A stretch of DNA of 64,000 bases, from contig CM067366.1 of assembly GCA_034401795.1 (NCBI GenBank), forward strand, positions 70,711,224 through 70,775,223. Direction: 5' to 3'. Every line of letters starts with the position of its first letter. Within the stretch, counting starts at the first letter, position 1. Source of the DNA: Chaetoderma sp. LZ-2023a (Eukaryota > Mollusca > Caudofoveata > Chaetodermatida > Chaetodermatidae). The notes beneath the pieces are model-generated. The model did no database searches. It saw only the letters and a program-made list of their open reading frames with translations, and was not told the DNA's origin. The position numbers and the translations under genes are program-made. Below, one piece after another: positions 1-64,000 of the stretch.

Positions 1-233
1 AATAAATATTTTGTTGACTATTTTGAAACTAATTTGACTGGTCGCTGTTGCTGCCATAGGCAGCAATAGCATCCAGTTAAATTAGTTACAAAATAGTCAA
101 CAGCTTCCCTGTATAGTTTTCAGGAAATTCCTAGCTAGAGCATTTGGGGATCGACCAATTCCAACACGGCGAGGTGTGGGTGGAGCTTAGCTAGTGGTGG
201 GCGGGGCATAGCTAAAATGTAAAGGTCCATTGC
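1..233 (-). mobile_element. Foldback MITE, copy A, cut by the window start
   Basis: The right part of a foldback element lies here in inverted orientation relative to the copy at 3880. A palindromic core runs from about 13 to 101, with arms starting GTTGACTATTTTG and ending in the reverse complement. It is followed by the arm with the GATCGACC and GGGCGGGGC motifs and ends in AAAGGTCCATT near 233, the family terminal repeat. The left arm is outside the window. Confidence 0.75.
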
Positions 234-378
234 TATTGATGAAGGAGCTGTTCTGATTTTCTAGACCAAATTTGTCCATTGAATCTTTAACCCTTTAATA
301 AGTAAATTTGGTCAAGAAAAATAAAATTAAAATTAAAACATTTGCTTATTGAATGTCCATTTACAGGCCAAGAGAAGA

Positions 379-690
379 CTATTTTTGAAATTTTCCTGAT
401 AGAATAACTGACTCGGGTATCATCTTGTGGCCTGCAAATGGGCATTCATTAAGACCATTGCATATGCCTGCTTTTGCCGTCCTTGTTATGAAAGTGTTAA
501 AGGTTATGGCAAATATTATATCCTGGAAGGAATCTTCTTTGTAACTCGGCAGGATTCGTGTAAAGTATTCACAGACCATTAAATGAATGCAGGCTCTAAA
601 TAACTGATTGAAACCGTCACAAAGATTCGTCACTGACGCCATAGTCAGGGTCAAACATTCAATATTGACCACCTTGCGCATTACCCTCAT
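379..690 (-). other. Minus-strand open frame over the single-unit satellite locus
   Basis: An ATG-started frame of 103 codons covers the diverged solitary copy of the satellite unit. Its segment NLCDGFNQLF matches NLCDGFNPLF, the minus-strand reading of every unit in the 17-31 kb array. The part downstream of the satellite-like region matches no family I know. The corresponding strand next to the large array in block 1 (about 17150-17340) has stops in the aligned frame, which argues against an ancient conserved exon. I list it because it is the only place where the minus reading of the unit has an ATG start and a unique C-terminal continuation. Coding status is doubtful. Confidence 0.2.
550..690 (+). 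repeat. Solitary diverged 84-bp satellite unit (probable progenitor-like copy)
   Basis: The block around ACTGATTGAAACCGTCACAA (from about 602) aligns with the array unit, then continues with a diverged CTGACGCCATAGTC segment and ATTGACCACC. That segment matches the degenerate right-edge unit at 31549-31633 better than it matches array-core units. The preceding bases GAATGCAGGCTCTAAATAAC align with GAGCATCTAGCTTCAAATAAC of the array, so about one and a half units are present. The flanks on both sides (about 490-560 and 700-900) match the two flanks of the big array. Confidence 0.75.
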
Positions 691-697
691 GATCGTC

Positions 698-850
698 CTA
701 AAATCGAATGATTGCCTGGTGTACTAAAATAGAATAATTGCCTGATGTGCTAAAATAGAATGATTGCATAATGTGCTAAAATAGAATGATTTCCTGATGC
801 GCTAAAATAGAATGATTGCATGATCGCGCTAAAATAGAATGATTGCCGTG
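698..850 (+). repeat. 26-bp tandem repeat, about six copies
   Basis: The motif CTAAAATAGAATGATTGC plus about eight variable bases repeats with a spacing of about 26 bp. The paralogous site at about 31640 has a single copy, so this array expanded in block 1 only. Confidence 0.85.
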
Positions 851-2601
851 AAGCCCCTGCGCTAGAAATGTCAACAATTCGGCAGAAAAGCCAAACGGCA
901 TACCGAGAAACAGACAGACAGAGTGATGGCCGGACTTATGCTATTTGATGAGTAAGAATATATAATTTCCATCTGAGCCAATACAATTCATTTCTTTCAG
1001 AGAAGTCAGGGCCCAAAAGAGTACAAAGTCAGGAAACTCAAAGTATTCATCATCCCCACATAGCACGATAGCAAATATGTGGTTTGAAAGATGTTTTGCT
1101 AAAAATCTACTATCCTCTTCATTTGCAGGCTGACTACCATTTTGCTACGCACCCGTCCCTCGGTACCATCTAATATAACATAAATATGCGTACCCAAGCG
1201 TGCGTCCACGAGTTGGCACGTACTCACGCGTTCGTGGTTCGCAGATGTGTGAGAGTATTTGAATACACACGCAAGTATGTTTGTTTACGTGTTGATGACC
1301 TTGATAATACTAATGAAAAATAGTAAATACAAACAAAATGTCAGAGTGTGACAGAAAGTATATCTGACACACGGCCCTTTGATCTCTAGCAAGGCAATAC
1401 TCAGTATGATATTTCTCTCATGATAATCCCCTATTCCTCGCATCTCACAATAGCACGTGCTCAATATAGACGTATTCCTCTGTATAACTGTAATACCTAA
1501 TATCAGAGAACAGTTCATTATGGGAGAAATCTGAAATGCCATCGAGATTTTCAAAAATATACAATCTATGTTATCACATCACACTGCTCCTTTATTAACC
1601 AACACACCCTGGTTACGCATTCATCTCTGAAATATACTTTGATCTGCCGGAAGAACCGCCTGACATAAAGGATCACGTGATGTGGCTCTTTAATACCATT
1701 GATCGAATGGCCACGGTGCGTCCGTCTTTAAGAAAACACCATTGTGTCGCTTCAGAGCGATGCCATTCATGTTGAAACTGGTATTTACTAAGAAGGAAAG
1801 TCTGTGCTCAGGAATACTATGTTATCGTACACCAAGGTGACCGCTTTAGACAGGTTCAGAGTTTGATGCAGCATATGGATACACATGTTCTTGGGTCTTC
1901 CGGAATCCCCATCTTCGTTTTCCTCATCTTTGGCTTCAGTGGCATGGCAAATTCTCCTCAACGACGCCTCTTCATGTTTGTATAACACTGCATAAACAAC
2001 ATGCAAGTTCCCTAGAGAAAGAATAACACGGCTATGACTGACCGACCGACGGACCGACGCTCAATGGAGATGGCAGTAGCCGCGTTCAATAAAACACAAA
2101 ATACGAGACGAAGTATATTTGATACATTACACCTGGCTATAGCGACATGATGAAGTGTGCGCCCACCATGTGTTGGTTTAAAAGACAGGTGTTAGATACT
2201 TCAGAAGAAGCACCGCCGAAATTAACACTTGTATTGACATGCGAATATAACCAAACATGTTAATTTGTAGCCACTTAATGGCCCTCGCTGATGTGGTCAC
2301 AGTAAAGAGGGCTGACGGTAATCCACATATTATACGCGCAGCAAATATCGTGTGTACAAAATGAAACACCCAGTCTTGGTACGCGGCTAAAATGATTTCA
2401 TTGGAAAATACCAAGAATGTTTTCACAAGTCGTGACCAGGAAAGTGATACCAACTCGTAAAGTGCCTGCGAACAGAAACCAGTCGATAGTGGTAGAATTG
2501 GGAAGTTATTTGGTGTCAATAATAAACATTAAGTATCTGTAGTTAAATACATCACAGCTCGGACATAACTTAACATCTTTCCATAACATGATAAACGTAC
2601 T

Positions 2602-2680
2602 GTTGAATATCCTGAACATAATTGGATTGGAAGACATTCCCGCCTGTCGTCCAATTCAATTATGTTCAAAATATTTAATA
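2602..2680. repeat. Hairpin core, variant type
   Basis: An inverted repeat starts GTTGAATATCCTGAACATAA and closes with the near reverse complement ending in TTATGTTCAAAATATTTAA. A variant inner stem (TTGGATTGGAAGAC against GTCGTCCAATTC) distinguishes it from the common core. Paralogous copies lie at 33232-33300 and 42640-42721, with a remnant near 61230-61275. Confidence 0.75.
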
Positions 2681-3879
2681 GAACATTCTTTACACCATGT
2701 TGAAAATTGTACTAGTGAACACGTTTCTGTTTACTGTTTTGGACGAATTTATTTCTGAGCTGTAATGCATCTGGATTTCAGGAGCTGATGTTCCACGGTT
2801 GATGTTAATATTCTAAGCCACGATACAACAACGTCTTTGCACAGTACGCATAAAAAATAAGCAGTGCCACTTTCCACAGTAGTCATAGAAAATAAGTAAC
2901 GACTTTTGCAATGAGTACAGAACATAATAACGATGGCCTAAATCATAAACAACACGTGATCGAAAGCACCATTCCCGGTCCATACATCCAGTGATCTGGA
3001 TTCCATGGACATTTGGCAATAATTTGCGATTCAACAGTTGGCTTGGAAAATGTGTATTTTACCAGCCTAATAGAATCTATTATTATCGTCCTACCAGGTT
3101 ACAAATATGTGAACCATGACAGATTGCCGCAACCTGGATATTTCCAAAGCAGTGCATTATGAATGGAAGAGAAATGTAGCGATATGTCAACGAACATCCT
3201 CATATTAACGAAAATAGCAGCTCTGCATCAAAATATATTACTCTGCATTGATTTATCTTATTAGGAATGATAGTAATTCATTTGAATGTGGGTCTATGTC
3301 AAAACTCTGGCGATATAAACACCAGATATCACCTCTGATGTCACTATATTACACAGTGGTAAAGGAAGCTGCATGAGTTAGTAATTTAATTCAGAGACAG
3401 AAGAATCGCCAAATTCAGCATTATGCTTGACAGAATAATGATTGAAAGTTAATCTTGATATTTTAGATATGATAATATTCAAAGAAATGTGCGAGTTGGT
3501 GGCGTATTTCAATATTTCTAGTATCGTCGATAACAAGATAGTAAGTAACCTTTTAATTTTTCCAAATCATTTCTTTGTAGTGCTCACTCGTAAATCTATG
3601 GCTCCACACAAACACAACCCCAAATTACATAGATACTGCAATCTCAAGACTATTCTTATTTAGAAAACAGCACCTAGTAAAATATTTAGAAGGCTATCGT
3701 ACTAGTAAATACAACCAACTTTCTGACAACGGCTACTAGAGACTGAAAATACATCCGATAATTCTACGTCAGAAAGATTTGCTTAAGGTACTTCATTCGT
3801 TTACCTGTTAATGAACGAATTTCAGTCCTTGCTGAGCAGCGCGTCACGTCATTAATCATTTCACACTGACATTTCATCT

Positions 3880-4273
3880 ATGGGCCTTTCCAGCGTAGCT
3901 ATGTCCCGCCCATCCATAGTTAACCTCCACCCACGCTTCGCCCGTGTTGGCATCGATCATTCCCAGAAAGCTCTGACTATCAATTTCCAGAAACCTATAC
4001 AGGTAAGCTGTTGACTATTTTGAAACTAATTAGACTGGGTGTTGTTGCTGTCTAAGGCAACAACAGCGCCCAGTCAAACTAGGGTGTCAAAATATTCAAT
4101 AGCAGATTTATTAAATAGTAATTCATACAACAACAAGTAGTCTGTCTTCAATTATGCGTTCGTGACGTACTTATCTGTGTCATTCATGACGTCATTGATT
4201 GTGATGTCATCCTACACGTCACGTAGTTGATTATGATGCCATGCGATGGATGGATAAACTGGAAAGGTCCATT
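3880..4273 (+). mobile_element. Foldback MITE, copy B (near complete)
   Basis: The element starts with GGCCTTTCCAG and ends with CTGGAAAGGTCCATT, which are inverted copies of each other. The order is terminal repeat, an arm with CCGCCC and GTGTTGGCATCGATC motifs, a palindromic core at 4010-4100, then an arm with TGACGTCA/TGATGTCA motifs and GATGGATGGATAAA before the far end. It has no coding capacity. The length near 390 bp, the inverted ends and the many copies fit a non-autonomous foldback DNA transposon. I cannot assign a superfamily because the target duplication is unclear. Confidence 0.8.
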
Positions 4274-5574
4274 AAATGTCTATGCAATCATACATGTCAC
4301 CCGCTTAATATTGTGTGTGTTATTGTAATATTCTGTCATAACGAATGCGTCATCTCCCTAATGTTAACGGGCCGATACTGGGCTAATACCGGGCCGACAA
4401 TGGCACAATAGTAACATAGTAATCCGTGTTATCAGGACTGTGGCGTGTGTATGATTCAGAGAATTTTGGAATTCGTAAGTATACTTATTATCGATAGCCT
4501 TGTGGTCACCCTCTATTTGCATTCACAATCTTACAGATTCTCTAATTAGAAGTTGTGAAATATGGCCCGGTTTTGCGTAATTTTCTGAATAGATTGAATG
4601 AATGACGGAATTTATACCACGGTGTGGGAAATCCATAAGTTTTTATTATCAACATCTGTGTGTACAATCATGGTGTCTGTTTATTATTTCTTTCATTAAA
4701 AAGGAATAATCTTGTTAATGCTAATAGATTCTGACGTACTTGATGAATATGTAATGTAAACCTTTCAATCGTGGTAAAATGAAACGATATTCTCTAAGTG
4801 TTATACAATGTTTGTTTCACGATCCCTATCAAAGAGATATGTAATTATAATGTTCACAAACCCAGATTATTGGTTTTACTTCGAATCTTTAATATTCATT
4901 TTGTTTTTAATATGCTTGGTAACATGTTTAGTCTGTATCGCCTTTCATAGTTGTTAACCAATGAATGTTAAATTAGGTAAGCTTGTAGTAACCCAACCCA
5001 CACCACCGATCCCAAGCGTTGATTTACCGCTGTGTTTGCATGTGAATTCGCGGTATGAAACTTGGTTTCACCATACTTGATCAAGATGTTACGTTTTTGG
5101 GCCTGAATATAGCTTGTGATTTTATTATCAATATTTTCATGTTAACATCACCCCTTATGGTGATAAATCTAGTAGTTGTCATTTTGGTAGTAAATATCCT
5201 ACATCTCACCCCACGCACCCCACACGCATTGATAAGAGAAATTTAAAAATGAGCGGATTAGCAGCTATATAATGACTTCGTTTGGGCATAGAGGTGCTGA
5301 ATTACCAGGTTTCGTATTTAGCAGAAATTAATTCTGCTTTTGAAGAACAGTTGAAAACCTGAAAGGTGGCAGATATATAGCATGTCTTGACCCTTAGGCT
5401 CTCTATAGTGGAGCCTTACAGTTGCGTCAGTAAATGTTTTCTAAGATGTGCATTTCGTGTGAGACATGATCTTGCTACTCCCGATTGCTTTGAGCAAGGA
5501 TAATATTGTCCTTATCTATCCTGAGCTGTGACCAGCTCCGACATGTGACTTCAATGAAGGATTGTATTGTATGA

Positions 5575-5724
5575 TTCGCTCACACGTGTCATACTGTCCG
5601 TCAGTCTATGCGTAGCAGCATTAGTTCGCTCACACGTGTCATACTGTCCATCAGGCTATGCGTACCAGCATTAATTCGCTCACACGTGTCATACTGTTCA
5701 TGAGTCTATGTGTACCAGCATTAG
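5575..5724 (+). repeat. 50-bp tandem repeat, three copies
   Basis: TTCGCTCACACGTGTCATAC recurs at 5575, 5625 and 5675 with an exact 50-bp spacing and few substitutions. Each copy contains the ACACGTGT palindrome. Confidence 0.9.
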
Positions 5725-5749
5725 CTTAGTGACATGACAACCAATGAAG

Positions 5750-6345
5750 GAATCCAGCGTTAGCTATGTCCCGGCCATCTCTGGGTAAGCTCAACGCGCA
5801 CTGTTCCCGTGTTGGGATCGATCGAGCCATGCACTAGCCGAATCTAAATTTCCAGAAAACTATCCAGATATGTAATAAGGAATAATTAGTTACCTCTCCG
5901 GGATGTAGAAATTGTTTGAGTGTAGCTTTCGAGACCATCTCGGTCACTACTTCAGCACTAACTGACGGTCGCTGGCAACGTCACTCTGGTCAGTTCTTGT
6001 GGAGTCACGTGACAGCATGGACTGGTAGACTGCTGGTATACGGTAGCCCTCGTCTCTGTTCATGGTTGGTTGATGCTTGTAGATTTCTATGGCCTCTTTA
6101 ACCTTTAGTTTGAATAAGTTGGTCTCAATGTTGATGACCGCGGCACTGCTGGCGGGGATGACGTGGCCAGTGAATACTGTATGCTCTGCACACATCTCTC
6201 GTTATGGCCCGCCCATTTCTAACTAAGCGCTGCTCACTGGTATCGTCTGTTGGGATCGACCGAACCATGAATTCCGCGAATCAGAATATCAAGGTACAGA
6301 CGCAGGTAACCTGTTGAATATAGTGAAGCTAATTTGACTGGTTGC
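5750..6345 (+). mobile_element. Two partial foldback-MITE arms
   Basis: Arm-like sequence with TAGCTATGTCCCGGCC and GTTGGGATCGATCGA occurs at about 5757-5870. A second arm with GGCCCGCCCAT, GTTGGGATCGACCGA and a left half-core (GTTGAATATAGTGAAGCT) lies at about 6205-6345. Both lack one half of the full element. Confidence 0.6.
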
Positions 6346-6758
6346 CGTTGCTGCCTATGACAAAGTTGCTTTCGGACTACTCAGTGTTCATGATGTATGT
6401 AGATACGTCTTTCATTACGTCTGACGTCGCCCTACATATGACGTAATTCATCTTGGCATCATATAATTGAGTGGCAGATCGGATCCATCCATTGCATAAT
6501 TATAATCCAAGGTGAACTTTATGGTTTACGTACAACCATTGATGACCGTATGCATCACCCTGATTAAAGCTGGCGAACAATGTGTTCAAGTTATCGGGAT
6601 CCGAATTGTCACACATGTATCTGACGTCATAATCAAATACGGCACATGTTAGGTTGACGTCACAATCCAAATTACCCAGCTCCGTCACCAGAATTAAAAA
6701 AGTGTGTCACTAACGTATAAGTGGTATTGGAAGTTTTTGATGATTTAATAAACATTCT

Positions 6759-6846
6759 TTTGAATATTGAGAAGCTAATTCGTCTAGGAGTTATTGTTGC
6801 CATTAGCATCAACGGCTCAAGTCACATTCCCTACAAAATATTCAAC
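6759..6846. repeat. Hairpin core, degraded
   Basis: Left arm TTGAATATTGAGAAGCTAAT and right arm CTACAAAATATTCAACAG form a decayed palindrome of the common core type. It is preceded by the TTTAATAAACATTCT arm that is typical of the MITE. The left half recurs at 54110 at the start of block 4. Confidence 0.65.
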
Positions 6847-7640
6847 AGCTTGTATGTGTACTATGTTCTCTGGCTGTAGATAGTTTGAAAACATCATGCA
6901 GCTGCAGTAAGGCCTTCTTCTTTGACCACTTTGTCTTGTCCTCAGCGAGCGTCATTAGCTCACTCAGGCTCTCGTTCGTTCCCAGTGTTCCTTGTCCGGC
7001 TTCTTTAAGATCGACGTGTGCAGACTTAGCAGATTTTTTCATTGCCGTACCATACGACCTTAAGTTTGTAGTTGTTGGTACCGAGTACAGCACATTTCAC
7101 GGCTTTCTGCATATGGGTATCTTGTGGCATTCTCAGAAAATTGCCAAACATAGACATCTTTCTTGGGCCACGCTCACTATGTTGCACATGCCCATCCAAC
7201 AATGCTGGTAAACCTGTGTTATATTACAAAGGTATCTGTTGTCTAGCTTAATCAATAGCTTTCCCGCATAGAACCGGATCGCTATATTGGTTTGTTTACA
7301 TGGAAGAACTACCCTTGACTTTTAGAAGCGTAATCTTTTATACAAACAACCTGTGCTCTCATAAGCTGGGCATGTGCGTATTTGATCTTTACGTCACTAA
7401 ATATATCCCTGAAAAATGTCGATATATCATGCTCTGATACTGCCTGTATGTGCTTCCATAATGGCTATAAAACATGCAGCAGATACTTAATTAATATATG
7501 TATCCGTTATAGTTAACCTGCTTGTTAAACCACAAAGAGACCTTATCTTTGTACACGCCCTAGGATGAAAAGCGTACATATATTTCTCATCAAGAGGCTC
7601 TATATGTTTTCCAAATCTCCTCTCTTCGCCTTAGCTACTT

Positions 7641-7804
7641 TACCTCTCTCTCCCCCCCCCCCACCCCCACCCACACCCCCTCTTGATCCCTCCCGCGATC
7701 TATCTCACTCACACGTTGATTTTCTCACTGTCTCCCCCCCCCATCTTTCACGACCCACCCTCTCTCTCCCTCTCGCACTCTCTCCCTCTATCTATCATCA
7801 CACA

Positions 7805-7847
<43 letters not shown>

Positions 7848-7868
7848 TCTCTCTCTCGCTCGTTTTCT
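7641..7868 (+). repeat. C/CT-rich microsatellite cluster, block 1
   Basis: Poly-C, CCCA and long (CT)n runs lie on the + strand. The clusters at 35539, 47450 and 54915 hold the same position in blocks 2, 3 and 4. Serine/leucine-rich open frames over it come from the repeat and are not genes. Confidence 0.95.
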
Positions 7869-8339
7869 CTATATAACTCTTTAATTATATCACATTATAT
7901 ACGCTCTAATTGAAAATCGCAATGGTCATTTTGCGATAACATCAAATTCCTTCTTGTTTCCTTTCTGTTCAGCTTGCCATACAGTACCGACCCATCTATC
8001 TTACAAATTCCCCTCCTGAGATTCACATTGAGATAAACAAGACAGAGGCGTCTCGAGTCTGCGTGTAAGCGAGACAACAATTGATTCCTGGCCATGAAAC
8101 ATTGCCTTCTATCTGGCAGTCACCATGCAGAATCTCAGCCAGAAAACGGGAATTCTATTTCCGGTAGATTTCACTGTCAGTTCAATCCGTATCGTGGTGG
8201 ATTCTAAATGATACGCTAGTGATACATGAGATCCTTGTAATCACAGGGACTGGGACAGTATTACAGGCTGGATTCATCTACCAAATAACAGCAACATAAT
8301 CCATAATAATTTGAGCACTAAATTCTCAGAATCCCTATT

Positions 8340-8670
8340 TCAAACGAAGTTTAGATACACGCTGCTGAATATGACAACATGAGCTTGTGACGTCAGATAA
8401 TAAATAACACATTTTGAATATGACCTCATATGCTTGTGACGTCAGATAATGGATGACACATTTTAAATATGACATCATGTGCTTGTGACGTTAGATAATG
8501 AACGACACATTTTAAATATGACATCATTTGCTTGTGGCGTCAAATAATGAATGACATATTTTGAACATGACATCATATGCTTGTGATGTCAGATAATGAA
8601 TGAAACAGTTTGAATGTGACATCATGTACATCATGTACTTGTGACATCATATAATAAATGAAACATTTTG
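8340..8670 (+). repeat. About 49-bp minisatellite carrying TGACGTCA-type sites, block 1
   Basis: Roughly six copies of a unit of about 49 bp run TGACGTCAGATAATGAATGA, then ACATTTTGAATATGACATCA, then a TGTGCTTG linker. The eight-base TGACGTCA is the cAMP-response-element palindrome, intact in some copies and mutated in others (TGACGTTA, TGATGTCA, TGGCGTCA). Related copies are at 10015-10140 and 37790-38130. Confidence 0.85.
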
Positions 8671-8689
8671 ACTACCAGATTGCTCGGTC

Positions 8690-9830
8690 GATGCCGCGTC
8701 ATTCCAAATCCCCATGTTAAGCACTTTGAACTTTTGATAAGTCATAACTCACCCGTGACAGAGCCAAATGTAAATGTCCTCGTGCACTCCGCAATCATAT
8801 GGGTACCTCACATGTCAAATCGGATTGAAATTCGTCCAATTGTGTCACAGGAGTTGCATTACAATAAACTGTATGACCCACTGGGGACGTGGCCGATATA
8901 TAAGTGTGCTCATCCACTCCATATTGATATAGGTAACTGACATACTAAATTTGGTAGAATTCCATCCAATAAGGAGTTACATCACAATCAATTTCTTGAC
9001 CTTTGACAACCCCCACCCCTATGAGCGAGGGCTAATTGTAAGTGTGCTCATGCACGTCACATTGATATGGGTAAATTACATACCAAATTTGGTTGAATTA
9101 CGTCCAACAGTTTCGGAGGAGTTGCATTACAATTAATTGACCTAACCTTTCGACCCAATCTCCCAGCCCAAAAGGTTCAGGGCCAATTTTAAATGCACTC
9201 ATGCACTCCACATTGATATGGGTAACTCACATAGGGAATTTGGTTGAATTCAGTCCAATAGCATCGGGGAAGTCACATTACAATAAATTTCTTGACATTT
9301 TGACCCCATTTTGAAATGTAGATGTGCCCACGTACTCCAGATTGATATGGGCAACTCATATACCGAATTTGGTTGAATTCTCTGTTTCAGAGGAGTGGCG
9401 TTACAAACGATTTCCGCATTTTAAAATTTGACATTTTGACCCCTTGGTGGGGTTGGCGGTGGGTGGGTGGGTGGGTGGGTGGGTGGGTGGGTGGGTGGGT
9501 GGGTGGGTGGGTGGGTGGGTGGATGGATGGGGATGGAGCTGGAGTGCGAATGGGGACGTTGCGTGGCAGCGGGAAGCGGGTGGGTGGGGGTAGGGTGTTG
9601 GTCGGAGCTAAATGTAAACGGTCTCTTGCACTGCATAATCAAATGAGTAACTCACCTAACAAAATTTGGTTGAAATCTGTTCAATTTGCTTTTCAAACGA
9701 TTTGAACTTTTGACCGCTGCACCCGGAAACACCCCCTATCCCCACCCCGTGATGTGTTTTGGCATTCCGCCCTATGCGCCATACACATATCAAATTTGGT
9801 TGAATTCTGTTCTACGGTTCAAACGAGATG
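8690..9830 (+). repeat. Degenerate tandem repeat of about 150 bp
   Basis: A diverged unit recurs about every 130-170 bp. It contains CACTCCACATTGATATGGG, CAAATTTGGTTGAATT and GAGTTGCATTACAAT, visible near 8790, 8920, 9050, 9210, 9340, 9640 and 9790. Spacers carry C-rich runs and a GGTG microsatellite at 9459-9530. I found no counterpart in the other blocks. Confidence 0.75.
9459..9530 (+). repeat. (GGGT)n microsatellite
   Basis: About 16 uninterrupted GGGT/GGTG units. The G-rich strand has many GGG runs spaced by T and could form G-quadruplexes. It sits inside the 150-bp repeat region. Confidence 0.95.
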
Positions 9831-9866
9831 CGTTAAAATTCAATTTCTCGCACAGATAGACATATG

Positions 9867-9965
9867 CACGCACGCACGCACGCACACACGCACGCACTCA
9901 CGCACGCACGTCCGCATGCACGCACGCATGCACGCACCGTCGTACGCCCTGAACCACGCACGCAC
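9867..9965 (+). repeat. (ACGC)n microsatellite
   Basis: An imperfect ACGC/ATGC alternating tract. Alternating purine-pyrimidine sequence of this kind is prone to Z-DNA formation. Confidence 0.9.
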
Positions 9966-10014
9966 CCATGGGTTTCACGACATAATCACCACTTTTATTC
10001 GAAACACATGAGGA

Positions 10015-10140
10015 TAATGGTATCATGTGTTTGTGACATCAGGTAGCGAACGACATGTTTTGAAAATGGCATCATGTATTTGTGACGTCAAATAATGAAT
10101 GACCCGTTTTTAATATAACATCATATGTTTGTAACGTCAG
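10015..10140 (+). repeat. TGACGTCA-type minisatellite, short outlier
   Basis: About two and a half copies of the same 49-bp unit as at 8340, with TGACGTCA and a GTAACGTCA variant. It lies directly before the stretch that is conserved at 38230 and 49700, the same order as in block 2. Confidence 0.75.
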
Positions 10141-13100
10141 GCAACAGTATCTCTCAAGCGAGTTTGATTGACCGCATTCTATGTAATGCTCCTTGATAAA
10201 ATAATGATTAATGGCGATATACCTTGGCACATATGGATATTCATGACAGACGGAATCACATACATAACAGATATTGTTAGGAAAACCTGTTAAAAGACAG
10301 AATGATTTATTCAGCACACATTAGTTGCCTTAAAATCGATTTACTGGGAATTCATCGTGGAAATTGGACCTTGGAATTCAGGACCATAAATGTAGACACA
10401 CCTTTCGTTTTCGTTGATATTTCGAGTTCTGTAGTTGACCATGTTGCAGTAAACCTTTGCTCCATATTGATTTATGCATTACGCGATAGGTGATCCCTTC
10501 AAATATCAAACAGAGACGATTTAGTAAGCAACATACCGCATTATTCTGCAAACGATCGTGTTTCTGGAGTTTGTCAAATGAGAGTGATTGCTTTATTTGT
10601 CCATGTTAGCGTGTAGAGAAAGGAATGCATCTTATAGTGTTCATATGAAAAGGACGGGCAAAACCGTTGACCGGTACAATATTCCTATATAGGTGGCATT
10701 ACCATTGCCCAATTGATCATTTCAAAACTCTTTCATCTAAGTTACAAGTTAGAATTGGAAAAATTGAGCTATGTATAATGTGTTATCATTCTATTTGCTT
10801 TTTCCCAATGCTATGGTATATATCCAAATAAACATCGCTTAATGCATCCATCACCCAAAGAACACCATATCCTCATATAAAGCGAGGTAGAACTATGAAA
10901 GAATGGCACAGAAATAGTCCAGTGACGTTACAATACTGTTTGGTAAATATAATTCATTCCAATACAAATCTCACATCCGCATCACCTTTACACTCCTCAA
11001 TCACCACGTATTCGCACAGTGTACATTATGTCCCCAAAGGTGATTTAGTTATGACATTTGGCGAGAAAGACATGTGCAAATATCTTTGCAGATAATGTCA
11101 TCAATCAGCCTGAATGAACTTTGATGGACTGTGTTTGCTCCTAATTCACGTTTCCATTCTCGGCTTCAACCGATCACGATCTTGAATATTATTAATTATT
11201 AAGGAAGAACAACACAATTTATAGCCGCTTCGTGGCCATGGCACAGGAACTGATGTTTAGTATTGCCTAGGGGAGCTCCATATTTGGCTGGTTGCTTTGT
11301 GGGTAATACATCCATAAGCGATGCCATTTTCGCTGCCAATCACAGGCATGTCTACTCCAGAGATAACATGCCTCCACAAAAATATATATTCAATAAATAT
11401 ACAGGTACTTAACTGTCACATTGAACCAGGTTACGATTTGGTAGAGAGGTAGAAGATGCAATATACTTTGACTTGTTATAAATGTCTATCTTATCAAGCA
11501 GCATTATATGCCCAGCCACTTTAGGCAAACTCTCTGGGGTACATAATGCTGGTCCTTTCAGGCAGGTGGTCTCCTGGGCCAGTGTAGCGCACCAGTCCCT
11601 CTACGTACATCATTTAATCGATGTGGTCATATATGTTCCCCATAGTGCTTACATTAACCCTTTCACCACAGAACGTCTAGAATCTTCTCTTTAATCAGAC
11701 AGATGTGTTGGTGAATATGTACCTCCTTAAAATTGAAAGCCAGATTAACTTCACCATAGTCAGTTGACGAGACAAACAATGGAGACATCGATCATCCATT
11801 CAAGTATATGCCATCCTAGTATTATACCTCACATCCCAGCTGATATCACCGCCATCATGACGTATTCACTGCGTCACGAGACTAGAAATGACGTCACGAA
11901 GAGTACAGATTGTATGTCTTTAATTAATTCATAATTTACTAAACATTCTGTTGAATTTTTTAAAAGTGCTTTGACAGGGAAGTTTTATTGTCATAGCAAA
12001 CAGTTAAATAGGTGTCAAAATGGTCAAAGGTTTACCTGTATAGATACCTTGAGTTTTATATTCTTGGAATTTATGTTTGTAATTTTCACATCGATTTCGA
12101 TATGCGTAATACGTGGGCGGCGCATAGCTAGTAATGTATGTCAGAGACATAAACTGCCAGGGCCCTTTATCATCCATTTGTATGACGTTATATCATGATA
12201 TGTGTTGTTAAAGGAACGGAAAAGGGAAATAACAAATGATGCTTATTGGTAATCTCATACAATATTAAATAAACTATCATCGGTAAAAATGGAAATGAAT
12301 CGGGATTATTTGCGAAAAAGCATTTATTAAATCTAAGAGCGCTTAACTTGGAGCCAATTGGTCACCAGGGTGGTGCCTCTCACTCCGTCGTATGTCAACT
12401 GTGTGTGCAGGTATACCGCATAAGCCTATCTGGATGTAACGAAAGCACACATAAATATGGTTTTGTAAGCGGTCTGAATAGTATTCTCTATAGGCGCCGA
12501 TCTAAGAGCGATTAACTCCCTACTGCTAATTCACTATTGATCCTTTTGAAAACGTTATATTTGAAAGTCAAATTTCTGGTGGAAGCACGAAGTTTTACTC
12601 AAGATGATTTCAAAATACACTGCTGGTTTCCAAATTCGCGATATGATGCCAACTGCATATTTTGACATTTGTGTCACTGAATGTAGACATTGTCTCTAGA
12701 AACAACAGCTGTCAGTCAAATTGTTTTAAAACTCGACAGTATTTTACCTGTAGGATGTAGTTGCCAATCAGCTTAGCAGGAATATAACTGAGCGTATAGG
12801 ACCTGCTATAGCGTGTATTATTTATTCACACCAGAGCACATGGGTCCAACTCTGTCAGTAATTGGTTCCCGCCAGAATGTCATAAATGATATTTAGCTGC
12901 TTTTCTGATTATTCTGATTTATTTCTGTTTTTCCACTGGTGGGTATAGCTTGATTATTATATAAAGCTGTCATTCAAGAGCATATGTTATTTCTCTGATC
13001 CTTTCCTTTAACCTGCCTGACGATGACCGCGCAGCAGATTAAAGCAACATTATGGTAGTAAAATACTAGAAAGCGACAGTTTAGGAATGGAAAAGGATAA

Positions 13101-13654
13101 TTATACGATCTCATCATAGTGTCGCCCCTCTAATCAGGTCACACACGAGCTACATTATTTTAATTTTATCGCTGTTCATCGAGAAAATGAAACACTATTT
13201 GATTCAAGATGATTCATTGTCTAGGGCTTACCGTATAGGAATGAGCATTACTCGATGATTACAGCGCACAATAGAGTCTGGTAAACCATGTCATATATCT
13301 GTCTCTCTGAGGCTTCAGTATCCTCCGTCACGGTCACAAAAGCAACCCTTTCCCAGAGACAATCCTCCGGCGCCCTGTCTCATCCATCATTTCGCCGAGA
13401 ACACCACCGTGGAACTCTGACTCTAATATGGGGAGGCTTTCAGCGCTATTTTAAGCAAACACTGCCACATTAAGGTTGACAATGCAAATTTATTTTGGGT
13501 CCAACCCTGTAAATTAATCAGTGCTAGTGTAAGTTAATTATTTCTAGTGTTGTAGCAGCGTATACATGACAGAAGGCGGAGGTGGTGCTGGGTGGGGTGC
13601 TGTGACTTTGCAAGACTGTTTCGCATAACCTATGGCCATGGGCAAGTCTAGAAG

Positions 13655-13765
13655 GCTCATTTGAAATTCGAAATTGAAAATTAAAAACTTGACTTCGAAA
13701 TTCAAAACTCGATTTCGAAATTCAAAACTCGATTTCAAAATTCAGAATGCGAATTCAAAATTCAA
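13655..13765 (+). repeat. Short AATTC-rich tandem repeat
   Basis: About five imperfect copies of a unit near 24 bp built on ATTTCGAAATTCAAAACTCG. A reverse-oriented relative (GAATTTTGAATTCGAG) lies at 14040-14125, so the two can pair. Neither is present at the paralogous sites near 41480 and 57730. Confidence 0.7.
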
Positions 13766-14877
13766 ATCTTAAATAAGCCAATCAGATTTTGCGTGTGTAC
13801 AGTCTGAAATGGTCATGGCCTATGAAAGACATACTTCGCACGTAGTAAATTCCAGGAAATAGATCAAGCCTATAGATCTACGGTAGTTAGGAGTGTGTGG
13901 ATTGGGATAGCTATTGGTGTATCTGTGGCGATGGGAATTGGTGGTTATGAGCATAGATATGCGATGGTATCGGTGGGTGTATACGTTGCGTGTAGTACTT
14001 TTCAACATATATAAGACTGCTCATAATAGGCTGATTTAAGATTTGAATTTCCACGTCGAGTTCTGAATTTTGAATTCGAGTTATGAATATCATATCGAAG
14101 TCGTGTTTTGAATTTAAAATGAACCTTCTGGGCTTTCGCAATGGACAGATTAGACTGACGAGATGGTGCTGACTACCCTGCAAGTCAGTAACATAGATAT
14201 CAATCTCTCCCAGTCAAATTATTTTCAAAATCTTCAGCAAACTATTCCTGGCATCATAATGATGTCATCGTCTCTGGCATGTGGAGCCCAAAAGTTTACT
14301 GATAGTCAGTCATATCTGATTCGGATCAGTGAATAGCCTATTACACCAGATACGAGTTATTGCCAGTAAAGTGTAAACATGTATTACGACTTGGCCTTAC
14401 TTGCTTAGTGAATTATTGTTAACAATTATTAACTATTTCTCAGTCGAACGCTCCAATTTCCAGTTTTTAAAGTGTTTGTAAATTCTACATTTTCATATCT
14501 CCAGCCACAGACAGTGATCCAAATCCCAGGCCCACGCGAGGGCAGACCTGTGTGTGAGACGGCGCCCTGCATGCTTATTCAATATTCTGAAATTATTTCC
14601 TCTGGAATCAGTTACTGAAAAATACAACACTTGTAACTGTAATGTATGTGGTCGATTTCAGAATAATGCTCTTAGAATTGAAAGGATTATGTTGCAAATT
14701 GCTTATCAAACGTTCTATCTTCTCTGTATTGCATGATTCCCGCTATTCAGATAAATACGGTGTCCTGCGTTAATTCTTTAAATGATAATGAACAGAAATG
14801 ACAAATTCCAGATAATGTATGGAATACGACTCTGAATTCTAAGACTGTCAATTTCAAGGTAACTATACATGTAGGTT

Positions 14878-14966
14878 GTTGAATATTTTGAAACTAATTT
14901 GACTGGGACCTGTTGTTGCACGTGTTAGAAACAGGTTCGGTTCAAATTAGTTTCAAAATATTCAAC
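14878..14966. repeat. Hairpin core with well-matched arms
   Basis: GTTGAATATTTTGAAACTAA at the left and the exact complement TTAGTTTCAAAATATTCAAC at the right enclose a short stem around ACCTGTTGTT / AACAGGTT. This is one of the best preserved copies of the core and lacks the usual GC-box arm. Confidence 0.9.
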
Positions 14967-14989
14967 ATTATTTACTGTATATGTATATG

Positions 14990-16065
14990 TATAGAATTTG
15001 CGATATTGGAATTTCAAATATCAATGTACGTTGCCAGTAATTCAAGATTCTTTCAATATAGATAAATAATTTATTAGTACAAAACAGGCATCCGCCAAAG
15101 GCAAGGCCTAAAATGTGGTGGACCATTGCCATATCACATTTATTATAATATTATGTTTATACATAGAAATCATTTATATATTTTATATTACATACAACAT
15201 AGAATACTATTAGTTACACCAGTGTTTAGCCGAGGGTACAGGGTGTTACCACACACGCAACCGTTGTATTTCCCGAGTGCAGCGGGGGAAATACATTTTA
15301 TATTTCCCAGAGCGTAGCTATTACCCCTCAGACGTCTGAGGGAGACATTGTATCATAACGTGACACTTAGATAAGCAATTCTTGAATTAGACATCTCGAC
15401 AGCGAAGCCAAACGCAGTTAGATATGTCCATAGCTGACGCACCATGGACCATTATAGTTTAGACAGTAAAGACTAAAAGCGCTAAGCTCATCCAGTTCAT
15501 GTGATATTTCAGTGCTAGATTTGTTGGTGTCATTAGCAGCTGTAAGACGTGGGTTTGCTGAATTAGGGGTGTCTTCGTTGTTTGTAAACATACTGTCACC
15601 GCAACTGTCAGCTGATCTAACTTTTCTACACGGATATATGCATAATCCATTTCATATCGATAGGTTGATTAATGTAATTGACACGCTCGTCACACTTAAA
15701 GATGACATATTGTTGGCAGATGAATATTTTCGGTTGCGATATGCAACAGTTTGATGGTAATTAATTCGTCGGTTTATAACTATGATATAGCGAGCTTAGG
15801 CGGAAAATCGTGTACGTACTCTAGGTTAGATCAGCAGGTGATCAGTTACCCTCGGGTAAATGACCACGTGTTTAATTTACATTGATTTCAATGCGAACAC
15901 GTGACCTACTCCATTTACCCTTGTTGCTAGGTGGGTAGACTCGAGTACGTATCCGAGTAGGTACTCTAGCCGTTTAGGCGCTGCTCTAGTAACTAGAGTA
16001 GCTACTCCACTTAGGGCGTAAACTTGGCCATACATTCATATCTCTGCCGGGTATTAAATTCATTG
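14990..16065 (+). other. Block-1-only stretch between two hairpin cores
   Basis: I find no counterpart in blocks 2 to 5. It lies between the hairpin at 14878-14966 and a right half-core at about 16070-16135, so it may be an insertion into or between foldback elements. It holds a CTCAGACGTCTGAG palindrome near 15327, an open frame at 15470-15754 and a foldback at about 15840-15945, in which GGGTAAATG...CACGTGTT is mirrored by AACACGTG...CATTTACCC. Confidence 0.5.
15470..15754 (+). other. Unassigned open frame of about 94 codons
   Basis: An open frame runs from the stop at 15467 to the TGA at 15752. There is no ATG near its start. The first in-frame ATG is at about 15639, so it could only be coding as an exon or a fragment. 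The predicted peptide is protein-like, with leucine-rich segments such as LLVSLAAVRRGF and a run HNPFHIDRLINVIDTLVTLK, but I do not recognise a family. It lies in sequence unique to block 1, so a transposon-derived fragment is as likely as a host exon. Confidence 0.2.
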
Positions 16066-16599
16066 TAGAAGCGGCTGCACAGCCTTGCTGCAACAACGGC
16101 ACCCAATCAAATTAGGTTCAAAATATACAACAGCTTTCCTGTATAGTTGCTTTGAAATTGAGATACTTGATGGTCAAATATGCCGAATCGGACGCATATC
16201 TGCAAATTTAGTGACAGGCATATTGTTATAATAAGATTTATGGCTAGCTGTGCAGTAAAGCTAAAACACGCTTTTCGCTCGGGGGGATACCGTGTGACAT
16301 TGCCCTCGCGTGAGGAAATTTACCAGATCATACATCCCTGATCTTAACCAATTAAATAACAGCATTTGGTCATGTGACATTGCTGAGGAGTAATAAATTA
16401 CATTACAGTACAGGTATGGTTTATACTGATATTTAGACAAATTACGTGGGGAGACATGACTTATGACAATTTACAGAACATTTACATAAAGGGAAAGGGA
16501 GGGTGCACCGGGCACAGCATTATGCATTACAATACGAGTACCTGAATTAACTTCCAGGAATCACTTTCCATAGGGAAACAATGCGAATATGATTTATAT

Positions 16600-17340
16600 T
16601 TTCTACAATAAACCATGAAGTGGAAGTCAAATAGTAGCAGGCAATGCCATCATCTAATGTGTTGTGTGTAGTGGATGTTGAGCGATAAACAGATATGTTG
16701 CACACTATGATAGAGAGATAATGACTTTCTTACCTATTCAGAACTTATATCGTGCTTAAATGTAATATCATGATTTTTAATGAAGGTTTTCAGCGAATGT
16801 TGTTGTTAATTTTGAACACTGTCCTGACGTAAGTGCTGCTGTCATGAACAGCCTTTAATTGGTGTACACAGTCGGAGAATTGATTGGTTCAGCTTTTCCA
16901 TTCAGCCATGTGATGATAAGGCAGTGCTTAGCTCTTTTATACTGAAGCCGGCCAAAACTGACCGCTGCACTGGCCTCGAGAAATGTCCACTTGCGGGCAG
17001 AGGGAAGACTATTTCTGGACATTTATCGCTGGAACGACAGGCTAGATAACAGAACCAGTCAATCCAGTGGTAAATTAAAAAACAGTCTTCAATTGGCCTG
17101 TCAATAGCCATTCAGTAAGGATTTCATTGACTTATTTTTTTATTAATGTTTAAAGGTTAACACTAAGCGAAGTTTTGGCAAATGTTATATCCTGGAAGGA
17201 ATCTTCGTTGTAACTCGGCAAGATTCGTGTTAGCTATAGGCTGCGACATTCTTTTAACATCGACAATTAATACAGACAAATAGATCTAACAGTTAAAACA
17301 AAAATTATTAGGATTTGTTGAACATTAAGCGAACATATCC
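16600..17340 (+). other. Left flank of the satellite array
   Basis: This stretch matches 58520-58985 at the end of block 4 and, in part, 300-560 at the start of the window. Shared pieces include the TTATATCCTGGAAGGAATCT region (17188, 507, weaker at 58690) and CTGCGACATTCT (17233, 58869). It identifies which paralogous positions correspond to the array site. No gene is visible. Confidence 0.7.
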
Positions 17341-17353
17341 TCCTAATATCTAA

Positions 17354-20300
17354 TTGAAACCTTCGCAAAGATTCGCCGCTGACGTTATTACCATGCTGAA
17401 GCATTCTATATATGAGCATCTAGCTTCGAATAACGGATTGAAACCATCACAAAGATTCGCCGCTGACGTTATTACCATGCTGAAGCATTCTATATATGAG
17501 CATCTAGCTTCAAATAACGGATTGAAACCATCACAAAGATTCGCCGCTGACGTTATTACCATGCTGAAGCATTCTATATATGAGCATCTAGCTTCGAATA
17601 ACGGATTGAAACCTTCGCAAAGATTCGCCGCTGACGTTATTACCATGCTGAAGCATTCTATATATGAGCATCTAGCTTCAAATAATGGATTGAAACCATC
17701 ACAAAGATTCGCCGCCGACGTTATTACCATGCTGAAGCATTCTATATATGAGCATCTAGCTTCAAATAACGGATTGAAACCATCACAAAGATTCGCCGCT
17801 GACGTTATTACCATGCTGAAGCATTCTATATATGAGCATCTAGCTTCAAATAATGGATTGAAACCATCACAAAGATTCGCCGCTGACGTTATTACCATGC
17901 TGAAGCATTCTATATATGAGCATCTAGCTTCAAATAACGGATTGAAACCTTCACAAAGATTCGCCGCTGACGTTATTACCATGCTGAAGCATTCTATATA
18001 TGAGCATCTAGCTTCAAATAACGGATTGAAACCTTCGCAAAGATTCGCCGCTGACGTTATTACCATGCTGAAGCATTCTATATATGAGCATCTAGCTTCA
18101 AATAACGGATTGAAACCTTCGCAAAGATTCGCCGCTGACGTTATTACCATGCTGAAGCATTCTATATATGAGCATCTAGCTTCAAATAACGGATTGAAAC
18201 CATCACAAAGATTCGCCGCTGACGTTATTACCATGCTGAAGCATTCTATATATGAGCATCTAGCTTCAAATAACGGATTGAAACCTACGCAAAGATTCGC
18301 CGCTGACGTTATTATCATGCTGAAGCATTCTATATATGAGCATCTAGCTTCAAATAACGGATTGAAACCTTCGCAAAGATTCGCCGCTGACGTTATTACC
18401 ATGCTGAAGCATTCTATATATGAGCATCTAGCTTCAAATAACGGATTGAAACCATCACAAAGATTCGCCGCTGACGTTATTACCATGCTGAAGCATTCTA
18501 TATATGAGCATCTAGCTTCAAATAACGGATTGAAACCTTCGCAAAGATTCGCCGCTGACGTTATTACCATGCTGAAGCATTCTATATATGAGCATCTATC
18601 TTCAAATAACGGATTGAAACCATCACAAAGATTCGCCGCTGACGTTATTACCATGCTGAAGCATTCTATATATGAGCATCTAGCTTCAAATAACGGATTG
18701 AAACCATCGCAAACATTCGCCGCTGAGGTTATTACCATGCTGAAGCATTCTATATATGAGCATCTAGCTTCAAATAAGGGATTGAAACCATCACAAAGAT
18801 TCGCCGCTGACGTTATTACCATGCTGAAGCATTCTATATATGAGCATCTAGCTTCAAATAACGGATTGAAACCATCAGAAAGATTCGCCGCTGACGTTAT
18901 TACCATGCTGAAGCATTCTATATATGAGCATCTAGCTTCAAATAACGGATTGAAACTATCGCAAAGATTCGCCGCTGACGTTATTACCATGCTGAAGCAT
19001 TCTATATATGAGCATCTAGCTTCAAATAACGGATTGAAACCATCACAAAGATTCGCCGCTGACGTTATTACCATGCTGAAGCATTCTATATATGAGCATC
19101 AAGCTTCAAATAACGGATTGAAACCATCACAAAGATTCGCCGCTGACGTTATTACCATGCTGAAGCATTCTATATATGAGCATCTAGCTTCGAATAACGG
19201 ATTGAAACCATCACAAAGATTCGCCGCTGACGTTATTACCATGCTGAAGCATTCTATATATGAGCATCTAGCTTCGAATAACGGATTGAAACTATCACAA
19301 AGATTCGCCGCTGACGTTATTACCATGCTGAAGCATTCTATATATGAGCATCTAGCTTCAAATAACGGATTGAAACCATCACAAAGATTCGCCGCTGACG
19401 TTATTACCATGCTGAAGCATTCTATATATGAGCATCTAGCTTCAAATAACGGATTGAAACTATCACAAAGATTCGCCGCTGACGTTATTACCATGCTGAA
19501 GCATTCTATATATGAGCATCTAGCTTCAAATAACGGATTGAAACCTTCGCAAAGATTCGCCGCTGACGTTATTACCATGCTGAAGCATTCTATATATGAG
19601 CATCTATCTTCAAATAACGGATTGAAACCTACGCAAAGATTCGCCGCTGACGTTATTATCATGCTGAAGCATTCTATATATGAGCATCTAGCTTCAAATA
19701 ACGGATTGAAACCTTCGCAAAGATTCGCCGCTGACGTTATTACCATGCTGAAGCATTCTATATATGAGGATCAAGCTTCAAATAACGGATTGAAACCATC
19801 ACAAAGATTCGCCGCTGACGTTATTACCATGCTGAAGCATTCTATATATGAGCATCTAGCTTCAAATAACGGATTGAAACCTTCGCAAAGATTCGCCGCT
19901 GACGTTATTACCATGCTGAAGCATTCTATATATGAGCATCTAGCTTCAAATAACGGATTGAAACCATCACAAAGATTCGCCGCTGACGTTATTACCATGC
20001 TGAAGCATTCTATATATGAGCATCTAGCTTCGAATAACGGATTGAAACTATCACAAAGATTCGCCGCTGACGTTATTACCATGCTGAAGCATTCTATATA
20101 TGAGCATCTAGCTTCAAATAATGGATTGAAACCATCACAAAGATTCGCCGCTGACGTTATTACCATGCTGAAGCATTCTATATATGAGCATCTAGCTTCA
20201 AATAACGGATTGAAACCTTCACAAAGATTCGCCGCTGACGTTATTACCATGCTGAAGCATTCTATATATGAGCATCTAGCTTCAAATAACGGATTGAAAC

Positions 20301-23300
20301 CTTCGCAAAGATTCGCCGCTGACGTTATTACCATGCTGAAGCATTCTATATATGAGCATCTAGCTTCAAATAACGGATTGAAACCTTCGCAAAGATTCGC
20401 CGCTGACGTTATTACCATGCTGAAGCATTCTATATATGAGCATCTAGCTTCAAATAACGGATTGAAACCATCACAAAGATTCGCCGCTGACGTTATTACC
20501 ATGCTGAAGCATTCTATATATGAGCATCTAGCTTCAAATAACGGATTGAAACCTACGCAAAGATTCGCCGCTGACGTTATTATCATGCTGAAGCATTCTA
20601 TATATGAGCATCTAGCTTCAAATAACGGATTGAAACCTTCGCAAAGATTCGCCGCTGACGTTATTACCATGCTGAAGCATTCTATATATGAGCATCTAGC
20701 TTCAAATAACGGATTGAAACCATCACAAAGATTCGCCGCTGACGTTATTACCATGCTGAAGCATTCTATATATGAGCATCTAGCTTCAAATAACGGATTG
20801 AAACCTTCGCAAAGATTCGCCGCTGACGTTATTACCATGCTGAAGCATTCTATATATGAGCATCTATCTTCAAATAACGGATTGAAACCATCACAAAGAT
20901 TCGCCGCTGACGTTATTACCATGCTGAAGCATTCTATATATGAGCATCTAGCTTCAAATAACGGATTGAAACCATCGCAAACATTCGCCGCTGAGGTTAT
21001 TACCATGCTGAAGCATTCTATATATGAGCATCTAGCTTCAAATAAGGGATTGAAACCATCACAAAGATTCGCCGCTGACGTTATTACCATGCTGAAGCAT
21101 TCTATATATGAGCATCTAGCTTCAAATAACGGATTGAAACCATCAGAAAGATTCGCCGCTGACGTTATTACCATGCTGAAGCATTCTATATATGAGCATC
21201 TAGCTTCAAATAACGGATTGAAACTATCGCAAAGATTCGCCGCTGACGTTATTACCATGCTGAAGCATTCTATATATGAGCATCTAGCTTCAAATAACGG
21301 ATTGAAACCATCACAAAGATTCGCCGCTGACGTTATTACCATGCTGAAGCATTCTATATATGAGCATCAAGCTTCAAATAACGGATTGAAACCATCACAA
21401 AGATTCGCCGCTGACGTTATTACCATGCTGAAGCATTCTATATATGAGCATCTAGCTTCGAATAACGGATTGAAACCATCACAAAGATTCGCCGCTGACG
21501 TTATTACCATGCTGAAGCATTCTATATATGAGCATCTAGCTTCGAATAACGGATTGAAACTATCACAAAGATTCGCCGCTGACGTTATTACCATGCTGAA
21601 GCATTCTATATATGAGCATCTAGCTTCAAATAACGGATTGAAACCATCACAAAGATTCGCCGCTGACGTTATTACCATGCTGAAGCATTCTATATATGAG
21701 CATCTAGCTTCAAATAACGGATTGAAACTATCACAAAGATTCGCCGCTGACGTTATTACCATGCTGAAGCATTCTATATATGAGCATCTAGCTTCAAATA
21801 ACGGATTGAAACCTTCGCAAAGATTCGCCGCTGACGTTATTACCATGCTGAAGCATTCTATATATGAGCATCTATCTTCAAATAACGGATTGAAACCATC
21901 ACAAAGATTCGCCGCTGACGTTATTACCATGCTGAAGCATTCTATATATGAGCATCTAGCTTCGAATAACGGATTGAAACCATCGCAAACATTCGCCGCT
22001 GACGTTATTACCATGCTGAAGCATTCTATATATGAGCATCTAGCTTCAAATAAGGGATTGAAACCATCACAAAGATTCGCCGCTGACGTTATTACCATGC
22101 TGAAGCATTCTATATATGAGCATCTAGCTTCAAATAACGGATTGAAACCATCAGAAAGATTCGCCGCTGACGTTATTACCATGCTGAAGCATTCTATATA
22201 TGAGCATCTAGCTTCAAATAACGGATTGAAACTATCGCAAAGATTCGCCGCTGACGTTATTACCATGCTGAAGCATTCTATATATGAGCATCTAGCTTCA
22301 AATAACGGATTGAAACCATCACAAAGATTCGCCGCTGACGTTATTACCATGCTGAAGCATTCTATATATGAGCATCAAGCTTCAAATAACGGATTGAAAC
22401 CATCACAAAGATTCGCCGCTGACGTTATTACCATGCTGAAGCATTCTATATATGAGCATCTAGCTTCGAATAACGGATTGAAACCATCACAAAGATTCGC
22501 CGCTGACGTTATTACCATGCTGAAGCATTCTATATATGAGCATCTAGCTTCGAATAACGGATTGAAACTATCACAAAGATTCGCCGCTGACGTTATTACC
22601 ATGCTGAAGCATTCTATATATGAGCATCTAGCTTCAAATAACGGATTGAAACCATCACAAAGATTCGCCGCTGACGTTATTACCATGCTGAAGCATTCTA
22701 TATATGAGCATCTAGCTTCAAATAACGGATTGAAACCATCACAAAGATTCGCCGCTGACGTTATTACCATGCTGAAGCATTCTATATTTGAGCATCTAAC
22801 TTCAAATAACGGATTCAAACTATCACAAAGATTCGCCGCTGACGTTATTACCATGCTGAAGCATTCTATATATGAGCATCTAGCTTCAAATAACGGATTG
22901 AAACCTTCGCAAAGATTCGCCGCTGACGTTATTACCATGCTGAAGCATTCTATATATGAGCATCTAGCTTCGAATAACGGATTGAAACTATCACAAAGAT
23001 TCGCCGCTGACGTTATTACCATGCTGAAGCATTCTATATATGAGCATCTAGCTTCAAATAACGGATTGAAACCATCACAAAGATTCGCCGCTGACGTTAT
23101 TACCATGCTGAAGCATTCTATATATGAGCATCTAGCTTCAAATAACGGATTGAAACCTTCACAAAGATTCGCCGCTGACGTTATTACCATGCTGAAGCAT
23201 TCTATATATGAGCATCTAGCTTCAAATAAGGGATTGAAACCATCACAAAGATTCGCCGCTGACGTTATTACCATGCTGAAGCATTCTATATATGAGCATC

Positions 23301-26300
23301 TAGCTTCGAATAACGGATTGAAACCATCACAAAGATTCGCCGCTGACGTTATTACCATGCTGAAGCATTCTATATATGAGCATCTAGCTTCGAATAACGG
23401 ATTCAAACTATCACAAAGATTCGCCGCTGACGTTATTACCATGCTGAAGCATTCTATATATGAGCATCTAGCTTCGAATAACGAATTTAAACCATCACAA
23501 AGATTCGCCGCTGACGTTATTACCATGCTGAAGCATTCTATATATGAGCATCTAGCTTCAAATAACGGATTGAAACTATCACAAAGATTCGCCGCTGACG
23601 TTATTACCATGCTGAAGCATTCTATATATGAGCATCTAGCTTCAAATAACGGATTGAAACCATCACAAAGATTCGCCGCTGACGTTATTACCATGCTGAA
23701 GCATTCTATATATGAGCATCTAGCTTCAAATAACGGATTGAAACCTTCGCAAAGATTCGCCGCTGACGTTATTACCATGCTGAAGCATTCTATATATGAG
23801 CATCTAGCTTCAAATAACGGATTGAAACCTTCACAAAGATTCGCCGCTGACGTTATTACCATGCTGAAGCATTCTATATATGAGCATCTAGCTTCAAATA
23901 ACGGATTGAAACCTTCGCAAAGATTCGCCGCTGACGTTATTACCATGCTGAAGCATTCTATATATGAGCATCTAGCTTCAAATAACGGATTGAAACTATC
24001 ACAAAGATTCGCCGCTGACGTTATAACCATGCTGAAGCATTCTATATATGAGCATCTAGCTTCAAATAACGGATTGAAACTATCACAAAGATTCGCCGCT
24101 GACGTTATTACCATGCTGAAGCATTCTATATATGAGCATCTAGCTTCAAATAACGGATTGAAACCTTCGCAAAGATTCGCCGCTGACGTTATTACCATGC
24201 TGAAGCATTCTATATATGAGCATCTATCTTCAAATAACGGATTGAAACCATCACAAAGATTCGCCGCTGACGTTATTACCATGCTGAAGCATTCTATATA
24301 TGAGCATCTAGCTTCAAATAACGGATTGAAACCATCGCAAACATTCGCCGCTGACGTTATTACCATGCTGAAGCATTCTATATATGAGCATCTAGCTTCA
24401 AATAAGGGATTGAAACCATCACAAAGATTCGCCGCTGACGTTATTACCATGCTGAGGCATTCTATATATGAGCATCTAGCTTCAAATAACGGATTGAAAC
24501 CATCAGAAAGATTCGCCACTGACGTTATTACCATGCTGAAGCATTCTATATATGAGCATCTAGCTTCAAATAACGGATTGAAACTATCGCAAAGATTCGC
24601 CGCTGACGTTATTACCATGCTGAAGCATTCTATATATGAGCATCTAGCTTCAAATAACGGATTGAAACCATCACAAAGATTCGCCGCTGACGTTATTACC
24701 ATGCTGAAGCATTCTATATATGAGGATCAAGCTTCAAATAACGGATTGAAACCATCACAAAGATTCGCCGCTGACGTTATTACCATGCTGAAGCATTCTA
24801 TATATGAGCATCTAGCTTCAAATAACGGATTGAAACCTACGCAAAGATTCGCCGCTGACGTTATTATCATGCTGAAGCATTCTATATATGAGCATCTAGC
24901 TTCAAATAACGGATTGAAACCTTCGCAAAGATTCGCCGCTGACGTTATTACCATGCTGAAGCATTCTATATATGAGCATCTAGCTTCAAATAACGGATTG
25001 AAACCATCACAAAGATTCGCCGCTGACGTTATTACCATGCTGAAGCATTCTATATATGAGCATCTAGCTTCAAATAACGGATTGAAACCTTCGCAAAGAT
25101 TCGCCGCTGACGTTATTACCATGCTGAAGCATTCTATATATGAGCATCTATCTTCAAATAACGGATTGAAACCATCACAAAGATTCGCCGCTGACGTTAT
25201 TACCATGCTGAAGCATTCTATATATGAGCATCTAGCTTCAAATAACGGATTGAAACCATCGCAAACATTCGCCGCTGACGTTATTACCATGCTGAAGCAT
25301 TCTATATATGAGCATCTAGCTTCAAATAAGGGATTGAAACCATCACAAAGATTCGCCGCTGACGTTATTACCATGCTGAAGCATTCTATATATGAGCATC
25401 TAGCTTCAAATAACGGATTGAAACCATCAGAAAGATTCGCCGCTGACGTTATTACCATGCTGAAGCATTCTATATATGAGCATCTAGCTTCAAATAACGG
25501 ATTGAAACTATCGCAAAGATTCGCCGCTGACGTTATTACCATGCTGAAGCATTCTATATATGAGCATCTAGCTTCAAATAACGGATTGAAACCATCACAA
25601 AGATTCGCCGCTGACGTTATTACCATGCTGAAGCATTCTATATATGAGCATCTAGCTTCAAATAACGGATTGAAACCATCAGAAAGATTCGCCGCTGACG
25701 TTATTACCATGCTGAAGCATTCTATATATGAGCATCTAGCTTCAAATAACGGATTGAAACTATCGCAAAGATTCGCCGCTGACGTTATTACCATGCTGAA
25801 GCATTCTATATATGAGCATCTAGCTTCAAATAACGGATTGAAACCATCACAAAGATTCGCCGCTGACGTTATTACCATGCTGAAGCATTCTATATATGAG
25901 GATCAAGCTTCAAATAACGGATTGAAACCATCACAAAGATTCGCCGCTGACGTTATTACCATGCTGAAGCATTCTATATATGAGCATCTAGCTTCAAATA
26001 ACGGATTGAAACCTACGCAAAGATTCGCCGCTGACGTTATTATCATGCTGAAGCATTCTATATATGAGCATCTAGCTTCAAATAACGGATTGAAACCTTC
26101 GCAAAGATTCGCCGCTGACGTTATTACCATGCTGAAGCATTCTATATATGAGCATCTAGCTTCAAATAACGGATTGAAACCATCACAAAGATTCGCCGCT
26201 GACGTTATTACCATGCTGAAGCATTCTATATATGAGCATCTAGCTTCAAATAACGGATTGAAACCTTCGCAAAGATTCGCCGCTGACGTTATTACCATGC

Positions 26301-28738
26301 TGAAGCATTCTATATATGAGCATCTATCTTCAAATAACGGATTGAAACCATCACAAAGATTCGCCGCTGACGTTATTACCATGCTGAAGCATTCTATATA
26401 TGAGCATCTAGCTTCAAATAACGGATTGAAACCATCGCAAACATTCGCCGCTGACGTTATTACCATGCTGAAGCATTCTATATATGAGCATCTAGCTTCA
26501 AATAAGGGATTGAAACCATCACAAAGATTCGCCGCTGACGTTATTACCATGCTGAAGCATTCTATATATGAGCATCTAGCTTCAAATAACGGATTGAAAC
26601 CATCAGAAAGATTCGCCGCTGACGTTATTACCATGCTGAAGCATTCTATATATGAGCATCTAGCTTCAAATAACGGATTGAAACTATCGCAAAGATTCGC
26701 CGCTGACGTTATTACCATGCTGAAGCATTCTATATATGAGCATCTAGCTTCAAATAACGGATTGAAACCATCACAAAGATTCGCCGCTGACGTTATTACC
26801 ATGCTGAAGCATTCTATATATGAGCATCAAGCTTCAAATAACGGATTGAAACCATCACAAAGATTCGCCGCTGACGTCATTACCATGCTGAAGCATTCTA
26901 TATATGAGCATCTAGCTTCGAATAACGGATTGAAACCATCACAAAGATTCGCCGCTTACGTTATTACCATGCTGAAGCATTCTATATATGAGCATCAAGC
27001 TTCAAATAACGGATTGAATCCATCACAAAGATTCGCCGCTGACGTCATTACCATGCTGAAGCATTCTATATATGAGCATCTAGCTTCGAATAACGGATTG
27101 AAACCATCACAAAGATTCGCCGCTGACGTTATTACCATGCTGAAGCATTCTATATATGAGCATCTAGCTTCGAATAACGGATTGAAACTATCACAAAGAT
27201 TCGCCGCTGACGTTATTACCATGCTGAAGCATTCTATATATGAGCATCTAGCTTCAAATAACGGATTGAAACCATCACAAAGATTCGCCGCTGACGTTAT
27301 TACCATGCTGAAGCATTCTATATATGAGCATCTAGCTTCAAATAACGGATTGAAACCTTCGCAAAGATTCGCCGCTGACGTTATTACCATGCTGAAGCAT
27401 TCTATATATGAGCATCTAGCTTCAAATAACGGATTGAAACCATCACAAAGATTCGCCGCTGACGTTATTACCATGCTGAAGCATTCTATATATGAGCATC
27501 TAGCTTCAAATAACGGATTGAAACCTTCGCAAAGATTCGCCGCTGACGTTATTACCATGCTGAAGCATTCTATATATGAGCATCTATCTTCAAATAACGG
27601 ATTGAAACCATCACAAAGATTCGCCGCTGACGTTATTACCATGCTGAAGCATTCTATATATGAGCATCTAGCTTCAAATAACGGATTGAAACCATCGCAA
27701 ACATTCGCCGCTGACGTTATTACCATGCTGAAGCATTCTATATATGAGCATCTAGCTTCAAATAAGGGATTGAAACCATCACAAAGATTCGCCGCTGACG
27801 TTATTACCATGCTGAAGCATTCTATATATGAGCATCTAGCTTCAAATAACGGATTGAAACCATCAGAAAGATTCGCCGCTGACGTTATTACCATGCTGAA
27901 GCATTCTATATATGAGCATCTAGCTTCAAATAACGGATTGAAACTATCGCAAAGATTCGCCGCTGACGTTATTACCATGCTGAAGCATTCTATATATGAG
28001 CATCTAGCTTCAAATAACGGATTGAAACCATCACAAAGATTCGCCGCTGACGTTATTACCATGCTGAAGCATTCTATATATGAGCATCTAGCTTCAAATA
28101 ACGGATTGAAACCATCAGAAAGATTCGCCGCTGACGTTATTACCATGCTGAAGCATTCTATATATGAGCATCTAGCTTCAAATAACGGATTGAAACTATC
28201 GCAAAGATTCGCCGCTGACGTTATTACCATGCTGAAGCATTCTATATATGAGCATCTAGCTTCAAATAACGGATTGAAACCATCACAAAGATTCGCCGCT
28301 GACGTTATTACCATGCTGAAGCATTCTATATATGAGGATCAAGCTTCAAATAACGGATTGAAACCATCACAAAGATTCGCCGCTGACGTTATTACCATGC
28401 TGAAGCATTCTATATATGAGCATCTAGCTTCAAATAACGGATTGAAACCTACGCAAAGATTCGCCGCTGACGTTATTATCATGCTGAAGCATTCTATATA
28501 TGAGCATCTAGCTTCAAATAACGGATTGAAACCTTCGCAAAGATTCGCCGCTGACGTTATTACCATGCTGAAGCATTCTATATATGAGCATCTAGCTTCA
28601 AATAACGGATTGAAACCATCACAAAGATTCGCCGCTGACGTTATTACCATGCTGAAGCATTCTATATATGAGCATCTAGCTTCAAATAACGGATTGAAAC
28701 TTCGCAAAGATTCGCCGCTGACGTTATTACCATGCTGA
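17354..28738 (+). other. Repeat-derived giant open frame of 3794 codons, coding doubtful
   Basis: The array reads as a 28-residue repeat LKPSQRFAADVITMLKHSIY followed by EHLASNNG. The frame opens at a TTG, not an ATG; the first in-frame ATG lies inside the first unit. It closes at 28738 only because one base is lost near 28700. It resumes from 28732 in the restored frame, then meets a TAA at 30613. A 28-codon stretch is stop-free by chance about one time in four per frame, and an 84-bp period keeps any such frame open indefinitely. Variable columns include many amino-acid changes (P/L/T, Q/E, R/T, L/Q, N/K, A/S), while silent positions in the conserved box do not vary. I see no protein-level constraint. 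There is no flanking exon, signal peptide or known domain. Confidence 0.15.
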
Positions 28739-31548
28739 AGCATTCTATATATGAGCATCTATCTTCAAATAACGGATTGAAACCATCACAAAGATTCGCC
28801 GCTGACGTTATTACCATGCTGAAGCATTCTATATATGAGCATCTAGCTTCAAATAACGGATTGAAACCATCGCAAACATTCGCCGCTGACGTTATTACCA
28901 TGCTGAAGCATTCTATATATGAGCATCTAGCTTCAAATAAGGGATTGAAACCATCACAAAGATTCGCCGCTGACGTTATTACCATGCTGAAGCATTCTAT
29001 ATATGAGCATCTAGCTTCAAATAACGGATTGAAACCATCAGAAAGATTCGCCGCTGACGTTATTACCATGCTGAAGCATTCTATATATGAGCATCTAGCT
29101 TCAAATAACGGATTGAAACTATCGCAAAGATTCGCCGCTGACGTTATTACCATGCTGAAGCATTCTATATATGAGCATCTAGCTTCAAATAACGGATTGA
29201 AACCATCACAAAGATTCGCCGCTGACGTTATTACCATGCTGAAGCATTCTATATATGAGCATCTAGCTTTAAATAACGGATTGAAACTATCGCAAAGATT
29301 CGCCGCTGACGTTATTACCATGCTGAAGCATTCTATATATGAGCATCTAGCTTCAAATAACGGATTGAAACCATCACAAAGATTCGCCGCTGACGTTATT
29401 ACCATGCTGAAGCATTCTATATATGAGGATCAAGCTTCAAATAACGGATTGAAACCATCACAAAGATTCGCCGCTGACGTTATTACCATGCTGAAGCATT
29501 CTATATATGAGCATCTAGCTTCGAATAACGGATTGAAACCATCACAAAGATTCGCCGCTGACGTTATTACCATGCTGAAGCATTCTATATATGAGCATCT
29601 AGCTTCGAATAACGGATTGAAACTATCACAAAGATTCGCCGCTGACGTTATTACCATGCTGAAGCATTCTATATATGAGCATCTAGCTTCAAATAACGGA
29701 TTGAAACCATCACAAAGATTCGCCGCTGACGTTATTACCATGCTGAAGCATTCTATATATGAGCATCTAGCTTCAAATAACGGATTGAAACCATCACAAA
29801 GATTCGCCGCTGACGTTATTACCATGCTGAAGCATTCTATATATGAGCATCTAACTTCAAATAACGGATTGAAACTATCACAAAGATTCGCCGCTGACGT
29901 TATTACCATGCTGAAGCATTCTATATATGAGCATCTAGCTTCAAATAACGGATTGAAACCTTCGCAAAGATTCGCCGCTGACGTTATTACCATGCTGAAG
30001 CATTCTATATATGAGCATCTAGCTTCGAATAACGGATTGAAACTATCACAAAGATTCGCCGCTGACGTTATTACCATGCTGAAGCATTCTATATATGAGC
30101 ATCTAGCTTCAAATAACGGATTGAAACCATCACAAAGATTCGCCGCTGACGTTATTACCATGCTGAAGCATTCTATATATGAGCATCTAGCTTCAAATAA
30201 CGGATTGAAACCTTCACAAAGATTCGCCGCTGACGTTATTACCATGCTGAAGCATTCTATATATGAGCATCTAGCTTCGAATAACGGATTGAAACCATCA
30301 CAAAGATTCGCCGCTGACGTTATTACCATGCTGCAGCATTCTATATATGAGCATCTAGCTTCGAATAACGGATTGAAACCATCACAAAGATTCGCCGCTG
30401 ACGTTATTACCATGCTGAAGCATTCTATATATGAGCATCTAGCTTCGAATAACGGATTCAAACTATCACAAAGATTCGCCGCTGACGTTATTACCATGCT
30501 GAAGCATTCTATATATGAGCATCTAGCTTCGAATAACGGATTGAAACCATCACAAAGATTCGCCGCTGACGTTATTACCATGCTGAAGCATTCTATATAT
30601 GAGCATCTAGCTTAAAATAACGGATTGAAACTATCACAAAGATTCGCCGCTGACGTTATTACCATGCTGAAGCATTCTATATATGAGCATCTAGCTTCAA
30701 ATAACGGATTGAAACCATCACAAAGATTCGCCGCTGACGTTATTACCATGCTGAAGCATTCTATATATGAGCATCTAGCTTCAAATAACGGATTGAAACC
30801 TTCGCAAAGATTCGCCGCTGACGTTATTACCATGCTGAAGCATTCTATATATGAGCATCTAGCTTCAAATAACGGATTGAAACCTTCACAAAGATTCGCC
30901 GCTGACGTTATTACCATGCTGAAGCATTCTATATATGAGCATCTAGCTTCAAATAACGGATTGAAACCTTCGCAAAGATTCGCCGCTGACGTTATTACCA
31001 TGCTGAAGCATTCTATATATGAGCATCTAGCTTCAAATAACGGATTGAAACTATCACAAAGATTCGCCGCTGACGTTATTACCATGCTGAAGCATTCTAT
31101 ATATGAGCATCTAGCTTCGAATAACGGATTGAAACCTTCGCAAAGATTCGCCGCTGACGTTATTACCATGTTGAAGCATTCTATATATGAGCATCTAGCT
31201 TCAAATAACGGATTGAAACTATCACAAAGATTCGCCGCTGACGTTATTACCATGCTGAAGCATTCTATATATGAGCATCTAGCTTCGAATAACGGATTGA
31301 AACCTTCGCAAAGATTCGCCGCTGACGTTATTACCATGTTGAAGCATTCTATATATGAGCATCTAGCTTCAAATAACGGATTGAAACTATCACAAAGATT
31401 CGCCGCTGACGTTATTACCATGCTGAAGCATTCTATATATGAGCATCTAGCTTCGAATAACGGATTGAAACCTTCGCAAAGATTCGCCGCTGACGTTATT
31501 ACCATGCTGAAGCATTCTATATATGAGCATCTAGCTTCGAATAAGGGA
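17354..31548 (+). repeat. 84-bp satellite array, 169 head-to-tail units with higher-order structure
   Basis: Counting from TTGAAACC at 17354 to TTGAAACC at 31549, with one 1-bp deletion at about 28700, gives exactly 169 units of 84 bp. A stretch of about 52 bp, from AGATTCGCCGCTGACGTTAT through ATGCTGAAGCATTCTATATATGAGCAT, is almost invariant. The other 32 bp holds nearly all the variation: CCA/CCT/CTA, TCA/TCG, CAA/GAA, AGA/ACA, CTAGCT/CAAGCT/CTATCT, TCA/TCG, AAC/AAG and GGA/GAA. Variant units recur in fixed order. For example, the AAACATTCGC variant appears eight times, spaced 27, 12, 28, 11, 14, 15 and 14 units apart, and is regularly flanked by the CTATCT, AAGGGA, CAGAAAG and CTATCGC variants. 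That is higher-order repeat organisation produced by unequal exchange. Confidence 0.98.
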
Positions 31549-31633
31549 TTGAAACCATCACAAAGATTCGCTTGTGAGGCCAATGTCACGGTCAAGCAGT
31601 CTATATATGACCACCTCTCACATTACGCTCTTG
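31549..31633 (+). repeat. Degenerate right-edge satellite unit
   Basis: The first 23 bases match the array (TTGAAACCATCACAAAGATT and on). The middle then diverges to GTGAGGCCAATGTCACGGTC, and the end returns to TCTATATATGA before CCACCTCTCACATTACGCTC. The divergent middle and the tail align with 628-684 (CTGACGCCATAGTCAGGGTC and CCACCTTGCGCATTACCCTC). This unit is therefore intermediate between the solitary block-1 copy and the homogenised core. Confidence 0.8.
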
Positions 31634-33467
31634 TTTGTTCTAAAATAGAATGATTGCCGCGAATGTCCTATGCTAGAAATGTCAGCCAAACCAAACAACA
31701 TACCAAGAAACAGACAGACAAAGTGATGGACAGACCTATGCTATTTGATGAGTGAGAATCTGTAATTTCCATCAGGACCAATACAATTCATTTCATTTCA
31801 GACAAGTCAGGGCCCAAAAGATTACAGCGCCAAGAAACTCCGAGTATTTATCAGCCCCACATAACACAATAGCAAATGCGTAGCTTGAAAGATGTTTTGC
31901 TAAAAAATCTACTATCCTCTTCATTTGCAGGCTGTCTACCATTTTGCTACGCGTGTATGTGTCTGTATCATATATATATATATGCATACACAAATGCGCG
32001 TCCATACGTCTGGGCATACTCGCAAGCTCGGGCTTCGCAGATGTGGGAGAGTATGTGATTACGCACGCATATATGTTTGTTTGCGTGTTAATGGCGTTGA
32101 CAACATTGATAATAAAAATAAAAATAAAAATAAAAATTGTGTAAACAGCTCATTGCTATGTAAATGTATGTATTTATTAGCTGCTATTAATATTACTGTT
32201 AGGAAATGGTCTAACTAAGTGGTAAGAACTTGTACCCAATCACTTTGTAAAAAGCCTACAATAATATGTTTAAATTAAAAAATTAAAATAATTAATACAA
32301 ACAGATTGTTAGCGTGTGACAAAAAGTATCTCTGACACACGGCCCTGTGATCTCCGGCGCGATAATAATCAGTATGCTATCTCTCTCACGATAATCCACT
32401 GTTCCTCGCATCTCACAATAGCACGCGCTCAATATAGATCTATTCCTCTGAATAACTAACCGAACATCAGAGAACAGCTCAATCTTGAAGAAATCTGAAA
32501 TGCCACCCAGATTTTACAACAACTTACATAAATATACAATCTGCATGTACATTATCAAATCACACGGCTCCTTTATTAACAAAAAAAACACGCCATATCC
32601 GCGTTCATCTCTGCGATACACTCTGATGTACCAAAAGTCCCATATGGCGTGTAGGGTCACGAGATATGGTTCCTTAAGACCATTGGTCGAATGACCACGG
32701 ATCACCTGTCTTTAAGAAACGTGAAATTTCCCTAGATACGGATAACCTAACTACGACTGACAAACCGACGGACAGACGCGCAATTGAGATGACAGTGGGC
32801 CTCTAATGAAAGACACCAAACACGATGAATCATATTTGGTACAATAAAACTTGTCTATAACGATGTGATGCATTTTGGACCCAGTGGGCGGTGGTCTACA
32901 AGATAGGTTATAGAGACATCAAATGCTCTAAAGAACCACAGACATTTACTCACCCAGCCAGAGAGTAGAGGTGTATTAACTTCTGAATATATCAGGCGCA
33001 TAGAAAAAATATGTGCACAAAATGAAACACTCACTGTTAGTACACGGCTAAAATGATTTCTTTGCACAATACCAAGAATGTGATACCAAGTGCCTGCGAA
33101 GACAGATCAGTCGATGGTGCTAGAATATGGGAAATTATCGGGTGTCAATGTTAAACATTGTGCATCTGTAGATAAATACAGCACAGCTCATATATAACTT
33201 AGAATGTTTCCAAAACGGGATAAAGCGTGCTGTTGAATATTTTGAACATACATGAAGCTATTGCTTGCTCCAATTCAATTAATGTTCAAAATATCTAATA
33301 GAAAATTTTTACTTCTTATTAAAAATTGTGCTAATTAACACGTTTCTGTTTTTGCTTTGGACACATTTTACGTTATATCACGATTTTAGGAACTGATGTT
33401 CCCAAGGCTGGTGCTAATATTTTAAGCTACTACAGCAAATTAATCATTTCACATCGACATTTCAGCA

Positions 33468-33795
33468 ATGTACCTTTCCGGCTTTAGCTATTTCCCGCCC
33501 ATCCATACATAGTTACACGCTACCCACGCTTCGCACGTGTTGGGATCGATCCCCGTATGCCTTGACTATCAATTTCCATAGAACTATACAGGTAAGTTGT
33601 GGAATATTTTAAAACTAATTTGACTGGGTGCTATGGCAGCAACAGCGCCCAGTCAAATTAGTTTCAAAATATTCAACCTAATGTTTATTAAATAGTAAAG
33701 ACATACAATTCGTACAACAAAGCTTAGTCCGTCATTCATGATGTCTACAATTCTGACTTCATATGATGGATGGATAAACTGGAAAGCTCCATTAA
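33468..33795 (+). mobile_element. Foldback MITE, copy C
   Basis: Starts AATGTACCTTTCCGG and ends CTGGAAAGCTCCATT. It has the GC-box arm with GTGTTGGGATCGATCC, a core at about 33599-33677 that has lost part of its central loop, and the GATGGATGGATAAACTGG arm. It lies at the same place within block 2 as copy B does in block 1, so it was probably present before that duplication. Confidence 0.8.
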
Positions 33796-34663
33796 GTTTT
33801 CATGCAACCATGTATGTCAGCCGCTTAATATTGTGACTCAAAGCTGAACGGAAGCTTCGTTTGAAAATATTATGTTGTCAACGTTATAGCGCATGTGCCA
33901 TCTCCCTAAGAGCGCAGACTGCTGGGCTGAAACTAGAGCAATACCGGGCCAGAACTTGCACAGTACTGGCTCAGGATTACGCGTTATTAGAATGTGTGTC
34001 GTGTATATGTTTAAAATTTGTGTATTCGTAAGTACACTTATTATCGATAAAATTGTGCTCACTATCTTTTTTCACTTACAATCTTACAGATTTTTAATAA
34101 GAAATTGTCAATCTTCCGGTATTCCGTAGTTGTTCTGAATATATCGAATGTATGACACGATTTGGACCAAGGTGTGGGAAATCCATACATGTTTATCATA
34201 GAACCTCTATTATCAACACCTGTGTGTACAATCATGGCGTCTGTTTATTATTTTTTCATTCAAATGTAACAATCTTGTTAATGCGAAAAGAGTGTGTTGT
34301 ACTTGATAAATATATAATGAAAACTCTTCGATAGTGGTACATGATGAAACGATGTTCTCCGATTGCTATACAATGTTTGTTTCAGGGCTCCTATCAAAGA
34401 GATGTGTAATTATAATGTATGCAAATGCAAACTACTGCTCTTACTTGGAACCATTAATATTCTCTTATTCTTAATATTCATGGTAACATGTTTAGTCTGT
34501 ATCGCCTCTTATAGTTGCTATTCCATGACAATCTAATTGTGAAAGCTTGTAGCACCCTAACCACACACCTCCCCCTCCCCCCGCCCCACCTCAAGACTTG
34601 CTCTACCGTTGCTTTCATCTTGGGTGCGTCAAATGGTTTTCTAGCGGTCAAAGTGTCTCTAAA

Positions 34664-34993
34664 ATGCATGTGAATTCGTGGTATGAAACTTCAAATCGTT
34701 ACGATGCCGACAGTTTTTCATGGGATCATCATCATACTTGGCTAGAATGTTACGTTTGTGGTCCTGAATATAGCTCGTGTTATTACTGTCAACAGTTTAC
34801 GGTTAACATCATCCCTCATGGTGATAAATCTAGTAGTTGTCGTCTTGGTAGAAATTATCCTACACCAAAACACACGCAACCCCACCTTCATTTATATGAG
34901 AAATTGGAAAATGAGCAGATTAGACGATATGTGATGACTTCGTTTCGGCATAGGTATGCAGAATTACCAGGTTTCGTATTTAGCAGAAATTAA
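34664..34993 (+). other. Block-2 open frame with a paired-cysteine motif, possible exon or pseudogene
   Basis: From an ATG at 34664 a frame of 109 codons reads through HHHTWLECYVCGPEYSSCYY and on to a TAA at 34991. It contains CxxC-x6-CxxC, a spacing compatible with a small zinc-binding fold, though no family is recognised. The frame continues upstream without an ATG to about 34598. The paralogous DNA in block 1 (about 5040-5330) and block 3 (about 46285-46470) reads similar words, for example CHACCPECSW in block 3, but is broken by stops. So either only this copy stayed open or none is coding. Confidence 0.22.
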
Positions 34994-35538
34994 TTCTCCT
35001 TTTCAAGAACAGTTGAAACATTGCAAGGGGCGGATATGTAGCATCGTTTGAGCCTTAGGCACCCTTAGAGGATACTTGCAGTTGCATCAGTAAAGGTTTG
35101 CTAAGTAAGACACGATATTCTTGATCGCCTAGAGCATATTCAGCAGGATAGAATTGGGTCAGTTTGTCCAATGGAAGAACTACCTATGTCTTCTAGACCC
35201 GTCATATTTGATAAAAAAAGAAAAACACCTATTCTCTCATGAGCTGTGTGTGTGCGTATTTGCTCTTCGCATCACTAAATATATCCCCGAAAAATGCCAA
35301 TATATCATGCTCTGATACTTCCTGTATGTGCGAAAATAATGGTTAGAAAACATACAGCAGATACCAAATCAATAAATATATCCTTTATATTTTACCTGCT
35401 TGTAAATTACAAAGAGAACTTGTATACGCGTCTGGATGAAAACCATACATACATTGTATGTTTCTCATCAAGGGGCTTTATATGTTTTGCATTTCTCTTC
35501 GCTAATTTTGCATTTTCATTGCCATTTCCTACTTTACC

Positions 35539-35712
35539 ACTCACTCACTCACTCACTCACTCACTCACTCACTCACTCACTCACTCTCTCTCTCTCTCTC
35601 TCTCTCACTCACTCACTCACTCACTCACTCACTCACTCACTCACTCACTCACTCACTCACTCACTCACGCACGTACGCACTCACTCACCCACTCGCTCGC
35701 TCTCTCACTCTA

Positions 35713-35759
<47 letters not shown>

Positions 35760-35831
35760 TCGCTTTCTCCCCCCCCCCCCGCCTCTCTTTCCCTCACTCC
35801 CTCCCTCCATCTCTCTCTCTTCGCGCTCTCC

Positions 35832-35862
<31 letters not shown>

Positions 35863-35890
35863 CCCCTCTCTCTCTCCCACCCCCCCCCTT
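35539..35890 (+). repeat. (CTCA)n, (CT)n and poly-C microsatellite cluster, block 2
   Basis: About 40 CTCA units interrupted by (CT)n, then long (CT)n, a poly-C run near 35770 and further CT/CCCT. It is positionally equivalent to the clusters at 7641, 47450 and 54915. Long serine/leucine/histidine open frames across it are artefacts. Confidence 0.95.
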
Positions 35891-36391
35891 TATCTTTCTC
35901 TAACCTTTCTCGATATACGAATATATAATTGAAAATCTCAATGATCATTTGACGTAGCATAAAATTCATTCTTATTTCCATCGCTGTTTTGCTCGCCATA
36001 CCGTCCCGATCAATACATCACACACATTCCACTCTTGAGACGCCCATTGAGAAATACGAGACAGAGGCGTCTCGAGTCTGCGTGTAAGCGAGACAACAAT
36101 TCCTTCCTGGCCATGAAACATTTCTTTCTATCTGGCAGTCACCATGCAGAATCTCGGCCAGAAAGCGGGAATTCTATTTCCTGTAGATTTCACTGTCAGT
36201 TCACCTCCGTGCCTTGGTGGATTCTAAATGGCACACAAGTGATATATATATATATGAGATCCTTGTAATCATGGTGACTCGGACAGGATTACCGGCTGGA
36301 ATCGTCTGTTAAATAAAGGCAACATGATTTATAATCACTGGGGCTCTGAATTTCCAGAATCCCAATTGCAAATTAACTATAGATGTACGCT

Positions 36392-36480
36392 GCTGAATAT
36401 TTTAAAATTAATTTGAAGGAAAGCCATTACGGCCGTGGGCAGCAACACCTTCCAGTCACATTACTTTCAAAATATTCAGC
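36392..36480. repeat. Hairpin core, block 2
   Basis: GCTGAATATTTTAAAATTAA and TTACTTTCAAAATATTCAGC flank a loop with GGCCGTGGGCAGCAAC. In block 1 the equivalent site (near 8365) has only GCTGAATATGACA followed at once by the TGACGTCA minisatellite. Confidence 0.8.
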
Positions 36481-37240
36481 TCAGCATTTATGAAATTGTT
36501 AATGAGTTTAGTATTTGGCTTTTTGGATGCAAATGGTTAAACCACCGCCTTGAGAATAAGAATGGGTGGTTACGAAAGACAACCGGTCTATTAGCGTAGG
36601 CCAGTCACCATAAACAATGTCATGTGTGATCAGATAGCTGTGAGGAGAACTCGTCATTCTAACACATTATCTACATCGTGTGAACCCCATAATAACCTTA
36701 TCTCTGAAATCTGTTTCTCTGTACTATTTGTCGCATCCTCTAATCATATATCTTCTAATCTGATCATTAAATGCTAATAATAGCACAACGAAAGACATAG
36801 TATGGTAATGTTAATCTACTGCTAAAGGTCCTTGGAACTATCGGTATTCACGATGTAGAGCTTCGCGATATACCGATCTCACATCGCAACCCGTTTCAAT
36901 ATGGTGATGGTTTGCGTGATGTAAAGTTTATTAAGCATGTCATTGAGCCTGAGAACCAGGAGCGATCACGTTATATTCACCAGATTTCATGGTATAAACT
37001 ATGCTGCTAGAAAGTTATCAAAATTTTCATGAAAGGCATATGGTTCATTCTAGCCGGGTACTCGTGTGATATACATGTCAATAGAATGACGTTAATATGA
37101 TACCGGATGTAGTAGGCCGAGTTGGCTGTGAGTTTTACACCGCCATGTAATTTATATTTTGATACCGTAGCTGGGTTCTTTGATATTGTCTATGATATTC
37201 TAGCACTCACAGGACAATTGAGGGGCCGAGCTCTATCTAC

Positions 37241-37560
37241 GCGAGCTCATTTCTGTCTATGCAAGCCCATTTCTATCCATGCAACCCCATTTCTGTCTAT
37301 GCAAGTCGATGTCTCTCCAAGCAAGCCCATTTCTACCAATGTAAGCCCATTTCTATCTATGCAAGCCCATTTCCATATATAGAATCCAATTTCTATTTTT
37401 TCATGTCAATTCCTCTCTATGTAAGCCCATTTCTGTCTATGTAAGACCATTTATCTCTAAGCAAGCCCATTTCAAATCATGCTAGACCATTTCTCTTTAT
37501 CCAAGCCTGTTTCTATCTATGCAAGTCCATTCTCTATATGCCAGCCCATTTCTAGCTAAG
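37241..37560 (+). repeat. 20-bp tandem repeat, about 16 copies
   Basis: The consensus GCAAGCCCATTTCTATCTAT is repeated with an almost constant 20-bp period and moderate divergence; one copy is 19 bp. I found no counterpart in the other blocks. Two short open frames over it come from the repeat. Confidence 0.9.
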
Positions 37561-37660
37561 CACTCCTCATTTTGTATGCGCTTATGGATCGATTTAGCAC
37601 TTTGCCATCACCCCACCCACAATTCTCAGAATCACAATTTCAATGCAACTATACAGGTAA

Positions 37661-37745
37661 GCGGTGTGATATTGTGAAACTAATCAGACATTGAGATGAA
37701 CAGCTCCAAGTCAAATGAGTTTTGAAAAAATTCATCAGCACGCAA
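37661..37745. repeat. Hairpin core, degraded
   Basis: GCGGTGTGATATTGTGAAAC and GAGTTTTGAAAAAATTCATC keep the outline of the common palindrome, with CAGCTCCAAGTCAAAT in the right arm. It sits just before the TGACGTCA minisatellite of block 2. Confidence 0.55.
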
Positions 37746-37789
37746 AATAAGGGCATGCAAATCATATGCTTAGTCGGCCCTTTGCCACC

Positions 37790-38130
37790 TACATCACGTG
37801 CTTGTGACACATTTTGAATATGACATTGTGTTTTTGTGATGTCAGGTAATGAATGACACATTTTGAATATGACTTCAGGTGATTGAGACGTCAGATAATA
37901 AATTACACATTTTGAATATAACACCATGTGCTTGTGACGTCAGACAATGAATGGCACATTTTGAATATAACATCATGTGCATGAGACATCAGATATAGAA
38001 TGACGCATTTTTAATACGACATCATGTTTTTGTGATGCCAGATAACGAATGACTCATTTTGAATATGGCATCATGTGTTTGTGACGTCACATAATGAACG
38101 ACACATTTTGAACATGACATTATGAGCTAC
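37790..38130 (+). repeat. About 49-bp minisatellite carrying TGACGTCA-type sites, block 2
   Basis: About seven copies of the unit described at 8340, with variants GTGATGTCA, GAGACGTCA, GTGACGTCA, GAGACATCA and GTGATGCCA. The array precedes the conserved 38230 stretch, as in block 1. Confidence 0.85.
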
Positions 38131-40639
38131 ATGAGTGACAGTTATGATTCATCCATATTTATAGTCTAAAGCAGGTGTTATATATTCGTGGTTTTGTAGA
38201 ATACCTGTCTTAGAGAAATGGCATCTTCTGAATAAAGGTATCTCTCATCTGAGTTTGATTGACTACATTCTGTGTAATACCCGCTGATAAAATAATGATT
38301 AATGGCGATATAGCTTGGCATATCTGGATATTCATGACAGACGGAATCACATACATAACACATATTGTTACGAAAACCTGTTAAAAGACAGAATGGTTTA
38401 TTCACCATATTTTGGTGGCTTTGAAATTGACTTTCTGGAAATTCATCGAGGAAAGGGATAACAGACTCCTTCTATCAAATACTGTGCTAGCACTGCCGGA
38501 ATATAATGATGATTCCTTAACATATCAGACACATATTCTAATCCAGCAATCATTTTACATAAAGAAATTAACATTTATCATGTTTTATCATTGTATTTAA
38601 TGTTGCTTGAGAAGTAAATAGAACGAGGTACAAGGTTCGAATTCAAGACGATAAACGTGGACAAGTTTTCTCCTTCATCCTTACTTTAATGAAAGGTGCA
38701 TATTCACACCAACATGCTTGAGAAAAATAATACAATTGTACACTTTTAGAGACTTAAATCGTGTACCTAGATGCAATGAAACGAAAAAAATCTTAACCTA
38801 TGATGAGTTCATTCCAAACAAAGTAATATCATTTTCTAAGTTGTGAAATTGAATTAGAGACACGAATCCCTAATTCGAATTCACAATTAATAAAATTATA
38901 TTACTTCATACGCAGGGAAACCATAATATGTTTATGTTTATTTCATTTCATTACATATAGGTACACCATTTAAGCCTCTAATTGCATACACTTTTAACAA
39001 TTTTATTTTGGAGCATTTGGAGTGAATATGCACCTTTAAATTCTGTAGTTGTCGATGTTGTGTTAAACCCTTGAACTATATTGATTTATTTGTTATGCGA
39101 TGGGTGATTCCTTCAAATATTAAACAGGTGCGATTTAGTAAGCAACATGCTGCATTGTTCTGCAAACAATCATGTGTATGGGTTTTATCAAATGCGATTC
39201 TTTGTTTTATGTGTATATGTTACCGTGTCGGATAATGAAACCAACTTATTGTTGTCATATGAAAGGGACTGACAAAAACAACGTTCGAACAAAAACAGCG
39301 ACCGGCATAATATTCCTATATAGGTGATATTACAATGTCCAATTGATCTTTTCACAACTCTTCCATCTAAGTTACAAGAGAAAAGAAGATGAAGGAATTC
39401 TCTATACATATCTGCAAATAGAAGTGCACACCTTGAGCAATGTATAATGTATTCCCATTTGCTCTTTCCCAACGCTATGATATATATTCAAATAAACATC
39501 GTTTAATGCATCCATCACCCAAACAGCGCCATACGCTCAGACAAAGCGACGTAGAACTATAAAAGAATGCTACAGAAATAATCCAGTGATGTTACAATAA
39601 TGTTTGGTAAATATAATTCATCCGTATACAAATCTCACATCCGCATCACTTTTATATGCGTCAATCATCATTCATTCACGCATTATTTGCACAGAGGTGG
39701 TTTAGTTATGACATTTGGCGAGAAAGACCTGTGCAAATATCTTTGCGGATGATGTCATCAATCAGCCTGAATGACCTTCGGTGCAGTGTGTTTACTTCTA
39801 AATCACGTTTCCCAGCTTCAACTGATCACGATCTTGAATACTATTAATTATTAAGGAAGCGCAACGCAATTTATAGCCGCTTCATGGCCATGGCTCAGTA
39901 ATTGGAATTTATTATTGCCATGTGGAACTCCATATTTGGCTTGTTGCTTTGTGGATAATACATCCATAAGAGATGCCATTTTTGCTGCCAATCACAGCTA
40001 GGTCTACTCCAGAAATAACCTGACGCCACATACACATATAATAAATAAATAAATATACAGGTAGTTAACTAGCACAATGAACTCGGTTACGATTTGATAG
40101 AGCAAACATCGGCATGTTAGCAACAAAAAACTACAGTACACAAGACATCTCAGATTCCAGCACATGGCAATGAGGTAGTAGATGCAATAGACCTTGACTT
40201 GTTATAAACGTCCACCTTATCAAGCAACATTATGTGGCCAGTCAGTTTAGATAAATGTTCTGGGGTTACATAATGCTGGATGTTTCATTCAGATGGTCCA
40301 CTGAGCCAGTGTAACCACGCCCAGTCCCCTAACGCACGTAATTTAATCAATGTGGTCATATATGTCCCCTAGTGCTTACATTAACCCTTTCAACACGGAA
40401 CCCCCTGGAATGTATTTCTTTAATCAGACAAATGAGTTTGTGAATTTGTAACTGCGTACAATTGAAAGTCTGATTAATTTCAACATGGCCAGTTGACGAG
40501 GTAACCAATTGAGACATTGATCTGTCATTCTAATATATGCCATGCTAGTATTATACCTCACATCCCAGCTGACATCACAATCATAATGCCGTATTAACTG
40601 CGTCACGAAAATCGAAATGACGGTCACGATGTGTACAGA

Positions 40640-40870
40640 TTGTATATCTTTAATGAATTTATAATTTACTAAATATTCTGTTGATTTTTTTAAAGTAATT
40701 TGACTGGGAGCTGTTCTTGTCATATCACCTAGTCAAATAGGTTTCAAAATATTGAAAAAGTGTACCTGTATAGTTACCTTGAATTTTATATTCTTGGAAT
40801 TCAGGTTTCAAAGTTTCACATCGATTTCGACATACATACCACTTGGGCGGCGCCTAGCTAGTACTGTATC
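40640..40870 (-). mobile_element. Partial foldback MITE with hairpin core
   Basis: The TTTAATGAATTTATAATTTA arm is followed by a core at 40680-40760 (TGACTGGGAGCTGTT and CCTAGTCAAATAGGTTTCAA) and the GTACCTGTATAGTTACCTTG arm ending in GGGCGGCGCCTAGCTAG. The equivalent position in block 1 (11920-12135) has a shorter remnant. Confidence 0.6.
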
Positions 40871-42639
40871 CCTCTGTAGAGAAGACATATACTCTCAGGG
40901 CTCTTTATCATCCATTGGTTTGAAATTGTATAATGATAGCTGTTTCTAACCTATCCAGTGATAAGCGAACAGCAGATTAAAGCAACCATATGGTCGTAAG
41001 ATGATAGAAAGCGACAGTTGAAGAATGGAAAAGGAAAGGTAAAAAATAGTCCATCATAGTGTCGCCTTCTTATCAGGTCACACTCGAGCTACATTACTTA
41101 AAGTGTTATCGATATGTATCGAGGAAATGAAGGATGGTTTGATTTGATATGATTCATTATCCAGGGCATAAAGGAATGAGCATTACGTGATAATTACAGC
41201 ACAGTCAGTTGTCTTTCTTGGTAAACCCCGCCATATAGCTGTCGCTCTGAGGCTTCAGTATCGTGCGTCACGGTCACAAAAGCAACCCTTACCCAGAGAC
41301 AATCCTCCAGTGCCGTGTCTCATCCATCATTTCTCCGTGGAACTATTACAGTAATATAGGGAGGCCTCCGGCGCTATTTGAAGCAAGCATTGACGCATTA
41401 TGGTTGACAATGAGCTTTTATTGTAGGATCAGCCCTGGACATTAATCAGTGCTAGGTTGAGTTAATTAGTTAATTAATTTCAGTGTTGTAGTAGCGTATA
41501 CATGACAGAGACGGTAGTAGTGCGGGGTGGGCGTGCGGTGGCTTAGCAAGACAGTTTAGCATAAGCTTTGGTCATAGGCAGATTGGATTGACAAGATGGT
41601 GCTAACTACTCTGCAAGTCAGTAACATAGGCAGCAATAGCTCCCAGTCAAATTCCTTTCCAATTCTCCAGTATACTATTTCTGGTATTTGAGGCTCAAAA
41701 TTTTAACAATGTTCAGCCATGTTTGATTTAGATCAGTGAATAGCCTAGTACGCCAAATACGAGTTATTGCCAGCGAAGTGTAACCATGTATCAAGACCTT
41801 GGACATCTTCCACCGATGGACTATTGTTAGCCTTTGTCTACTATTTCTCAGTCGAATTCTAGTTTCCAGTTTCGAAAGTGTCTGTAAGTTCTACATATTT
41901 ATATGGCCAGTCACAGACACCGCCCCAAAATCCAAGCCCATATGGGTGCAGATCTGTGGGTGAGTTGATAGCTATATGGTTATTCAATACTCTGAATTTA
42001 TTTCCTGTGGAATCAGATGCTGGGAAATACAACATTTGTAACTGTCATGTATGTGGCAGGTTTCAAGATTCTGCTCTTAAACCGACTGGCTGTCTGACAA
42101 ACACTCAATTACGATGGCAGCAGCGTATGTCTTCCAATGAGACACACAGCACGGACGGGAGGATATTTGATACAATACAGCCTGGTTATTGCTACTTAGG
42201 ATTTTAGAGCGCAGAGGACATAGGCATCAACACAGACATTTGCTCGTTCACTCATACATTATACCTGTATTAACTTACGAATATAATCAACATGCTGATT
42301 TGTGCACACTTCATGGTCCTCTCTGACGTAGACCTTATGAAAAGCTCGCGGCAATTTATATATCATACACATATCAAAAATATATACAAGATGAAACATT
42401 CTATGTTGGTTAGGCAGCTAAACGGATTTCGTTGGAAAATACCAGGACTTCTGTCATCTTTCTTCTCCTGAAATGTGGTACGATCTCGCGAAATGCATGT
42501 GAAGAGGGCTCAGTCAATGAGGATAAAATTGGGAAATACATATGGTGTCAATGTTAAGCATTGCACATCTGTAGTTACATACAGAACAGCTCAGACATAA
42601 CTTAGGAATTACATGTTTTAGAAAAATATATAACATACT

Positions 42640-42721
42640 GTTGAATGTTTTGAATATAATTGGATTGGAAGACATTGCTGCAGCAATGTTGTCCAATTCA
42701 ATTATCTTCAGAATATTAAAT
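42640..42721. repeat. Hairpin core, variant type
   Basis: GTTGAATGTTTTGAATATAA and TTATCTTCAGAATATTAAAT with an inner stem GGAAGACATTGCTGCAGCAA; the centre is a CTGCAG palindrome. It is the variant form also seen at 2602 and 33232. Confidence 0.75.
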
Positions 42722-42956
42722 GGGAGATTTCTTACATTGTGCCAACTTCGAATGTCGTTTCCAATTATTGGTGATTCGTTATTGCAACATCAGTCAGTAT
42801 CTTATGTACACTGCTTTGTCTCATTTACAAGAAAATACCTCCTTGAGAACAAAGTGATTGAATCTCTGCCAGCTTAGCTACAGCCGCCGCATCTTACCAA
42901 TTGCAAATTATAGGATGGTGTAAGTGGAACTTTCAACATCACAGGTGCTAAACGAC

Positions 42957-43830
42957 TGTCAGCATTTGAGCAGAATGAGGTCCTGTCGCCAAATATTTTT
43001 CTGCAGAAGTGCACGCCAAATATGCTCCATTAAGGCAACTGCACTTCGTGGCAATATTTCAACATACTAACAAGCTTTCAACTGGCGGAACAAATGCTAT
43101 CGTAACTCACATGCATTGCAGATAATACTGCTCATATGGCAGATGAGGCTTACATAACACTCCACGCAAAGTACGAAATAACGCGTTGGTGTCCTGGGAA
43201 TATAGGTTCACCTTATATCCAGCCCTTGAAAACTGCAGTTACGGTGTCCACTTCCTCATGCGTGCTAACATTTATTTCTAAGCCACAATAAAAATAGGTT
43301 TTCACACTTTTTCTTGTGGAGGGTACCATTTTCACTGGGAATCCACTCTCAATTAAGCTGTCTACAAGAAGCAATGCTAACAACTCCTTAGTTTTATTGT
43401 TGGTGAGAAATCCTTTTGTATCCCCTTAATGAGGTCAGACTAATTACCGAAAACGACCGGAATGACCTAAACAGCAGCGAAATGATTTAGCATCCTTAAT
43501 GTGTGTTGCATTATAGAAGATGCGCATTTGTGGCCTTTGCTTTTCCTCTTCCACGTTCTCTTGTAGCTTCGTTCAATGGTTTACCTATGGTATAATTGTC
43601 AACTATGACGTGAACCCACTTGTAGCCATAGCCCCTACATTTTATAATCTGCACATAGGCTGAACCGTGTTCCATGCAAATAATAACGTTCTTAAATGAC
43701 CTAAGTTCCCGGGCAACTGCCATTCGAACTATTATGAGACAGAATTTTAATATCTGTACATGTAGTTCAGTCTCTAAGCATTTAATTGGACTCTCGGCAA
43801 CCTCGTTTTCAGCAGGAATCAAGAGAATTT
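42957..43830 (-). pseudogene. Decayed fragment of an uncharacterised, probably transposon-associated protein family
   Basis: The first open piece on the minus strand (43511-43822, 103 codons) contains VHVIVDNYTIGKPLNEATRE, which resembles the FDxY...SIKxxTRxRR signature I associate with a large uncharacterised family common in marine invertebrates. Further along the minus strand, in shifted frames, are THEEVDTVTAVF (like the family's HEEADT motif), SQDTNALFRTL (like SPDTDV) and LPRSAVALMEHIWRALLQKN (like LPPTxAALxxHIxRAxYQ). The order matches the family as I remember it, but frames change and stops intervene. There is no paralogous copy elsewhere in the window. Assignment rests on motif memory only and the function is unknown. 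Confidence 0.4.
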
Positions 43831-43839
43831 CTAGAAGAG

Positions 43840-44560
43840 TCCGTTACCCGTGAAAATATTGCACTTAGCTAGATTTGCCTTAACATGGTGAATAGATTCT
43901 TATTGGGGTAGTGAGGCATAACTTGAGTAGTGGTGCAGTCGTTCTCTGGTGCTATGATTTTGAGCATCTACATTTGGGCTAGGTACTCTGGAATTTGTCT
44001 GGCATAATCAAGTCGATCGGGAAGCATTACCACAGTAAGCATAGCGAAATCAGGTTTAGGACTTATTTAGGCCTATGTGGTGGCCATCGTGAAGTCAATT
44101 ACTTTTATAATGGCACAATCTAAATCATTGGACTGTAAAAGGATAATTGTAACCACTGGGACCGTGGTTATAACGTGGATAGTAGGCTAAATGAGATAAT
44201 GAGGAAAATTGGTCTGGCTGGCAGCTGTCCTGAGAACCAAGATGTCCGGCATTATATCGAACGTATAATGGCATTATCTTAGTTCTTGATCCCAAAAACC
44301 TAGGTATAGCCACTGGAATTGCGTCCATAGTTGGCTTAATAAGCGAGATATAGACAAAAATAGTTCAATGGTGGCAGCCATTGTAGAATCCAAGATGGCA
44401 GCCCTGACGGTTAATGAAAATAATGGCAAACAATTCTTTTTCATTCCTTGACTATTTTGAGCTGATTAAGCCTATTTGCCAAAAATCTAGCAACACATTT
44501 TTTTTCTGAACACAACCATATGGACTATTTCAACTCGGGTATCAATATATTCCATAGCAA
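43840..44560 (+). other. Unassigned single-copy stretch
   Basis: I find no counterpart in the other blocks, no open frame worth reporting and no recognisable repeat. It separates the pseudogene above from the start of block 3 and may belong to the same insertion. Confidence 0.4.
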
Positions 44561-44614
44561 TGAAAGCAATTGCATAGTTTAGTAATTCGATTCCGTAACG
44601 GAAGAATCAGCCAA

Positions 44615-44990
44615 TGGAAGAATCCGATCTGTCACTCAAATATAAGACGTCATTGTCAATCACGTCACATGTAGGCTAACGTCACAATATATAATGACGT
44701 ATGTAGCTCCGTAATACAGTTTGTGAAATCCATCACATGTGTACGAATTGTATATTTTAACCATTTATTAAACATTCTATTGAGTGTTTTGAAAATAAGT
44801 GTCCATAGGCAGCACAAGTACCAAGGAAAATTACTTTCAACATATTCAACAGCCTACCTGTATCCTGCTTATCTTGAAACTGGGATTCAGGACTTATAGA
44901 TTATAAATTGATTACAAGATACTGAAAAAGTGGGTGGAGTATGGCTACACAATTGTGGGACATAGCTAGAAATTGACCCGCCTATTCAGC
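44615..44990 (-). mobile_element. Foldback MITE, degraded, inserted in block 3
   Basis: It contains AAGACGTCATTGTCAATCAC and ATAATGACGT motifs, TTTATTAAACATTCTATTGA, a decayed core at 44778-44851 and a right arm with GTGGGTGGAGTATGG and CATAGCTAGAAATTG. Its flanks join the block-1 counterpart near 3410, where no element is present. Confidence 0.6.
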
Positions 44991-47449
44991 AGTATAATTG
45001 ATAGAATAATGCTTGAAGGTTTTACTCAATAGCTTGTGAAGTTCCTAATAATATACATCTTACTAGTTAATTGCAGATTATTTAGTCTTCAATAGCAAGA
45101 TATTACGGAACCTTTTTAAAATCTTGTAAATTATCTCTTTGTAGCATTCATTCTACATTCTATATATCTTCACAAATCCAACCCAATATTTAATCAATAT
45201 TGCAATTTGTAAACCTATGTTTATTTAGTAATACAGTATGTAGTGGGATATATAACAGGATTTCGGGTTAGTAAATGCAACCTTTTCTGACCAGGGCTAC
45301 TATATAAATATATCCGATAATGTTATTTCAGAAACAATTTGATTCAGATATTTCATTCTTTTATCTGTTAATGAATTCCAGTCATTGTTTAGCATCGTAG
45401 CACATAAGGAGATTAACCATTTTACTCTAGAATGTCGGTAATTACGCTGCCAAGAAACAAAGCATGTTAGCTGTCAATCCGAAATCATCGGCAAAGTCAT
45501 AGCGAATGTGTCATCTCCTTGATTAGATAACATGGAGCAGGTTACCGGGCCAATACTGAACAAATACAGGGTTGTATTGGCTAGGTATTGTCCCAGTAAT
45601 GGATCAGAAACACGCGTTATTAGGGCTGTGGCGGGTATATGGTCAAAATCTTTATGGAAATCTTGGAATTATTAAATTTATTATTGATAGTCATGTCTTC
45701 ATTATCTATGTCCAGTTACAAGTTTGCAGATTATTTAATTAGACGTTGTGAAATACTGTCAGCTCATCCGTCGTTGTTCTGAATAGATTTAAATGACACG
45801 ATTTTGACCAAGGTGTGAGAAATCCATAATTATTTTATCAGAAAACCTCTGTCAGCAACACCTGTGTGTACATTACGTCTTTTATCAAAAAGGAATACTC
45901 TTGCAAATGAGAATAGGATACTTACTTGATGAATATGTAACGGACTTTTTAAATCGATTTAGAAATAAATGATATTTTCCAAGTTTTATTCAATGTTTGG
46001 TCCAGGTTTCCCTATTGATCTATGGGATATGTAATTAGTTTGTACGCAAACGCAGCCTATTGCTTTCACTTCAGACCTTTATTATTCTTTTTATTTTTTA
46101 TATTCTCTGTAACACGTTTAGCCTGTATCCTCTATTCCAGTTTTGATCCGACAGACACCAAACTAGGAGAACTCGTAGTACTCCTCAAGATTTGGTTTAT
46201 GCCTAGTTTTATCTTGAGTGCATCAGATGGTTTTCGAGCGGTTTCCTTTTCCTTTCCCAAAAGTCATCTTAGCAAATATATGTGAATTTATGGTATGGAA
46301 TTTCGAACTGTTAATATGCGTACAATTTTCAGGGGGTCATCACCATACTTGGATAAAATGTCACGCTTGCTGTCCTGAATGTAGCTGGTGATTGCATACT
46401 CAACTGTCAAATGTTAGCATCATTGCTTGTGGGGTTAAATATGGTAGTTTTCGATTACGTAGAAATTAACTCCCTTTTTCAGTGAAGCTTCATGACCAGA
46501 TTAGATGATATACGATAGCATTTCTTGTGGGTCCATGTATACAAGTAAACTCCCGTTCACAAGAACATTTGAAAACAATAGGTATTTGTTCAAAATCGCA
46601 GCCAAATGTGCTTTGGCCAATCGACTTAAAACTTCGTGAGCCTCTAAATCTGAGATGGACCTAAAATGGTCTCAATGTCTTATAGGATCTATCCAACAGT
46701 TTTCAAGAATTCTGAGTTTACGTTCTGAATGTGACCCGATGGAAATGTATCTCTTTGATATGTGAACCACAGTTTCCATCAAGGTCTTTATCCGAATAAT
46801 TTTAAACGTGGTAATTTTCTAGCATATTGTGTGCTTCTTGGACCACCGTTTTCTGTACTTAACTACCATAGGTCATGATTTTTATCAGTATAGAGTGCGC
46901 TTAGAGGGTTTGTATAGTGGCGTATTCTATGAACATTGTAGATGTTGGCAACGAGTACAGCACATTTCAACGCTTTGTGCGTAGAGGTGACAATTGGGCT
47001 GAGTTGCGCATAGTACACAATACGTCGTTGGAGATTATAGTAGCCAGCCAGCGATGTTGTGTTATGGTACGAAGGTGCCCGTTATCTAGCTTATTCAGCA
47101 GCTTACCTGTGTATGTACTTGGTTTGTTCACATGAAAGACCTACCATTGTCATCAAAACCCACCACTGTTGCCATAAAACACAGGTCTAAGCTTTCGTGG
47201 GCTGGGTTTGAGCATATTTTATCTTCACGTCGCTAAATATACACCCCTCCCCAAATGTCAATATATCATGCTCTGATACTGGCTGTATCTGCCTCAATAA
47301 TGGCTAGAAAACATGCAACAGATATTTAATCAATAAATGTATTCTTTATATTTTAGATCACAAAGAGAACTCATCTTTGTACACGACCATGGATGAAAGG
47401 CATAACAGAATGGTCGGATATTCATCCAAGTTCTTTATATGTATACGAA

Positions 47450-47557
47450 TTTCTCTCTCCCTAGCGCTGTACCTTTCTCACTTTCTCCTTTTCTACTTCT
47501 TCGTTCTATGTTTTCTCTCCCCATCCCCTCCCTCCCTCTCCTTCTCTTTCTCTCTCC

Positions 47558-47608
<51 letters not shown>

Positions 47609-47621
47609 GCTCTCTCAATCA

Positions 47622-47667
<46 letters not shown>

Positions 47668-47725
47668 CTCTTTCTCGCCTTCTCTATCTCTCTCTACCGC
47701 GCGCGCGCGCGCGCGTGCGTGCGCT
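47450..47725 (+). repeat. (CT)n and (GC)n microsatellite cluster, block 3
   Basis: Long (CT)n tracts from 47557 to 47690, followed by a GCGC run at 47699-47722 that continues as GTGC. It is positionally equivalent to the clusters at 7641, 35539 and 54915. Confidence 0.95.
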
Positions 47726-48249
47726 TTCTATCTATACACCTCTACAATTGTATCGCTCTATATAGGATTTAATTGCTAATGATCATTTGGAGATAAAAAC
47801 AAATTCCTCCCTATTTCGTTCTCTGCACAGCTCGCCATACCGTACCGACCTAAGCATATTACATATATTCCTCTCTTGAGATTTACATTGAGATAGAGGA
47901 GACCTGGGCGTCCACCGTCTGCGCGGTAGCGAGACAACAATTGATTCCCGGCCATGAAACATTGCCTTCTATCTGACAATCACCATGCAGATTCTCATCC
48001 ATGAAACGGAAATTCCATTTCCTGTCGATTTCACGGTCAGTTCAGCTTCATCCATTGGTGGATTCTAAATGACACACTAGTGATGTATATGAAATCCACG
48101 AATTCACAGTGCCTGGCACATAATTACAGCCTGGAATCGTCTGCCAAATAACGGTTACATAATCCTTAAACATCTGCACACTGACGTCACCGTAGCCATA
48201 CGGATAACCTGTGGGATTTTTTGAAACTAATTTGACAGGATTAATAATC

Positions 48250-48338
48250 TGCTGAATATTTTGCAACTATTTTGGTAAGAACATCTTACTGTCATAGACA
48301 GCAACAGCATCCAGTAAAACTAGTTTCAAAATATTCAA
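48250..48338. repeat. Hairpin core, block 3
   Basis: GCTGAATATTTTGCAACTAT and CTAGTTTCAAAATATTCAAC, with CATAGACAGCAACAGCATCC in the right arm. A second left half-arm (TTTTTTGAAACTAATTTGAC) lies just upstream at 48216, which suggests nested or duplicated cores. It sits in the same place as 36392 in block 2. Confidence 0.8.
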
Positions 48339-48664
48339 CATCATATTTAGTAAATTGTAAACGAGTTTTAAATTTGCCTTTAGTGCTCAAAGGGTTAGCG
48401 ACATCATTGTAAGTATAAGAAAAGACTGCGATTAGGTATATTAGTACAGGTCAGTCGTTATATAAAATACAACGTATTGCCAGACCACTGTGGTTAGGTA
48501 TATTTTTGCAAGTCAGTTGCAATATAAAATAGCAGGCGTTGCTGGAAGAACCACCGTCTAACACGGTTATCTCTGGAATATGTTTGACTGTTTTATTTTT
48601 TAATTTCACCTCATGGCAATGCCATTAAAATGATGATAGATACGCAATGAAAGATCTATCACAG

Positions 48665-49045
48665 TAATGCACCTTTCCGGTTTTAACTATGTCCTACCCA
48701 TATCTAGCTAAGCTCTACCCACAAACCCGCTCGTGTTGGAATCGGTCGAACTCTGAGCACCCTGAGTATCACTTTCCAAAAACATACGCGGGTGATCTGT
48801 TGAATATTTTGAAACTAATTTGACTGGGTGCTGTTTCTGCCTTAGGCATGTTTATTAAATAGCAAAGAATTACAAAGACATACAATTCATACAACGTGCC
48901 GGACTATTTAAGATTTGATGACTGTCTATATGGGACTCTTTGCAACGTAATGATCGCGACGTCATCATACACGCGTTGAGCTGATTATGACGTCATACAA
49001 GGTCAGATGATGGATGGGTATTTTGAAAAGGTGAATTATAATCCA
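48665..49045 (+). mobile_element. Foldback MITE, copy E, half its core missing
   Basis: Starts AATGCACCTTTCCGG and runs through the CTACCC/GTGTTGGAATCGGTCG arm to a left half-core (GTTGAATATTTTGAAACTAA). It then jumps to the TTTATTAAATAGCAAAG arm with GCGACGTCATC, ending near GAAAAGGTGAATT. The right half of the palindrome has been deleted, a common fate of long inverted repeats. Confidence 0.7.
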
Positions 49046-49355
49046 TTTCTAATTGTCTTGGTAACTATGGATGAAATGCGTATAGTGCATCAGCGCCAGA
49101 GGAAGACCACATCAAATTCAACAGGCTTCATGGTAAATGCGCTCTGAGAAACTTGTCAAAATCTGGACAAAGATAATGGTCATTCTAACCTGGTATTCGT
49201 GTAACATACATGTCAAAATATGTTGACATCGTACCGAATATAATAGTCCGAATCAGCTCTGACTATCAACAGGTCATGCGATAGATATTTGGATAAACGT
49301 GTCTGGGCTCCGGGATAGGAATGTCGCTGCAGACAAGTGAGGACTGAATAATATA

Positions 49356-49357
<2 letters not shown>

Positions 49358-49441
<84 letters not shown>

Positions 49442-49534
49442 CCTCCCTCCCTCCCACCCTCCCTCCCTCCTTCCCTCCCTCCCTCCCTCTCACCCTCCCT
49501 TTCCCTCCCTCCCTCTCTCCCTCCCTCACTCCCG

Positions 49535-49568
<34 letters not shown>

Positions 49569-49592
49569 CTCGCTTTTTCTCTCGCTCTCTCT
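49358..49592 (-). repeat. (CT)n / (CCCT)n microsatellite
   Basis: CT runs flank a CCCT/CCCA core. It is a second pyrimidine cluster in block 3, at a site where blocks 1 and 2 carry the TGACGTCA minisatellite rather than CT. Arg/Glu open frames on the minus strand are artefacts. Confidence 0.95.
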
Positions 49593-50187
49593 CTGTCAGA
49601 ACTTTGCCACATTCAAGACGCACGTACATCATTTGATTGTGATGCCAGGTAGCGAGTCGCATGCGTTGATAATGAGGTCAGTTAGTTGAGTGACAGACAC
49701 AAGCCACCTATAGTGGAGAGCTGCCATCTTATAAATAAAGTTATCTCCCTAGTGAGATTGATTGTCTGAATCCACTCAGTTGTTGATACAGAGATACAAC
49801 GCCACCTGATAGAATGATGATTACTCCAGAACTAACCTCGCACGTATGTCACTTCAGGATAGACTATAACACATGCCTAAAAATACATCTTGTTACGAAG
49901 ACATGGTAAAACGACAGAATGATTTATTTCGAAAACCTTATGGTAGACTTAAATCCAAAATTGTGGGAGTTCATCGAGGAAACAGATAACAGACTCATTT
50001 TGACCTATATCAATTGGGTGGCTACCAAAGACTGAATATCATGGCGATCCCGTCATCTGGCAAAGACATATACTGAGCCAAAAAGGTTTAGCAACAGTGA
50101 AGTTTGGTTTGTTGTATTAGAACTATGCATCCATTTATAGCCAAATTTGCAGGCATGTTTCGTCAATGTAATGTCTCGCTGATCATG

Positions 50188-50217
50188 AAGAAATGCAAAT
50201 CATTTCTTGCATTTCTT
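50188..50217. repeat. Perfect 11-bp inverted repeat in the Tc1 leader
   Basis: AAGAAATGCAA and TTGCATTTCTT are exact complements separated by 8 bp, between the left terminal repeat and the transposase start. It could be a stem-loop in the transcript or a subterminal binding site; no function is shown. Confidence 0.8.
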
Positions 50218-50359
50218 GGCCGCACGCTTATTGCATATGAAAATGCATTTTTCCATGCACTGGCCCACACTGGCGGGTAGCGAAGGCAAAAATTCACCAT
50301 ACTGCAAAAGCAGATAACGAACGTTAACAGAAAACGCTTAAACGTTTACCCTACCGAAA

Positions 50360-51358
50360 ATGGGCCGCTGCCCAGGGCGACCCGAAAATCAGGGCCATGA
50401 AGCAATGTGAAGACTCGCTGCTGGGCAGAGCGTTCGCGCTGTTGCACGACATTATAATGTTCACGCCTCAACCATTTCCCGTCTCCGCCAACGTGAGCAG
50501 GAAACTGGACATGTTAATGACCGACCACGATCTGGCAGACTGAGAGCAACAACGCCACGAGAAGACCGCTACTTAGTGACGTCATCACGGCGTCACAGGT
50601 TTGAGACTGCGCCGCGGCTGTCCCGTAATTTGCACACCGCTACCGGCACAACAGTGCATGCACAAACTGTGCGAAACAGACTCCATGATTCTGGACTGCA
50701 TGCCCGTCGTCCACTTGTTGCTGTTCCGCTTACAGAGCGTCAAATCGAGAATCGGTTTGCATGGGCAAGAACTCATCAGCGATGGTGTGCTTAACAAAGG
50801 AGCCACATTGTGTTCAGTGATGAGTCGAGGTTTTGTGTGGATGTGGCGGATGGTAGGCGACGGGTTTGGCGACGTTTAGGAGAATGGTATGACGCAGCCA
50901 ACATCATTCAGCACGACAGATTCGGTGGCGGCAGTGTCATGGTGTGGGCTGGAATCCATGAAAATGGCAAAACAGATCTTATTGTGACTCGCGAAGACGT
51001 TGTCCCCCCTGTTGTCATCCCTTTTATGCAGCATCATGCAGACTTTATGTTCGAGCAAGACAACGCCCGTCCTCATTCAGCTAGGGTCACCAGTGATTTC
51101 CTTGAGGCTAACAATGTTCCGGTGTTGGACTGGCCAGCGCGATCACGGGACCTGTCTCTTATCGAACACGTGTAGGACATTCTTGGCCGTATGGTGCGTG
51201 AGAACCATCCACATCTTCACAACGTGCGGGAGCTGGAAGCTGCACTGCTCAAGGAATGGGATGCGAATCCTCTTCGTGACATCAGGTGCTTAATTCGAAG
51301 CATGAGAAAGCGATGTACGGCGGTGGTTAATGCGCGAGGAGGTCACAACCGGTATTGA
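50360..51358 (+). pseudogene. Tc1 transposase, inactivated by three in-frame stops
   Basis: One frame runs from an ATG at 50360 to a TGA at 51356 and covers a whole Tc1-family transposase. An N-terminal helix-turn-helix region (RLAAGQSVRAVARHYNVHAS, then a second DNA-binding part with TVRNRLHDSGLHARRP) is followed by the catalytic domain. The DD34E residues are all present: Asp in FSDESRF (codon at 50819), Asp in EQDNARPH (51059) and Glu in LIEHV (51164), with exactly 34 residues between the last two. It is broken by TGA at 50408, TAA at 50792 and TAG at 51173. The last sits where the family has Trp after IEHV. The first-to-second Asp spacing is shorter than usual, and a small in-frame deletion after TREDVV is likely. 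It ends with the familiar NARGGHNRY. It encoded cut-and-paste transposition and is now dead. Confidence 0.95.
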
Positions 51359-51911
51359 CAGCTCAGTGTCATTATTTAAATTGGACCCTTCCGTTGAATA
51401 ATGCCGTGTTAAAGGCGCGATGCTAGCATTACAGTAACAAGAGACTGTTGTTCAAATTGGAAAATGACATATCAATTAAATAATATGTTTGAATCATTTT
51501 ACTGTTTTTTGTTAAATAACATTTATACAGTAATATTCTCAGTGTTGCTAAACTTTTTTGGTTCAGTATATATTAAATACATCAATTATTTAGATAAACT
51601 AAATCAGGCACTTCGCATTTTCATCATCGTTTTATTGCATGCTCCTTCAGAAGTGGATAGAACGAGGTACGACCTTGGAATACAGGACAATACATGTAGA
51701 CAAGTTTGTTTGTTTTCGTTTTCATTCTTATTTCGAATAGATTCTGTAGTTGACAATGTCTGCCTTAAACCTTCGATTCATCTTGATTTATATATTATGC
51801 GATGGGAGATTCCTTCAAATGTCAAACAGAGGTGATTTAGTAAGCAACAGTGCGCATTATTCTGCAAACTATCGTGTTTATGGGTTCTATTAAATACGAT
51901 TGTTAGGTTTG

Positions 51912-52032
<121 letters not shown>

Positions 52033-52840
52033 CATGTCAATGGCACACAATGATCTATGCATATATGTTATTATTCTATTTTATGCTTAACAATGCCATA
52101 ATCTATAGCTAAATCAACAACACTTAATCCAAAGATTGGCCATACGTTCATGTAAAGCGATATGGATCTACGGGAGAATGCTTCAGAAAAATACAGCCTT
52201 GTCAAAATCATAGTTACAAAATATATAATTCATTTTTATACAAAACTCATATCTGCATCACGTGTATACCATCTCAATCACCATCCATTCACGTAGTGTG
52301 CGGTATTCTAATCCACGGAACTATCCAACAAAGGGGATTTATTTATGGCATGTGGCGAAAAAGACCTGTGCAAATATCTTTGCAGATTATGCCATCAATC
52401 AGCCTGATAGACGTTGGTGCATTGTGTTTGCTTCTAAATCACGTGCCCATTCTCAGATACAACTGATCGCGTGATTAAATACTATTAATTATTATAGAAG
52501 AGCAACACAATTTATCGCCGCTTCATGGCTATGGATCAGAAACTGAAGTGCATTAATATCGTGGGGGATTCCATATTTGGCTGCTCTCTTTGTGGATAAT
52601 ACATTTATAAAAAATGCCATTTTCGCTGGCAATCACAGTAAGGTCTATTCCAGAGACAACATTCATCCACAGAAACATATATTCAATGGATATACACGTA
52701 GTCAACTAGCATCTTAACCTGGGTTGCGATTTGATGGAGCAAGCATTGTGATGTAAGCGACAATGTACTCCAATGCTCCAATGAGTGAAGTATCCGAGAC
52801 ACACAGTGGATGGTAATAGAACTAGTAGACGTTATACAGT

Positions 52841-52926
52841 GTATCATTTTGAAAGTAATCTGACGGGACCTGTTTCTGCATTAGGCAGCAACAACCCCCA
52901 GTCACATAATTTTCTAAACATCCAGC
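52841..52926. repeat. Hairpin core, degraded
   Basis: GTATCATTTTGAAAGTAATC and CACATAATTTTCTAAACATC with an inner stem TGTTTCTGCATTAGGCAGCA. It is followed by a short arm containing GATTGCAACATCC. Confidence 0.6.
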
Positions 52927-53110
52927 AGCTGGCATGTACAAATACATTCGAATTTAGATCCTGGGAAATCGCATTTCAGTGTTTCAAATCGATTGCAACA
53001 TCCATAAGGTGTGGGCTTAGATAGAACTGGATCGTTCTACTAAACACACAATGGAGACACAAACGGCTAGTGCAACTCATCGTGCACATGCCTTTCATTT
53101 TATGAGGACA

Positions 53111-53218
53111 ATGGTCCAAGCTGTTGTTAACATTGGTCTCAACTGTTGCTAACATTGATTTGACCTGTTGATAACATTAGTCTAAGCTGTTGCCAGCATT
53201 GATCTAAGCTGTGGCTAA
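53111..53218 (+). repeat. About 24-bp tandem repeat, five imperfect copies
   Basis: The motif AAGCTGTTGCTAACATTGAT with TCT spacers repeats at a spacing of about 22-24 bp. Other blocks keep one copy at most (for example AAGCTGTTGCTAACG near 57170). Confidence 0.75.
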
Positions 53219-53721
53219 CGGACCTAGCAATAATCGAGTAATGGAGTGAAACAAATTTGTGTTAATATGATGCTAGAAGGCAACATTTGAGTAATGGAAA
53301 GGTATAATTATACGCTTTCATCATAGAGTCTACCTTCTAATCAGGTCAGACAAGATCTACATTATTTGGCGTTTTATCGTTATTTATCACGGAAATGAAA
53401 GATGATTTGATTTGATAAAATTCATTGTTTATGTCTTACCATAACGGAATGAGCATTAATTGATAATTGCAGCAAACAACACAGTTGTCTGTCTTGATAA
53501 AACCTACCATATATATGTTTGTCTGTGGCTTCACCATAATAAAAGCAAAGCAACCTTACAATCATCCGGTGCCGTGACTCATCCATCATTTCTCCGAGAA
53601 CACCGCCGTGGAATTATGACGGGAACATGAGGGAGGCTTCCATCGCTATTTGAAGCAAACATTGCCACACTAAGCTTGACAATGAGAATGTATTATAGGA
53701 TCAGCTCCGAAAATTAATCAG

Positions 53722-54089
53722 TATGATAACGTAGGAACCAATTTAAAGCAATGTGGACACAAAGCAATAACACGACCAATAAAATAATAATCATGACGCC
53801 ATCCTTTCAAAATCGATATCGTCATGTCTAAGCAGTGGGGAGAGAATTGCTTAATTAGAATCCAACGGGAAGCTTATGTTTTAAGCACAACACTTGGTGG
53901 ATTGCTGGATTGCTGTAGGGCATCGATTAAAGCTCTAAATCAATGTGTGCCAGTAGATGCATCTAATCTGCAAAACAGGAATCCGCCGTCAAAATCAACA
54001 CCATCATATTGTAGCCCACATCATAATCAGAAGGATGTATCTCTGCCACCACAATCGAAGCCTTTGTCACTAAACTGTAGGAAATGCAT
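53722..54089 (+). other. Junction stretch between blocks 3 and 4
   Basis: The block-3 match stops after GGATCAGCTCCGAAAATTAATCAGT and the block-4 match starts at TGTTGATTTAATAAACATTC. The interval between has no counterpart in the window. It holds one ATG-started open frame, listed separately. Confidence 0.5.
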
Positions 54090-54105
54090 GTCTTTGTTGA
54101 TTTAA
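53824..54105 (+). other. Unassigned ATG-started open frame of 93 codons
   Basis: The frame begins MSKQWGENCLIRIQREAYVL and runs through LDCCRASIKALNQCVPVDAS and a proline/serine-rich stretch to a TAA at 54103. Its last codons overlap the start of block 4. I recognise no domain. It is one of few ATG-started frames in non-repetitive sequence here, which makes it a candidate small gene or an exon carried in with the junction sequence. Chance remains a good explanation at this length. Confidence 0.2.
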
Positions 54106-54914
54106 TAAACATTCTTTTGAACATTTTGAAACTAATTCAACTGGGTGTTTTTGCTGCCAGCGGTAGTTTGAAAACACCTTACAGCAACAATAAGTCTTTC
54201 CTCTTTGGCCACTGTTTCTTGTCCTCAGTAAGAGTTCTTAGCTCAGGTATCAGGGTTTATGTAGTGGCGCCATTTATTAGCTTTGTGGATGTTGACACCG
54301 AGTGTAGCAGATTGCAAGGCTTTCTGTACAGAGATGTCTTATGGCATTTGCAAGCCATAGCCAAACATTGACTATCTTCCTTGGTCCGCCAGTGCTGCAC
54401 ATAGGGTATAATGTGTAGTTGGAGAGTATACTGCCCAGCCAGCGGTGCTGGGTTATAGTACGAAGGTATATGTTATCTAGCTGGCTCATACAGCTTACCT
54501 GTATAAGATTGGTTTGCTATATTGGTTTCTTCACATTGAATAACTACCCTGTTCTTCTAGAACCATTATAGTTGACACAAAACACCTATGCTCCCATGAG
54601 CTGTGTGTGTGTGTATTTGATCCTCGCGTCACTAAATATATCTCCAAAAATATCAATGTATGATGCACTGATACTGTCAGTACAGGCTAGAAAACATGCA
54701 ACAGATAGTCAATCAATAAATGCATCCTTTATATTTTACCTGTCTGTTAGATCACAAAAGATAACTCATCTTTGTACAGGCCCTTGGATTAAATGCATAA
54801 AAACATTTTTACGTTTTTCATCCAAGTGCTTTATATGTATTCCAATTTTCTTCTCCCTAAATTTTTACTTTTCTCGCTTTCTCCTTTCCTATTTTATCGC
54901 ACTCATTCTCTCTT

Positions 54915-54989
54915 TCTCTTTCTCTTTCTCTCTCCCCCCCCTCCCTCCCTCCCTCACTCCCTCCTGGCTCCTCCCCCTCCCTCTCTCTT

Positions 54990-55055
<66 letters not shown>

Positions 55056-55295
55056 TCTCCTTTGCTCTTGCCCATTCTCTCATCCTTGCCTCCCTGCCTT
55101 CATCCATCTGCCTCTTTCTCATTCCACCTATCCCTCCTCCTCCTCCATCTCTCTCTACCCCCACCCCCTCTCTTTCTCTCTCTCTCTCCCGTTTCTCCCC
55201 CTCCTCCCTCGCGCTCTCTCCCGTCCGTTCTCCAGCTCGTTCCCTCTCGTTCTGCCAGCCTGCTCTCTCTCACCATCCTTCTCTCTCCCTCCCAC

Positions 55296-55336
<41 letters not shown>

Positions 55337-55345
55337 CTCGTTGGC
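54915..55345 (+). repeat. (CT)n-rich microsatellite cluster, block 4
   Basis: CT, TTCT, CCCT and poly-C tracts occupy more than 400 bp with almost no purines on the + strand. It is the largest of the four positionally equivalent clusters. Long open frames here on both strands (Ser/Leu and Arg/Glu) are artefacts. Confidence 0.95.
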
Positions 55346-55716
55346 ACGTGTATGTCATCTGGAATGGCGGTATTGCAAATCTATGTTGTCGCCTTGAAAC
55401 CGAAATTATGTAAAATCATCGAAGAATACAGAATCCTTATTTCAATTGGATTGCTAACAAGTACTGAAGATCATTGGGATCCCTTTATATATTTCTTTAT
55501 ATATCAAACACATATATAAATACAGCAATACTTTACAGAAACTTAATTATAGTTAAGATGCAATCATTTGATCTCATATTCTTTCTTAAGTATAAAAAGC
55601 GAGCTACGGCATTAGAATCAAATAAAGTTAATGTGGATCCGTCGGTCTTATTTCCATTTAATTATGTAGTTGTCGGCGGTGCACTAAAACATCATCCGTA
55701 TTGATTTATTTATTAT

Positions 55717-56107
55717 TGACCTTTCCAGTTTATCCATTCACCCATCGTTATAATCAACTACGCGGCAATGTAGGATGACGTCATAATCAATTACAGCATG
55801 GATGACTCGATTTACTCCTTAAACGCATAATAGTCCGACACGGTGTACGAAGTGTATGTCGTTACTATTTAATAAAACATTCTGTCGAATATTTTGAAAC
55901 TAATTTTACTATGCGTTGTTGCTCCTAGAGGCAGCAACAGTTCCCAGTCAAATTAGTTTCAAAATATTCAACACCTTACCTGTGTAGCCTTTTTCGAAAT
56001 CGATAGTCAGGGCGATCAGGTATCGATCGATTCAGACACCAGCGAGGTGTGGCAGGCGCTTAGCTAGGTAGGGGGCGGCGAATAGCTAAAGCTGGAACGG
56101 TCCATTA
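55717..56107 (-). mobile_element. Foldback MITE, copy F (near complete, inverted)
   Basis: Begins TTGACCTTTCCAG and ends CTGGAACGGTCCATTA. The order is reversed relative to copy B: GGATGACGTCATAATCAATT arm first, then the core at 55884-55972, then the arm with GTATCGATCGATTC and GGGGGCGGCGAATAGC. The core arms pair over about 30 bp. The length of about 390 bp equals copy B. Confidence 0.85.
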
Positions 56108-56511
56108 GATGGCAGTTTCTTTCAAATAACAGGGACGGTTTAGCACGCGACAACGCACAATATTATGCAAACAATAATTGTTATGTATTCTATCAAATGC
56201 GACTGTTTGTTTGATTTATATGCAAAGAAAGGAATGTGTCTCTGGGTTATCATATGAAAAGGTATAAAACCAGCACCTGCACGGTATTCCTATATAGGTG
56301 TATACAATGTCATATTGATCTTTACAAAACGCTTCCATACACGTTATAGGTTACAAAAAACTCAATGTATGCATTTTCCATACATATCTGCAAATACAAT
56401 TGCACACCTTGAGCAATGTATATATGTTATCATCCCGCTTGCTTTTTCCCTGCCTATTATCTATATCCTCATAAACATAAACATAATGCATTCATCACGC
56501 ATTCATCACAT

Positions 56512-56697
56512 GCATCTGGACCTGATGGCATGAGCAATGAACTATTCAAATATGCAAGTGATATTATCTCAAAAGGGAGCACGCACCTAATCAATTCAGC
56601 TTTTATGCACCACCTTCTTATCGGCGCTGTAGACCAAGGCACCCTTATCGCACTACCCAATCCCAAGAATCCACATGGGCCCCCAGCCATTCTTCGC
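56512..56697 (+). pseudogene. Non-LTR retrotransposon reverse-transcriptase fragment
   Basis: Sixty-two codons read ASGPDGMSNELFKYASDIIS and on to TLIALPNPKNPHGPPAILR. This is the start of the RT fingers region in LINE-type elements (the xGPDGxxxE and PKPKK...P..RP.L landmarks), so the original encoded target-primed reverse transcription. Both ends stop abruptly in block-4 sequence: ATGCATTCATCAC on the left, TTCGCTGGCAATCACAG on the right. In blocks 1 and 2 the same flanks are separated by about 480 bp of other DNA (10855-11336, 39515-39993), so the fragment replaced that interval. No catalytic YxDD region is present. Confidence 0.8.
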
Positions 56698-57853
56698 TGG
56701 CAATCACAGTTAGGTCTACTCCAGAGATAACCTGTATCTACAGAAACATGTATCAATGAATATGCAGGTTCATATACGTATCTAACTCATTGACCCAGGT
56801 TAAGATTGGGTCGAGCAGATGTTGCCACGTAAGCGACAATGTATGCGACCGTATTCCAATACAGAGAGATCCCAGGAGCACGGCGGTGGTAATGAGGATG
56901 TCGATGCAATAAACATTGACTTGTTATAAACGCCCACCTTATCAATCAGCATAATCCCGTCAGACGCTTATGGAAATGCCTGCTGGGGGAACAAAAGTTG
57001 GTTCTCTTAGACAGGTGGTCTCCTGAGTTAGTGTAACCCACCACCAGTCCCACTGCTCAAGTCTCTTATTCAATGTGGTGAGGCCCTTAACCTTACAATG
57101 GAGGCATAAACTGGCAGTTCCTTTCATCATCCATATGCACGATAATTTATCAGGACTTTGCTCTAAGCTGTTGCTAACGTAGCCAACGATAAGCAAACAG
57201 CTGCTTAAAGCAACTTGGTGGTAGTTAGATGCTAGATGGCGAGAGTTGAGGAATGGAAATGATAACTATGCGATCCCAGCATGGTGTCTCCCTTCTAATC
57301 AGGTCAGACATGATCTACATTATTTAAAGTTGTATCGCTATTTATCGTTATTATCGAGGGAATGAAAAATGATTTGATTTCATATGATTCATTGCATGGG
57401 GCTTACGGTAAGGAATGTGCTTTACTCGATAATTACAGCACACAGTACAGTCAGTTGTCTGTCTTGGTAAAACCCGCCATATATATGTCTGTCTAAATCG
57501 CCAGCATGGTCCGTCACGGTCACAAAAACAAACCTTAACCAGAGACAATCCTCCCGTGCCGTGACTCATCCATCATTTCCCAGAGAACACCACCGTGGAA
57601 CTATGACCAGAATATGGGGAGGCTTCCAGCGCTATTTGAAGCAAACACTGCCGCATTAAGGTTGACAATGAGAATGTATTGTATAATCAGCCCTGGAAAT
57701 TAATCAGTGCAAGTGTGGCCTAACTATTAACAGCGTTGTAGCAGCGTATGCATGGCAGAGACACCGGTCGTGTGGGGGTTGGCGGGTGAGGGTGTGGTAA
57801 GGCTTCTGTTTAATATAAGTTTTGACCATGGGCAGGTTTGTCTGACCAGATAC

Positions 57854-57943
57854 TGTTGATTATTGGAAAACTAATTCTACTAAAACATATTGCTTCCAGA
57901 GAGAGCCCATGAACCCAAGCAGATTAGTTTCAAATTATTCAAC
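57854..57943. repeat. Hairpin core, block 4
   Basis: GTTGATTATTGGAAAACTAA and TTAGTTTCAAATTATTCAAC flank a diverged loop. No GC-box arm is attached. Confidence 0.7.
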
Positions 57944-58249
57944 AGGAAGCATTTGCTGGGAAATGCATCCCTAGCAACCCTCGTGAATGCGTTGGATTAG
58001 ATTGTCTGATATTTGAATTGAAATGATTATGTTGCAATGACAAGATTCGTTAATCTAAACTTCTCAAGTTTTGCTTGTCTCTGCAATAAAATGATGTATG
58101 ATGTTCTGACAAATACGGTATCCAGCGTTAATTCGTCATCATCGTCACCGTCGCCACCATCATCGTCGCGATCATCTAATGTTTTGTGTGAGGCGGATGC
58201 ATAGAGAACCACATATTTGTTGTGAATAGACGGATCCGATCTATCACTC

Positions 58250-58520
58250 AAGAATAGGACGTCATAATGAATTACATCATATGTTGCCTAACGTCACAGT
58301 CAAAATACATAATTAATGCCGTGTCCACCTCCGTCATGAACATTGAAGTCTGCCAAGTGTAGGAAGTGTATATATTTACTATTTAGTCAATAATCTGGTG
58401 TGTATTTTAAAACTAATTTGACCGGAAGAATTAGGAAATCAAAGTATATAAATTATCCCAACAAACACATGCCATGGGCAGAGCTTAGCTAGAAATGAGT
58501 GGGAATAGTTAGAGATGGAC
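58250..58520 (-). mobile_element. Partial foldback MITE
   Basis: Arm with GGACGTCATAATGAATTACA and CTAACGTCACAGTCAAAATA, a left half-core (TTTAAAACTAATTTGACCGG) without its right half, and a terminal arm with AGCTTAGCTAGAAATGAGTG and ATGGACTGCTCTATTA. Confidence 0.6.
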
Positions 58521-58959
58521 TGCTCTATTAAGATAGAGATATAATGAGTTTCTTCCCTACTACGAACGTACATCATGCTATGATGGTAAAACCTAAAACC
58601 GTGATTTTCGAGTCGTTCAACTTGTCCATTTATCAGCGCAATGAAAATGCTGTGTTTAAATATTGATTAAAAGCTGTGAGATATTATGACAGAATGTTAT
58701 ATGTGGAAAGGAATCTCTGTTGCAGATCGACATGAATCATGTTCAAGTTTACGTTAATATTTGAATTAATTTATTTTGATGTATAATATACAGTTTCTAT
58801 TAACAAATTTGGTCCGCCAAGGTCAGAGCCGGTGGAGCCCTACATGAATTAATCAAGTAACCTATGTCTGCGACATTCTCTTGGCATCCATAATATTATA
58901 AAAATACGTGACACTGATAAGCAATAGATTTACCTTTATTTTCTACGAAGATTATTTAG

Positions 58960-59010
58960 ATTATTTGAACATTATACTATAATGCCTGCCTTTGTCGCGA
59001 GCATCCTGTG
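58960..59010 (+). other. Array-equivalent site without satellite units
   Basis: The left flank (GAACATTATACTATAATGCC; compare GAACATTAAGCGAACATATC at 17320) joins directly to the right flank (GCGAGCATCCTGTGCCAGAAATGT; compare GCGAATGTCCTATGCTAGAAATGT at 31658). The 84-bp unit is absent at this paralogous position. Confidence 0.7.
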
Positions 59011-60801
59011 CCAGAAATGTAAAATATTTAACAGACATAGTTGGCGGTCGCAGTAAGAGAATCTGCTAGTTCAACTTGTGCATTCATCAGCCTAATGATA
59101 ACGCAGTGGTTGTGACCGACAAACCAACACATAGACTTATCTTTGTTGCGAGGCACAACGGAAAGAATCTGTCATTCATTCAGCGCCAAAATGTTTCATT
59201 TCATTTCAGCCAAGTCAGGCTCAAAAGCTTACAGTGCCAAGAAACTTAAAATATTCGTTACCCATGCATAGGACAATAGCAGGTATTTGCAAGTAAACAA
59301 GATATTTTGCTATACGCTATTCTCTTTATTAGCAGGCTGTTTACGATTTTGCTACTTTATACTCTAATAGGAATCCTATGCATAACCACGCGTGCGTCCG
59401 TACGTCTGTGAGCACTCACAAGCTCGTGGTCCACATATGCTGATGTGCGAGAGGATGTGTATATGTATGCATATAGGTTTGTTTACGCGTTAATGACGTT
59501 GATAATAATAATAAAAAAAATTATAAATACAAACAAAATGCCAGAGAGCGATAGAAAGTATCTCTGACACACGGCCCTATGATCTCTAGCGTGGCAATAA
59601 TCAGTATGATATCTCTCTCATGATAATCCACTATTCCTCGCATCTCACAATAGCACGTGCTCAATATAGATGTGTTCCTATGTGTAACTGTAATATCTAA
59701 CATCAGAGAACAGCTCATTATTGGAGAAATCTGAAATGCCACCAAGATTTTACAACAAATTCCAAAAATATACAATCTACGTTATCAAATCACATTGATC
59801 CTATATTACCAAAAACACGCCATTTCTGCGTTCATCTCTACGATACGCTCTGACTCGCTGGAAGAACCACCCGGCTTGTAGGGACACGAGATGTAGTTAT
59901 TGAAGACCATGGGTGGAATAACCACGGAGCATCTGTCCTTAAGGAAGCCCAATATTGTCGGTTCAGAGGGTCCAGAGCGACGCTATTCATATTGGAATTG
60001 GAATTCCGTAAGAATGAAGGTCTGTCTTCAGTGAAGCAAGGTGGCCGCTTTAGACAGGTTCAGAGTCCGATGCAGCAGGTGGATACACATGCTCTTCGTT
60101 CTTCTGGAATCCCCATCTTCTACAGCCTCATCTTCAGCTTCAGTGGCATGGCAAATCCTCCTCACCGACGCTACTTCGTGTTTGTATAAGACTGAATAAA
60201 CAACATGCAAGTTCCCAGGAGAATGATAACCGAGCTACGACTGACTGACTGGTGGACGGACGCTCAGTGGAGATGGAAGCAGCGTCTTGAAACATGCATT
60301 ATGAGATGGAACATTTTTGATACGCTAAACATGCGCATAATGTCTTGATGCATTTCAGCTCAACACGTGGTGGTGTACAAGATATATGTTTGAAACAACC
60401 AATTCCTTAAAGAACCACCACCATCTGCCCGACCAGGCATACAGTATCCTTGTATTAGCAGTGGATATAGCCAGACATGCTACTTTTTGCCCGCTTCTCC
60501 TTCCTCTTTGAGGTGGTCCAGAAAGAGAGGTTTGACAGCGATTCATATATCATACCCATAGCAAGAATAATGTATACATGATGAATCACTCTATGTCCGT
60601 TACGCAGCTACAAAGATTTCGTTAGAAAATACCAGGAATGCTTTCACCAGCCCTGCCCAGGAAAGTGATACCAAATCACAATGTGCATGCGAAGAGGCAT
60701 CCGTCAATGGTGATAGAATTGGGGAAATATATTTGGTGTCAACGTTAAACATTCCGCATCTGTAGATAAATAGAGTACAGCTCAGAAATAACATGGACTT
60801 A

Positions 60802-61200
60802 TGGCTGGAATTCAATAAGGAGGTTTAAACCCTGTTTAACCTAAACCTGGTAACAAACCACAAAGTAATTGCAATGTTAGTATTATAGATACGGCAATAG
60901 CCTACCAATTTCATGAGTTGAGACCCAGACCACGCACCCTTTAAGGGAGTGGCCCATAAATACCAAATTATGGGCGCCCTTCGGAAGTGGGATGGGCTCT
61001 TTGATGCCTCACCCACTTAGAAGGAATGCACATATTTGGGCAATTAGACCCCACCTCTTGCACGGCGCGTGACCTAACTCGCAACCAGTAAAAGGTGAGG
61101 GCTATCAGCCTATCTATACGACTAGCTTTGCAATTCCTTTGTGATTTGGTACCCGGTCTAAGTTAAACCGGGTTTAAACATCCTTATTGAATTCCGGCCA
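60802..61200 (+). mobile_element. 399-bp MITE with long terminal inverted repeats (second family)
   Basis: The left end TGGCTGGAATTCAATAAGGA and the right end TCCTTATTGAATTCCGGCCA are inverted copies. The complementarity continues inward, with GTTTAAACCCTGTTTAACC mirrored by GGTTAAACCGGGTTTAAAC-like sequence and then a diverging arm, for nearly 100 bp. TA at 60800-60801 and 61201-61202 looks like a TA target duplication. Paralogous sites near 2565 and 33205 read ATAACTTA without any insert, which marks this as a clean insertion into block 5 only. No coding capacity. The TA duplication suggests Tc1/mariner-type mobilisation, as an inference. Confidence 0.9.
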
Positions 61201-61669
61201 TATGTTAACAAAACAGAATAACACGCAATGTTGAATGTCTTCCAATATAATCATGTTCAAAATATTCAGCAGAAGATTTCTTACATTGTGTTCAAAATTG
61301 TACTAACTAACACGTTTCTGTTTTTGCTTAGTGCTAATGTGTTGGTGTTCCAAGGATAATGTTCATATACTGGACGACACAGCATCAGCTTTCACAAAAC
61401 TCTTAGTAAATAAGCATCAGATTGTAGTAAGCGAATAGAAAGTAATATAATTCTGCCCATTATGGTAATCAACACAAGATCTAAACCAGGACCACACCGG
61501 CCCGTAGTTCAGAATCATTGCATTATTGCTGTAACACTGATCTGGATGGCATGGGAATTTGGTAATAATTTGCGATTCACCAATTGGCTTGGGAAATATG
61601 TAAATCACTATACTAATATAGTGTTGGTGTCTTCTGTAACTACGATACAGATATGTGAACTATGCTGAA

Positions 61670-62070
61670 TTGACCTTTCCAGTTTTAGCTATGCCCCGCC
61701 CATCTCTAGCTAAGCTCCACCCTCACCTCGCTCGTGTTGGGATCGATCGATCTCAAACACCCTGACTATCAATTTCCAAAAAGCTACGCAGGTAAGCTGT
61801 TGAATATTTTGAAACTAATTTGACTGGCTGCTGTTGCTATCTAAGGCAGCAACAGCGTCCATTCAAATTGGTTTCAAAATATTCAACAGCATGTTTATTA
61901 AATAGCAAAGACATCCAATTCATGCAACGTTTCGGGCTATTTAAGATTTGATGACGGTCTATATGGAGCCATTCGTGACCTGATGATTGTTACGTCATCA
62001 AGCACGCGCTGAGCTGATTATGACGGCACACGAGGTCAGATGATGGATGACTATTCTGGGAAGATGAATT
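61670..62070 (+). mobile_element. Foldback MITE, copy D
   Basis: Starts TTGACCTTTCCAG and has the GCCCCGCCCATC / GTGTTGGGATCGATCGATC arm, a well-matched core at 61799-61887 and the TTTATTAAATAGCAAAGACA arm with TGATTATGACGGCAC and GATGATGGATGAC. The far end is decayed (CTGGGAAGATGAATT). It lies at a position comparable to copies B and C. Confidence 0.8.
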
Positions 62071-62284
62071 AGCTTAGCCTGAACATTTCTCACGTATGTC
62101 CCTGTACATTAGGAATGATTGCGAACTATTGTGAGATGTCATCTTGAATCACTAAGAGAATAAGAATGCCAGCCCTACATCAACGTGTATTCCTCTGTAT
62201 TAATTTATCACATCTTAGTAGGAATGATAGTAATTCGTTTGAACGTGGCGTATCTCAAAACTGTAGCGAAGGAAACAACAGTTT

Positions 62285-62600
62285 CGCGTCATAATCAAAT
62301 ATGTGACATGTAGGATGACGTCACGGTCTATTACAGCGTAAATGACTCGGTTTTGTCGGTCTGAAACGCTTAATAGTCCGACACATTGTATGAATTGTAT
62401 ATCTTTACCACTTAATGTCGATTATTTTGAAACTAATTGGGCTGGGCGCTGTTGCTGCCATCGCATAATTACCTTGAAATTGGTATTCTGATAATTCACA
62501 ATTCAAATGTATAAATTGATTGCAACTCGCGCAAAACGTGGGAAGAGCTTAGCTTGCAATGGGCGGGGCATAGCGAAAAATAACTCAATATCTTAACAGA
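62285..62600 (-). mobile_element. Partial foldback MITE
   Basis: CGCGTCATAATCAAATATGT and GGATGACGTCACGGTCTATT arm, left half-core at about 62416-62462 (GTCGATTATTTTGAAACTAA) and the GTGGGAAGAGCTTAGCTTGC / GGGCGGGGCATAGCG arm. The right half of the core is missing. Confidence 0.65.
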
Positions 62601-64000
62601 GTAATGGTTGAAAGTTTCTGTTCTTAGTCCAAATATGCTGAAAAATTTCGTGGTACAACTGTTCCATGACAAACCCGACCGAAACCGGCCGAAACTGGCC
62701 TCCACGGTAGTCTTAAGAAATGTCAATTTGCAGGCTAATAGAAAACAATTTTTGAAAATGTACCACTGGAACGAGTTGTTCCAGTCCTTCTAGTAGTATA
62801 TCTTCCAAAATAGTATTCTTTTGCCCACTACCTGACATTTAATAATGCAATATTGTTTACCAAATGTATCCATTAAAAGGTTAAATACATATTTATCTAG
62901 TAGTCGAAAACAGGTTCTGTAAGAACATTTATATATTTTGCAAAACATTTCTTTGTAGTGTTCACTCGTAAATCTAAGAGTTTCTAAAAGCGCTACCCCC
63001 ATGCTGCATGAACATTGCAATCTGCAAAACATGTGTTTATTTAGAAAACAGCATGTTGCAGTAGGCCTATATAATTTAGGGTTATCAGGTTTGCAAATAC
63101 GGCCTCCTTTCTGACAACCGCTACTAGAGACTAGAAATTGATCCAATAATTCTACGTCGGGAACCATTGATTAAGAGCATACTTTACCTGTTAATGAACT
63201 AATTTCAACCCAGGTTAGAATTAACCATTTCACTCAAGCATTTCCGTACTTAAACTTCTACGCAACCAGCGATGTCAGGCGCTTAATATTTCAACTGAAA
63301 ATTGACTGGACGCCGCCACTGAATATATTGACAACCTGAATGTGTCATCTCCCTCATAGTGCAGGCTACAGTAACTGCCTGGGCCGGTACCGGGCAGGCA
63401 TTGGCACAGTACTTGCCCAGAACTGGGCCAGTAACACACGTTATCAGCACCATGGCATGAATAGCATACGGGCGAAATCTGTGGGCAATTTTAGAAACAT
63501 TAAGTACACTTATTATCAATATCCTTGCTCTGTTTTCATTCACATTATTAGAGATTATTTAATTAGAAGTTGTGGATTGCGGTCCGATCTTCAATAGATG
63601 CTCTGAGTAGATTGTATGAATGACACGATGTAGACCGAGGTGTGAAAAGTGTTTGTCATAGAACCTCTATCATCAACACCTGTGTGTACACGGCGTCTTT
63701 TATTAAAAAGCAATATTCTTGTAATTGCGAATAGATGATGACGTACTTGATGAATACGTAAAGAAAATGTATCAACGGTGGTGAAATGAAGCGATATTCT
63801 CCAAGTGTTATACAATATTAGTTCCAGGATGATGATCCCCTATCAAAGAGATGTGTAATTAGGATGTATGCAAGCGCAGACTATTGTATTTACTTCGGAT
63901 TGTTCTTATTCTTTTTCTTCTTAATTTTCTCTTACAGTTATGATCCGATGATCAACAAACTAGATAAGTGAGTACTACACCCCCACCCACCACCACCCAA

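Follow-up and report, generated by a model that had tools for sequence, protein, structure and literature searches.

An 84-bp tandem array at one of several homologous segment junctions in Chaetoderma sp.: probable block-wise growth of an old repeat in place

A tandem array that fills one place in a chromosome, when corresponding places nearby hold a single copy of the same unit or none at all, raises the question of whether the array was born there, survived there or arrived from elsewhere. Satellite origins are usually inferred across species. In the window, i.e., the whole stretch of 64,000 nucleotides analysed here (Chaetoderma sp. LZ-2023a, assembly GCA_034401795.1, contig CM067366.1), one-unit, no-unit and 169-unit states occur on one chromosome, with common flanks. 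The genome has 44 matches to PF14830, the haemocyanin beta-sandwich domain, which is a marker of molluscs and was matched in none of 14 control genomes; one of the 44 also aligns with 14 solved haemocyanin sequences (E up to 1e-50). According to the original prediction, which was made from the letters alone, a satellite birth (or total loss) would be caught here inside one tandem duplication, at three homologous positions.

The setting of these positions can be described from self-comparison of the window, which contains no N and consists of a succession of old tandem segments. With 100 kb fetched on each side (some stretches being N), the series can be followed from about -16840, where the unit of site S0 lies, to about +86000, and it comprises seven members, U0 to U6. 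The segments of the window are as follows.

250..17352, plus strand: segment U1 (limits approximate), from window self-comparison
31631..42079, plus strand: segment U2 (limits approximate), from self-comparison and segment alignments
42237..53722, plus strand: segment U3 (limits approximate), whose 5' end with the site was not found
53723..58984, plus strand: segment U4 (limits approximate), whose 5' part with the site was not found
58992..64000, plus strand: start of segment U5, which continues past the window to about +72000

Alignment of a 3'-proximal block in seven segments gives identities of 71.2-81.5%, and alignment of a 5'-proximal block in five segments gives 78.4-87.1%. Segment trees are star-like, with short internal branches. 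Gain versus loss of the repeat is left unsettled by them, since the split of U0, U1 and U2 from U3-U6 has a support of 91 and all other splits have 66 or less. The block at 12950-13700 and its paralogues are kept in all seven segments (71-82%); no reading frame common to them was seen by eye near this 3' end, and a 62-aa piece of the block had no Pfam match. Within U6, from +73688 to +80988 in window coordinates, a sequence of about 3.6 kb is tandemly duplicated, the listed open frames of the two copies being 86-100% alike.

The position of the array corresponds to the junction between segments. At the junction preceding U2, termed S2, the array and its edge were delimited as follows.

17353..31571, plus strand: 84-bp array of site S2, with 169 units and a further 23 bp (TRF, segmentation, 40 unit types)
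31548..31630, plus strand: right-edge unit of S2, the first 23 bp being part of the array and the remainder a diverged unit homologous to that of S1

TRF reports a period of 84, 169.3 copies and 96% matches over 17353-31571, and segmentation yields 169 repeat units, all of 84 bp except for the one at 28693, which has 83 bp; the 169 units predicted at 17354-31548 are therefore borne out. Copies of one unit thus follow each other head to tail, as in a satellite or minisatellite array. The second-longest array (period of at least 15) in the 264 kb examined measures about 1.2 kb. Only the first 23 bp of the right-edge unit are identical to the array consensus, and the stretch 31571-31630 aligns with the S1 unit with a score of 31, the best among 1000 shuffles being 16.

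Comparison with the sister sites depends on the following features.

598..690, plus strand: single diverged unit of site S1, 78% identical to the array consensus over 598-677 (E 2e-12)
17147..17327, plus strand: left flank of S2, partly homologous to the left flank of S1 and to 58653-58974 at S5
31631..32135, plus strand: right flank of S2, homologous to 829-1338 (79%) and 59164-59538 (71%)
58975..58991, plus strand: junction S5, at which the flanks meet without a unit (alignments and shuffles)

On the left, 17147-17231 matches about 491-568 and 58653-58743, almost entirely outside a dispersed repeat. This dispersed repeat lies at about 286-506 and at 16900-17119, just left of the array site at S1 and S2, and is matched in both orientations in the flanks; since they are part of it, both stretches were discounted as evidence of homology. 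At S5, homology to S2 stops at 58974 on the left and starts at 58992 on the right. The score of the left flank against that of S2 is reached by none of 1000 shuffles, and the right flank beside the junction has moderate support, being equalled by 4/1000 shuffles against S2 and 25/1000 against S1. Farther right the correspondence is unambiguous (31755-32135 with 59164-59538, E 9e-57). No unit was detected at S5: as many as 664/1000 shuffles equal the score of the S1 unit and 749/1000 that of the array unit, and for the right-edge unit of S2, where 32/1000 shuffles are as good, the best match (about 59121-59159) lies off the junction.

The S1 unit carries a 1-bp gap, and directly adjoining it on the left are 17 bp, 12 of which match the end of the unit (counted by eye). 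Outside the window, at -16837, S0 has one diverged unit, and none of 1000 shuffles reaches its score against S1, the right-edge unit or the array. A second full unit was not detected at S0, S1 or S5, nor was any unit in the stretches tested at junctions S3, S4 and S6 (alignment and shuffles). Where flanks or unit are recognisable, the counts are thus one at S0, one at S1, 169 at S2 and none at S5. As aligned, the flanks of the three sites first proposed are homologous and not unrelated sequences. Of the one to one and a half diverged units anticipated at about 550-690, a single one is present, at 598-690, and the flanks expected to join free of units near 58985 do so at a junction lying within 58960-59010. 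The flank and unit alignments and their shuffles thus uphold the homology of the positions, but not that there are three of them, S0 being a fourth site and three junctions being without units.

Whether the array could have come from elsewhere was addressed by a genome-wide search of the 2.44-Gb assembly with a 33-bp core of the unit, allowing at most two mismatches. The core has 169 matches assembly-wide, as many as in the window, i.e., in this array, with none on the opposite strand and none for a reversed control at the same threshold. The S2 array is private to its place in the searched assembly at up to two mismatches in 33 bp, so that the repeat occupies one genomic place by this measure, although more diverged copies may exist outside the fetched flanks. 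Import from another satellite, for example via a circular intermediate, is a route named in the satellite literature, at least in the part of PMC5615363 consulted. Since every match of the core in the assembly belongs to the array, such an origin is without support here, and the array moreover stands where sister sites hold a diverged unit; import is extremely improbable, and the private core agrees with an expansion on the spot. A search with the flank 31640-32280, in which 40 of 245 candidates were scored, returned the query itself, two matches in segments and 37 to a dispersed element. This element, at 32133-32280, is present in U2 and missing from the aligned sister segments, and among the scored matches its 37 further copies are 82-89% identical and spread over many contigs.

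If the array grew where it stands, the next question is from which unit and when. Array units are similar to each other (mean pairwise divergence of 2.91% for 168 units), and the segments differ by 13-29%. Over unit positions 24-68 (44-45 sites), the array consensus is 67% identical to the right-edge unit, 68% to S1 and 69% to S0. The array core is thus as far from its own neighbour as from the units of other sites, which speaks against simple recent growth from the adjacent copy. Of the pairs among array, S0, S1 and right-edge unit, that of S1 with the right-edge unit reaches 75% identity and the others 67-71%; the array is nearest to its own neighbour unit in 996/5000 bootstraps, and the unit quartet offers 2, 2 and 3 informative sites for the alternative groupings. 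The idea that S1 is progenitor-like in any special sense is not supported by this comparison, no special closeness to the array being apparent. Over unit positions 1-23 plus the nine bases ahead of them, array and S1 agree at 30/32 positions, against 30/44 in the core (Fisher p 0.009 for a contrast picked post hoc).

Given the roughly equal distances among the array, S0, S1 and the right-edge unit, the amplified lineage would seem to have branched off early, and from these sequence distances it looks approximately as old as the segment duplication. The site may ancestrally have held a single copy, as S0 and S1 have one unit and S5 none; yet the distance from the array to its neighbour unit is as large as that between units at separate sites. 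This would imply that S2 long contained two or more units, in which case the present uniformity of the array would result from late growth or from continued homogenisation.

These same distances bear on a different history, in which the array is ancestral: all sites would once have been multi-unit, S0, S1 and S5 having collapsed to one unit or none, and S2 having kept its array, homogenised by concerted evolution. The split between array and right-edge unit, apparently about as early as that between segments, agrees with this, as do the 17 bp left of the S1 unit, which look like a remnant. Such a history nevertheless requires at least three separate collapses or losses, unless segments share history, and S0, S1 and S5 showed no second full unit. 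It is regarded as the less likely history, though a serious rival.

The probable explanation is block-wise amplification, in place, of an old short repeat at S2, with a deletion at S5. Seven tandem copies of a chromosome segment would have formed long ago, with a short sequence of about 84 bp at the segment junctions, which probably already exceeded one unit in the ancestor of S2. At S2 alone the repeat would then have expanded in place to 169 units, S0 and S1 each keeping one worn unit. The unit of S5 would have been lost, most simply through a small deletion, and larger losses probably removed the site at S3, S4 and S6. Growth at S2 would have proceeded mainly by the copying of blocks, through unequal exchange or break-induced replication between misaligned copies, not by slippage of single units. 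We infer the order of these events, the deletion at S5, the losses at S3, S4 and S6 and the mechanism of exchange. A birth accompanied by internal controls is a plausible reading. What stands of the predicted birth (or total loss) within one duplication is that homologous sites carry 169 units, one unit and none and that the core is private; what is not supported is S5 as the state before birth, since S0, S1 and S2 all carry a unit and S5 may be a deletion.

The manner of growth can be read from the order of the unit types. The 169 units fall into 40 types, and adjacent units are identical in 7/168 pairs, i.e., fewer than expected by chance (shuffle mean of 14.8). Identity is enriched at a lag of 27 units (32/142, z 6.3) and of 29 units (30/140, z 5.8), neither value being reached in 5000 shuffles; both exceed 4.8, the largest shuffle z over lags 1-60. 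Lags 14 (27/155, 1/5000 shuffles, z 4.2) and 39 (24/130, 0/5000, z 4.3) are also enriched, both remaining below this all-lag maximum. Enrichment is weaker still at lags 11, 12 and 43, and there is a deficit of identity at lags 6 and 8. Within the array, perfect repeats measuring 1848, 1397 and 1134 bp occur at lags of 27, 29 and 14 units, and the longest identical block spans 21 units, the maximum among 102 shuffles being 6. Because neighbours are rarely identical, lags 27 and 29 are enriched and perfect repeats reach kilobases, growth has taken place chiefly by blocks, which are offset by 14-29 units (1.2-2.4 kb), not unit by unit. Some small steps are possible, as lag 2 shows a mild excess (22/167, reached by 118/5000 shuffles). 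Unequal exchange and break-induced replication would each fit growth by blocks and would look alike in these sequences. An unusual hairpin was considered as a driver and rejected, the five unit strands that were folded giving z values of -0.99 to -0.17, none notable.

Perfect repeats on the scale of kilobases are also places where assemblers may err, and those of 1.1-1.8 kb found here could mean that the length of the array or its block pattern is partly an artefact of assembly, copies having been collapsed or repeated. Against this, the window has no N, and the 40 unit types form a mosaic of several block lengths instead of one repeated stretch; a collapse, for its part, would imply a longer true array, not its absence. 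An artefact of this kind is considered improbable.

A further possibility is that the array is an exon coding a protein repeat of 28 residues. The unit length is suggestive (84 = 3 x 28), and an open frame of 3794 codons runs across the array on the plus strand, but repetition of a unit whose length is a multiple of three can produce such a frame. Among 30 distinct variants, a sample of low power for detecting codon constraint, 21 are replacing, 8 silent and 1 a stop in the plus-strand frame (21.3, 7.3 and 1.4 expected without selection), and 19, 8 and 3 in the minus-strand open frame (22.0, 6.6 and 1.4 expected), so that the counts are near the expectation in both. The frame is broken by the 1-bp deletion in the unit at 28693, and the 1-bp gap of the S1 unit likewise speaks against coding; with no codon constraint in the 30 variants and a broken frame, the array has the marks of non-coding DNA. 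A 12-unit piece matches ten Pfam families (E up to 0.0015), and seven of these exceed the Pfam whole-protein cut-off. However, the ten families are mutually unrelated and no single stretch passes alone, and the matches are read as sums of repeated chance matches. A coding repeat is thus very improbable. No known RNA family was found in the window at gathering score, and no tRNA.

Among known systems, long minisatellites form a class with a mosaic of variant units, and higher-order repeat structure is known in satellites. The S2 array resembles a long minisatellite in its unit of tens of bases, its length of kilobases, its variant map and its block duplications; it differs in having a unit at the long end of the size range and in being known here from one assembly. 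As in higher-order repeats, blocks of many units recur, but without a single regular block length: a regular multi-unit period is not found, the lags being several, with 27 and 29 strongest and 14 and 39 weaker. The process is of a known kind, combining single-locus birth and local amplification as outlined in the part of PMC5615363 consulted, where section 3.4 treats birth at a single locus as a stage of the satellite-DNA life cycle of Ruiz-Ruano et al. and unequal crossing-over is named for the process. Compared with the birth stage as given there, sister paralogous sites of one genome here show the one-unit and no-unit states, and the amplified lineage looks old rather than freshly duplicated. 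No paper treating this case, judged by title and start of abstract, was found in the open-licence literature. The array is a clean example, not unprecedented in kind, and it is clear and probably ordinary as an instance of a local DNA repeat expanding in place. As the core occurs nowhere else in the assembly (at most two mismatches), no background of dispersed copies obscures the early steps, which lead from an old short repeat to block copying. Other good assemblies of old tandem duplications probably contain similar cases.

A second tandem repeat near these sites raises the question of whether the place, instead of the unit, matters for growth.

690..847, plus strand: second tandem repeat at S1, six copies of 26 bp, adjoining the single 84-bp unit (TRF, alignment)
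31636..31660, plus strand: the 26-bp motif at S2, present once

At S5 the 26-bp motif is present perhaps as a remnant. Because two sister sites each show expansion of a different one of two adjacent sequences (84 bp x 169 at S2, 26 bp x 6 at S1), it might be suggested, tentatively and with considerable doubt, that the two expanded independently and that the segment junction is itself prone to tandem growth. The site and not the sequence of the unit would then decide where an array starts, and the S2 array would have stayed short for a period similar to the age of the duplication, its growth in kilobase blocks coming afterwards. One pair of cases is insufficient for a rule.

Other elements of the region include transposase-like open frames at 50411-51175, inside U3, of which 50411-50791 convincingly matches Pfam HTH_Tnp_Tc3_2 (E 8e-19); of ten translated stretches of the window compared with Pfam, eight were without any family. 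Tandem repeats of 49 bp with similar units are found at 8366-8625 (5.3 copies), 10016-10145 (2.7 copies) and 37805-38124 (6.5 copies), and a 49-bp tandem repeat of 2.8 copies is also present at -4209.
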